DNA from: Apostichopus japonicus
Taxonomy: Eukaryota > Echinodermata > Holothuroidea > Aspidochirotida > Stichopodidae
DNA length: 64,000 nt
Reading direction: 5' to 3'
NCBI RefSeq assembly: GCF_037975245.1
Contig: NC_092565.1
Location: forward strand, 22,401,499 to 22,465,498
Shown: positions 1 to 64,000 of the stretch, one piece after another
How the letters are laid out: each line of letters opens with the position of its first letter
How positions within the stretch are numbered: position 1 is the stretch's first letter
The notes under the pieces: generated by a model
What the model saw: only the letters and a program-made list of their open reading frames with translations
Database searches by the model: none
What the model was told of the DNA's origin: nothing
Position numbers and translations under genes: made by a program

Positions 1-560
1 TTAGTCCTCCTAAACAACTTCTACATTTTACACTTTATGGCTTATTGCACATCTAACTTTCTTATTCATGCAGGAAGGCATACTGCTTTGACGACAACAA
101 TTCTTCCACGGAACATGATTTTCTATAATGACCTTAACTTATCAGCTAAACAGATCCAAGACTGAGAAGCACTCATGTCTGTAAACAAATTTATCCAATC
201 TGTCTCCTTTAGTAAAGTTTCAACCGCTAGTTCCTAGTTTTCCTAGGAAAGCAACATGCTGATGCAAAAGCGATCTTGCACAACATCTAGAAATTATTAC
301 CCTTCCTACCGCTGGAAGCATTTATCCAATTAATGTCACCCCTGATAACAATATCACCAGGCTTTAGCAGCCTTTCTAATTGATTCAAACAGAAGCCATC
401 GTTATCTTCACCCTTGATAGGAGAACAGTAAACAATGCAAATCGTAATAATACTACTGGACCTCTTGGAGTTATCTGTGGAAAACTCGCACCAAAAGAAC
501 CTTGCAACTGAGACTTCTTAACATCAGACTTCAGATCCTCAAGAAGAACAGTAAATTCAG
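1..560 (-). mobile_element. Degenerate LINE endonuclease-domain fragment
   Basis: Read on the minus strand, about 440 down to 252 translates to a block like the C-terminal half of an APE-type LINE endonuclease: a VYCSP segment (normally VYRPP), a leucine-rich spacer, then GDINW, matching the GDFNW motif of CR1/L2/Jockey-type elements. A stop follows shortly after the motif. Downstream (about 210-60) a DWINLF-like piece resembles the linker between endonuclease and reverse transcriptase. Several stops and frame changes show it is dead. It runs off the left edge; the right limit is approximate. Family within the LINEs is not resolved. Confidence 0.6.
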
Positions 561-760
561 CAAAATTTTACAAATACTTCTAGCATTGGTAAAGACAATC
601 TTCAGCTTATCCCTGAAACTCTGTACCTTAGCACCCTTCCTGATACTGTTAGAACATCTTTAAGACATTGTGCCCTTATGGATGCAACTTTTAATATCCT
701 AGTAACAATACTGAGTTACACTCCTCCTACAACAACTCAGGACATATTCCCAAGGGTGTT

Positions 761-1354
761 ACTAAAACGAATGACAATTGCGTTACACATAACGAATGAC
801 AATATGCTGTACACACTAAAAAATTGCGTTGACTAAAACGAATGACAGTAATGACAGCACAGACATTGCTTCAACCGGATATCACAGTTCAGACTTCGTG
901 GGTATCTAGATCTAGTAAAGTACGGACAAGATAAAAACGCACCTTATACTAGTAAGCGAAATTGTAAGTCTGATTTAAAAAGTAAATTTAACGTCATTTT
1001 TCCGATATTAATTGTTAGAAACTAACAATACTATAATCTTGAAATGGCTTCAGTTATCTTTCTATACAAATCTACAGAGGTAAAAAGCACAGCACTCAAG
1101 CGCATTCTAACACAAAAACTTTCCCTGTGGTTTCTATCCGTAAATTACACCAAAACCCTGCAACCACGTAACATGCGATTTTCCTCGAATCATTTTTGCG
1201 CAGAAAACCAATAACCGCATTTACTCCACACCGTTAATCATTCTATCTCCACTCAACACTGTCCTTCGTTGTCATTCGCTGTCATTCGTTGTCATTCGCA
1301 AATGATAATTAACCCTGTACAAAGTCAATTGTCATTCGCTGTCATTCGTTTTAG
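761..1354. mobile_element. Fold-back / MITE-like element with GAATGACA subterminal repeats
   Basis: The left end begins ACTAAAACGAATGACAATTG and the right end is its inverted counterpart, ending CATTCGTTTTAGT. The octamer GAATGACA recurs near the left end on the plus strand and as TGTCATTC several times near the right end (1269-1350), so the two halves fold back on each other. No coding capacity is seen. Only a weak flanking TT could be a target duplication, so the exact ends are uncertain. Confidence 0.55.
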
Positions 1355-4168
1355 TTTGTCCCATTCCCAACAATGTTAAAGACTAGCCTATACTATAGTA
1401 TCAGTGTAGCTAAGCCAAGGCATATAGTATTTTCAGTGATGCTAACTGAATCGAGCGTTTTCGAATGCTAAGAACTCACGTGTACGCACAAAAAATAGTG
1501 GAACGAACAAATGAACAACTTACTACCAGCCCTGCTGCCTTAACAACCGCAATGGCAGAAAGACAAAATATCGCAGAATTGATACCCAATGCAAACACAA
1601 CCGCAACATTCTCTCGACAAGGCCTAGCACAAATTTCTAAAAGTAAATCAAAATTTCATATGCATTTGGCATCGAAAATACACTCACGTCTACACGCAAT
1701 TCTGAGGGTGTGCTTCTGAGCAACTGCATCTTTTACTCTCGCAATGTTTAGGTCGTGAAATTTAACCATTGCTTTGCATTAATTATTACCACCACATGTA
1801 ATCCGGTAATTAGGGTTTACTGGACGTTCTACGTTGTTCGTAAGGTAAATGCTCGATGAAAAGCCTACATATTATGTCTTGGTTGTACAAAACGGCATGT
1901 TAACTCTGACTAAACTGTTGCTGCGAGGAACACCGATTAGGGAATTTCCCGGGTAGCCTTCCATTATAAATAAACAGCCGACCGAAGGCGCAAGTACTTT
2001 ATGTGATGTTGTAAGTTTTGTACTACAGTACTTTGGGAGTAATATAGTAGGAAGTGCGACGTAACTCTGGAATGATCCTGGCGACTTTTGGGTATGGTGA
2101 AGCAATTCATTCCACAATTTGTGTAAACCACAAACTTACGTACTACAGTACAAAATACTATTACTTTCCTAGGCCGCCTATTTACACTAGCCTAGCGTAA
2201 CAGGGCCTAACCCAATATAGTATACGGCTGCTAAGCCTAACGTTAGGATACAAGGTAACATTTACAGCGTCTTTATGCCAAATTAGTTAGACCCTAAGGT
2301 ATTACAGGCCTTTTGGATAACTTATGTACAGTATTTTATCATGGTACCGCCACCAATCAGCCATATTATAAGTTGTATAGCATTTATAAGTAAGGTGTGA
2401 GTGTGACTTAGCCTTGCAAAAATTGTCCCCGTTCTGGCACAGTGACAAATGTGCAAAAAGTGAGTTTTGAGAAAATGCGCTCTAACGATTTTAACATTTT
2501 GACTTAAGTATGTCGTAATTAAATAAGGATCTTTGTGAGGGAAGGTGGCGTAATATAAATATTAATTGTTATGTTATGTTATGTTAATCCATATCCATGA
2601 ACTCACCCTGTATCAACATTTCTGACCTGTGACAACAATTTGCCTGTATCTACATGCTATGCACAGGGGACTCTATTGTTTAAATCTGTAATATCACTCA
2701 CTTATACAGTGGTCCCTATTGTATTGATGTGGAGCACTCCTTCAGTTTAAGCTATCAATGGCGTTGCTTCTGCACACATCACGTTGCTAACCACTGTAAG
2801 AATAACTTGTATCTTGAACTTTTCAACAGTAACTGTTTTATTCATTTTTGAAGTAACAATCGACTTCGAGATGTGAGAGCTGAGAAGTTCTCAGGACTAA
2901 CGAATCCGTCCGGTGGGTTGTACCACTGTCCTCTTTTACGTCCTCTTTTATGTTCTTTTACATATTTGCTGGCTCACATACCCAGTAATGGCCCTATAAC
3001 CCAATAAATTGGAGCAGAACAAGCCATAGGTTTTGACTCTTCATTTGTGTTGCACGTACGGCATCACATCTTTATTATGGCAAAATGTTAAGATGATAGG
3101 ATATCATATAAAATAAATTCACACAGTATACTGTACAAAAGTTTATACATAAAAAGATATAAACACAAGGGGGAACTATGTCATTTACAGACACTGAAAA
3201 TTTAATTGGTCAGTTTCAAAAGAACTCTTAGAAGTTTTGCATGATACATGCAGTATCGTCAGCATATACATGTGACCTTAACTATGTAACTAGGTATAAC
3301 TAGTAAGCCAGATAAAGGTAGTTATATATTAGGCTAGAGTGATGCTTGTGATGAGCAACGCTGCCAACAGCTAACAGAAACCGTATTTCTTTAGGGAGAA
3401 TGTTTCTTAATGTATATGAAACTGAAGATTGGAGGAAGTCTAAATTGGAAATGAGCTGGTGTTTTGATTTTTATATGTGCCATAATACTGGTATTTGTTT
3501 ATTGGGCTGTTTACATGCTGAAATAAGTATGACATCGTTGTTATGTTTGGCATTTTCCAAAGGGTAATCTACGTCGATATGCAAAAATGCATGGACCTTA
3601 GACAAATTTTGTTTACTGAGTGGTTATATATGATGGAGGTAATATTCGTCAGTATGTGAAAACAAGAGTGGACTTAGGTGGACATTCGTCAAAATCAGTT
3701 GGAAATAACTCAAAACTATACCGTCTTAAAACGTCTAACTCGACCCAATTGATTCTTCACCCTTGAAATATGTAAGAACAGTATTTAACTCAATTTCCCC
3801 AAAAGCGTGCACATTCGCCAAGAATAACGGTAGATAGGCCACTAAACCATCTGCAGAATGAAAAGAGAACATGTCGGGTAGGGGTCTGGAGGAGGGGTCT
3901 GGGTTAGGGGTCTGGGGTAGGGGTCTGGGGTAGGTCTGGGGTAGGGGTCTAAGTTAGGGTTGCCAGACAGTCAGGCACTTCTGCACTGTCGTTCATCAGG
4001 CATGTAATGGAAACAAAAATCTCACATGTACAACTGGTTAATTTTTCTTAATAAATTTTTGAAAAGGTTGTCATTGCTGCTGGATTTTCTAATGCAAAGG
4101 TATGTGTGACATTTGAGATTGCATCATTAATACCGATTTGAATGATGATTTGTAAATCTTTCCAACAG
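1355..4168. other. Intergenic region upstream of SIRT5
   Basis: No credible coding exon is seen on either strand. The short open frames here have no matching splice sites and no recognisable protein. A possible non-coding first exon of the SIRT5 gene could end near 4098 (AAAG followed by gtatgt), since the first coding exon begins at a splice acceptor (4168/4169), but no promoter element proves it. Confidence 0.4.
3872..3960. repeat. GGGGTCTGGGGTA-type minisatellite
   Basis: About seven imperfect copies of a 12-14 bp unit of the form GGGGTCTGGGTTA/GGGGTCTGGGGTA. The G-runs of four repeat regularly, so the plus strand has quadruplex-forming potential. It lies about 230 bp upstream of the first coding exon of SIRT5. 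Confidence 0.75.
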
Positions 4169-4190
4169 ACATTATCCCTGCTGAATATTT

Positions 4191-7100
4191 ATGGCAGCTC
4201 TTATGTCCCGGAATCTCATTCGTGCAATCAACTCATCTCTATTGCAAAAGGGGCATTTTCATTGTGGGATAAAAAAAATATTAAACATGGATGAACCTCG
4301 ATGGAATTCAGACTTGGCAGCATTCAGAGAAGAGTTTGCTAAAGCTAGACGTATAGTTGTGTTAACAGGTGCAGGAATCAGTGCTGAGAGTGGGGTACCA
4401 ACATTTAGAGGGCCTGGAGGGTATTGGAGAACTTACCGAGTCCAGGTAACGTCCCCCATTGTTTCTTAGTGGGATATTTTCCTTTATAAGAGCAGCTACA
4501 AGAATACTCAAGGAATGGAACGTAATGCTTCATCATCTTGAACTGGACTAAGCATAGACCTGTACATGATGTGAAGTACTAATTCAGTGTTAATACAGAA
4601 CAATATCATATCACTTGATTCTGGGAATCAAATTCTACTTTAATGTTGCTTTGATAAACTAGTGATTAAAAAAAATTGTGACAATGAAATGGAATAATAA
4701 ATATGACAATTAAATTTGAAAATTACATATAGTAGATTAAAGGTACATACATTAACTACATTAAATTATTGTATTTTTTTCAGGACATTGCTACTCCAGA
4801 AGCATTTGCTAGAAATCCCTCATTAGTGTGGGAGCTTTATCACTACAGACGAGAAGTGATGATGACAAAGGAACCAAATAAAGCTCATTATGTAAGATTT
4901 CATTTTTTTTTCAATTATCATCTCTGTAATTTTTTCAAAATGTTAGCACTATACTGATAGCAACGAGTTGCCTGATACTCCCTGCTGTTTCCAAAGTTAA
5001 TTTGTTAAATTAAAATGTATATAATGCACAATTCTAGCTTTTAAAAACATGTAATAAATAAATTAGGACGAAATAAAATAATTCTTTTATCATAGGAAAT
5101 TTTTTCTGAGATATAAGTATAAACAGATGTCACCACATTTGGTTTGTCATTCTTGAATATTTGTGAAGTGATACATACTGTTGGGCAGTAGTTGCACACA
5201 CTAAAGGTGTTTATGTAATGGGTGTGTTTGGATTCTATTTCTTAGTTTCTTTTAAATATTTCCATCTAAATTGGAAATATCCTCCAGTCAAGTAAATAAT
5301 TTATTCAACTCAAATGCTACTTCCAATTGTGTTTTTTTTAATAGAACTCAACAAAGTTAAACCCATTTTATTTTCTCATTAAAGTCCTGGTATAATTTAG
5401 ATGGAATGTTTTGAGACATTTTGTATAAATGTGCCCCAAATGACCTACACTTGATAAAGTATAGATTGTTTTGAAGATAAATGTGGAAGCTTTTGGCCTC
5501 AAAATTACACATTTACAAGGCAATAATATTTATACATGTTAAGATGTAATAAAATGAACATCCTAAAATCACATTAACTGCACCTTTAACCAAAAATGTA
5601 GTAAAATTGATTGTACAATTCATTGGGTGACATGTTAAGAATTTCATGCACAGCTGACTGTCAATCCATGCAAATGTGTTTTGAATGGAATTTGTTAAAC
5701 TTTACTAAATTTTGCTGTGTTTTTTGTTTTTTCTTATTAATTGATTGAATTGTTCTAGGCTATTGCTGCGTGTGAGAAGAGGTTGTCAAAGCAAGACAGG
5801 AAAGTAACAGTGATTACACAGAATATCGATGAGCTACACAGAAGTGCTGGGACAGAAAACCTTCTTGAATTGCATGGTGTGTATGTACGATATGAGTAAA
5901 CTGCTTGTTACAGTGTCTGTATATTGAATGCTATTATACAGTGTGTTGGGAAGTATGCCTATAGTAATCTGAATCTAATTTTGCAATCTGATCTACCTGT
6001 AGATAGGACTTAAACTAACTGGGACCAACTTTTGTAAGAATATTATTATGATGGAATTCTCAATTTCTAAGCTAAAGTTAACTTGACTTATTTCAGAATT
6101 TATGGTAAACAATCTTTACAATATATATCATGTCTGCACAACGTGCCTTATGGAGTGTAGACTATATCCATGTCCTGTATCATCCTGCGATCCTGTGCTC
6201 TATGCATGGACAGAATAAGTTCATATATAAGGATGGTCCATGTTGAAGTTCAAAAGTTATTTACAAGGTTTGTTATGGGCAGCTTTAATTTTTCAAACTA
6301 TAACTGTCTTCTACATGAAGAGCTTGTGATACTTAAACTAAAGGAAAGTGTTTTAATTTTCAAGCAAATTTGGCAATAGAAGTGAATCCTAGTGGCTGTG
6401 GACAAGGAATGCAGAATTGTCCTAGTGATTTGTAGTAAGATTGTTAATGATTGAAGTTTTTAGTATTATCATATGTACACCTAGTATGTACAGTATTAAG
6501 TAACACATCTCACTGGGTTATTGCTTGTATTGGACTAATATGTTTAGCAGTTGACAAAACCCTCCATGATATGACTTAACAGATGACAAAATAAGGTACT
6601 GTACCTCTGGAAGAAACCCAAAAGAAAAATGTTATTAACCGAAAAATGTCATTTTCAAGAAAATTTTATATACACAATGATTATCATTGAACAGCAGTTT
6701 TTTTCGTTCCTTTTCTTCATTTCATTTGGACAAGGTAAAAAGGAAAGTCCATGGTAGCTCTTTTTAATGTAGGATTTGTAGCGTTTGTTAAACAGAGGTA
6801 CTGTATCTATTAAATTTGTACACTTAGGTACTCTATTCAAGACAAGATGTGTCAAATGTGGTACTGTCAGAGAAGCCAGAAATAACCCTCTTGTGCCAGC
6901 TTTGCAAGGAAGAGGGTAAGTAATTACATAACCATTGCAGTAATAAACCAAGGATATTCCAGGCTGGCAGGTTTAATTAGGGAGTTTTAACAGAAATTGG
7001 GATGGGCTGGTGTGACAAGTGTTGCAAGCTTCTGCCATGGATTTTGACCATCTTCATGGACCTTTACTTTAAGGGCTCTCACAGGGAGTGTGATATACCC

Positions 7101-10029
7101 CCTAACTCCCCCACTTCCTACCCCCTCCCCCACTCCCTTCCCCACTCCCTTCCCCTCCACCCCTCCTCGAGGAGGGGTGGTCCTCTTTGTCCCTCATACA
7201 GTAATGATGATATACACACTGCACCTGCAAGAAGTGAATGACTTGTCAACACTATCAACAGTTTAAGCTGTATTTTTTAATTTCTTTGTAACTGTCTAAA
7301 TAAAACTGTTCAAGATGAATCATGAAATGACTAAAATAACTTCATAGAAGCAGTGGTTTTTACAGCACTTGGTTCTAATGATGAGAACTAGACTGAGGAG
7401 TTGAATTCATCACGATAGTGTCCTTGCAGGAACTTTCCAGACATTTACACATTTTGTACAGGCCAGCATCTAGAGAGCCAAACATATAAAATATGATTGA
7501 TAGTCAAAGGTTTTGATTTTCCGTGACTCGCCTGGCAACTCTAAACTTCTAGGTCAAGTCTTCTTCTCAGAAAAGTAAATTGTTATCTCAGAAAGGGTTT
7601 GTGAGCACTGCATGACCATCTTGAGCCTCAATGGAGACAGATATTTACAGAGTTATCAATGTGGAATTAAAGCAAAGTCTAAAATATATATTACTAGTAA
7701 TGAGCTAGTTGGTTATAAAAAACCCATCACAAGTCAAGGTGAGGTTTTTCCTAGTTATCTCCGCCAACATATATACCAGCGAAGAATGGGTACCTAGCCT
7801 TTACATTTTTATTGTTTTGAGATGGTTAATTTAAGGATGAATAATTTCTTAACCTGTTCTTTATAATGAAGTGCTACAGACTGAGAACTTAAGCAACCTC
7901 CTAAAGGATGCCTTAATGTCTGGGGAATGTATCCCGGGTTACTTAAACTGGCTTGAAGAGCTAAATATCAGAGTAATCAAATAGAGTTATGTTTAGTTAA
8001 ATGACACTATAATCACATTACCCAGTATTTGCGGCAAAAAATGCTCCAGTTTCAGTCCTGATTTTTCTGCTTCGATATCTTATATACATCAGAACTTTCA
8101 TCTAGTAACTTGATCCATTTCTGTTTCAAGAATTATAGCAAGTAATATAAAGCTCTCCAAATGGTGTTCTACAAAATTTCATTATCTTTTCATATTTTTG
8201 TTTGTAGAATGCCTGAACCAAATGCAAATTCCACCCCTATACCCGAGAAGGACCTTCCAAGGTATAAAACTCTCATCTTATCTTATCTCTTTAATTTCCT
8301 TGTAGCGATTTTAACTTTTAAGCTTTTCTTCTCCTTAAAGACTCCTTTTAGTCTATTCCTGTAACTACAAACTTGTGCCAAATATCAAAATGTGTTGTTC
8401 AGGCCTTGATGGTAGAACTTACTCCTTATGTATTCATCAGATGCCAGGAGGATGGATGTGATTCCTTAGTTCGACCTCATGTAGTTTGGTTTGGAGAGTC
8501 GTTAAATGATGAGGTGCTAAGGAAGACCGATGAAGAACTAGAGTCATGTGACTTATGCCTTGTGGTGAGTTCATTGACTAAGTTGTAGACCCCCCCCAAA
8601 AAAAAAAAGGAATGAAAGAGTTCTTTGTCTGAATTGTGTGTTACTTATTTAGCCAAGATCATCTAGATATGGGGACCACAAAACTGTCTTCAGAGAATTT
8701 TGCAGGAAATCATAAAAAGTCTGAACAATTCTGTGCAGTTTCATGATATATAAGAAATCATTGTCACATACTCGTTATAATAAATGCAACACATCTGTAT
8801 AAGTCAAAAACTATGAACAATTATTCCGTTCCTCTTAATTTTGTCTGGTCTGTGGACCATGACATACAAAGTTTGCTTTCTGAGTCACTGACGAAAAAAA
8901 GATTGCAGGCCATAGTTTTAGACCATCCAAGACTTGTCACAAAAGGGAAAATACTTTTCCATAATTTGCATGTCATCTGTCACTTGGCCCCCATAAACTC
9001 TTTTGTGTTTGTTCAGTCAGAAATTGTACTACAAAATGTTAATTTTGGCTTGTCTATACCTGTTATTTAAATTTGGAAATAAATGTTTTCTCTGCACAAA
9101 CGAGTCTGAAGGGAATGATGATATTGATTAAACAATGAAGTTGAAATTAATTAGCTATAAGGAGGAAATCTGTCAGTTTCCTTTTTTGTCTACTTCTTTG
9201 GTGTAGGTGGGTACATCATCAGTTGTGTATCCAGCAGCCATGTTTGCCCCAATGCTGGCTTCCAGGGGAGTAACAGTAGCAGAATTCAACATGGAGGAAA
9301 CCCAAGCTACCTCCTCCCTGAAGTAAGTAGTCTTCTCATGTTTGTCTGATATTAACATCTCTCATCTGTCTTCTTCTTGCCTAGAGGCAAATAAGGCCTC
9401 CACAGAGCGTCTCCATTCATCTCGGTTGGCAGCTTCGTTTCTGGCCTCATACCGAGATTGCCAACCAGCCCTCTCTCTCTCTTTGTCCACTGTCCTGCGC
9501 CATGTTGTTTTTGGTCGCCCTCTCTTTCTCCTGCCCTCTGGTGCCCAAGTCATACTGATGTTGCTGTTGTTGTTTGGGTTTTGGTGCAATATATGCCCAA
9601 TGAATTTCCATCTTCTTTTCTTAATTTTGATGCTTAGTAGTCCCATTTTTGCTCTCTTTATCAGTTCCTTTGTGCTGACCTGTTCTTGCCATCTTATCCC
9701 TAGCACTCTCCTGAGGCATTTGTTATGAAATATATCGCTTTTCTCTTCATTCCCCTTATTCATTTTCCAGGTCTCGCATCCATATAGTAGGACCGGTAGT
9801 ACCAGTGTTTTGTACAGTGATATTAACATAGATCTATTCATCTTGACACTATTCTATAATGCAACAGAAAGTGTTTTATGTTCCCATATAATGAGGCTTT
9901 GCATGACCAAACACCAGGGGAGTAATTGTTCAACTCTTTTCATATCTTTATAGGTATCATTTCCACGGAGCAGCTGGTGAATTTGTCCCACAGGCACTGG
10001 CCAGACATGAATCAGAGCCTGTTGAATGA
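4191..10029 (+). CDS. SIRT5: NAD-dependent protein deacylase sirtuin-5, mitochondrial
   Basis: Class III sirtuin that removes succinyl, malonyl and glutaryl groups from lysines of mitochondrial proteins, using NAD+. Coding exons: 4191-4445, 4784-4891, 5759-5876, 6828-6915, 8208-8261, 8441-8564, 9207-9322, 9954-10029. All junctions are GT-AG and phase-consistent, giving 312 residues (human about 310). Visible: NAD-binding GAGISAESG at residue 60; Tyr104 and Arg107 in YHYRRE, the pair that recognises acidic acyl groups (human Tyr102/Arg105); TQNIDELH at 141; catalytic His160 in LELHG; four zinc cysteines 168, 171, 209, 214; RPHVVWFGE at 219. The N-terminus is basic and Ser/Leu-rich with almost no acidic residues for 30 residues, fitting a mitochondrial targeting peptide. 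The first coding exon starts just after an acceptor (acag at 4168), so the 5'UTR is split by an intron. The last intron holds a LINE insertion; no key residue is missing. Confidence 0.95.
7085..7175. repeat. Pyrimidine-rich C/T tract in SIRT5 intron 4
   Basis: Run of CCCCACTCCCTTCC-like units, almost pure C/T/A on the plus strand, followed by a short palindrome (CCTCGAGG) in which the strand bias switches to purine. Low-complexity DNA; no function is evident. Confidence 0.6.
9359..9817 (-). mobile_element. 5'-truncated LINE (3' end of reverse-transcriptase ORF) in SIRT5 intron 7
   Basis: The minus strand stays open from the insertion edge to a stop about 15 bp from the other edge and encodes the C-terminal end of a non-LTR retrotransposon polyprotein: LLYGCETW, a basic linker, [20 protein letters not shown] and the terminal EEDR. 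The insertion is flanked by a perfect 12-bp direct repeat TGATATTAACAT (9347-9358 and 9818-9829), the signature of target-primed reverse transcription. Truncation falls inside the reverse-transcriptase C-terminal region. An open frame of about 150 codons plus intact TSDs indicate a recent insertion. It cannot move by itself. It sits antisense to SIRT5 between the exons encoding the end of the Rossmann fold and the C-terminus. Confidence 0.9.
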
Positions 10030-10120
10030 TTGCAGTCCAGTTTACCAAATGGAATGGTCTCCAAAACCTCTCTCAGCAATACTGCTAGTCATTTGAAGAA
10101 AGTACTTAAAAGTGGTGGTC

Positions 10121-10210
10121 ATTAAAAGGCCCCAAAATATGCTAGATAGTCAAATAATGGTCACTAATAATCAAGTTTCCAACAAGCATCTAACAGTCAG
10201 CCTCAAAGTA
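10121..10210 (+). repeat. Dispersed repeat, copy A (mate at 24020-24105)
   Basis: The stretch beginning AAAGGCCCCAAAATATGC and ending in CAGCCTCAAAG is clearly related, in the same orientation, to 24020-24105 in the first intron of the MAP9-like gene, with small indels. No coding potential. Together with the 10560-10700 block, whose mate is also next to 24020, it suggests one composite element present twice. Confidence 0.6.
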
Positions 10211-10559
10211 AGGTGACCAGACATCCCTGATTTTCCAGGACAGTCCCCAATTCCAATATTTCGTTCCTGATTAACAAGTGTCCCCGAAAATGTCCCAGAT
10301 TTAAGAAGAAGTTCCTTAAATGTCAAAATATAACATTTTATTGACAACAGATAATTTAGAAGTATTTCAAAATCTACCTTCCTGTCTGTTATACTTTAAT
10401 TTCATGACATTTCAAAACCAAAGATGTACACAAGAACCTCCCACAGATGATCGCAGAGATTGAACGAGGAGGGGGTCACCCCCTTCCCCACAGGTTTGAT
10501 ACCTGCTATGTATAGGTGGTATTTTGTTGCACAACTGGTTTGACAGAAATAATGTATAC

Positions 10560-10700
10560 AAGATTATTATCTAAATAAAATGAAATTGTTAGCAAACTGC
10601 TTATCCACTAGAGAGCCAGTGTAATAGAACGTGTAAAAGTGAGTTCTGACGTTTCGATCCTAGCAGGATATTCTTCAGAGGTTAAATGACAAGTAACAGT
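10560..10700 (-). repeat. Dispersed repeat with hammerhead-like core
   Basis: Positions 10565-10622 match 23924-23985 in inverted orientation (both contain AGCAAACTGCTTATCCACTA or its complement). The adjoining segment 10645-10683 read on the minus strand is CTGAAGA, a hairpin ATCC-TGCTA-GGAT, then CGAAAC, i.e. the conserved core layout of a hammerhead ribozyme of the kind found in Penelope-like retroelements. A convincing stem I was not found. A degraded relative lies at 28590-28630. Confidence 0.5.
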
Positions 10701-13700
10701 AACAGAAGGGACAAAAACACACACAGAATACAGACAGGTTAATGAGCAGTAATGATTATTATCTGAGACATTTACTATACTGAAATAACAAGATTAAACA
10801 CTTTGTTAGTTTGATAATAACGTCTCAGCCTGTAGATAATGACACAAGCTAGTGCATACTTTGAATAAAATAAAAAATAAGAAAACTTGTTATGATATTT
10901 ACTCAGGTTCATTGTATGCATGTAAAAATGATTACTTTAGTTAAATTTTTGAAATTCGATTTCCACATTTTGTTTAAAGTATTCTGTACATTGTGTACAA
11001 GATCTGGTTTACGTATTTCTCCAAATTATACCAGTATCTTGAGGAATATTGAGGTACAAAAAAAAATGCATCAATGTGTGATTAGATGATCTGCAGCAAG
11101 CAGGAATTATAAGTTTGAACCACAGGTGCATATTTATCTCTCTTCAAGAATATTTGGGGCAATACAATACAGGTGACCAGAATTGAATGACACTTGTTAC
11201 AGTTCAGTTTCAGGTGTCACTGCTAGTTGTTCATTCCGTATACATGACTTGAAGTATGTGTTTATCACACAGAAGTGTATGTTGTGCGGGGTGCAGGTGG
11301 GGGTTAGAGAATAGAGGGGAGGGGGGAGGGGATGATTATGTTTCTAATGTGAGTCTAGAGTTTGTACATTTTAAGACTATCTGCTGGCTGTCTTTTATTT
11401 CTTCAAATACTAATGCATAATGTTTGTAAAGTCAGTGAAAATATATTAAGAGTAGAAATTATGTAACATAAAGAGGGATAAAATTTAAAAGGTTTCTTTT
11501 ACATTTTATTTGATCTCTTCAGAAAATGCTGATTCACACACTTCAAAACTTGTTCATTTACACATTAAAACTTGCACATTTACAACAAAGATATGAAAGT
11601 TGGTGCAATGTTTCCATTTCAGAGAAACTCTTACAATGTCAGAATGCTAAGACACAAACTTTTAAACCTGCACAATCCCCTCCCAACCCCCCCACCCCCC
11701 ACCCCTTGGTCAAAGCATTGTGCTACTTAAAAGTCGTAACACTAACACACCAGTTTTATTTCATCATAAGGATGAGCTATTAAAGTAGAATTATTATACA
11801 CTGTAGGAGACAAGATCTTTGTCACATGCCATATTGATCAATGTTTCTGAGGTAAAATTTCTTCTTCTTTGCCATTACTCTTGTTTGCAGGAAGCATCCT
11901 GTTAATATACAACAAGCAAGAGTTACTAATTTTTTTTTTTTGTAAAATTAATTTGCTAAATACTTTTGTTGGATTATTGAAATGTATTGCTATAACTAGA
12001 GGTTAGATATATCACTGAACCACATCTACAGTAAAGTATTAAATGAGAAAGGAAACAAACACACTTTTGATGGGGAAATTACCCCCTGAAGTTAGATCGA
12101 ATTCCTCTGTCTTTGGCTAAATTTGAATGACCTTTAGGACTACCCACACCAAGACAGCACCTTTTATAAAAAATTGTCTCAGTGCTGTAATCTTCGGATA
12201 AAAGACAAAATGCTATTTCTAAAACAGATCTTGCACTTTGTCCCTTACATACTAGACACATTGACATTCAAGCAATATCTTGAATAAGAATGGAGGAAGA
12301 AATAAGATCCTGTGCATTGTTTTGGTCAAGTGATAAGAATTTGATTAAAACACCTATCTCTATTTCCTTGTTATTGGTGACAAGCTCTTTTGCAATGTAA
12401 CATTATGCAGGAGTTCTGTCTCTGAAAAGTTGCACCATATCATTTCATACATATATTTACATCAATTATATAATTTACATATATAACAACTCTCTTAACT
12501 GTCCATTAAAAGTGAATTTTTTAACAGTCATATATCTTAGCAAGCTTGTAGTTGAAATGTACTATAACAGGATAAAACACACACACACACACATACATTA
12601 AATGATCTCAAACCAAACTGTAACATGCTACAAGAGACAGAAATTTCATATTTTATGCAAGAGCTTCTTCGGATATGTTTAATTTTTAATAAAATTGCAT
12701 CGTTATGATTATGCCTAGTCTGGATTGAGATGAATCTCTAAATATGGAACCACAAACCAGAAATTAAATATATTCCTCATTAATAGCAGGACAATCAAAG
12801 AAGCTTTTCATACATTTAGGTTAATAACTGCAACAGGGGATCTTAAATAAGCATTTTCTGTGAATGAAATTTTCCAGGGAAATGTTTGTTTAGCAGTTTA
12901 GACGACTCTGGTGTGTGTCCCTTACGTAATACTATGGTACCTGAGTACAAAGTGTCGCTATGCATCTTTTGCGCTTGTATAGCAAGTTGCCCATTTTGCA
13001 TAACAATGCGATGCTACACCGAATCAATTAATTCCCAAAGCTCCTATTCAAACATTAAGGGTACATCTACTTTTATCTATCTATACTGTTGATTTGTTTA
13101 AACAAAAGTTCAGATAAAAAAATCTATGGATTATATACCATATTACCTATGAAATATTTACTTGTTATACAAAGAAAGAGAAAAAAAAATGGTTGTGATA
13201 AAAAGGGGTAGAAAATAAATTTGAAGTCAAAATTTGAAGTTAATAGTTCAAAGTTTTTTATGCTTTTATAATGGAATGTAAAAACATGGCAACTAAACAC
13301 ACACAATATTTGGGGCTTAAAAACTAATCAAATGTAAAAGAAAGCTAAAGTTGCTATTTTATTTACAAATGAAAACAAAGAAAAAAGAAAATAGAAAAAC
13401 CATTGGACAAAAAGAAACAAATAAATTGATAAAAATACCTGAGGACATGGTTATCTGTTTACTAATTGTTAGTGCGTTGTCCATCAAAGAATCACTTATT
13501 TTTTAAGTATAAACCAAACTTTCTGAAAATAGTTAACCTATTTGATCAGTTTGGCTTCTTAAACTTGTATTTGTGCAGCATATAAATGATACAGTCTATT
13601 ATTAACTACGACTGTTATTTATTTTGCTTTCTTTTTGTATACTGATACTACAACCCTGCATATTATATCAAATGCAAATTTAATGTTGGCATTTTATAAG

Positions 13701-13798
13701 ACAAAGAAACAGATAACTTGCAAAGGTACACCTGAAATCTTTTATACTGTATCACTTATGTGCTGTTCTTGCACAAAATGTCATAATGTCAAAGCTTA

Positions 13799-14164
13799 TA
13801 GGCATTGAAGACTCACCCCAAACCGCGTGCGGCCTTCTGAAAAAATTAACTTTCCGTTGCTTGCAAGTGACGTTTTGTTCGTGTCGCTACAAAATGCAGA
13901 CAGTAATGAAACGTGATACCTTGTTATCTTTAGCTGGACCTGAGATGTCCATTGCTGCATTGTTTGTACACTGTGATGTGGGCATTGACCGCAGCTGTAT
14001 GTTCTGACTGTACACTAGTGTCTAATTTACCGATGGTAGCAAGCTGTGTGTGTGTGTATTTTCTCGGATCGATGGTGGTGTCTAACATTTCTGTTACACC
14101 TCATTCGAAACTAGGTCAGATTACGGCATTAGACGTTTTTTTTTGCGCGAGTCTTCACACCCTC
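13799..14164. mobile_element. TA-flanked MITE, copy 1
   Basis: About 85-90 percent similar (by eye) over its length to 50553-50900. Both copies have inverted ends (GAAGACTC at the left, GAGTCTTC at the right, within roughly 20-bp imperfect TIRs) and both are bounded by the dinucleotide TA, as for Tc1/mariner-type non-autonomous elements. This copy contains an extra GTGTGT stretch at 14047-14058 that explains its greater length. Short frames in it are not shared as intact ORFs by the two copies and are not genes. Confidence 0.75.
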
Positions 14165-14299
14165 TATCACTGACCACATCTCTAACATAGAAGAAAGGTT
14201 TTCAGGGATATCATTCTGCTAGCCTTAAACAACCATTAACTTCAAGCAAATTAGAAGTCAAACTTATCCAGCTACAGTACTTTTAAGGTTCTAACACTA

Positions 14300-15190
14300 C
14301 TCCTTTGCTGACCTCAAATGAGCTTTGACCTTCACAAAGAATTACTGGGCTTTTGTAACACATTATAGGAAAGTCATATGCCAATATGACATCTGATGAG
14401 GCTGCCTATCTCATGATGTCATGTTAAAAACTTCCCAGAGTGTAACCTCTGCTGAACCTAAATGTCCTTTACCCTCCACCAAAAACAATAGGGTTCTTGT
14501 AATAGAGGAGCCATAGCCATATATATCAGCTAATGCAGTTTGCTATCCGGAAATATTGTATTTACATAGTGTTCAAGTTTTGACAGCTGGTGACGTTAAA
14601 TGAACTCTGGCCTACATCAAATTGTCTACAAACTATACAATACACAAGGATATCATACCATGCATACATGAACTTCTTTTGTTATATTTCTAGAGACATA
14701 GCAATTTTGGTATGTTAACATTTTGCCCTCTGCTGACCCCAAATGACCTGTGACCTCCACTACAAACAATGGGGTTCGCTGAACTAAATACAGAAAATCC
14801 ACATGCCAAATATAAGAACTTCACAGGCGACCTTCCTTGGGATATCATGTTTACAAGATTTCACACTTTTCCCCCTCTGTTGACCTTTGACATTCATGAA
14901 AAACACTACAGATTGTCTACTCACCCACAACAAGTTACACACCAAGTTCGAACTTGCTGCAACGTCTACTTTCTGAGATACTGTATTGTGTGAACAATGT
15001 TTTCAGACTTTGACCCATGCTGACCTTTGACCAATACCAACAACAATCCCAAACCAGTTCTACATAAGGGGAGCCTACATACCAAATATCAAATGTATCC
15101 CAGTTATCCTTCTGGAGCAAGTGTGACATACACACAAACACACACGCCATTACCACCGCATAGATTTCTTCTGACTTCAGCAGGGAAACA
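14300..15190 (+). repeat. Dispersed repeat with TGACCTTTGACC blocks (inverted mate at 29090-29690)
   Basis: Successive modules of about 140-150 bp, each with a block like TGACCTCAAATGACCTTTGACCT-type text followed by an A-rich CAAT/GGGTTC block (seen near 14310, 14455, 14740, 14885 and 15015). The part 14640-15185 is matched in inverted orientation by 29090-29645, and a weaker relative is at 32465-32720. Open frames across it are chance. It looks like a diverged transposon-derived family with internal tandem structure. Confidence 0.7.
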
Positions 15191-18100
15191 AAACCTGAAT
15201 TGGCTGTGTGTGTATTGTTTTGGCATAGTCTCTTATCAGAGCAACCTTTCATTAAGTTCTTCTCTGCACCTTGATTCCTCTGGATTTGACTTGTGACATT
15301 TGTCATGATAAAGACATGAGATAAAACATGCATAAGAAAAATAAATAAGAAAAAACAGCAAAAAAAAAAAAAAATGATGAAAAATTAAAGAAGTTCAAGT
15401 TGTTATCAGATGGCCTGGCCTACTGCTTAAGTCTACATCCCAATATGAAAATATCTTAAAGCAGTTAGTTACATACTGGTAAATAAAATACAATCAATAT
15501 TTGATTCCAAATTAGGCTGCAGCAGTGTAATATTCCACACCAGCAGAGTGGACCATTTCCTTTTATCACAAACATTGTGCTGGCAATTAGCCTCACCGCT
15601 TTGTGACTGTGACCATTTCAGCTGTGGGTGAAATTAAGCCTTCCAAGTTTCCTTGCATGGTTCACTGGCTAATTACAGTGAAACCAGAGGCTGAAACCAA
15701 AGTAGTTTTCCCCTTATCTATCATTTGTTCTCCTTTTCAATTTACAGCACTACCATACAGCAACAACTATTGCTTTCAGCTACAGATTACGTATCTAAAT
15801 ACTTGCTAGCCCCCGGTAAGGTCCGCTATCAAAATTTTCAGACACTCTCAGGCCTAGCATACAACCTGATATTTATTTGAAAAAGACAGAAATATTTGTG
15901 AGGTATAGACCATTCATTGTAATACTCATGAAACAACAAACAAGGCCACATTTTTGAGCTATAAATGCATTTTACATTACAGCATGGGAGACATCATGTT
16001 GTAAACAAAACTAAGTGCATCAAAGCAACATCTAATTTGTAAATTTCATATGCTAATTTCACTGTTATTTACTGCTTTTTTCCACTGCAATACAAAGCTA
16101 TCCACCCACTGCAATTGATCAATGAAGTTTTCACATCAAAGAATCTAAATATAAATCATTTTTTCCCTCTTGCTATCTAGCACTTTGGTACACAAGTGTC
16201 GTTGTGGGCTTCACATGATTAATACTGTACACATACTACATTATTTGACTAAGTGTTGGTCGAAAATCAACATTCATACAAAACCAAACCACCGATTGTT
16301 TGTGATCATGTCTGGAACAAGACTCAGCGAGAATGTGGACCAAATGAACAATAGGTGTACTAATGATGGCAGACACAGTACATGAAGATGGCATATTCTT
16401 AACCTAGAATTTGGCCAGTGTGGTGAGCACTTTAAGTACTTAAAGTTGACAAACAGAATTAACAAAGTTGTGGGTACTAATGATAGGAGACACATTACAT
16501 GAACATGGCATATATTCTTAACCTCGAATTTGGCCAGTGTGGTGAGCTCTTTAAGTATATGAAATAAACAGATACACAAAGTTGGGGTACTAATGATGAC
16601 AGACATATCACACGATCATGGCATATTTTTTACCTAGAATTTGGCCAGTCTGGTGAGCTCTTTAAGTACTTGATTGATCGAACCACTGTATGTTGTTCAA
16701 GGTTCTAAGTTCTACCGTGATGTACTGTTAGTTACATGGAATACTTTATTGCACAATCCAACATGTCAGCAAAGGGATCATAGAAAAATTAAGTGTTTAC
16801 ATTTAGTGTAGCATTGCTTGTGTCAGGTTTATTTTATTCCTCATAAAAATACTGAAGATGGTACGATTCAGAGTACGAAAAACTGCTCTACGTAATTTGC
16901 ATAAATTTTGTATAGCAATTTGACCGACTATTTTTTGCATAGCATTTCACTATGTGACACCAGATAAATCTTTCCCTGAGATATGTAGTGTTGGACTTCA
17001 CTCATTTGAACATTTACAACTGCCTGACGATGTGCAATAACAGACATCGCCATGGATAACAACGTTCCATTCACAACTGTGATTGGCCAATTGATGGTTC
17101 CACAACAAAGCAAAACCAGAAACTTTACTAAACTACCAGTAACACAAAGCATAAAAAGTACTATATATACCAGAGTAAAGCAAGCTACAAGGTCACACAT
17201 TGAAACTCAGTTAAAAACTTAAAGGTATTGCAATTTGAAACTGAGAAAGCAAACTTGATTCCTTCACTTTATAAAATGGTAAACATGGCTTCAGGTGGGA
17301 AGAGTAATCAGGATTTGATACTTCATTCTGCAATCCCGATGCATAGCTGCCATCTCTCATACATATTCATGTTTCTCTATTCGTCTCCTCCACGCTACTG
17401 TACTGTAGGGCTACCTCTGCCATCACCTAAGAGACACAATGTGCTTTATATGGCCCTGTAAGGAAATGACAAGAAACATTTATGTACTTGTATTTGAAAT
17501 TTTGGTACTAGCTAATTGTATAGGAATTTTTGAAGTGTTCCAATGTGGTGACTCAATGCTGACTTGACACTCCACAAAACAATACCAACACAATCATGAT
17601 TGGGAAAGTTTTTTCAATATGAAACAGAGTAAAGTTGGGAAAAAGACATGGTCTTCAAGGTTGAAGAGAATATTTGCCTTTGCCCTCTCAGACCAAGGAA
17701 ACTTAGTGAAGTCCCATCTCATGGATACAAATCAATCGAATATTCCAAATTCTAGCAAAGTTCCAGTGATTACAGACTGACACAGAGGAATATGAAATTT
17801 TAACTAATAACATGTCAACAATAATATTTCATAATGAACGGGAAAAAAGCACTGCATGAGGGAAGCTTTTGTCAAATTTAACAACTAATTAATCTGTGTT
17901 CCATAAGTTTTTTTGCCCAACTAATGAATAACGAATGGAATTATTGCAATCCCTAAATGAAATTCTACCCAGAACAGCCCCTCAAATATCATCACAAAAT
18001 GTCCCCAAATTTTGGCAAGCTACAGTAATTAACATCACTACATGAATATCTTAGTCTGACAGTGCTTTCCTGCAGGTTCTTATACTCAAACAGATCACAA

Positions 18101-18824
18101 AATATGTTTCACAGGAGAGAAAAAAACCCTCTTATGTGGCACTTTCTAAATGTTTGACAAGAAGTGACCATGTTTATTTTTCTAGGGTATTTGGGAGCAA
18201 CATCAATTGATGACCTTTAAGGGGCTGATTACAGTGAGCGTTCAATGAAATTTACTACGGTACAGTGACTGCCATTGAAGGCCCATGTCATAATTTTGAG
18301 GTCACAGTCGGGTCAAAGCACCAAACCAAATATGACCATGAAGCAGAGGTTAATGATCACCTGATTAAATTAAAAATACAGGTCAATTCATATTATATTG
18401 AAATATTAACTTTAATAGTATATAGTTATTCCATCAACACATATTGGGAATAATTTAGTGTTCAAATTTTGCGTAGCATTCTTAGAGGCAGGCTCTGAAA
18501 GTTTGTATTTTTCAAAATGCTATGCTACCTGGAACTTCCTGTGCATAACAGAACCCTGCTATATGCACACGTTGGACTTTTATAGCAGTTTGACCATTTA
18601 GCATAGCATTTAGGGATGGGATACTGGAAAAGGCTATTCATATACATGTGCTTTGGATCATAATAGATATCATTGTGAACAGTAAAACCAAAGACTGAAT
18701 GCATACATGTATGACAGTATTATCTTACATCCTCGTATACAGGTACCATGTATATGTTGCACAGTATTAAATGTGCACTGTACACAAATACAATGATAAA
18801 TCAAGCAAATGGCCAGGTACTCAC
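15191..18824. other. Non-coding stretch, possibly last introns of the unidentified minus-strand gene
   Basis: No exon could be supported here. The unidentified gene at 18825-22104 must continue on the minus strand to the left, so its 3' exons may lie within this stretch or further left, but none was recognised. Apart from a 115-bp tandem repeat (separate entry) and A/T tracts, nothing stands out. Confidence 0.4.
16335..16672. repeat. Three tandem copies of a 115-bp unit
   Basis: The phrase TACTAATGAT recurs at 16358, 16473 and 16588, exactly 115 bp apart, followed each time by CATGGCATAT- and GAATTTGGCCAGT-containing text. Copies differ by scattered substitutions. No coding potential is evident. 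Confidence 0.85.
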
Positions 18825-21800
18825 TGGTTCTCCAGCTAAACATCTTTGGCATATCCTGTTGTTTTTGTTCTGGAAGAGAAGAAAAGAAGATAAAATTACA
18901 AACTGATGCGTTCTTTCCTTCTTTCTTTACAATTTTAAGGAGAAAGCCTGGAGTTTAGAATCATCTTTAACTTAAGGATGGAAGGGGCCTATTCATCATA
19001 AGTTTGCATACATAAATACATACACACATACATACACATACATGTACAGTTTATGAGATAGGTGTTATATAACACTGTTCAGAGTGTTGCCAGTATGGAG
19101 AATCCCTGCTATTATGTGTTGAAATAGACAAATGATGAACAAATACCTGTATTGTATAGAAGTGTTTCATCTCACTCTCTATTACTGCAGGTCATGTTAA
19201 GGTCATAGGTTAAGGACAAAGTAATATGACAGGGACATGTGTGAAAAGGGTGTGAAAACAAGCAGAGGCTAAGGGGCCAATTTCCCCTATAAGTTGCAGT
19301 CTGGCACTTTGATCCCTGTGAAGAATTCCAGCAGACACTTTTAGCTTTTGTTAACAGTAGCTCTCTCCATAACAACCACTGCTGGAGCCTGGATGCAACT
19401 TTTTCAAAGAAAATGTTTTTTATAAACAAAAAAATTGTGAGAGCTTCAGAACAATACATACATCCACATACATGTACAGTTTTGAGATAGGTGTTATATA
19501 ACACTGTTCAGAGTGTTGCCAGTATGGAGAATCCCTGCTGTTACTGTATGTGTTGAAAGAGACAAGTGATGAACAAATACCTGTATTGTATAGAATTTTG
19601 TTATCACACCCTCTATTACTGCAGGTCATGTTAAGGTCAAATTCAAGAAGGACAAAGTAATATGACAGGGACATGTGTGAAAAGGGTGTGAAAACAAGCA
19701 GGTACTAAGCAATATGCAGCCTGGTAAAACTTGAAAACAATCTCTTTTCAAGTTTCCATCCCTTACTTGGCAAATATCAACATAATATATGCTCAAAAAC
19801 AATTACAGGAAGTTGTTCAGAGATTGCAAAAACCTTATCTAAAGTTTTAATCAATATCAAGTAACTTTAGCTTAGAACTGTAAGTCATGTGACTGAAATC
19901 TAGGTGTTCAAAAATAGGAAATGATGTGGAATCCATCTGTAACATAACCCTTGACATGATATCTTCATACAGTGGCATGATGCTGGTCACGTCGATCACA
20001 TGTTCATATCACTACTTGTATAATAATAATATTAACAACAAATGAGGGATGCTGCAAGATGTATCCCAGCAAGCACTAAGTAGATCTATGTTAATACTTG
20101 GACAGATATATCGACATTGTAAACTCACTGAAATTTGAATTTTGTGAAATTTTTTACTTTATGTCATGTATACAGTAGTATACTGCTACTTTGCTACAGT
20201 ATTCAAGTTTAGGATGATGGATATGAATGGAATGCTCATTTCATAGTTAATGCAGATTTGATGATAATATTAACTCTAGATCTGTACAGTTAGGATTAAC
20301 AATTGACAGTGCAGAATGTCAGACATTTTCTCATCTTAGTTTACTAATTCTGTTACTTGAGATCATTGGAAGAGCTCACCATTAGTTTTATAACAAACAC
20401 TACTGTACACTGTAAAGCTGACAGTAAGCACACTGTTTGATGTGACCATTAAACTCTTTATGCTTTCACAGTAATTTGTGTTGCTTCTGCAGGGCTTTCT
20501 GTACATGTCTGTGCATTTAATAATATTACTTTTAAAGCCAATTTTTCACAAATAACATATTTACCATAAAAAAATGGAAAAACATGAAATAAGTATACTT
20601 TTCCATTGGGCAATCTATTGCACATACACTGAATGTGATCAAACTGATGAGGATAACTTGCTCTGTGAAGAAGAGCTTTAAACCGTGTTTCGCAGGTAAA
20701 GAGAAACTTTCTTCATATAACAGCCTTTCGTTTTGTTATAATGGTTCATTTGAATAACAAACTCTGCAGTATACATCATAATAGTTTATATATAATTTTA
20801 TAATATGAATGGGATGGTAGGAAGAAATGATCGTGGAAGGCTACATCAGAAAATTATTGCAGCGACAAGAAAGACTTTTCTTTCAGTCGGTTCCTTCATG
20901 AGTTCAAAAAACACAAGATTTTTATGTACATGTGTGTACAAACATGTTTTGCTACCTTTGTTCATGTTCTTTTATTGTGATTTTGTCTCAGTGCATCTCA
21001 TCATACAGATTTTCTTGCAAAGTTGACATTATTATTTGAATATAAATGACAGTTAAACAAAGTTAACTACTTAAATGTTGAATTTAAAAGAACTCCTTAG
21101 AAAATACTATTACCTGTTGTAATTGCAATATGGTGTTGGTTTCATCAATAATCATCTTCTCAGGTAATTCTTCCGTTCGGTCTTGGATACCTAATTCTGA
21201 TCCAGCTCCGTCTAGAGAATCAAGTCCATTACAGTGCCGTTTATTCTGAGAATGACGAAAATGATATCATGCGGTAAAACTATAGAACTCATTACTATAG
21301 TGTTTCCTTTTGTCTAAAATGTCTGTATTTAAGATACAGATATAGATGGAAGCATGTATAACACATTGTAGTGGCATAGTAGTAGTATATACATAATTTA
21401 CTTTTCGTTAATATCAAAGCGCCCCAACACCTTTTCTACTGTATAACTATAAGTATAAAGGCATGATGTTGTATGTTGGTGAAATCTGATTTGTCAAATT
21501 GTGAAATTTGGTAACAGGCCTTGGAAAAAATATATAACTTTGACATAAATTTACATTATCGACATGAAGTGTACTGTAGGCTAATTACCCATGAACAAAC
21601 TTTAAATTCAATTCAAATTAACTTCCCATATTATCGTACAGAAGAAAACATAGCACTCAGTGCAGTAGAAAAATATCATACATACTATTATACTAGTAAG
21701 AATTACACTGGAATTAGAAAACAGAATACTGTTATTGTTAACAACTGAGGCTAGTGATCTCTACCTTACTCTTTGACTGAGTTTGAGCATTTGTATTGCA

Positions 21801-22104
21801 CTGAGTGTGACACAAAATACTGTATATAACATTAAACCTAAGTTTAACTACATTTTACTGAGAGTTAAACTTTATATATAAATCCATTCGTTACGTGAAG
21901 TAAAGCGAGTTAGAGAAAGTTCCCACTTACGGACGGCGCTTCCCATGTGTTTTGTGGAAGACATGGTGATGATGCACCTGCAACGTCAAAATGTTGCCGT
22001 CTCTTCCCGTTGAGTTCACCGGTAACAACACGACGACTTGTAAACAGATCCATGTTTTGTCTTGACCAGCATTGTTCAACGCACAAGCCGCTTCGAAGAG
22101 CCAT
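18825..22104 (-). CDS. Unidentified gene, three 5' coding exons (partial)
   Basis: I do not recognise this protein. Three minus-strand exons join in phase 0: 22104-21931 (58 codons, start ATG at 22104; ATG at 22053 is an alternative), 21245-21114 (44 codons) and 18869-18825 (15 codons). Donors are gtaagt, gtaata and gtgagt; acceptors are ctcag and ttccag. The predicted 117 residues are polar and probably disordered, with a basic GKRRQ near residue 30, an acidic middle part, a short amphipathic segment ending LQLQQ and, at the end, RICQRCLAGEP, whose CxxC could be half of a metal site completed by later exons. No 3' exon was found. Support is the exact phase agreement and good splice sites, plus divergent placement from the MAP9-like gene over CCAAT boxes. 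A chance assembly is possible but unlikely. Confidence 0.55.
19040..19700. repeat. Direct duplication of about 220 bp, offset 429 bp
   Basis: Segments 19040-19265 and about 19470-19700 share GATAGGTGTTATATAACACT and everything through GGGACATGTGTGAAAAGGGT. Differences are a few substitutions and small indels. About 200 bp of unrelated sequence separates them. Both lie in the intron between exons 2 and 3 of the unidentified minus-strand gene. Confidence 0.85.
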
Positions 22105-22504
22105 GAAAGTTCCTAGACTGAGAATTAGATCACTGATTGATAATAAATGTACAATGTCCGGAAGGAAATAAGAAATTTTAGTCACGATATCAATTTTTCG
22201 GAGTTATGTTTAGGCATAGGCAACAGCTGAGCCGGAAAATACGTTTTGAGTGTCTGTTCCGCTTTACCACGTTTGAAATTCAAACTGGTGACTGCATGTA
22301 ATATTGCACGTCAATATGTTAATGAAATTATAATTCGGCTCCACAAGCAGATAATCAAAATAAAAATTGATATAAGGTATGCCAGTACTTAATGGTGAGT
22401 GTTGAAACTTTTAGTTTTTACAAAGACACATTACTGTTTTTATAATTCTTTTAAGAATTTTAAATAACCAGGTATTGTTGTTTCGCGGAATCATTGATGG
22501 TTCT

Positions 22505-22560
22505 TTCTTTAAATGTGATTGGTGCCAATTTTTCTAGTTACCCAGATCGTCCAATCACAG
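22505..22560. promoter_or_regulatory. CCAAT-box cluster in a divergent promoter region
   Basis: Within 40 bp there is one ATTGG (22518-22522) and two CCAAT (22525-22529 and 22551-22555). Closely spaced inverted and direct CCAAT boxes are typical of TATA-less bidirectional promoters bound by NF-Y. The block lies between the unidentified minus-strand gene (start 22104) and the MAP9-like gene (coding start 23386 after a splice acceptor, so its first exon is upstream). Transcription start sites are not visible. Confidence 0.45.
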
Positions 22561-23385
22561 CGGTCGACACATAGGAATGTATGAAACAGTTGTTGCCCCA
22601 GTCACATATCAACAAATTTGATTCCTCTGCTCAGCTGTTGGCCATCACTGTCCTCGGATTCGCCGCAACTACTGTCACTGGTGTTATGAAAATTTCCTGT
22701 TTTGTATGTGTGATTGAAACATTTATTTCACAATGATCAAAGAGCCCAATGTTAGGCCTAAGTTGGAACTTGGAATTAACACTTATAGAGGCCTTACCAA
22801 GCTGTAACGAAGTCTTCACAGTCACACTAGCCTAGCTTAATTGTTAGGCTAGTCCCTAAGTTGAATCTCACTCTCAGTATCTGATAAAAATGTTTACTAA
22901 TACAAACACTAAGAATTATTACACTATCAAGGAGCTTTAGCCTAGGCCTCACAAGTCACAGTCCCATGGCAAGAGTTATGCATAACGTTAGGCCCAGGCC
23001 AGACCTAATTTCAGGTCTAGTTTTTAAAGTAGGCCTTACAGTTACACTTGTATTAGTTGTAATATATATGTCTCATCTTATTTTTAAGGACCAGTTGTTC
23101 GGGCCTTCTTATTCCAATATATGTGGGCCAGCATTTTATCAACTTTTTCTCTCTCCTTCTGGGCAAATAAAGTAATAATCAGAAAATTGACTGTGATATT
23201 ATACAAGATTAAAGTTTAAGAAATTATTAAGTAGAGTGCAATTTGACTCCTGAATAAATGCCCCCCTGTTACTCTATCATCTGAGCTATAACTATTACCA
23301 ATTAAATGACAATAAATCATCATGTTACTTTTGGATGTGATGAAAAGTATTACATAAGGATTTCTTTACTTCTGCAGTTTTAAAT

Positions 23386-26300
23386 ATGGCCACTGGATTT
23401 TCATCTGATTCTGGAAACAGTGATGACGATGGCAGTTTAGGAGCAGGGCTAGATGATAGTGAAGATGGTGAGGATTTATATTCATATCACAATTTGTTTC
23501 AATAATTGTCTCTTCTCATAATAATGTAAATTGCAGCCAAATTACAATATAATTGATTGCAAACCAACATTTATTAATAATAACTTTCAATTGTGCAGAG
23601 AAATTTGAAAACATGTTTTCAACTTGTGTAGGTGCATTTCACTAGCCTGCTGTATAACATTTAGATCTCTCGCTGAACCTAAGCTTTATACAATTAACAG
23701 ATGCTGTTACTGCATCCTTTATGTTGCATTTTGTGGTGAATTGATCACAATCTGATTATATCATTGTGGCAGGAAAGATGAAAAGTATTTGAATATGTTA
23801 CTTTAATCTGTCAATTTTTAATGAAACTAATAGTGATGAAATTACGCATATAGACTTTTAGAAATTTCGTTATAAAAAATAAAAAAAAACAGCCCAACTT
23901 ACTTTTACAAATTCTCTTACACAGGCTCTCTAGTGGATAAGCAGTTTGCTAACAGTTTTATTTTATTTTGATAAAAAAAAATAAATAAATACTTTGTGGA
24001 ACAAAAAACTTTATTGAATTAAAGGCTCCAAATATGCTAGATAAGGCAAATAGTGATTCAACTTCAACAAACCTTTCTACTACTACCCTCAAACTGCCTT
24101 TCCTCGCTGAAACTTTTGTTTGTCTAATTTAACACTCCCCGATGTATGGAAGTAACTTGAAGATGTACAATAGAACCACCAGAAAATAACTTTGAAAAGT
24201 GAGAACTAGACTTTCAAGTACAAAATCTCCAGAAATGTGTACAGATGGCATTTTTGGTTCATAATTTCTGTATCACAAACGTTTGTACAAAGTGAGAAGT
24301 TGTGTTGGATCTGTTTAAGAATACTGAGATGCTCATTTTTGTATGTTTATATGTTTACATGTACGATTGCCTTTCAGATATCCTGTCACAGTTCAAGTCA
24401 TCCAAAAAGCAACCATCCAGTAAAACATGGACACCACCTGGCTCAAAAAGTCAAGCTGACAAGTCACCAAAGCCCTCACCAAGGAATCTGTCTGGAAGAC
24501 AAAGTCCACCAAAAGTAGCCTCTCGAAATAGTAGGGGTGAAAAACATGGCGTTTCAAATCGATCACCATCCCCTGATCCAATTCTTGACTTACTGCATGG
24601 ATCAAAGTCGCCAAAGCTGAAAGAGAAAGAAAGTAAACCACCTGTTCCAAAACCACGATCAAACAGTGGCATCTTCTCAGACTCGCCTCGTTCCAAAGAA
24701 TCTTCACCAAGAGACAAGCCCAAGCCATCTCCCAGGTCAGGCTCCTTTAGCAAATCTGTGTCCAAGAGTCCATCATCCGAGCTGGACGACCTTCTAGGTA
24801 TGTCCTCCAAAAAGTCACCAGAGTCAAAAAGGAAGTCCAATGAGGGTGACTCTTCTGAAAGAAGGACTTCACCCACAAGTGATCGAAGTCAGTCACCTCT
24901 TAGCAAACTCATAAATAGCAAGGCGAGTCAGAATCAGATCTCAAGGAATGGAAGATCATCTCCCAAAAACAAAGCTAAAACTTCTGAAGTATCAGCTGGT
25001 GATAGCAGAAGTAAGTCTCCATTGTCAGAACTCTTGGCAGGTAGGAAGAAGGGAGAAGAAAGAAAATCTCCAGATCTTGATGAGTTGCTGGGGATAAAAT
25101 CAAATAAGACAAAGGAAAGCAAAGCTAGGTCTCCCTCAAGATCAGAATCACCGACTCAGAAGAGTGGGAAGAAGTCTCCTGTGCAGAGAAAACAAAAGAA
25201 AAGTCTAAGAGGGTCTGATACTTCAGATGACGACAGGGAAGTCGAAAAGACTCTGAGCAAACAGGGACGAAAGTCACCAGCTTCAAATAAACTGGCGAAG
25301 ACATCTTCAAAGTCTCCAGATATTTTAGATTTGTTCGGGGGTAGTCATGCATCTGGAACACCAGACGCTCAAGAGAAGGAAAGAGCCAAGAGTCCAAGTG
25401 GAAAACAGAGTCAAAATCGACAATCCCCCAAGGTTGATGGACTTTCTAAAAGAGGCAAGCAATCTCCTGATTTCTTAGATTTGTTTGATGGGGGCAGGAA
25501 AACAGACAGAGCAGATGACTCTCAAGCTAAAGAGCGGCAGGGGAAAAAATCAAGGTCACCTTCTCCAAAGGGAAAAAGATTGCCACCAACTAAGGAAACA
25601 CCCAAAAGTGGTAAAATGTCACCACTTGAAAAATTAATATCAGGCAATGACAAACCAAAGAAGGGTTTGTTAGACTCAGATTCAGAGAGGGAGGAAGAGG
25701 AGAAGGGTGCTACTATACCAACTCGTAAAATGACATTATTAGATGCGTTGGATGGAGGGCCCTCAGCTGCTGATGACAGGAAGAAGAAGACAAAGAAGAA
25801 GGCAAGGGGGAGAGACACTCTGTTGGATTCTGAGGATGATGATGACAAACCAGTCCTGAAGTTCACTGATCGAAGACCAAAGGTAAGAAGACAGCAGTAT
25901 TATCCATTATTAGGTGATCGGTTTCTTGTCATATCTGGAGCTGTGTTTTTAGCACAGGGTGGGAGACAACAAGCATGGGCATGATACTCTTAGAAAGCAT
26001 CCAATTTTCTGCTCCATCAAAAAGATAGCTTATATGTTAATAGTATTGTTTTACTTGAAATTTAAAAAAAAAAATCTTAAAGTATTTCACTATTTCAAAT
26101 GCTAATCATTCTAATATGGTAAAGTTTCTGTATAAAATTTGCTTTCTCCCTTTTCCTTTTCTAACATGTTAACATTGGCAACTGAGATTTGATTGGAGTT
26201 CAGTGTTCCAGAAAGATGCCACTGTGTCTTGCAGGTTCAAAAAGATAACCTTTTGCAAAAATCAGCACTAGTTTCTTCATTTTCTCAATGAAAAACAAAT

Positions 26301-29300
26301 ATATGTTAGAATACATACATACCGAAGGAAAAAGCTTTCAAAGTTTTCTAACAATGAAACGTATACAACCTGCTGCTTTGGGGAATGTAGAGGATATGAA
26401 AAATGTGAATATAAATACCATATATATGCTGCTGTCTGAAGACTCTCTCAATTGGAGAGTAAGGAATGGGGTTGGGAGCTCACTGCAGCTATACACATTT
26501 GGGGGGGGGGGGGGAGGTGACCATAACTTTGTATGCTTGTAACTCTTTACTGGGAGGAGGGGGGAATATACATTTTTTGGATATTTTGTATATGAGAATG
26601 TTGAGATTTTTTTTCCATATTTTTCTATTTTACAGGGAGGATATGAAAGTGATGGTGACTCGGATTTAGAAGCCGAACTTAATCAATCTAAGAGGTAATA
26701 CAGGATTTGTAATATTTTAATCAATCATGAATAACACACTTATTTTTAAATTTCCATTACTTTTCAAAAAACTTAACCATCCTTGTCGCTGATCTCTGAA
26801 TGTTTGTTGATAATGAAATTATTGATAGTCTTGTTTTTCATATCTTTACCTTAGCTGTGAAAGCATTGCAATAAAATAAAGTACAAAATTGTGCTGCATT
26901 CTCAGTGCTCTACATTTACTTTTAAAGTCTTTCACTGGAAGTCTGTATTAATCGGGTTAGAAAGTTTCAGGGACTGGATGCAGTGCAAGAAAGAGGTGAT
27001 TAGACAACTTGAAAGTTTCATGTGCACTGGAATTGAATCAGGTGTAAATATTACATTAAAAACACCTGAATGTTATAGCATTGGCAGTATTTTAGTGCAC
27101 TGTTGACTATATTCGTTCTCTCTGAACTTGTCCAAAATGGTGCATTCATCACTCATGATGAGAAGACCATGACAGTTTTCATCTAGGTGATATACAAGTT
27201 TGCAAATTAATGTTGTTAGTACCTCTGCTGTGAAAATAATGTATTATTACAGTAGATTTTACTAGTTTGAAGGTTTGTCTCACAAAGCCAGCCACACTTT
27301 GATTAACTCTTAGTCTTTTAAACCAATGGAATGAATTGTAAATATAGGCTCTGGACTGATGGTGATTTAAATAAAAGAAGAAAACATTATGTTAATGATA
27401 ATAATTATAAGGCTTCATTCATGCAGTGTTATCTAATCTATAAATTTGAAATATATGGTTCCAGAGAATAATTTATCTAGTAGCGCATCGCAAACACTGC
27501 AAAATGATTAAAATTGCTATACAAGTTCAAACATGTATAGTAGTCTTTGTAACACAGGAACCATATTATTTTATGAGAGACAAAGATCAGAGCCTTCATA
27601 ACGGCTCAAATTTGAATACATAATTATTTCTCCAGGCTCCATCATTTGATCCTTGTATGTGCCTAAGCCCATCTATTCTCTCAGTTTTCTTAACATATGG
27701 AAGTGGAATAACCTGGTATGATTAAAGCCTGAAGTCTTCTTTCCAATAAATTTTTATGCACAGGTTGATGAAACCATCTCCAAAGCGGCCAACCTCGGGT
27801 ATGAACACCGGTAGAAGCTCCATGAACACAAGCCGGACTCTCTCGCTGGACAACATGAACACCTTGGACTCGTCTTCCATACGGGACGTTATGTACGAGA
27901 CCTGGAGGGCTGAAAAGACCTTAGAGCTCAAGAAAAAGAAGAGACTAGAAAAGAAGAAAATTGAGGAGGCAGAGAAACAAAAGAAGAAGGTAAATTTATA
28001 GTTCACTTGAAATACCAGATAACATCTGTTGTACATTTTACATGTGTCGCGCTTGAAGGAACTCTGAATAAATATTATGTAAGTTGTGAAGCATGTGTCT
28101 GCTTGTATTATTCAACCCGGGGGGGGGGGGGGGGGTGTTACTACATGTTACTACTGTACATACTTAACTGGTGGTAGCTGTCTGTAATGGTTATTACATG
28201 GGACAAAGTTTTCTGACTGATTTTATTACCATGGTACCCTGACAACCAATTTTTGGCTAAATTATCCGGTTATCTCAAATGTTACTGTTAACAAAGAGAA
28301 CATACGGTAAATACATTTTAACGCTTATATTGTATACCGGGGATTATCTAGGAAGCAGAGGAAAAGAGGAGAGATGCATCTGCATCATACCAGGCATGGA
28401 AAGAGAATAAAAAATCAAGTCTGGTGGCCCAGAAGAGGGCGATAGAGGAGAAGAAACGGAAGGAGAAGGAAGAGAAAGATGAGAAGATGAGTCAGCAGAT
28501 TCATGCTAGCAAGGTACAGACACTTTAATGCCAGAGAATTGTGTACATTCTGTTCACGTTACAGTAATGTAATATCATCAATGTGTAACAGATAGAGGGC
28601 GTGATCTCTTCGATCCTACCAGGATCTTCTCCAGAGGTAAGCTTAACCTAAACAGAGGACGCTGGTTAAAGATGTAGATGGAGAGAGAAGTTAACTTGCG
28701 TGTTGAACAATAAATAGAATAGAAGAAATAAACAGAACAATGGGCAGTGAGATGAAAGGAAGTAGGTGACAAAGAGACTGCTGGAGATAAAGGACTGAGG
28801 AAGATAGGGTGATGCAGAGGGGGATAACATAGACAGAGAGTAAGCAATGGAGGTTGAGGGGAGGAATGGGGGGATTAGGAAGAAAAGAAACGTGAGTGTG
28901 GATGGACATGATGTGTGATGAAGAAGAAGGGGAAAGGATGGGTAGGTGGGAGGGGGTAGAGGGGTTTGTCATTCCCTTTTGTGGACATAGAACCGTAGGT
29001 AGATTTCAGTTATAGTAGAGAAAAATCATTACACAGTCACCATGGCCAGCCAGCTGCATAATTGGTTGTACCTTTATGAATGTCTGGACTGTTTGATTCC
29101 TTGCCGAAGGCAGAAGGAATCTATGCGATGGTGATGGCGTGTGTATATGTGGGTCTGTATGTGAGACTTGCTCGTAAACACTCTTACTTCAGAAGGATAA
29201 CTGGGGTACATTTCATATGATGTATTAAGGTTCCCCTTTGGTAGAACTAGTTTGGGATTGTTGTTGGTATTGGTCAAAGGTCATTTGAGGTCAGCACGGG

Positions 29301-30755
29301 TCAAAGTCTGAAAACAGTGTTCACACAACATCTCAAGTACAAGTTGCAGGAAGTTTAAACTTGGTGTGTAGCTTGCTGTTAGTGAGTAGACGATCTGTAG
29401 TGTTTTCATGAATGTCTTAGGTCAACAGGAAAAAGTAAAAATCATGATATCTCAAGGATGGTCACCTGTGAAGTTCTTAATTTTGATGTGGATTTCTTGT
29501 AATTTAGTTCAGCGAACCCTATTGTTCGTGGTGGAGGTCAAAGGTCATTTGGGGTCAGCAGAGTGCAAAATGTGAATATATCAAAAGTGCTATATCTCCA
29601 GAGCCTGAACATAAAGAAGCTCATATATGCATGGTATGATAGCCTTGCAAGCGTACAACCAAAATTACCTCTATGATGAATGGCTTTCCTGTGTCACTAA
29701 CTATCATAGGATTTGAACTTTCCTCTTTATAATAGCTGAGATGGTTTTCCATTCTCACTAATGACTGTTATCTGTCATCAACATTCAGAAGGGTAACACC
29801 ATTGCAATGATCAAGTTATCTGGTATGATGTTCTGGTACTTGATTTCAGGACACATCTTCCTCAGTTGCTCTATCAATCAGGTGATTGCATATACAATCT
29901 AAAACTTATAAGGCAAGGTATCACTAAGCCTGCTGGCTTTCTGGTTAAGTTATTTATTCTATAATCATCAGGCTTATGAATCCTGGAAACAAGATAAGGA
30001 TGAAAGACTCAAAGAAGAAAAGAGGAAGAAAGAAAACATTGAGAGAGAGAAGACCATGACGATGAGAGAAAAAGAGGAGGAAAAACAAAAAGATTCAGAG
30101 AGGGCCTTCAAGCGATGGTTAGTATAGACATTAGGAGTGTTACCTTGTCTGTCTGTCTGTCAGTCTATGTGAATATGTCATCTGTCAGTTTCTAACTTCA
30201 AAAATGAAAATATAGCAGACGGTGCAAAATTTACCTAAATGTCCATGACTTGATGTAACCTGTGATGAAACCCCCCGACCCCACCGCTGGGTATGTTACA
30301 ATGAGTAAAGTATGCATCATTGATGGCAGACACTGTCTGTTATGTTCTTAGCTGGGTAGTTGGTTGATAACAGTACACAATGCTAGAAAACTTTGGAATA
30401 TACTCATACAACACTGTCAGCTTATGAAAATGAACTGAAGTTTATAATCATTTCTACAATCTACTGAATTTTAATTACACTTTGTGACTATTTTTGGTCA
30501 TTTTTCAGGAGCTCAGACAAGGAGGAGAGATTGAAGAAAGAGGCGAGACTAAAACGAGAAAAAGAGGAAGACCTGAAGTATGAGCAGGAATTAAAGGAAG
30601 CTGAGAAAGAAGAGGAAAGTGTGAAAGCCTACCAGAAATGGGAGGATGAATTGGAGAGAAGAAAAAACAGGGAGAAGAGGAGGCTTAAGAAGACTCAACC
30701 CATTAGTCCGTACCCATTCAGACCCAGCTCAAACACTGTACCATTTGGGAGGTGA
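23386..30755 (+). CDS. Microtubule-associated protein 9-like (MAP9/CCDC181 family) coiled-coil protein
   Basis: Coding exons 23386-23467, 24378-25882, 26636-26694, 27764-27989, 28352-28513, 29972-30117 and 30509-30755 join in phase to 808 residues (human MAP9 about 650). The N-terminal part (exons 1-2, about residues 1-529) is Ser/Lys/Pro-rich and disordered, with repeated Ser-Pro plus acidic-dileucine motifs such as ILDLL, LDDLL, ILDLF and FLDLF. The C-terminal 280 residues are highly charged coiled coil with evenly spaced aromatic landmarks (YETWRAEK, YQAWKENK, YESWKQDK, FKRWSSDK, YQKWEDEL), the same periodic aromatic-x-x-Trp pattern that MAP9 shows, and a C-terminal tail SPYPFRPSSNTVPFGR resembling MAP9's Pro-rich end. 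MAP9 binds spindle and ciliary microtubules; CCDC181 is a sister family with similar repeats and is the main alternative. The start ATG lies 8 bp after an acceptor (cag at 23377), so the 5'UTR is spliced. Confidence 0.75.
23924..24105. repeat. Composite dispersed repeat in MAP9-like intron 1
   Basis: Positions 23924-23985 are the inverted counterpart of 10565-10622, and 24020-24105 are a direct counterpart of 10121-10210. The two pieces are adjacent here but about 350 bp apart and differently oriented downstream of SIRT5, so one locus is rearranged or the element is bounded by inverted parts. Confidence 0.6.
26500..26565. repeat. G-tract region in MAP9-like intron 2
   Basis: A run of about 14 G (26502-26516) followed by further GGGAGGAGGGGGG. 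It has quadruplex potential on the sense strand of the transcript. Other long homopolymer tracts: G at about 28120-28136 and 59761-59777; C at 31935-31957, 43450-43470 and 58432-58447. The frequency of runs longer than 14 is notable for otherwise AT-rich DNA. Confidence 0.7.
28590..28640 (-). repeat. Decayed relative of the 10645-10683 hairpin element
   Basis: Shares TTCGATCCTA.CAGGAT.TTCT and the following AGAGGTAA with the element near 10650. On the minus strand the hairpin ATCCTGGTAGGAT is kept, but the hammerhead-like core is CTGGAGA / GAAG and so is broken. Lies in intron 5 of the MAP9-like gene. Confidence 0.45.
29090..29690 (-). repeat. Dispersed repeat, inverted copy of 14640-15190, with DR1-type motifs
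   Basis: Matches 14640-15185 in reverse complement over more than 500 bp with moderate divergence. It contains two AGGTCA/GGTCA half-site pairs one base apart (GGTCAAAGGTCA at 29271-29282 and AGGTCAAAGGTCA near 29535), each followed within 5-8 bp by a third GGTCA. Lies in intron 5 of the MAP9-like gene. Confidence 0.75.
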
Positions 30756-33700
30756 CCAGATGGTATGCACAGCATTGTAATTATGTGTGCAAGATGAAGA
30801 GACCTAACTTTGTGTATGTAATGTAATCGTAGATATTATGCAGGATGAAAAATATAAAATAAGTACTAATAAATTACTACTTAAAGATAAATAAGTTTGA
30901 AAAAGAGAAGAAAAAAGAATTAATATAAATTTTATAGTATTCAAATAACTTGACCATTATTTTTTAGTTGATGATGGTAACATCTAGCACTAAGGTGGGC
31001 TGCCTGCGGGCCACATACGGCCCACCAGTGATTTTTTGCGGCCTGTGAGATGTCTCAAGAAAGAGGAAAAAAAATCAATCTATTTTACATCATCATAAAA
31101 AATGAACTAGCTGCTTTGAATTTATTGGCACTAATGATGCTGTCAGGTAGGCCTGTTATCCACATTATTTATCAACTGTACTGACATTATGTTTTTGTGA
31201 ATACAGATTAAGTACACACACGTATTGCTTGAAAGTCCTCGGAATCAAAGGTTTGAAATCAACAGCAGGTCGTTGGTTAGGTGTGGCCCAGTCAATTTTT
31301 CACCCCTTATATCTGGCCCATTCATTCAAAAAGGTTGCCGACCCCTGATCTAGCACATCTTGTAATGTGATAATGTCAAATATAATTAATACCATCTTCC
31401 AGGGTTAATGAAACATAATTTTGAAATTTTAAATGTTTTACCATGAATAATTTATTGTTAACAGTTTGTGTAGAGGTTGGGATGTTGATTCAAACTGGTA
31501 TACATCCTGGCATATTGTTTGACAAATGTGCCGTTTTTACATAGCATTTTGTATGCGATACCAGTTATGTTATACTCTTGCTTTTAAACAGTATTTTTTG
31601 TCTGTATGATGAAGTTGGCTCGGTTACATTGTTGACATTTGTTCTTGTAATCATATAGCTGGCAAAGGACATCAGAAAATTTACTGTTAGAAAAGAGCCA
31701 CTTATGAGGCTAGTGTCCTGGAAATTCTATTTTATAGCAAACTTCTTTGTATGTGAGTGTCAATATAAAACAATTCTAATGTACTGCATTAAGAATACAA
31801 CCACTCAATTGCAGTGAGGGATAATTTTACACATTTCAATCCCATCTTGAAATCCATTATTTGTGGAACGATAACCCAGTGATATTGTTGGCCCAATATT
31901 ATAGTCAGCAAGAGGGCTTGCAGTAGTAAACTTGCCCCCCTCCCCCCCCCCCCCCCCAAACAAAATGCTAGGAAGTGGCCACATATGAGGCTAGTATGGA
32001 AGGAGCGACTTCATCAATGATTTCTGATAATTTGTATTTGAGCAGTCATCAGTATGGTTCTAAGTACTTGAATGAAATGGCATCAAATTAAAGTGCATGA
32101 AGTTGGTAAATTTTAGAAAGGTCAGTCAGTATTTTATTTCATTTGTATCTCTGGAAATGTGTTGAAATATCCAGGCAGGTAATTCAGTCGTTTCATGAGG
32201 TCACAGATTTTGACGTCTAAAGGTATAGGATTTTTTCTACTTGATGATGGATTTCATACGCTACATATCACATTCATTTGTCTTTCTAGAATGTTTTCTT
32301 TCTAGAGTCATTTTCAAGGTTTTATATTTTGTCCCTTTTTTAATCTCCAGTGGCCTTTTATTTTCACAAAAAATACAAAAATTAATAAGCCACTCTTACT
32401 TTTGTAGAAACTTAAACATGTTAAGTATGACATCCATCTAAGTTTTCCTTCCTAAGAAATTTTAGTTTTCTACATTTGCCCTCTGCTGACCTAGAGGCAC
32501 CTTTCACTCCAACCTAACATAATTGGGTTTCTTCTTCTTCTTCTTTATACATTGTATTTATATGCAAAGTATGAAAGCCATTTAAATTGTCATCCTTGCA
32601 TATATCATCATTATCATATTCCAGACATTTTTCACTCTTCAGCTGACCTTAAATCTCTACTGCAAGATAAAGAGGACTGTTCTCCTTGGCCATAGTAATA
32701 GGCTTCTATACACACCATAAGACGATGTTAATAGCATGGTTCCACCCAAGTTGCCCTTCTTGAGGTATCACATTAACAAAACAGGCATTATTAAATACAA
32801 AGGAAGAGCATAGTGATTGTAATCAAAACTAAAACCAATTAAATGGCAGTTATTTAAGGTTATATTTAAGAGCAGCATTATGGAGTATTCTTAGGGCTTT
32901 CAGTCGGTCCTGATCACACCGGAATATGTGTGTCTGCCAATAAAGGTAATGTTATGTAATCATGATGTGTAAATTGAAGTAACACTATCTTTGTAGAGGT
33001 AACTTTTATCAGATCAAATTTAAACTTTAGACCAGTAGTGGTAGAGTTAAAAAACTTGCAACCATTTCTGTGTCGTTAGTACTACGTGTGTGTGACTATG
33101 CTAGTATTTCACCTTGTTGTTTCAGTAACGTGTTCAATTTTAAAATGTATTAAAAATTACCATACAAGTTCTTAGTGACAAAAAACTGCTACTTATGCCA
33201 AACTGGTACAAAGTAAATGGTACAAAAATGTACATTAATTACACTTTTCAGCATCTGTTTTCAACTTAGAATATGCAGTATTCATAACTTTGTGAGAATC
33301 TTCATGACGTTAAAACGGAGCAAGGCAGTGCTCAATGGGCTTCAAAGTAAGCCTTCTTTGTGCTTCACCTCATAGTCGAGAAAAGAATTGTGCTAAACAA
33401 TTTTTCATCAAGATTTTTTCCGGTGGCATTAACCCATTTACAATGTGATTATTTTAATGTTTTGTTCATCTTTCCATTTCAGAAACTCAGAAATCAAACT
33501 GCATTTATCAAATGGTTGCTCGATAAATTCTGGAAGTGTTACTTGTAATGTTATCTTTGATATGATGAGTTGTCTGTGCTAAGTAATATATAACTGTTGG
33601 TTTGTTTATTAAGATTGTGCTGATGTAGGCCCTCTCATTAAAGTTATAGAATTTCAATTTATGCTTGAGTAAATAGTGTTGAAAGGAGAGACAATCTTGA

Positions 33701-35535
33701 ACAAAACTGTTGTCTCGTACAAAACAAATTTGAAATTCCTCATCATCTCAACTCCATCCGTGGTACTGTTAATGTAAATAGATTTGTGCAATAAAAGCTG
33801 ATCTTATCATATGTATACTCTTTTCTACAACCTTTCAAAATAACTTGAGAAAAAACTTCTTTTAATGGAAGCAGTATTCAGGTCCCAAAATCAACTGACA
33901 GTTGTCTGCATCTTATTCAACAATCATATTGTCCTCTTCGGGTCTTACTGAAATTATTTTGAGTGGAAATGAAGCAACTCAACAGCTATTGGTTGTTTTG
34001 GATTTCTGACTTAAAAGTTCAGGTATTGCTACAGTATTAGATTCTGGGCAGAATTTATCTTAAGTGTTTAAAATTTTCTACCAGATAAATGCTTTGTAGG
34101 TTTGAGGTCTGGATTGATCACCTCCCTCCCTCCATATCACCATATGAAGCTAAATAATCAAAGCTCTGAAAGATTTCATCAAGTGGCACTAGTTCCATCA
34201 AGCATAGTGGTTTTGCTCCTTAGGTATTGAATAGCATTTCATTGTACTTTCCACCATTGATCAACAATCCATTTGTACACCCTAAATTTTACTCTTCCTT
34301 ATGTGGTCAACTTAAACACAAATGGCTGTATGTACTTTGTCCATATGCCATGAACCCTAAGCAGAGCTGCTGTCTTTCAGTTCAAGATCCAATAAGATAC
34401 AAATAAAGAAATGTAGGTTTTACTTCTTTTTATATTCTGTGGTAATATTTCAAAACTTGCTCAATGAGGTTAAAACCTACACAATACACCAACTTGTTGA
34501 AATATGAGGAGAAATGTGTTCATAGGCATGGAACATTTAAAAACTAGCCTGACTACAAATCTGCACTTTAAAACATTAAAGGTCTTCCCAGTTTCTGTTT
34601 ACAAATACTGTTTAAAGTTTCAAAGGTTATATATTAGCCACTGAGCATGTGCAAGCAGTTATCTGAAGATGGACATAATATACCCCCTCCCCACATTGTG
34701 AAAATGTCCTCCTTTCTTCAGATACAAATACTAATAATTATCTCTTCTTCACCTTGATTCTGGAAGAGATTGAACATTTTCTCTCATACTTCAAAAAGTT
34801 CAGTAGTAACTAACTTGAAAGCCACCTCCATATTTGATGATATAAAGTTGGAAGACTTGCAGATTTACACACTGAAAACCACACACAGTGCATTCTCAAT
34901 GCAGTTTGCACAGTATGTACTAATAAGACAGTTGAGTTTTTATCAGCTGACCTGAACTACAAGTAGGTCATGTGCATCTGGGTATGGAACCATAAAATGG
35001 CTCACTATACCTTGGTATGAATGGAATGATCAACACAAGTGTATTAAGAACTCTTGTGATTGAGTGGCTGCATTTATAGCTCAGTAAACAAGAGTTTGGT
35101 CCTAAACGAAATAAAACCAACAATTTGGCATGTTCATGTAAAACATCTTAAACCGTTTCACAAAAGACGACAGTTCAGCAAACAACGAACAAGACATTCA
35201 TGTTTATAAACTTGCTCATGGGATCTCAAAGGCCTCTCAATGATATGAAAGATTGATAAACATTTCGCCCAGACTAATTTCAACATCTGAAGTAAAACAT
35301 ACAGTGATAAATGAGGCATTCATTTATCCATAAAAATATTTCCGAAACTTCTTACATATTCCAAATTCCAACAACTGAAGGCAAACAAGTTTCTGGCCAA
35401 ACTCATTTGAGCATTCAATGTTGAAACAGTAGCAGTATTACAGACTTCATTAGCAGTAATACAGCCTTCATGCCAGCATCCACATGAGATTGAGTTTGGA
35501 ACCAGATTAATCCAAGAATCCTTGGTGATAATGGC
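30756..35535. other. Convergent 3' region between the MAP9-like gene and LYAR
   Basis: No coding exon is supported on either strand. It must hold the 3'UTRs of two convergent genes. AATAAA hexamers on the plus strand near 30866 and at 33790-33795 are candidate poly(A) signals for the MAP9-like transcript. The region also holds a hAT-type MITE (30990-31347), a poly-C tract (31935-31957) and a diverged member of the TGACC repeat family (32465-32720). Confidence 0.45.
30990..31347. mobile_element. hAT-type non-autonomous transposon (MITE), 358 bp
   Basis: Flanked by a perfect 8-bp target-site duplication ATCTAGCA (30982-30989 and 31348-31355), the size made by hAT transposases. The ends are inverted repeats: CTAAGGTGGGCTGCC at the left, and the right end reads CAGGGGTCGGCAACC on the other strand (about 10 of 15 identical), with subterminal GCGGGCC/GGCCCA blocks. 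The CAGGGGT..GGCAACC end and the TGCGGGCCACATACGGCCC interior are typical of hAT MITEs. No ORF. Confidence 0.9.
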
Positions 35536-38500
35536 TCAGTGTTTTAATTGTACCATTTCTTTATGAACCTTCAATTTGGGATTCTTCATCACTTTCTTGT
35601 TAAATTTGATGAAGAGCTTCTCTTCGCTTGTGATGCTAGCATCCTCTCCATGTGCGAAATACTCTGAGAGAACCTGCCAAGAGAAAGAGATGAATCACTA
35701 ATTGGGTTTAAAACATTTCATCTTAAATTATATGATTGGGTGTGAAAAAGTATTGTTTCCTAACACGGAAGAAGAGTATTGTACAATGCACATCTCATTC
35801 CAAGAGTTCAACATTTAATTACTTACAATGTAGTCCAAACAATGTTTCTTGCAATATGCATCAAGATCTAGATTTCAGTTACATGAGTTATGGTATGGGG
35901 GAGGGGAGGGGGAGGGGAGGAATGGTGGGGGAGCGAAGGGAGAGCTGTGACACATAATCTTGGAGGCCATGTCTTTGGAGTTTTGAACCGAAAAATCCCT
36001 TTCACATGTCATGAGGTTTACCATCCTTAAGAGATCCGAAAGTGAACAATTGACACTTAAAAGTACCAAATATTACTTTCATTGTTTTTTCAAGTTTCAC
36101 ACTGTACCTTTTTCTTTAACTTTTTCAATCGGATTTCACCGCCAGCCTGCTGCAAGACTTCAGTGATAACAGCTTCCCATTTGAACTTTCCACCTGTTTG
36201 AATTATTCAAAAAAGAGAAAGATGGTTTGGTTAGGATAAGTACAATATTTTAGAAAAATTCCATAGTATTAAAGACTTAAAAAATGCCTTCATATGCCAC
36301 AGCAACCATCAGTTAAATGAAAACAATGGTTTGATATGAATTTTTGGATGTGAAAATTATTGATTGTTCTGGTTTGACTTATCTGTACATGTGACGAACT
36401 TGACGTTTGTAGTTGAAACCATCACAGCTTATTTCAAGCTGCTTGTACACAAGGAAGGCCAAACAGGAAACACTAAAATGATTGAATTCAAGACATTCTA
36501 ATAAACTCTGGGACAGTCCCCTTGATACTTGGGGAAGATTCTGTGTGTACTTTTAACCTAAGGACTGTACACAAAGTCCAGGTACTGTCCACCAGAAATA
36601 AAGGCATTTGCTCACTCTATTCTCTAAGAAAACTTAACTACCAAACTTGAATAACTCCTGCCTGGCTCAATTAAACATTTGATTTTTTGAGGGGACTCAC
36701 CGCCTCTCCTTGATTGCTCTGTAACATCATCATCAGCTGCATCTTCTTCCTCCTCCTTCTCCTCTGCTGCTTCTTCCACACCACTTTCTTTCTCATCCTT
36801 CTTCCTCTTTTTACTCTTTTTACCTTTCAGACTTTCATCACTGTTCATCTTGTCTTTCCTTTTCCTACTTTTGCAGTCATTTTCTGTTTGATTTCCTTTG
36901 ACTTCTTTAATCTTAAGTGACTCATCCTCATCACCATTAACCTCCCTATCTCTCTTTTTCTTTCCCTTCCTTTTCTTCTTTCCTTCCAATTCCTCTGAGA
37001 TGCCATTTTGTTTAGATTGCTGCTGGAATGCATCGACGTTGTCTTCTACTGTCAGACCGTTTGCAGTCTGCTCGTCCTCTCCATGATTTCCATCATCGTC
37101 ATCTTCTCTATTTTTCTTCTTCTTTTTCTTCTTCTTTCTCGGTTGCTCTTCAAGTCCATCCTCTCCATCTCCATTTACCTCATCTGATGGGTCTCCTTGA
37201 CGCTTCCTCTTCCCGCCACCTTGAGCTCTTTTGTCTCTATGATTAATGTCCTCTACAGTCGTCTTATGTTCTTCGTCCCCTCTCTTGGCCGTGTCTGATT
37301 CCCCGTCATCGACTTTGGCTTCCCCGTTTAGTTCTCCGTTTTTTGTGGCGGATGGCTGAGTTGACTCTGCCCTCTGTTCAGATTCACAGCGTCAAAATTA
37401 AAATGGGACAAAAAAAGAAAAGAAAATTACATGAGGTCAGTGACACCATTAGATGCAACAAACTCTAAACCTCTTGAAGGAAAGATGACTCTATTAAGCA
37501 AAACTAACAAGGAAGACAACATTAATCGAGACAAAACACAGAAAAAGTAAACGCAAATTATTTTCTTACCTGAATTTCGAAAGTGACATCTATATAATAC
37601 CTACATGAATGATTATGGATAAAGGATCATAATGATGATGTAATGTGCTAATTTTTTTAAACCAGGAAAAAAACAAGAACAAGTTGCAAATTTTGCACTG
37701 CTTTAATCTATCTTCAACTGAGTCAATGATAATAATATGGAATGCACAATGCAACATCTATAATCAAATCCTTTCCAAATATTGACAAATTGCCAACAAA
37801 ACCTGCTAAAGGGTTGGAAACAGTCTATTAAACATACAGTAGAGCATATTATCACTTTCATCCACAACATTTTCTCACTTAGATGTTTGTGGCACAGAGG
37901 AAACCCAATGGCAATGTTTTCACAAGCGCTGATTGGAATGAGACTTATAGACAGGGTGTAAATATATCTGTAAGTTACTAACATGTCTGATAATTATGTC
38001 ACTTGAGACATACTACTGTGTCAAGTTTGACTGATAACCTTTTCCTCACCCGAGCTGCTGCAAAAAAGAGTTTTATAGATAGAGTTCAAATATATCTGTA
38101 AGTTACTAAAATGTCTGATAATTATGTTACTTGAGACATACCACTGTGTCAAGTTTGACTGATAACCCTTTCCTCACCTGAGCTGCTGCAAAAAAGAGTT
38201 TTATAGATAGAGTTCAAATATATCTGTAAGTTACTAAAATGTCTGATAATTATGTCACTTGAGACATACTACTGTGTCAAGTTTGACTGATAACCCTTTC
38301 CTCACCTGAGCTGCTGCAAAAAAGAGTTTTATAGATAGAGTTCAAATATATCTGTAAGTTACTAAAATGTCTGATAATTATGTCACTTGAGACATACTAC
38401 TGTGTCAAGTTTGACTGATAACCCTTTCCTCACCTGAGCTGCTGCAAAAAAGAGTTTTATAGATAGAGTTCAAATATATCTGTAAGTTACTAAAATGTCT

Positions 38501-40730
38501 GATAATTATGTCACTTGAGACATACTACTGTGTCAAGTTTGACTAATAACCCTTTCCTCACCTGAGCTGCTGCATACTTCTCGATCGTATCCCAGACTTG
38601 TTCGATCAACCAAGTCTCTCTTACATGCATGCTGTTCCTGACAAAGTTCTGAGAAAAAACAGCAAATCAGAAACAGTAAATATATCACATGCAAAATCAG
38701 TGAAAAGTCCAACTTTTAGTATTCTACTTACATATATGAGACAAGACAGCAGTAACTTGCCAAAATTATGAAAGAAAAATTTCTTACTGAAGCTGTAGGC
38801 ATTGGTTTTAGCAATTTGTTTTAACAGGATTGGGCAATAAAGTTAACAACATTGCAGTTTATCAGCTTTCAAGATTTAGCTAAATGTTGACTTGTTGCAC
38901 TTCATTACAAAAGTGATTCACCATGCACCAACAAATGTGTCTAATATGAAGCTCTTTGGGCTCTTTTCACACTTTGACCTCTACCGACCTTTAACACACA
39001 CAAATATGACTGCATGTTTCTGTACTTGCCTACCTATGACACATAAATGTGGTAAGTAACATGACGTTGAATATAAATTATATAATTAAGATGAACTATT
39101 TGACATTAATTCAAAATTGGCATAGCAGATTAAATTTTCATATTTATAAGATATGACAATAATACTTACAATAGCAATTTTTTAATGATATTATAGCATA
39201 ATTACATAAGAATACTTCGATACTGTATACAAGCAGAAGTTCTTCTATTTTTACTATACTAAAACTATATTACATCTCTTTATGAAGTGCAATTGTCAAA
39301 TATAAGAAATATGAACAAATTTTTACTTTAGTTCACTTGAATTTATTGTAGGGCAAGCTTACCATAAATTTTGCTTTCTTTCTTGGGACATTAGCTTGTC
39401 CACAGTTAATGATGTTCTTCATAGTGTTCCTTACTTTGGGATTCAATGAAGCGTTCATACTGGCTTCACGTACAGTCTGTGGAGGGACAAAATATTTATT
39501 GATACATTTACTGCAAAGTACGTTTGCAGGCATTAACTGACCTTGATCATGAAAATGGCATGCTAAAAAAAAATGGAAGCTAAAGAACAAATTCTAAACA
39601 GAGACATCTATATCCATTTCCAAAGCAGACAAAATACAACACTGACTGATATACCAAATCCAATCATCTATAAAAAAAAAAAATAAAAAATAAAAGTTTT
39701 TTAAAAATATGAAATAAATCCAGAGGCAAATCGTAGAAGAATATTTTTGAAAAGCAGCAGTGTGGTTCTCCTTGAATTTAATGTGGTTTTCATTCAACTT
39801 ATTATTGATGTGTAAATGTTGATTGCTTTAATTTAATGTTTTTTAAATTCTATTCTCAGTAATATCAGAACTGCTGGCTAGGCCTTTGTCTCCTTTCCCA
39901 ATGGCTTGTATATACTAATTATTTAATAATTAATATATAACACTAATTTGTTCTTTGGTGCTCAAATGTAGTTTCTTGCATAGTTCAGTATTATACAGAA
40001 AGTGGGCCTTTTTACTGTACCTCTATCCAACTGTTCTGCTTGACTGCACCCTTGTGTGGTGTAGCTTTGAAGTTTTTGCCTCCATACTTTTGGTCTTCTG
40101 AGATGCAGGAGGTGTGCTCCTTGTATGCATCTCCACTTTGTGGGGGTAAAATAGAAATATACTCTTAAACAATGAAAAGTTATCATAGGCATTTGATATC
40201 AGGCAATAAGTTAGTGCTCATTATTTGTGCAGCAGTTTTGAAGGTGTTAATGAATTTTCGTTTCTTATGAAATACTAAGAATGACCATGTTGTTAATCTG
40301 TCACCAGATAAGGTACTTCATGCCTGGATACTAGTGTATAGTTTACCATGAAAAGAATATTTTAATAGTGCTAAAATACTTTAGTTACAGTATTGTACAT
40401 CCCCATAACAGATAAATCCTACTTGTTCTTGTACCATCAATTAGAAATATATCCATATTATTGCCACCAGTCCGAATATACAGTTCATTTCTAACAATTC
40501 AGTTCTAGCACAGTTAATGAACAAATTAGTTACAATATCAGCTATATTCAAACCCCCAAAAATATGTCTTAGAGAGCAAAAAAAAAAAATAGAAAAAATA
40601 CTTACTGGAAGTCTTTTCCACAGTCAAGACAAGATAGGACCTCACAGGCTCTACATTTGGTAAGATAGTGCTTCTCTACATTAGCTTTCTTTAGAGATTC
40701 ACCACAAGCATTGCATGTGAAAAACACCAT
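35536..40730 (-). CDS. LYAR: LYAR cell growth-regulating nucleolar protein
   Basis: Nucleolar protein of proliferating cells that takes part in pre-rRNA processing and transcription control. Minus-strand coding exons: 40730-40606, 40135-40021, 39476-39363, 38648-38562, 37373-36701, 36193-36108, 35673-35536; every junction is in phase, total 445 residues (human 379). The first 30 residues hold the LYAR-type C2HC zinc finger (MVFFTCNACGES, then HYLTKCRACEVLSCLDCGKDF); the second exon gives the matching CISEDQKYGGK segment; the VPRKKAKF and NSMHVRETWLIEQVW blocks follow. Exon 5 (224 codons) is a disordered Lys/Glu tract with lysine runs usual for nucleolar localisation. The C-terminal 75 residues (FKWEAVI..LKKLKKKV, then FIKFNKKVMKNPKLKV) match the conserved LYAR tail. 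One exon-4 boundary is part of a 128-bp tandem array. The acceptor before exon 2 is an unusual aaag. Confidence 0.95.
37945..38573. repeat. 128-bp minisatellite duplicating the LYAR exon 4 / intron 4 boundary
   Basis: ATGTCTGA recurs at 37983, 38111, 38239, 38367 and 38495, exactly 128 bp apart, with very few mismatches between copies. Each unit contains, on the LYAR (minus) strand, TGCAGCAGCTCAG (the last 13 nt of exon 4) followed by the donor GTGAGG. The true junction is at 38562/38561; decoys lie 128, 256, 384 and 512 bp further into the intron. In each decoy the exon tail is preceded by CTCTTTTTTGCAG, a good acceptor. The outermost decoy has one substitution but keeps GTGAGG. Confidence 0.95.
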
Positions 40731-41272
40731 TGCAGTACCTTGGTGTGAATTTCAGACAGGAAATAAAGGCCAAACCACTGTTTCTTCTTTTACAGCTTAT
40801 CTGGATAACAAGGGAACAATTTAATATGAAAAGTGAGAGAGATCTGCAAGCCACCCTTTTGACATGTATGGGTATTGAGTAAATGAGTCAAATAGCTGAA
40901 ACTGTTCTTTATTTCAAGTCCAAGAGAAATAAATTCTGGAGGCAAAATTGCAGAATACCCGGCAAGAATAATCTTTAAGATTTTTTTGTCAAGAATCTGC
41001 AAATCTAGCTATATCAAATAGCTTTGAAAATGCCACGTATTCTGCACTTATTTCTTTCTGGAAATAATTAATAGGCCTGCCAAAAACAGGTTGTCAGGCA
41101 ATTAGTAAACATTCACAGGCTTACCATCGTACCTGTAATCAAACAATGAATCTGACAAAGGGCTATAAATATAATTACTTTCAGAAACACTTTTAAAATC
41201 TAAAATTTAATAATTTACTTGTTATCTTCAAATTACTTTCTGATGAAACCAACAATGGCTAACACTCATTAA

Positions 41273-41440
41273 TCTTAAGAGTTTGAGGTGGAAATCATTT
41301 GCGCCGGACTGAACTTAGCCTACACTAGTCTTCAGTAACCTAGGACTACTGTAGCAACTAGCATATCACTAGTAGTAATAGTAATACCATAGTAATACCA
41401 TAGGCTTAACCTTCGAAAATTGGAGTTTCGACACAGCATT
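41273..41440. repeat. Duplicated segment, copy in the LYAR 5' flank
   Basis: About 165 bp from AATCTTAAGAGTTTGAGGTG to GACACAGCATTCAGTATA is present again, same orientation, at 46727-46894 in an intron of the ASB-like gene, at roughly 90 percent or higher similarity by eye. Differences include a repeated ATAGTAATACC unit present only here. Its proximity to the LYAR start makes it possible promoter or 5'UTR sequence. Confidence 0.8.
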
Positions 41441-41947
41441 CAGTATAGATGAAATAGGTCTCCAAGCAACCAGTAGATCTCGGTGTAGGACCCTGTAGTT
41501 CATTAAGTAATATTTTCCAACACAGCTACCTTATTAAACCAATCGTGAATTGATATTACTGGTCCAGACAATACCGCCGAAACCCTGCTATTTCTCAGTT
41601 TCACGTCTGCACTTTGCAGTCAAACAGCACTGCATTCTCGTAAAACTGGTTTAGCCTTATAGTAATAGGCCTACGGATACCGCGGCTAGTGCCACACATA
41701 GCCTAAAATATGAATTTGATTATTAGCCTTTAAAGTGATGAAAGAATAAGAATCATACATGAAAAAAAACCGGAATTAGGCTGATCTTATTTCAAAAGAC
41801 GCAGCCGCATTTTCGATCTTCTTTAAAGAAATGCGGCCAGACTATGTAACTTTCAACAGCATCTGTAATTTTGCACATGTGTGCATGTGATCATGGCAAG
41901 AGGGATTGAAATTATATTATACGTGTGTGTACTGGTGTTGCCAGATG

Positions 41948-42345
41948 CAACGAGGTAAATGAATCTTATTAATACAGCTCTAGGGCAAGCTTTGTCTCAT
42001 ATGGCCTAACGTTATTAATACACGCTATAAGTTAATGTAGAAATGGGAAATGTTTAGTTCAGTGCAACCACGGAATTCTTCATGGAACAGAGCCTAATGC
42101 TGCTCGACGGGAATATAGCTATCACGTTAGGCTACAGGCACGGTTATTGCTAGGTAACGGGTGTCGTCTGCTGCTCTAAGCACGCAAACACATTTACGTA
42201 CTAGTTGGGTGAAATAATCATGCGTAATAGGGAGAGTAGTATATTAGTACCACCCTGGAACACGTCACATGACCCTCCATACATGGTACGCGCGTACGCC
42301 CGTATTTACTGTGTGATAGTTTCTCCAGATTCATTTACCTCGTTG
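41948..42345. mobile_element. 398-bp MITE with perfect 19-bp TIRs and 8-bp TSD
   Basis: The left end CAACGAGGTAAATGAATCT (41948-41966) is repeated as its exact inverted complement at 42327-42345. Immediately outside both ends lies the direct repeat GCCAGATG (41940-41947 and 42346-42353). The element has no ORF. An 8-bp duplication suggests a hAT-like (or P-like) transposase acting in trans; the terminal bases CAACGAGG do not match the common CAGGG.. hAT ends, so the family is open. Perfect TIRs and TSD imply a young insertion. Confidence 0.92.
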
Positions 42346-42709
42346 GCCAGATGGTAAATCTCTATTAATCGTTCCGACAGGCCGGTTCCCCTTGAATTTG
42401 ACCCAATGTATTGCAATTGCATCTAAATGGCAACTCCCGGGTGGGACTTTGCAATATAGTGAAATATTGTCATGAGATATTATTGAGTGTATTTAATTTA
42501 TGTTGTATGCTCCTTCAATTCACTCTAAGCAGCTCTGAAGAATATAGTCCACGAGAGGCATCCGCGGCGAAGCGTTCATGTATGTTTGTCAGTTCTGACG
42601 ATCAATGATAAAGAAAAGTTTAATAAATTGTCTTCATGAACTACATATAATCCTTCAAGGTATATGACATCTTAGGAAGCAGTGTTCATTTCCTGACGGC
42701 ACGCATTAT

Positions 42710-43071
42710 CAGGGGCGTCGGAAGCTATTTGGGATTGGTACGGCAGATCAGAGTGTGGCCATCTATCATAATTATCGGGGAGACGTTTGGTAGGTCAAAC
42801 TACGCTACGCGCCACCATGGTTGGCGGGTATCGTAATGGAGAAAATTTTGAAAAAATGTCTCCCAGATTGCAGGAAATGGCACTTCCCGAGCTTGAAAAC
42901 AAGACCCCTGCCACCCGACTAATCTTCTGAAACACATTTTGAAGTATGTTTCATTTTGGTTCTTTATTTTTTGCCATTTTTGTTTTTTAGTCCTACTTTT
43001 TTTTTTTTTTTTGCTCCGTGAATATTGGTCCGGCGTTCGCCTGACCTGCCGTACCGGCTCCGACGCCCCAA
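42710..43071. mobile_element. MITE-like element with GGGGCGTCGG inverted ends
   Basis: The left end CAGGGGCGTCGGAAGC is matched in inverted orientation by GGCTCCGACGCCCCAA at the right end; both sides then have GGTACGGCAG (inverted) at slightly different spacing, giving about 30-40 bp of imperfect TIR. ATTAT occurs on both flanks (42705-42709 and 43072-43076), a possible 5-bp duplication that may be chance in AT-rich DNA. The interior is non-coding and includes a T-run. Confidence 0.7.
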
Positions 43072-45769
43072 ATTATAGGTGTTGCTTACTCTTGCATTTC
43101 TTGGCTGCAAAATTGGTGATTGGTCCTTTGGAGCAACTTGCGGTACTAATTAATATTATGGAGGTGTGCTGTTGTTCGACCAATCAACGATTCGGATAAA
43201 ATCCTATCATAGTAGCACGGTTTCCCCCATATCTTAGGCAAATTTTTGTTGATGCGCGCGTTCGTCAGATCTGTATTGATAATCGAAATGGAAGGGTCTT
43301 TCAATGATTTTTATTTTAGTGCCGACAGTTTCATTTAATATGTGTGATTCAAGAAGAGACAATAAATCGTCAAAAAATCGATTGCAACTATTCATCATTT
43401 ATTTGAATTGTTCGACTATATGCCTAGAATCTAGGTTTTGCTGGCCTAACCCCCCCCCCCCCCCCCCCCCATCGGGCAAGATCCGCTAATCCCGTAATCC
43501 CATGGCAATATACAGCCAAAATAATTTATATTATAGTGCCATATTTTGAAAACTGAATAATCTATTTTCTAAATTGTCCAAGTTTTTGATTGATTCACGA
43601 TACTAGCTAGAGCCGAAAATTAAATTGATGGTAATCAAATAACGAAAAGGCATTAATCTCTATTTTCCATTTGCAAGTTTGAAGTTGAATTTCTACTATT
43701 ATCACATAATACAGAAAGTCATTTGCATAAGGAAGTCTAAGCATAAATAATACATCGTTTAATACGTTTACGGATATTTAACATAGTAGCAAGTGATTTT
43801 GTCTCTCGTATAGATTCCAAAATGCAGAGAGAGTAATTTGTAGAGGAACCAGAATAAGCATAAGCTTTCTAGTTGGCAAATAAAAACTTCCTTTACGACA
43901 ATAAATTCTACAAACATTCCATCTACAAACATTCCAGTCGGATATAGGCTAGAAGTAGGCTACACCAAAACAAGTCATGATTTAGGTAAGAAAATTAGAA
44001 AACTGCAATAGCTACTGAAGAAATTGTGGTATTGACACCCTGTGAAAACGTTGTCATTTTGTGCAAAGCCATTGAATAATTTTGTAATCCTGTACCCATG
44101 TCTAATTTTCATATGCATCACTGTTAGGCCTATACTCTACGATATAATGCTGTAGAATTAATTAAGCTTGCTTGAACTCATTCATTGTGATATTAAAACA
44201 TTAAAAACCGTGACCAAAGTTATAAGTTAATATTTAAATTTAGAAATAATCCTGTAGGTTAAATTTGGTCAAACTGTCTACCAAAACTCAAAAATGGGCT
44301 TTAGTTAGATCTGGACATATGGACACAAATAAAAACAACAATTCAAATATCTCCTCCCCCCAATACCTCCCTTCCCCCAATACCCCCCATGTGACTGGTA
44401 CGATTTCCTGTATGACATATTGCCATCCAAATGTACCACGTTTTATGAATACATATATATGTGCATTTAGCATCAAGTCTTGATCATAAAGATATCTAGA
44501 CTATTGTAATAACATCAAAGACATTCAAAGATTGCATCTTGTCATGTTGTAAAGCATATACATACAAATATACATATGTTATAAAGATACTCAGTGAAAT
44601 AATTAAGGCGAGAGGATGTCCACGATCTTGAAATGAATCCAGGGAAACCTGTCTCTTTTTCATTTTTTCTTATTGAAAGTATATGTTAATTAGTACTGAC
44701 CAAACTTTAGATGTTGTACCTTCTACCATGTGGCATTGCTAAACTGTGGTGACTTCATTTTGTTTCCTTGTTTATGTATCTTGCTCAATGGGAATAATTC
44801 TTACAAACTTGGGATACTAAATCTTTTTTACTATCCTCTTATTTCTGTAACTTCATTCTATATCAAATACAAGAAGAAAACAGATATGGGTTTCCTATAA
44901 ATGTGTGCATTAAAACAGCATATTTACATCAATCTGTAGAGAATACAATAAAAAACCAGAAAAAAGATTGCATGTATAATACTACTGAGAATCTTCATTA
45001 GTGACATTTTATACGGCCTACGCATAAAAGGTCAACAGTATTAGCCCCAAATTTTAGCTTGCTAAAAGTTGCTAAAACTTTTCCATAATTACATTCCTGG
45101 TAGTTATGACTCTCCAATTTTTTGCAGAAAATTAAGAGTGTGTTCATATTAAAATTTGTAAATGTCTCAACAGTATAGTCAAATGTTTGTTTTCTTGGAG
45201 CATGAGTGACCATTATTTGACTTTTCTAGCATATTTTGGGCCAATACTGATGACCTTATAAATATGACAAGAGATTCTGGATTTTGTACCTCTTTTTTTT
45301 ACACAAAAGTGCATGATATGTACAAGATGAAAGGAACTCTTCCTGTTATCTGTTGCTTGTCACTCAGTTGTACCCATGTTTTTAGGCAAAATGCAACACA
45401 TTATTTTTCACTACGTTTAGGATTCTATTTATTATCGTTTAGTATTGGGTGTTTATTACCATCTGTTTTAGGCTTTAACAATAATTGTCTTACTGTAGTA
45501 TAGTTTCTCATACTTATTTATATTTAAACATTGACTATGATTTAATCTTTTGTGCATTTTTTTTTTGGAACTATTTTACTATTTACATACTTCTGAATTT
45601 GTTTTGGACTATATGCTTTCAGGTTTTTTATTTATTTTATTTTTTACATATATATTTTTATTATCGTTTAGTACGGGTGTTTTTAAATTGTTGCTTTAGG
45701 CTTTTACATTATTGGTTCTATATATTTAATATTTAGGTTTTTTTTACTATTCGTTTTTAGGTTTTACAT

Positions 45770-45836
45770 TTGTAAAGCGCTTTGAGCAGCTTTGCTGATT
45801 ATGCGCTATAAAAATATTACTTATTATTATTATATG
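45770..45836 (+). repeat. SINE/LINE 3' tail (GTAAAGCGCTTTGAG type)
   Basis: TGTAAAGCGCTTTGAGCAG followed by GCGCTATAAAAATAT and an (ATT)n tail is the widely shared 3' end of SINEs and their partner LINEs in animal genomes. The preceding 300 bp contain two diverged copies of TATTATCGTTTAGTA, so the whole of about 45425-45836 may be one old element. Confidence 0.65.
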
Positions 45837-46071
45837 CACAATAACAATGGGAAAAAGAAGTTGTTGCTGTTATTTCGGACCTTTCTATTTTGTTCTCCCC
45901 TTCCAAAATGTAAGCCTTTTCTCACATCTGAAAAAATGACCATGCATGAGACAGTAAAAAGCTAGACAGCTTAAATCTGAAGGAGTAGCATAAAGAGAGA
46001 CACAGACAGAAAGAGGCAGAGAGGGGAGGAGAAGGGGAGGGGGTCAAATTCCCATTTCTAGATACACTGCA

Positions 46072-49000
46072 TCAATATTTCAGTAATATATAATCCTTTA
46101 ACTTTGACGGAACTGGCAGTTCATGTATTCTATTCAGCCTTAAAGGAGTAACAAACTCTCTTATCTTAATTCTACAGCACTGCTGAAGAGAGGGCGCTAT
46201 CCTTGATAATCCCTTCAGCCAATTTATTTTCCTTTCAGCGTCGGACACTTTGAACTGCTCGTCTGAAATTCCATCGGGTCTGTCGGGTATGTCGACCCGT
46301 AATTCGCTGCGAATCAAGAGTTCCAGCAAGTCGGTTCCTGATTGGTTGTAGATCTCTTGTTGCATGAGAGTTCTACCTTTATAACAGACAGAAGTGTCAG
46401 CTCCGTACTGTATCAATAGAGATGCACTGTTGACGTCTCTTATAGGGGTGTTGGGGTCTGCATTTGTGACAAACTCCGTCGACAAATGATATTCCATTGT
46501 GTGCAGTTCATGGGAGTGAGAAACCTCTGGGGGGGAGAAAGCTACCAAATGAAGAGCTCGTAATCCTGATAAAAAATGAAAAGAAAAAGGTTGGATCGAA
46601 ATGGCTTGTAATAATGAGACTGAATAAACTGACTGATTTCATTGGTCAGTATAAGGGCTACTGGAGATACAATAATATGGATTTTAAGTGTGACAATAGC
46701 CTCCCCTCCACCCCCCCCCCTCACAAATCTTACGAGTTTGAGGTGGAAATCATTTGAGCCGGACTGAACTTAGCCTACACTAGTCTTCAGTAACTAGCTA
46801 TGACTACTGTAGCAACTAACATATCACTAGTAGTAATAGTAATACCATAGGCTTAACCTTTGAAAATTGGAGTTTCGACACAGCATTCAGTATAATAATA
46901 ATAATGTTGGATTTATGTAGCGCTTTATACCAGCGATAGGTCTCAAAGCCTATCACAGCATTACCTAAAAACTAGAAACTTGAAAGCAAGAACTATCTGT
47001 CGTTGGTTGGGTATCATAACAGATTGTTCACACCTGACGAAGGATATGTTTCCACTCAAAACAAGTACAGTACTCACAGTTAACCTAGGACTGCAAGCAA
47101 GCTTGAGCAGTTTTGTCTTTACAGTCTGTGAAATATTTTACCAGTAAAAAACACTGTGGCTAAAAAGGTTGACTCTGCAGTTGACTTTTTGAGGCCCAGG
47201 ATTGAGAATACTTTGTCCTTACCAGCCCCTTTCCTACCAGCTCTGTTCCTAATGCCTGCCAGTTCATCTCCGATGGCTGCATTGACATCAATACCCCGCC
47301 CATTCTCTATCAGCACCCGAATCATATCAGCATGAGGGACGCAGTTCTGGACCACAGCAAAGTGAAGGGGAGTGTAACCAGCGGCGTTCCTCTTGTTTGG
47401 ATCCATTCCATACTTCAACAGTTCCCTGGTTGCTTGCACCAATCCGTGGCGTACACAGTGGTGGAGCGTGGTATCAGCTGCTCAGTAGAACAAATCAGAT
47501 GAAATAACAGTTTGCCTTGGTTGTATAACTTTGTTTCATTCTGAACAAGCCAAATGAAAAAAATGCTCTTGCAATTGGATATCCTTTTAATTTAATTTGA
47601 TTTAATTTAGTGATCTGGTGGTTTGTGATAACAAGTCGTTAGCTTATCCTAATACAGTGAGCTATACACCGTTTAGTTCAATAAAGAAATTTTGTATACC
47701 ACTACTTTTGAGTGTTGCTTTAATTGCACACCTTTGAAGACTTTCAGCTGATATTATTTCCCTTTATCTCCCAATAAAGAAGAGTCAGCTTTGAAAACTA
47801 ACCCTTGAGATGCATTTCTATGGGCAACCTTATAAAAATCAATTACTATAGTTCTTCAATTCACACCTTCCCTTGCCCCCCCCCCTGCCCTCCCTCCCCT
47901 CAACATTCATACTCCTCCTCTAACCAACACTGGTAAAATTCATAAAAGAGCTTCTAAACGTTCTTCAGTTGAAAGAAATAATAGAGTATTCATTTTGTGT
48001 CCATGTTACCACACTTTTTACCTGAAACTTGAGAGGCAACATGGCTAAGGCAGCCCTCCTTTCCGAAGTTTATCAAAGTTAATATAGATTCTTCGTGTCC
48101 ATTTTGACAAGCAATATTCAGTGCTGTAAGGCCAAGTACATTTGCTTGATTGATGTCAGCTTTGCCATCTTCCAGAAGTCTCTTTATACATCCTGGGTGG
48201 TTTTGTCTGGCAGCTAAATGGAGCGAAGTTGTGCCCGCTCTGTGAGGCTCTATGCATGGGGAATCAAATGTCGAGACAATGTTTGATGTGTACATCTTCC
48301 AGTGCAGGGTTGATAATTTATTTAAGGAGTGCCGGATGGAATGAGAGATAAATATTTTTTTTTTTCAGATAAATAAAAGTATTCTAGAGGTCGGTTTAAT
48401 GAAAACCATTTTTTTAAAGTATTTAGTGATAACTTCAAAGTAAAATTATCTTGAAGGATAATATCTACTCTATATTTCAGATAAGTATGTTTGAGGCACA
48501 GCTGACAAAGTTTCTTGAAAGAAAATATTTCACACCAGTGAGGCAAACATGTTATTTTCCTAGATTATGGGTTATTAAGAGTGTGAAAGGTGTGGGAGAG
48601 GCAATGAGAGGGATGGGAGGTGGAGAAAGGGAAGAGGGAGATACTGTTTGCATTTATAAGTCAATATGCAGTTCATTTTAATGTAAGCGGGGGGGATAAT
48701 ATGCCTTTCAAGTTCCTCAGTATGCCACCCAAAATATGAAAGCCAAGCAAACTGATTTCTTGTCAGGCTTCAATAAGCATTTTACTTCTACAATGAAATC
48801 ACATGTAACCTCCAAATTTAAGCCATATCTAGGCAAGTCAGAAAATATATCAAAGTTCTCTGAAAAACCTAAGCAAAGTTAAACATCCTCAAAGTTAGGG
48901 GTGATACTGATAAGTGATAACGTTGAATAAAAGATGTGGTAATGAGCATGTAACATCGCAAGAAAAGGAAAGTAAATGTCCAATGTGACTTACTCTGATG

Positions 49001-50053
49001 AACTCCAATACGATTATAATTTAATGTAGCCGCTCTGACATTGGAGCCTGCACGTATCAGCAGTTCTATACAGTGTTCGTGACCAGAGAGGGCAGCACAA
49101 TGGAGTGGTGTTACATTATATCTATCACCTTTGTTTGGTTCAGCTGAAATGACAATGAAGCAACAACAGAAAACTAATGTAGTGTGAGTAAATTCCTGAG
49201 AAATAAAAATGTTAAGGAAAGTCTACTATTTGCAGTTTATCTACAAATTAAAAGCTTCAGACTATAAAGGATAAATAAATGCTTCCTGATCGAATCAAAA
49301 ATAGCAGTGGATTTCAAGTGTTTTGTACATAAGCCAAGTAAAACAAGCTTAGACCTACTCCTTTTTTAAGAGTAAGAAAAAATCAAGTTGATGGTACGTC
49401 TGCTGTGAATTTTCAGGCAAATATGCATATTCCAAAATTAAATGAAATTGTGAATTGCATCCTTTTAAGTTTTTAACACTTGTAACAATAATTTCAAAAT
49501 TTATGCAAAATACACTGGGTTTATTTTCTCTCATTCACATATCTGTCAGCAAAACAGAACGTTTATAAATTTTCAAGATACAGACGTATCAAAACTAATG
49601 AAGAAGGGGAAATTAATACAAGTCTTTCAAGGAATGGTATTAGTGGACTACACGTTCATAATAATTCAGACAACACGCTATTGAAAAGTTTCGCAAAACT
49701 ACTACTAATGACATCGACGATTCATGATGGCCAAAAACAAAAACCGATCTTGTTATTATAAACGTCCATAATTGACAATTATTACCGTCATTTCCCAAAA
49801 GCAGTTTAACAATTTTATGGTGACCATTCATTGATGCACTCATCAATGGCGTCATGAAATTTTCTCCATCCAATAGCTGGCTTTGAATCCAGGCATCACC
49901 TTCAACTGATGCACCTTTCTGCAATAAATCAATCACTTGGTCGATGTCACCATTACTACAGGCTTCTGTTAAATGTTCATCTAGGAAAGTCTGCAACTCC
50001 TCGTCGTTTAAAAATTCAGGTAGACGTGATCCGTAAGTATTCTTCCGTGACAT
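46072..50053 (-). CDS. Ankyrin repeat and SOCS box-containing protein (ASB-like)
   Basis: Probable substrate receptor of a Cullin-RING (ECS) ubiquitin ligase: ankyrin repeats bind a target and the SOCS box recruits Elongin B/C and Cullin 5. Minus-strand exons 50053-49786, 49143-48994, 48249-48022, 47477-47223, 46565-46072 join in phase to 464 residues. Ankyrin cores seen in order: NFMTPLMSASMNGHHKIVKL, VTPLHCAALSGHEHCIELL, TTSLHLAARQNHPGCIKRLL, LTALNIACQNGHEESIL, DTTLHHCVRHGLVQATRELL, YTPLHFAVVQN, and LRALHLVAF. The last 40 residues are a SOCS box: APSLQQCCRIKIREF (BC box with leading Leu and Cys), then LPVPSKLKDYILLKY, the Cul5-box-like Leu-Pro-x-Pro-x-x-Leu-Lys-x-Tyr end shared by ASB proteins. 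The start is ATG at 50053; no closer human ASB number is assigned because the repeat part is too divergent to place by eye. Confidence 0.85.
46727..46990. repeat. Duplicated LYAR-flank segment abutting a SINE-like tail, in ASB intron 4
   Basis: 46727-46894 repeats 41273-41440 (same orientation). Right at its end the sequence switches to (ATA)n ATGTTGGATTTATGTAGCGCT, which in reverse complement is an AGCGCTACATAAATCC..(TAT)n retroelement 3' tail. The similarity to the LYAR flank stops at this junction (after CATTCAGTATA). Confidence 0.75.
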
Positions 50054-51911
50054 CTTGCTCAACGATCGTGTAGCAAGAGTTCTGCATCAATCACTCAGTC
50101 TCCATGTTCTGTACTAGCTTGTTACATATCGCCTGTGATCGCCGTTTACTTGCACTGTGTCAAGTTGTTTGTTAGTGCACAAAAATTGATGTATCATAAT
50201 AGTACTGTGAGGGGATTTCCCTGATCAGGTGATCGGTTACTATGACTATTCCCACTGCAGACCAGCACATATTAACGCACCCCTGGCGGTTTCGTAGAGT
50301 CGATTTTTACTTCAAGTCCATCAATTTTGAAATTGTAAAACTGATTCTTTACTTGTAGTTCTACGGAGATCCAACCATTTCATAAATACTGAAAATATTC
50401 CAAACTGAGATGAAACCTGTCCAATATGAACATGTCCAAACTGATATGAGTATATTCAAACTGATATGGTCATGAAATTAAAAATATACTGAAGCTGGTG
50501 TTAGTATGTAGTATATCATAATGTAAATAGTATCATACTAGATAGGCCTTTAAAGGCACTGAAGACTCGCCCCAAACCGCGTGCGGCCATCTGAAAAAAA
50601 GTTAACTTTCTGTTGCTTGCAAGTGACGTTTTGTTCGTGTCGCTACAAAATGCAGACAGTAATGAAACGTGATACCTTGTTATCTTTAGCTGGACCTGAG
50701 ATGTACATCGCTGTATCGTTTGTATACTGTGCTGTGGGTATTGACCGCAGCTATATGTACTGATTGTACACTAGTGTGTAATTACCGACGGTATTTTCTG
50801 GAATCGATGGTGGTGTCTAACACTTCTGTTACACCTCATTCGAAGCTAGGTCAAATTACCGGCATAAGATGTTTCTTTTTGTGCGAGTCTTCACACCCTT
50901 TAAACATCAAACCAGAAATAATTATGTTCAACGTGGTAACTCATTTAAGCGGTACTCGAACAAAGTACAACTACGCCACCGCACAAGAACTATAATCACG
51001 TTAGTCAGTCATTATCATATCTTCCATTTTCCCAGCGTCCCTTTCTCAGAAAAAAAAACACGCCGTGGTCTCCGCTCTTGCCAATTTTGTTTGGCCTAAG
51101 GTTCTGACGGAACCAAATACGCAAACGATGGAATTATGCAGAGAGCCAACCGTTTCATACATAAATACCGAAAATATTCCCAAACTGAGATGAACATGTC
51201 CAAACTGATATGTACAGATGCGTAGAATGGACTTCACAATGGTGACGACTAGCTTGCAAAACGTCCCCTCTCCTCTGAGAAAATTTTGTTCCGGTAAGGG
51301 GACCGACATGCAATTTGATGCTGTCACATGTGAAGAAATTTATGTATAATTAACGCTTGCATTGCTATGACTATTTATGACACCATAAAGGCTTTCTCCT
51401 CTGTTACGAATTCGAATTTTTGGCTCTACGCCACTGCACGTTTACCGTATGCCTATTTTAGTTGAAATTTAGGATAAAACTTGGGTGTGGTTTTAAGAAT
51501 GGATAGCTGGTACTTGGTAAGGTAACGTAGTTAAGGCATGGAATGGAAACTAAAGGTCCACATACATTGTTCAACGATTTCGGCGTTTCAGCAAAATTGA
51601 GGGATTTTATCAAACAACATACAAAGATAGTGTGGGTAAGATTTCGAAACTACGTTTCTAGTTTTACATATGGTAAAGTGAAATTAAGAGTGGTGTATCT
51701 TGATGACCGGATATCAAAATTCAGTAAAAATTCTGCATTTGTGAATGTATAACACTGTTACAATAGTTAGATAGCAGTGTAACGCGTCATAAATGAACAC
51801 CTTGACCATTTTAGTAGATGCAACAATTTTGAGGTTTCTATTGAATACCCAACAAACAGGCCTAGCTTGGAACACGATAGAGGTGAAGTTTTGTTATGTG
51901 CTACCTCAATC
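50054..51911. other. Divergent intergenic region between the ASB-like gene and PTCD3
   Basis: About 1.9 kb with no supported coding exon. It must hold the promoters and 5'UTRs of two head-to-head genes. The only clear structure is the TA-flanked MITE at 50553-50900. Repeated text of the form CAAACTGATATG occurs at about 50438-50465 and 51190-51210. Confidence 0.5.
50553..50900. mobile_element. TA-flanked MITE, copy 2
   Basis: Second copy of the element at 13799-14164, same orientation. The left end reads AAGGCACTGAAGACTCGC and the right end, inverted, AAGGGTGTGAAGACTCGC: 18-bp TIRs with three mismatches. TA lies at both borders (50551-50552, 50901-50902). No ORF survives in both copies, consistent with a non-autonomous Tc1/mariner-like element. 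Confidence 0.8.
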
Positions 51912-54900
51912 ATGGCGACTCCCTCAAAATTTTCGTGCGCTCGCAATATCTGCAAATTGTGTCTGAAATTTCCACTTTCGAAGAATTCATCTAGGTGAGA
52001 ACCATTCAGAACAGCTGTGTATATGATAGAGCGTGTTGCTCTTCCATTTTTAAGAATGAAGACGACAACCCAGTACATTGTACTCGAACTAAAAAGAGTC
52101 ACTTCACAATACAGCTCTGTACGTTAGGTGCACGAGAGTCGTAAAGTGTAATTTAGATATTATAACGTTCAACGAATATGATACATAGGCTAGGCCTCAG
52201 CAAGATAATAGCTTCTGCGTTTGCACGCTGTAAACTTGGATCTAATCAGTGACGGATCCAAGTAAAACATTTTTGGTGTCGAAAGAATAAAAATGTGTTG
52301 TTTGCTGTGTCTATAAGTATAAAGAGGTACATCTGTTCCTAATCCAAGTAGGTTAATGTGCAAATACCTTGACTTCAGCTTTACTAATTTGTTCATTTAT
52401 GGTACACATCCACATTTTAGGGGTACTTCTGTAAGGTACCCTAGGGCCAGCTAACATTACCAGCATACTGTACAATAGTACTGTAGTATATTAGGGTTAT
52501 AGCAATGCTTAATGGAAAAGAGTATGAATGTCGTTGAGTGTCAATTTAAACAAGGCCACTGAATAAGTAAAATAGATTAGTGCAGTCTGTACATAAGGTA
52601 GACTTAAAGGAAAAGTATCATGTAGTTTTGCTGAAGTCTTTTCATTTGATACTGTCATCACTCTTGTGTCCAGGTTTTATGTTCATGCAACCTCAGGGAT
52701 CCAAAACACCGTTCAGAAGACCGACGAACTGGAGTCATCATTTAATAAACTTGTCATTCCAAAAAGGAAGAAGAGGTTTGTAGTGGCAACCTGCTAAGTT
52801 TAGAAACATGAACACTATAGTTAGCCTATCAATCATTTAAATTTGCTGCAGATATTTTTCAAAAGCTTTTGCATTTATCATTGAATTAGTCATAAGTTGT
52901 GTACATATCATACTGCATGGACAGTTGAAAGATGGATAAGGTACCCTAAACTCACACCAGGATCACTGAAATAAGTCATGAACATCACAGGTTTGCTAAC
53001 AAAGCAATAAAGTATTACTTTCAATAGATGGGACACATAAGTTTTAGTTATGGATTTAATAGCACTTGAGTAACTTGTTTAATGTGCATCTGAGACTAAC
53101 AAGGTTAATTATTCTGAAAAGTCCACTAAATTGATGCAAAGGTATTAAACCCACCGTGTCATATGCATCATCACATATTTTTATGAGTTTATTGTTTACC
53201 AGAAATAAATTGATATTAATTGATCTTTATTGATGCAACATTCGTATTTACTTTCTCCATACAACAGGGATGACCTGGCTGTGCTTAGAGCTTTATCTGA
53301 AACTGTTGGAAAGGTTTGAAGAACTTTTTAGTTTTTGACTTAGGAAACCTTTCATGATATTAAGGCTTCTTTTTTTAAGTCATATTATTTGTGATAGGAT
53401 TTCAAAGGTCATTTACAATGGCTGACCATTAGTTACTAAATTACAGTTTTTCCATTTTAGTCAGATTCACTCATATAATTAGTGAATTTAGTGCAAGGAT
53501 CTATACTCTGTATTTGCATTTTCTCTCACTCGATAATGTACTGTAAGAAGTTCAGTAGCTGTTAAAAAGCCTTATGGATATAGCAATAACTGCTCACAAA
53601 GGGTGTAATGGACTAAGGTATCTTTGCTCTGACATTGTTGCAGTTCCATGCAAAAGGTTGATGTTTCTTTGGAGAAAGAAACAGCTGTTCTGATAGTAAT
53701 ACAGTAAGTTAAATTAAAGTGTATTCAATTAAGATAGAATATTACATTGCAAACAAAACAATCTGAGAATTTGAAGAGAAGCGACACTGATGCATTAATC
53801 AAAAGTCTTTTGACTAGCAGTAAGGTACCATGTCAAGGTAGGATGGTGTTAAGGGGGCTGCAGGGGGTCTGCAAAGGACAATCTTTTGTGCTCTGCAGCT
53901 TCACACAATAGACATATCAGGTCTGCAGAGATATTGATTTGACATCGATCCATCCAAAAACTGAGCAGGTATTTGAAGCTTTTTGACAAGGTGCTAACTT
54001 TGACTGTCAAAAATAAGTGGAAAGTAAAGTAAACACAAATGACTTTGTTGTTGTTAGTAGTCTGCAATTCAGTGCTCTACCTGGTTTCTTATCTTCTGTA
54101 GGATTCTACAGCATCACCTTATGGTTACCATGACGATCCTTTCCTGCTGCCTAAAACGCCCATGGAAAGAGTAAGGATATATGCATTTCATTTCAGACAG
54201 TAATAAAATCTCTTGACGGTGCTTTTGTCATTTCAGTTTGAATTACATTGTATTTACATTGTTTGTGAGATTAATATTTATAACTTCAGATCTGGTGCCA
54301 GTTCATGTAAGTACCCTTGGAATTTGGAAATTATGTTTTCACACAAAGGGGAAGCAGGAACACTTCAACTTATACTCCTCCACTTTTCTGTAGTGGAATA
54401 AAAAATGAAGGAAGAAAAGCAATATGGTAACTCAATAACTTAACAGCAAATGTTTTTTGACCAATGGAAATTACACATATGTATTGCTTTGAATAATCTC
54501 CTCTTTTTTATCCAAACAAGGTCAAGAAATAGTTTTCCTTTCTTTTCCTTGCCTTTGGGTGCCTTGCCTTTACTTTCCAATTTTATTTTCTTTGGAAGTT
54601 GTAGTACAACATCCATAAGATACCACACTTTCCATAGAAAATAAAAGATGCTGTATTCATGGGAATTGTCTTAAGAGAATAGGACTATGCTTAAAAAGTT
54701 TCTTGGAAAATCCTGATTGTCATCTGGTTTTCAACTAGATATTTGCATTATGATGTTTCCCCTCACTCATTTCCATAAAGCTTCATCAGTGAATATTCTC
54801 TTACAATTTGTTTTTTGGCAATGCAGAAAAGGTATTTGCTGGCTGCAGAATCTGGTAGAAAGGCAGCTCAACTTGTAATCAGGACAAAACCAGATGTGTT

Positions 54901-57900
54901 TCTTGCCCATCAGAACGATGAACCAAAAATTGAGGTACATATATCACTATAATACAGTATTCTGTGATATGAATGGATATTTAAGAGGATAATCTGTATT
55001 TGTTTTCTTGCTTTGGAAGAGCGTTGTGGTCAAGTGGTTAAGGCAGTGGACTTGTGATCTTAGGATTGCAGGTTCGAGTCCTGGCCAGATCATTGCGTTG
55101 TTGTCCTTGGGCAAGGCACTTTATCTCCATTGCCTCTCTTCACCCAGGTGTATAAATGGGGACTTGTGAGGTAACTTGTAAATATAGTTGTGTGCGCTGG
55201 TTTGTGGCAGCACCCTATGGGAAGTCACCCGGGGGACATGTGGATGTGGTGCACTGAGGTGCCCCAGGAGAGAGAGATTGAATTGAGCACACTTTTGGTG
55301 TGTGGGTGTGACAAGTTACCAATGACCAGGGGTTAAGTTGTAAAGTCATTAGGCTCATACAAGACTGTAAACCTTCAACTTTAACTTTTCTACTTTTCTT
55401 TGTTTATTTTGTAAATATAAGTGATATCTTACACCAGTTAAGGATGAAATCTGTACCAGATTTTGATCAGTTATTTCCCTTATGACACTAAGACTACCTG
55501 TGAAACTGAAACCACAAGCATATCCTTTTAAAATAATTTCATTCGGTATCAGCATAGAATGTCACTTAATGATGATTTGTTGGAATATTATATCATTTGC
55601 TGTTACTTTAATTTTGCTCAATTTTCAATAAAGTGTAATAATTACAAACAGTTGGTGTTAACCTTGTCTTACAGGCATATTATCCACCCAACAAGACATA
55701 CATCTTCACAGATCCCTCGGAAGATGGCATAATGGAACGCCTCGATCAACTAGATTTTAAATCTGCTTGTGATATGCACAAAGAGCTCATAGATTCAGGT
55801 AGGGTCATTTCATCACAAACTCCTAAAAAATGTTTCCCTTTCTTAAAAAAACAAAACATGATTTTTGAATATTATGTGTGTGCATGTATTAATGCATTTA
55901 TACACTTTGGCTTGTACATGCAATAACTCAAAAACCACAGGGTGGTTGAGGTTCAACTGATCAGACGATTCTCCTTATTGAATAGACACCCACAGTATTC
56001 CTACCAAAGTTGTTAAAATTGGAAAATGCACCCACAGATACTAAAGTGTTTGTATTTTAATTGTTGTCATATTTGTGATTTGATTTTGTTTTCCAGGGAA
56101 GGAAGTTGGTCTAGACGTCTCCAATGCACTACTTGATGCTCTCTGTTACTACAACAGTCGACCTCCCTTGGATGTGATTGAATTTGATAAACCGCCAGCC
56201 AAAGAGGAGGGAAGTGATATTATTGAAGAGGAGAAGCAGGAAGAGGTTGGTGACATATGTAACTTTTAATACAAACAGGGATATCTAATAAACAACAACT
56301 AGACAAGCTGCAGTCTCTGAAATCAGTGAAATCACTGAGAATTCCTTTGAGGAATCTCTGACGGACACTTCTGGGCAAAGTACATGCACATATCACTAAT
56401 TCTCACATGTGACGTATTCGAGCTAACGTACGGTCTTTTCCACTCATAACCAGCACATGTTAGCAACAAAATATTGCCAGCTGTTCCTTTGGCAACTTTA
56501 CAAATGTCTGGTTGTCAACCAATCAGAAAGCTTCTTTGAGGTATTCTCAATGACATCCGCTAAACTGAGTTTAAGCTTTGAGCATCAGTAGAATAGTATC
56601 CCAGTCTCCTGTCCAGAAAGACTGGACTCATACCTGCGAATCTACTGGTAATTATTGAATGGCAAGATCGTTGTAAACATATTTTCACAACTACCACATA
56701 GATTGAGGCTATACAAAATCTTTGGAGATCTGTAAACAGGATGGATCAAGCACATTATGATCCAGAGCCGTATCTACGGCACTTTTAGGACCGATGTGAC
56801 AGCGCCCTCGGCAGAAACACTGAAGAACACGATTGTTTAGCAACAACTTTTCTATAAGTTAACTATTGATGGTGTTTTTCATACTGATGCTTTCAGTCCT
56901 ACTTTCAATCACATGTCAAGTGTTCACACCCTAACTTCTTCTATGATTATCATCAAGGGATCCTTCAGTTTGTTGGTTTTATGTTTTGGTTTTTTTTCAC
57001 TATAAACTCAAATGTACCATTCATTGTCATTAATGCTTTCATTGTGGTATCCGAGGGTAAGGAATGAGACCGGAAATATTACAAGGAACACAACATGTGA
57101 AGTACACAAGATGGAGAGTGTAACTGTCTGTTTGTACCAACTTGATGATAGCATACAATACAACAATTCAACTTGGTTAAATGGGAATTCAACACTGTCA
57201 CGTTCCTGTTGCAATGCCTAACAATTTCTTAAATTATTACAAAGCCCTGTTGGATGTTGTGATTTAATATACTGTTTTTTTTCTTTTTCTTTTTAGGTGG
57301 CTGAGGCTATCGAACCTCCGGCCCCAAACGAGAAGCAGATAATGAAACAATGGATTCAAGATACCTGGAAGTATGAGCTAATCATGCCTTTATTCTTAAA
57401 ATAAATCTGAAGCCGACTTGGAGAGTTTTGGAAGTACTGTGATGAAAATGTCAACGAATGTTAACAAAAATTTCTTAATTGTTTTCTTAAAGTGTTCTGA
57501 TTGGTGTTTTCCCTTGCCAAAAGACCGTAGCTTTAATGTTCATTTGATTTGTCTTAGAGACTTGTCTAAGATTGGTCAATTTCCATCATTTTATGAACAA
57601 ACTTCAGATGAAACTTTTGTCCAGGGACAACGATAACAAGTTATTCACTTTTTTCTTACACTACCAGGGAAGGTGAAGAAAACATGGCTCAGGTTTTGTT
57701 TGAGAGTTTAAAGGAGCCAGACAGCCATAGTTACAATGCCATGATCAGGGGAATGGTGAAGGTAAGAAAAATGTTCCTCTGTAAATAAATATTCAACAGC
57801 TTAAGAGTTTGTTTAACAGCTTACAGAGTGGTCATTGAATGATTGAATTTAGTCAACTGTTTAAATATTTTTCTTTCTTTTATTCTTCTCTGTCTTTATA

Positions 57901-60900
57901 TCATCATCGTCATCTCCAGCATGGTGCTCATGGAAAAGCATTTAATCTCTTTAATAAGATGCAAGAGAAAGGAATTCAAACATCTTTGCATGGATACAAC
58001 GCTCTCATATCAGCTGTGACCAGTATACGAACCGACTACAAAGATAGGTGGGAGGTGCTTGTGGTAAGTCTGTATAAGAGGTTGTAAACAATACGTTGAA
58101 TGAAAGTGCCAAGAATTTCTGAGAGTCTAAAGAAATATAAGTTACATTGCAAGCCAGCTAAGCAATATTTTAAAATACGGCAAGTGGTTTACAATTGCCA
58201 GAGATATTAAATTTACTACACACCAACATATTAGCCACTTTGCGGCATCAAGTGAAAGTGCTATTTTGATTAATTTCCGTTTAAACAAAGTTTGACATAT
58301 GAACAAATGAAAACGACCTGTATCAAGAAAAAGCTCTTCGAGTTTTGAACAAATAAAAGCCAATTCTACTAAAATGAATCATATAAATGACATAAAATGT
58401 TTACCTTGAAACATCTTGCATGGCGCAGTGACCCCCCCCCCCCCCCCAAAACAACAGGTTGACAAGCTTGTAAGATTCATATTTTTTCTCTCTTTCTCTG
58501 GTTTTCTTTAGCAACTCTTGAAGCAAATGCAGGCAGAAAATATCCGTCCAAATGTCCTAACTTTCAACAACCTTTTGAATAGCCTTAGACTGATGGGAGC
58601 CATTGGCCGAAATAAAGCTCTACAGACGTTGAGTGAGATGAGAGTTGTCAATGTCGGTAAGACGACATCCAAGTAATTACTTATAGCTCTACAGACTCTG
58701 AGTGAGATGAGAGTTTTCAATGTCGGTAAGATGACATTCAAGTAATTACTTATAGCTCTCTACAGACTCTGAGTGAGATGAGAGTTGTCAATGTCGGTAA
58801 GACGACATCCAAGTAATTACTTATAGCTCTACAGATGTTGAGTGAGATGAGAGTTGTCAATGTCGGTAAAACGACATCCAAGTAATTACTTATAGCTCTA
58901 CAGATGTTGAGTGAGATGAGAGTTGTCAATGTCGGTAAAACGACATCCAAGTAATTACTTATAGCTCTATAGACGTTGACTGAGATGAGAGTTGTCAATG
59001 TCGGTAAGATGACATCCAAGTAATTACTTATAGCTCTACAGACTCTGAGTGAGATGAGAGTTGTCAATGTCGGTAAGATGACATTCAAGTAATTACTTAT
59101 AGCTCTCTACAGACGTTGAGTGAGATGAGAGTTGTCAATGTCGGTAAGACGACATCCAAGTAATTACTTCTAGCAGCAGTGGAGTATATGTTCTACCGAT
59201 TCTCTTCAGAAGTTGATAGTTTAGTGTGAAAAGGGTTATTTTCAAAATTGTTCACATAGAAGCATTATCAAATAAACTAAAAAACTCATATTGTATTCCA
59301 CAAGTTATCAATAGAGGAAGGAGAAGGTGTTCCTCCTAAATTGGTAGGGTGGGGGAGGGGGATGAGGTTTCTTGGTGCAGGTAATGTTCAGCAGGTTGTA
59401 GATTAGAGGTCATTTCTAAAAATCGTTCAGTTAAGAAGTATGCCTTAGAAATGCTCATTGTGGCAAATAACATGTTTCAAATTATTATTTGATTGGATTA
59501 TATTTTTATCTTCAGCTCCTTCTCTCGGAACATACAGTCTCCTTCTCACAGTTTTCTACAAAGACCGTAAGTATTTTTAAATATACATTTGCTTGGTGTT
59601 TTGAACCATGTTTAAGTGGGTTTTTTGGGGGGGGGGAGGGGGGGTTGGCATGGTTCAGTGTTTTTATTTGAATTAAACTGACAAGGTAATTCAGTTAAAG
59701 GTTCTGTCTAATGGATGTTTACACATCACAGTATCTGATGACCACATCCTTTAAAGGGGCGGGGGGGGGGGGGGGGGAGACCGTCCATTCAACATTGCGG
59801 CAGTGCATCCAAGGTGAACATAGTTGTTTCGAAAACCATTGAAAAGAACAAAACCAAACACCATATCATTATTCACACACCAAAAAAAGTTCAATTTATG
59901 GCAGGATCTGCTCCTTACCATTGCACAGCAGGATTCTTGAATACGACAAGAGAGTTCTGCTCCCTAGTAGGATTGTGACCCGGGAACTGGGTGATTATGG
60001 AGGGAGGGGGATGTTATGTTACTACTACATCACTTCTCCTTAGTGAAATACAGATACCTGCTTCAATAGACCTTTCCTTTTCTTTTTTTACAGATTTGCC
60101 TCCCAACGATATAATCTATGACATCGTAGATACCATAGAGGGAGAGGAATTTACTTACCAAGATCCAAATGACAGTAAGCCTCTGAATGTTTAAATTGTA
60201 AAACTTCCTCCCAAGTGCTTAAGTTAAGAACAAAATGCATATAGTTATAGTTTTATTTTGCATCAGTGGTTACAACAGGTGCTCCCACCTTGAAGTAAGT
60301 CCATGGTGTTACATTAATGTTTACACTTTGAAGTAAGTCCACGGTGTTACCAAAATGCTTACACCTTGAAGTAAGTCCATGGTGTTAGCTAAATGCTAAC
60401 ACCTTGAAGTAAGTCAAAGGTGTTACCATATACATCCTATTTACACCTCATTGCTTCCATTTGCGTGGTTTGGTGCTGTGGAGGTAGAGGGAGGGGCGAG
60501 AAATTTTCTCCTTCACATTGTATTGTAGGCCCTAGCCAATGATCAGTGTAGGGGTGTGATTCAGATACTCAGAACCCACATTAGAGTTTTCTCTTTGGTA
60601 ATGTTTCATAACTCCTTTGACAGTTTAATACTATTTAAATACAAAGTAACAACAATCACTGCAAAGAAGATAAGGTGTTTCTTATTCAAATTAACTTGGC
60701 ATACAAATCCCCGTGTAGTCGTCATGACTACATTAAAGGAGTGTTCTAATACATTTAATACTTTATATCACAACTTAGATATTTCACATTTTAACAGTAT
60801 TTGTAAGGAACATTCCATTGCAGTAATTAATTGAGTGAATCTGCAAGTAATTAGAATGTGAATGGTTTAATAATGAGCAGAATCTAATTTTTTTTCATGT

Positions 60901-63900
60901 TTCTTTTCCTTGCAGTGAACTTTTTCAAGAATGCTATGAATATTGTAAGTACAGTAGAAATACTGTAGTGACCTCCTTTATGTAATACAAGACTTCCACT
61001 GTGTATATGTTACAGACATTTAATTGGTATTCTCAACCACACCTATGATTGTATTAGTAGTTTGCATACAGCCTATTATAATGAATGTTAAACAACAGTT
61101 GGCAGCATAAGAAAAGCCTTTTAAACTCATGCAAATTCCAGCTAAAAAAGAGGTAAGCCAATATTGCCACCTCCCTTCCCCCCTCCTCTCACTCTGTTTC
61201 GTTGTCGTTGCAGATAGCCAAACAAGACATGGTTAAAATAAGTGCATTCATTTGGTGTACTCATTTTTAAGTTTTCATTCAACAAAGTTTATACTTTGTA
61301 AGAACTAACTGTTCAAGATGATGAAAAGTTTCTACACCCAGTTGGGACAAGTTTTTCTGTACTGTATTGTTATGTCCCGCTTTAGAGCACTCGTATTGTC
61401 AGTGCGAGCAGTATGAATATCATGTTTCTATCAGATCAAGGTTAGGAACTGTTTGTACTGTCAATACCAGTGCTTTGAGAGCATAAAATTGGAGTACAGT
61501 TTAGAGAGGTATTAGCATTAGGAAAATTGTCCCAACTGGCTGAGTTTCTACGTGATCCATCTGAATATTCATGATAAGGTATTGAATATTCATTACTATG
61601 GTAAGATATTGAATATTCATTATTTTGGTAAGATATTGAATATTCATTATTATGGTAAGAAATTGAATATTCATGATTATGGTAAGATATTGAATATTCA
61701 TGATTATGGTAAGATATTGAATATTCATTGCTATGATAAGATATCAAATATTCATTTATTATGGTAAGATATTGAATATTCATTATTATGGTAAGAAATT
61801 GAATATTCATGATTATGGTAAGATATTGAATATTCATGATTATGGTAAGATATTGAATATTCATTGCTATGATAAGATATCAAATATTCATTATTATGGT
61901 AAGATATTGAATATTCATTTGACAAAATTTGACTGCTTTGACCTTCCATTCCACCTCTTCCTGTATTGCAGTGCTTTAATTTGAAAGATGTCCGTCTTGC
62001 TTACCGCATAGATGCCCTGCTCAACACAGGCAGCAACTACAAACTTTGTGGTGACACCAGCAAGCAGAGTTTATACTAGTGAGTCCCTCTCTGCTTAGAA
62101 AGTAAACTTTGTCATAAAGAGGGGAATTGACAAGTATAAGGAAAACATCTGCTTATGAATACAAAAAAAAACAGAGCGAAACATTGGTACATTAGATTTG
62201 ACGTTCTGTTTCCCGTTGTTCAAATAAGTATAAGTTAGAATTAAGAGATATTTCCATGAGTACTTAAGCTTACTTCTGGTTATTTCCGCACCCCCCTGCC
62301 CATCCCCCCCCCCTGCATTGTAGTCTGGCTTCACCGATCCCAGGGCCACTCCCCTTTTTTATAAAATCCATGATTCTCTGGTCCTTCCATAAAGGTTCAG
62401 GGTCTGAAATAAATCAGTGGGTCGAAATTTTGAATTTACATCCCCCCCAAACCCACTCGGAACCATCGAAATCCTGGGAATCAATCCTTCATGGTAACAG
62501 AAGAGAGACCTCAGTTGGATGAGGATCTGTATGGCAGAAATGTAGGAGAAAATCTCACTAAATATGTTTGTTTGTTTTCTCTTTTTTTGGTTTCTGGTAT
62601 TTAGTTCCCGGTTCTTACATTTAATTTGTCTAATGGACAGTGCAGAAGCCATGTATGAGTACTATGAGAAGTTAGTGCCCTCGGTAAGTTTCTTTTTTTT
62701 TTCGTCAGTGCCTTTCATAAAAATGTCATCTAGTTTTCATCTAAAAATTGGAATTTGCATTACTGTGAAATGCTTTTCAAAGTACTTATTGAAGTTTGAT
62801 TAAGTTTTCGCTTTATAGTTTGTTACTGGTAGGAGGAAGGATGTGATGAAGAAGATACATGTGCCATTTGTAAAGACAGCCAGGATGTTTTAGTTTATGC
62901 TCCCTTCAATTTGGAGTTACCCCCTCAAGATTTAGTCATTTTCACATGTTCATGTGATACCATATAGTGATAATATTGTCATTTCGAAATTATTATTTCC
63001 TATTATCTTATTTTCCACCCAGCTGGGAAATATTATTATTTCCCAGGAAATGTCCAGTCCTGGTTAAAGAATCAAAATTTATTTTTATAGTGCTTTCATT
63101 ACACCTGTACATTGATTATTCAAAGCAAAACAAAATACTGTGTCACAATTTTCACAAAAACCTTCAATTTCGTTAGAAATAGCAGAAGTTTCAGCCATTT
63201 AGTTGTTGTATCTTGGTTTAGGGAGGGGAAGGGTAGGGGATGGGGAGGGGAATGGGGAGGGAAGGCGTGGGGGCAGTTGGGGAAGTATCAAAAGTTGATG
63301 TCCCTGTTTATTGAATCATCCACTTGTAAATTATATTTTGTTTCTGTCTTATAGGGTTTCATACCCAATGGTTTGGTATACATGGATATGATGAGATCTA
63401 TACAAACAGCGGGAAGTTTTGAAAAGCTTCCTCTTATCTGGAAAGGTGAGTCAATTAATGAAAAGGGAATTAGAAAGGAAACCTAAACTTATATAATTAA
63501 CACTCTGAATTCTTTTTTGCCTTTTAAAAGAGTGTCCAAAATAAGGAAACAATGTTGGCGTAATTTGTCATTGGCTTCCTCACCTGGCCCCTCGTCCAAA
63601 GAAAACTTTTCTGCTCGCACTACAAACGTGGATATAGAATGATTAAAGTTTATAGCATGTGTAATTATATATTATCAATCCATTGTAGTGAAATATGTGT
63701 AATAGAAATTGACAGAAGATAAATACCCAAGACACTTATTATGGCACTTTTGGAAATAGTTCAAATGAAGACTATTTTATTTTGGATTTAATCTTTTGCA
63801 ACAAAGAAAGTTGGAGTGTTAATCATTGTTACAGAAATGAATAATTTTGTATCTTTTTCTGTCTAACAGATATGTGCATTTATGGACTGAGGTACAGACA

Positions 63901-63958
63901 AGAAGGTGTGGACCTATTACTGCAAGTAATGGCCACAGCTGAGTCCACAGATATCAAG
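51912..63958 (+). CDS. PTCD3: Pentatricopeptide repeat domain protein 3 (mitoribosomal protein mS39), 3'-truncated
   Basis: RNA-binding PPR protein of the mitochondrial small ribosomal subunit, needed for mitochondrial translation. Eighteen exons: 51912-51994, 52674-52775, 53268-53313, 54102-54170, 54827-54934, 55675-55798, 56097-56245, 57297-57370, 57668-57761, 57920-58063, 58512-58656, 59516-59566, 60094-60174, 60916-60944, 61972-62078, 62605-62683, 63355-63445, 63870-63958; all in phase, 555 codons so far (human 689), so the last exons lie beyond the right edge. Exon 1 (MATPSKFSCARNICKLC..) is basic with no acidic residue: a mitochondrial presequence. Landmarks shared with human PTCD3: LVIPKRKKRDDLAVLRAL, YHDDPFLLP, ESGRKAAQ, LDALCYY, SHSYNAMIRGMVKHGA (PPR), NIRPNVLTFNNLL (PPR), PSLGTYSLLL, FIPNGLVY. 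A 69-bp array duplicates the exon 11 donor, a SINE sits in intron 5 and a 27-bp minisatellite in intron 14. Donors of exons 2, 3 and 7 (gtttgt, gtttga, gttggt) are weak. Confidence 0.95.
55019..55365 (+). mobile_element. tRNA-derived SINE in PTCD3 intron 5
   Basis: The head resembles a tRNA: an A-box-like TGGTCAAGTGGTTAAGG and, 37 bp on, a B-box GGTTCGAGTCC. The body continues with TTGGGCAAGGCACTTTATCTC and CACCCAGGTGTATAAATGGG, a block common to many deuterostome SINE families. The tail end is approximate. Sense orientation relative to PTCD3. It is not a functional tRNA: the acceptor and anticodon arms do not pair properly and a long body follows. Confidence 0.85.
56246..57296. other. PTCD3 intron 7, no further feature
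   Basis: About 1 kb of intron. It contains short AT-rich text and a chance open frame around 57012-57221 on both strands; no exon, RNA gene or delimitable repeat was found. Confidence 0.5.
58616..59174. repeat. 69/71-bp minisatellite duplicating the PTCD3 exon 11 / intron 11 boundary
   Basis: TGTCGGTAA recurs at 58652, 58721, 58792, 58861, 58930, 58999, 59068 and 59139 (spacing 69 or 71). The first copy is the real end of exon 11 with its donor (58656/58657); seven further copies each repeat about the last 39 nt of the exon, the donor gtaag or gtaaa, and about 28 nt of intron ending ACTTATAG. Each copy read on from the exon frame meets TAA within the intron part. Confidence 0.95.
60280..60435. 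repeat. Four tandem copies of a roughly 40-45 bp unit in PTCD3 intron 13
   Basis: ACACCTTGAAGTAAGTCCA followed by GGTGTTAC recurs four times with substitutions. Each unit contains GTAAGT, a consensus donor hexamer, though not next to copied exon sequence. Confidence 0.8.
61560..61918. repeat. 27-bp minisatellite with 136-bp higher-order repeat, PTCD3 intron 14
   Basis: About 13 copies of a 27-bp unit containing GGTAAGATATTGAATATTC. Five-unit blocks (for example from 61654 and from 61790) repeat as a 136-bp higher-order unit that includes the same private variants (GATAAGATATCAAATATTC). It ends about 50 bp before the exon 15 acceptor. Every unit carries GGTAAGA. The long open frames over it on both strands follow from the 27-bp (multiple of three) period and are not genes. 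Confidence 0.95.
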
Positions 63959-64000
63959 GTAAGTTTCCGATGAATCAGTTTAATGAAAGGTGACGAGATA

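What the first reader, a model, noticed from the sequence alone, without database searches (positions are those of the whole stretch)
37945..38573. LYAR intron 4: five tandem copies of an exon tail with its splice donor, each decoy with its own acceptor
Seen directly: exact 128-bp period; each unit has, on the gene's strand, CTCTTTTTTGCAG then CAGCTCAG then GTGAGG. The last 13 nt of exon 4 plus its donor are copied four times into the intron. Each decoy therefore looks either like an 8-nt microexon (frame-shifting if included) or like a recursive splice site, CAG next to GTGAGG after a pyrimidine tract. Inference: the array could drive stepwise removal of the intron, titrate U1, or create transcript variants whose number tracks copy number.
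Basis: partly seen in the sequence, partly recalled or inferred. Interest (0 to 1): 0.8.

Follow-up and report, generated by a model that had tools for sequence, protein, structure and literature searches.

The report
Tandem repeat copying a splice donor
In what is probably a sea cucumber gene, a short DNA repeat has copied the end of an exon and its splice signal four more times into the next intron, and the same thing has happened at several unrelated genes of this genome, giving natural test cases of how cells pick the right splice site among near-identical ones.

Summary
The array is real. 128-bp units without indels span the end of LYAR coding exon 4: unit 0 holds the exon's last 13 nt and its donor; four intronic copies follow. 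Two corrections: the CTCTTTTTTGCAG tract occurs only in the four copies, and the fourth copy reads CTCGG|GTGAGG. The genome is very probably the sea cucumber Apostichopus japonicus.

Best reading: a minisatellite that captured a 5' splice site; splicing mostly uses the first donor and discards the rest. Copies 1-3 also carry CAG|GT behind a pyrimidine tract, so traceless 128-nt recursive steps are possible but unproven. Including one, two or four 'microexons' gives an early stop; three keep the frame.

Main addition: this is recurrent. Pattern searches led to the same architecture at a C-type lectin family (three loci), a dynein heavy chain, MON1, KRI1, a VPS39-like gene and five exon-like ORFs. 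Some score poorly as acceptors, so recursion is not a general reason for tolerance. Closest known: dual-specific splice-site arrays (UBC) and tandem-duplication intron gain. No RNA data were available; function is untested.

The parts
38562..38648 (-). LYAR coding exon 4 (87 nt, phase 0-0); its last 13 nt and its donor form the start of unit 0 of the array
   Evidence: gene model and translation; zf-LYAR in the full protein
38447..38574 (-). array unit 0: exon tail TGCAGCAGCTCAG plus real donor GTGAGG and the intron start; has one private base (at 38545) against units 1-3
38319..38446 (-). array unit 1; microexon-like CAGCTCAG at 38441-38434, preceded by CTCTTTTTTGCAG, followed by GTGAGG
   Evidence: scores
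38191..38318 (-). array unit 2 (identical to unit 1); CAGCTCAG at 38313-38306
38063..38190 (-). array unit 3 (2 differences); CAGCTCAG at 38185-38178
37945..38062 (-). array unit 4, truncated and diverged at its end; CAGCTCGG at 38057-38050, zero-position AG lost
   Evidence: acceptor score at the zero position -1.1 against 8.2 in units 1-3
37374..38561 (-). LYAR intron 4 (1188 nt; 676 nt if four 128-nt units are removed)
36701..37373 (-). LYAR coding exon 5, whose acceptor scores poorly (-1.0) against acceptor-like sites in copies 1-3 (5.3 and 8.2)
35536..40730 (-). LYAR coding region, 7 coding exons, 1338 nt with the stop, 445 aa

Best explanation
A minisatellite (128 bp x ~5) arose by tandem duplication across the exon 4/intron 4 boundary of LYAR and so copied the exon tail and 5' splice site into the intron. 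Shown: the array, its unit structure and that the search finds it at a single locus. Inferred: the spliceosome mostly pairs exon 4's own acceptor with the first donor, which is transcribed first and closes an 87-nt exon, so the copies leave with the intron and the array is close to neutral. Inferred and optional: copies 1-3 may act as dual-specific AG|GT sites, and removing exactly 128 nt that way regenerates the same exon end and leaves no trace in the mRNA. Most other uses of the copies (one, two or four microexons, or a later donor) put a stop codon at residue 163-174 (computed) and would be expected to be destroyed by nonsense-mediated decay (inferred). The same architecture at several other genes suggests a recurrent outcome of minisatellite formation in this genome, not a LYAR device.
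For: Array and units; single locus. Junction-spanning arrays elsewhere: C-type lectin genes at three loci with about 5, about 10 and at least 9 units, a dynein heavy chain with 27 donors in the stretch fetched, MON1 (only ~7-10 nt of exon tail shared), KRI1, a VPS39-like gene, plus five exon-like ORFs. Unit lengths are not clearly frame-selected: 5 of 11 genes have a unit that is a multiple of 3 (75, 54, 117, 102, 87; the others 128, 47, 32, 56-58, 56, 67). Copy number differs between lectin paralogues. Acceptor scores at the AG|GT vary from good to very low across arrays, so the copied exon tail and donor are what all share. Within the LYAR array one of the few changes destroys the zero-position AG of copy 4: no sign of constraint.
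Against: No RNA evidence that the first donor is the one used. From recalled classical work on duplicated 5' splice sites, identical competing donors often favour the intron-proximal copy, and in DOK7 the stronger intron-proximal donor is preferred (PMC5585400, passages); that would predict the opposite choice. LYAR copies 1-3 have better acceptor-like scores (5.3 and 8.2) than the true exon 5 acceptor (-1.0), so they might be used. The matrix is recalled and not calibrated for this species. The searches favour arrays that hold real donors, so they show recurrence, not excess, and reversed control motifs also form many ladders.
Confidence: 0.62

Rival explanations
1. Traceless recursive splicing: exon 4's donor splices to the AG|GT of copy 1, regenerating the same donor, then on to copies 2 and 3, and finally to exon 5. 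The array is a ladder of dual-specific splice sites removed in exact 128-nt steps.
For: Copies 1-3 have TCTTTTTTGCAGCAGCTCAG|GTGAGG; the acceptor score at that AG is 8.2, within the best 67 of 3782 AG sites on the strand. A yUnAy match CTTAC has its A 41 nt before the GCAG. Human UBC is spliced through a tandem AG|GT array (PMC10809524, Results and Discussion read). In G000 the strict acceptor-donor-acceptor pattern at this spacing matches 10 times against 1 for the reversed control; 3 of the 10 are LYAR and 4 are lectin arrays.
Against: Two nearer AGs (GCAG, CAG) lie upstream and would normally be taken first, giving 8- or 5-nt insertions. Copy 4 lacks the AG. Fly recursive splicing appears restricted to very long introns (PMC6110457, passages), whereas this intron is 1188 nt; that study's junction search was limited to segments of at least 1 kb, so it does not speak to 128-nt steps. 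Several other junction-spanning arrays have very low acceptor scores, and the third lectin locus has CACGG, not CACAG, in its consensus unit.
Confidence: 0.17
2. Microexon variants: the 8-nt (or 5-nt) copies are included in a share of transcripts. Three included copies add five to eight residues in frame; one, two or four give early stops and lower LYAR output.
For: Each copy has a pyrimidine tract, CAG and a strong donor 8 nt on; the coding outcomes are computed.
Against: 8-nt exons are very small for exon definition (established knowledge). Three of the four inclusion counts destroy the frame, with a stop about 700 nt before the last junction. No transcript evidence.
Confidence: 0.08
3. Decoy-exon control of intron retention: splicing factors assemble on the copies, stall removal of intron 4 and tune LYAR mRNA.
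For: Decoy exons are reported to promote intron retention, with at least partial spliceosome assembly suggested (PMC12017769, passages). Four strong donor copies lie directly behind the real donor.
Against: Reported decoys are tied to longer retained introns, and the OGT decoy is 143-153 nt, not 8 nt (same passages). Recurrence in unrelated genes with variable copy number fits mutation better than regulation.
Confidence: 0.05
4. The last or any later donor is used, so exon 4 is extended by one or more units.
For: Duplicated identical donors often favour the intron-proximal copy (recalled; related passages in PMC5585400).
Against: Every extension of LYAR by one to four units meets a stop at residue 163, and the intact protein model needs the first donor.
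Confidence: 0.04
5. Assembly artefact (false duplication or collapse).
For: Short near-identical repeats can be mis-assembled; reads could not be examined here.
Against: Units differ at known positions. The 630-bp array is short against long accurate reads; the matching published assembly used HiFi reads (PMC10344927, passages), if G000 is that assembly.
Confidence: 0.02

Closest known systems
Dual-specific splice site (DSS) arrays in tandem repeats: human UBC, VCX3A (Duan et al. 2024, PMC10809524)
   Same: Tandem units each carrying AG|GT that could serve as 5' or 3' splice site, at exact unit spacing, so that removing whole units regenerates the site; the authors link DSS to repeat expansion.
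   Different: In UBC the units are coding and usage is shown by RT-PCR. Here the copies lie in the intron behind a real donor, the unit is not a multiple of 3, copy 4 lacks the AG, and no use is shown.
[quoted passage not shown] potato RdRp case, PMC4974935)
   Same: A tandem duplication across an intron/exon boundary copies splice signals.
   Different: The potato case duplicated the 3' side of an intron with the start of the next exon once and created a new intron supported by RNA reads. Here a 5' splice site is copied four times and, on sequence, no new intron is needed.
Recursive splice sites / ratchet points (PMC6110457, passages; PMC8605326, listing only)
   Same: Juxtaposed pyrimidine-AG|GT motif within an intron in copies 1-3.
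   Different: Known fly sites lie in very long introns and are conserved; here steps would be 128 nt in a 1188-nt intron, with nearer competing AGs and unknown conservation.
Decoy exons in retained introns (OGT, ARGLU1, SF3B1; PMC12017769, passages)
   Same: Rarely used acceptor-donor pairs inside an intron.
   Different: The OGT decoy is far larger and its retention is measured; here the repeat origin explains the pairs and no retention is known.
Intronic minisatellites / VNTRs (ABCA7, PMC5954066, start of abstract in the listing only; earthworm metallothionein, PMC12783039, passages)
   Same: Intronic tandem repeat inside a gene, probably variable in copy number; the ABCA7 one is reported to affect splicing.
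   Different: Here the unit itself contains the exon tail and the functional donor; the text that I saw on the other two does not say so.

Membership tests
LYAR gene | LYAR-type C2HC zinc finger in an intact reading frame | tested here: met
   zf-LYAR 9.4e-15 at residues 32-59; 445-aa ORF over 7 coding exons
Minisatellite array | head-to-tail units above ~10 bp at high identity | tested here: met
   period 128, 4.9 copies, 97%
Minisatellite array | copy number varies between individuals (VNTR) | not testable with these tools
   one assembly only; lectin paralogues differ (about 5, about 10, at least 9 units)
Dual-specific splice-site array | AG|GT at every unit, spacing equal to unit length | tested here: inconclusive
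   met by the exon copy and copies 1-3; copy 4 reads CGG|GT and fails
Dual-specific splice-site array | the same site shown to be used as donor and as acceptor in RNA | not testable with these tools
   no transcriptome available
Recursive splice site (ratchet point) | juxtaposed 3' and 5' splice motifs around AG|GT | tested here: met
   copies 1-3: acceptor score 8.2 and donor score 12.3 at the same point
Recursive splice site (ratchet point) | very long intron | tested here: not met
   intron 1188 nt, step 128 nt
Recursive splice site (ratchet point) | recursive junction reads or lariats | not testable with these tools
   no RNA data
Intron gained by tandem duplication | a new intron, absent from relatives, spliced out of mRNA | not testable with these tools
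   no relatives or RNA held; a search for spliced cDNA copies found only the gene's own three exons
Decoy exon | partial inclusion or spliceosome assembly linked to intron retention | not testable with these tools
   no RNA data

The most novel reading that the evidence does not exclude
5' splice-site minisatellites are a widespread, copy-number-variable class in this genome. Exon tail plus donor is multiplied up to tens of times, also in conserved genes such as KRI1, MON1 and dynein. Splicing resolves the ladder by a first-donor rule or, where the unit also carries an acceptor as in LYAR, by traceless unit-by-unit recursion, so that the intron can expand and contract without cost and copy number could tune mRNA output.
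Probability: 0.18. Interest if true: 0.8.

Novelty: new variant of a known kind. Interest (0 to 1): 0.5.

Why it matters
How the spliceosome chooses among identical neighbouring 5' splice sites has been studied mainly with artificial duplications (recalled). Here are natural ladders of 5 to 27 or more near-identical donors, each with a copy of the true exon tail, in genes such as LYAR, KRI1, MON1, a VPS39-like gene and a dynein. Existing RNA-seq could read out directly which copy is used, whether whole units are removed without trace, and whether copy number matters. It would also show how intronic minisatellites can capture functional splice signals, a step towards intron gain or dual-specific splice sites.

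Tried and rejected
Retrocopy as natural cDNA: joined exons 3-5 searched in G000; only the gene's own exons matched. The 128-nt unit elsewhere in the genome: none found. Rfam on the window: no match at gathering thresholds. Constraint on the copies' splice motifs: too few differences; one of them kills an AG. Divergence break in the last unit: Fisher test on 3/104 against 9/24 gave p = 1e-5. The boundary was chosen after seeing the data and is off by about one base; read it only as a hint that the 3' edge is older than the interior.

Control for the donor ladders: acceptor ladders TTTTNCAG give 402 matches, 296 for the reversed control. The part of the list shown has 12 distinct arrays; I fetched 11 (one near-identical second copy left out), and by eye 0 of 11 are followed by an exon-like frame at the last acceptor. 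Weak control: that motif is shorter and more degenerate than CAGGTAAGT, and the list was cut.

U1 titration: rejected as implausible, not tested. Structure prediction and the prokaryote, phage and plasmid collections: not used, no bearing.

Limits of the class count: the searches demanded strong donors, so arrays that hold a real donor are favoured, and the reversed control motifs also form ladders (314 for 630, 50 for 114, 34 for 95). I cannot say whether junction-spanning arrays are over-represented. Exon calls for L020, L022, L037, L040 and L042 rest on an acceptor plus open frame, judged by eye. L020 had no match in Pfam or PDB; L022, L037 and L042 had none in Pfam and were not sent to PDB; L040 had none in Pfam and only BCR at E = 0.1 in PDB. 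The MON1 Pfam match (9e-4) is below the curated cut-off; the PDB match to MON1A (4.6e-7) is clear. 'Not junction-spanning' for the other arrays means that no exon-like frame was seen at the array start. L024 is unresolved; L039 has a tubulin-ligase-like exon (recalled) close upstream but not in the unit; L010 has an exon-like frame about 100 nt upstream.

My session note says 12 of 13 read-throughs stop before the second donor. Re-reading it is 11 of 13: the VPS39-like locus stops just after its second donor, and L042 shows no stop in the 30 codons shown.
Full report
Observation. Tandem Repeats Finder places one array at 37945-38574 with period 128, 4.9 copies, 97% matches and no indels. Reading the gene strand in register, unit 0 starts 13 nt before the end of an exon and contains its donor; units 1 and 2 are identical; unit 3 differs at 2 positions; unit 4 differs at 12, nine of them in its last ~25 nt. 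The motif CAGCTC[A/G]G|GTGAGG occurs five times at exact 128-nt spacing. The search finds the array once in the genome.

Gene. A model of seven coding exons (40730-40606, 40135-40021, 39476-39363, 38648-38562, 37373-36701, 36193-36108, 35673-35536) gives an uninterrupted 445-aa protein with a zf-LYAR domain, 9.4e-15. The array spans the end of coding exon 4 (phase 0) and roughly the first half of intron 4 (1188 nt).

Organism. G000 has 671,581,487 bases in 35 contigs. Its contig C35 (16,099 bp) carries COX1 followed by an ORF that looks like ND4L (recalled). Reading COX1 with code 5 puts Lys and Met at positions where Asn and Ile are expected, as in the echinoderm code (the conserved positions are recalled). 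A published Apostichopus japonicus assembly is 671.60 Mb in 34 scaffolds from HiFi and Hi-C data (PMC10344927, passages). Identity with that assembly is very likely but not proven: the totals differ by about 0.06 Mb.

Splice-site strength. With a weight matrix from recalled human-like frequencies, the real donor and copies 1-3 score 12.3, and only 5 of 3610 GT sites on the strand reach that; copy 4 scores 10.7. Acceptor-like scores in copies 1-3 are 5.3 at GCAG|CAGCTCAG, 3.2 at the next CAG and 8.2 at the AG|GT itself; the true acceptor of exon 5 scores -1.0. U1 duplex energies are -11.6 (real donor and copies 1-3) and -10.9 (copy 4), against -7.5 to -9.4 at the other LYAR donors. A CTTAC branch-like site has its A 41 nt before each next unit's GCAG (unit 1 examined).

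Consequences of use, computed. Inclusion of one, two or four microexons of 8 or 5 nt gives stops at residues 163-174, about 700 nt before the last exon junction; three restore the frame, adding 5 to 8 residues. Extension of exon 4 to any later donor meets a stop at residue 163. Splicing to the AG|GT of copies 1-3 removes whole units and leaves no trace in mRNA. The search found no retrocopy that would show the spliced form.

Is it unique? No. Pattern searches of G000 for ladders of strong donors were followed by fetching array starts. CAGGTRAG three times at 113-143 nt spacing gives 630 matches, 314 for the reversed control. Of 10 distinct arrays in the part of the list shown I fetched 7, and 2 of 7 are junction-spanning: MON1 (Fuz_longin_1 9e-4, below its cut-off; PDB MON1A 4.6e-7; only ~7-10 nt of exon tail shared) and a dynein heavy chain (AAA_6 1.4e-9), the latter with 27 donors, some altered, in the stretch fetched. 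CAGGTAAGT three times at 54-84 nt gives 114 matches, control 50. All 8 distinct arrays in the part shown were fetched and 5 of 8 are junction-spanning: KRI1 (Kri1_C 7.5e-29), a VPS39-like gene (the exon itself had no match, but Vps39_1 matches just downstream at C8:23174903), the exon-like ORFs L020 and L022, and a C-type lectin exon, L021. CAGGTAAGT three times at 85-115 nt gives 95 matches, control 34, listed without a cut notice: 11 distinct arrays, 6 of 11 junction-spanning (KRI1, VPS39-like and L020 again, plus the exon-like ORFs L037, L040 and L042). Over these three searches 22 distinct arrays were inspected and 10 of 22 are junction-spanning. A stricter acceptor-donor-acceptor pattern at N{90,120} gives 10 matches, control 1: 3 are LYAR and 4 belong to two C-type lectin loci on C23. 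Two neighbouring spacings gave 3 matches with control 0, and 0 with control 1; those and the three remaining single hits were not followed. The lectin exon is a candidate signal peptide ending in phase 1; downstream Lectin_C exons (4.2e-12 to 2.2e-11) begin with the matching phase in the two examined. The class thus counts 11 genes or gene families, LYAR included (13 loci): six supported by a domain match, five by open frame only.

What the class shows. The shared element is exon tail plus donor. The acceptor score at the AG|GT is good in LYAR copies 1-3 (8.2) and fair in most lectin, dynein and VPS39-like copies (about 5 to 10), but low in KRI1 (-3.1), L022 (-5.2) and L020 (0 to 2). Dynein and MON1 units are 47 and 32 nt, too short to be introns by themselves (established knowledge). 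Recursion therefore cannot be what generally makes these arrays tolerable; use of the first donor can. Units are multiples of 3 in 5 of 11 genes, and in 11 of 13 loci read-through past the first donor meets a stop before the second donor. These points fit mutation tolerated inside introns, with most off-target splicing removed by quality control (inference). The searches favour arrays that hold a real strong donor, so they show recurrence, not excess. An acceptor-ladder control found 0 of 11 fetched arrays at an exon start but is weak because its motif is degenerate.

Mechanism and rivals. The best reading is a 5' splice-site minisatellite, near neutral, first donor used (0.62). Traceless recursion through copies 1-3 is the strongest rival (0.17): the motif is good, but two nearer AGs compete, copy 4 is broken, and fly recursive introns are far longer (PMC6110457, passages; its search for AGGT-to-AGGT junctions was limited to segments of at least 1 kb). 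Microexon variants, decoy-type retention and later-donor use are less likely; assembly artefact is unlikely because the units differ at fixed positions.

Relation to known systems. UBC and VCX3A show or suggest that tandem AG|GT units can be spliced as dual-specific sites, and 77 of 792 human introns lying within tandem repeats have a length that is a multiple of the unit (PMC10809524: abstract, Results, Discussion and one Methods section read). A potato gene gained an intron through a tandem duplication across an intron/exon boundary (PMC4974935: abstract, Results and Discussion read). The LYAR case works like a possible dual-specific ladder but is not shown to be one. My ten paper searches (two returned nothing, and one search was on the organism) covered tandem repeats, minisatellites, recursive splicing, decoy exons and competing donors. 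Their listings did not show a paper on exon-tail-plus-donor minisatellites as a recurrent class; I read only the papers named here. The library lacks most subscription papers, so this is not proof of novelty.

Noticed in passing
L006, L007 (G000:C23:16980501-16984500, 16992501-16997500) and L021 (C17:27358801-27361300): Three C-type lectin loci with a 75-bp array (about 5, about 10 and at least 9 units, the last running to the end of the stretch) copying a candidate signal-peptide exon tail and its donor. On C23, 10 of 13 intronic copies have CACAG where the exon copies have CACGG or CACGT; the C17 consensus keeps CACGG. The C23 loci were found by a search that demanded an acceptor.
   Followed up: partly
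L016 (G000:C4:19866501-19869500), 1738-3000: Dynein heavy chain exon followed by 47-bp units that copy its last ~22 nt and donor; 27 donors seen and the array runs off the fetched stretch.
   Followed up: partly
L017 (G000:C2:28047001-28049200) and matches up to C2:28050349: KRI1 exon tail and donor in a 54-bp array of roughly 26 copies.
   Followed up: partly
L042 (G000:C22:21524501-21527500): Junction-spanning 87-bp array whose unit is open in the exon's frame (29 codons): use of later donors would give a protein repeat of variable length.
   Followed up: no
L019 (G000:C8:23171801-23174300): VPS39-like gene: the real donor is CAGGTAGGT while most intronic copies are the higher-scoring CAGGTAAGT.
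   Followed up: no
window 58616-59174, 61566-61919, 16357-16670: Other tandem arrays in the window (69 bp x 8, 27 bp x 13, 119 bp x 2.7); the first two consensus units contain GGTAAG.
   Followed up: no
G000:C29 (31,219 bp): Contig with COX1 fragments at 14745-16086 and again at 30842-31219: looks like a duplicated or nuclear mitochondrial copy.
   Followed up: no
window 4185-4466 (+) and 9365-9853 (-): ORFs that look like a sirtuin exon and the C-terminal part of a reverse transcriptase (recalled resemblance, no search run).
   Followed up: no
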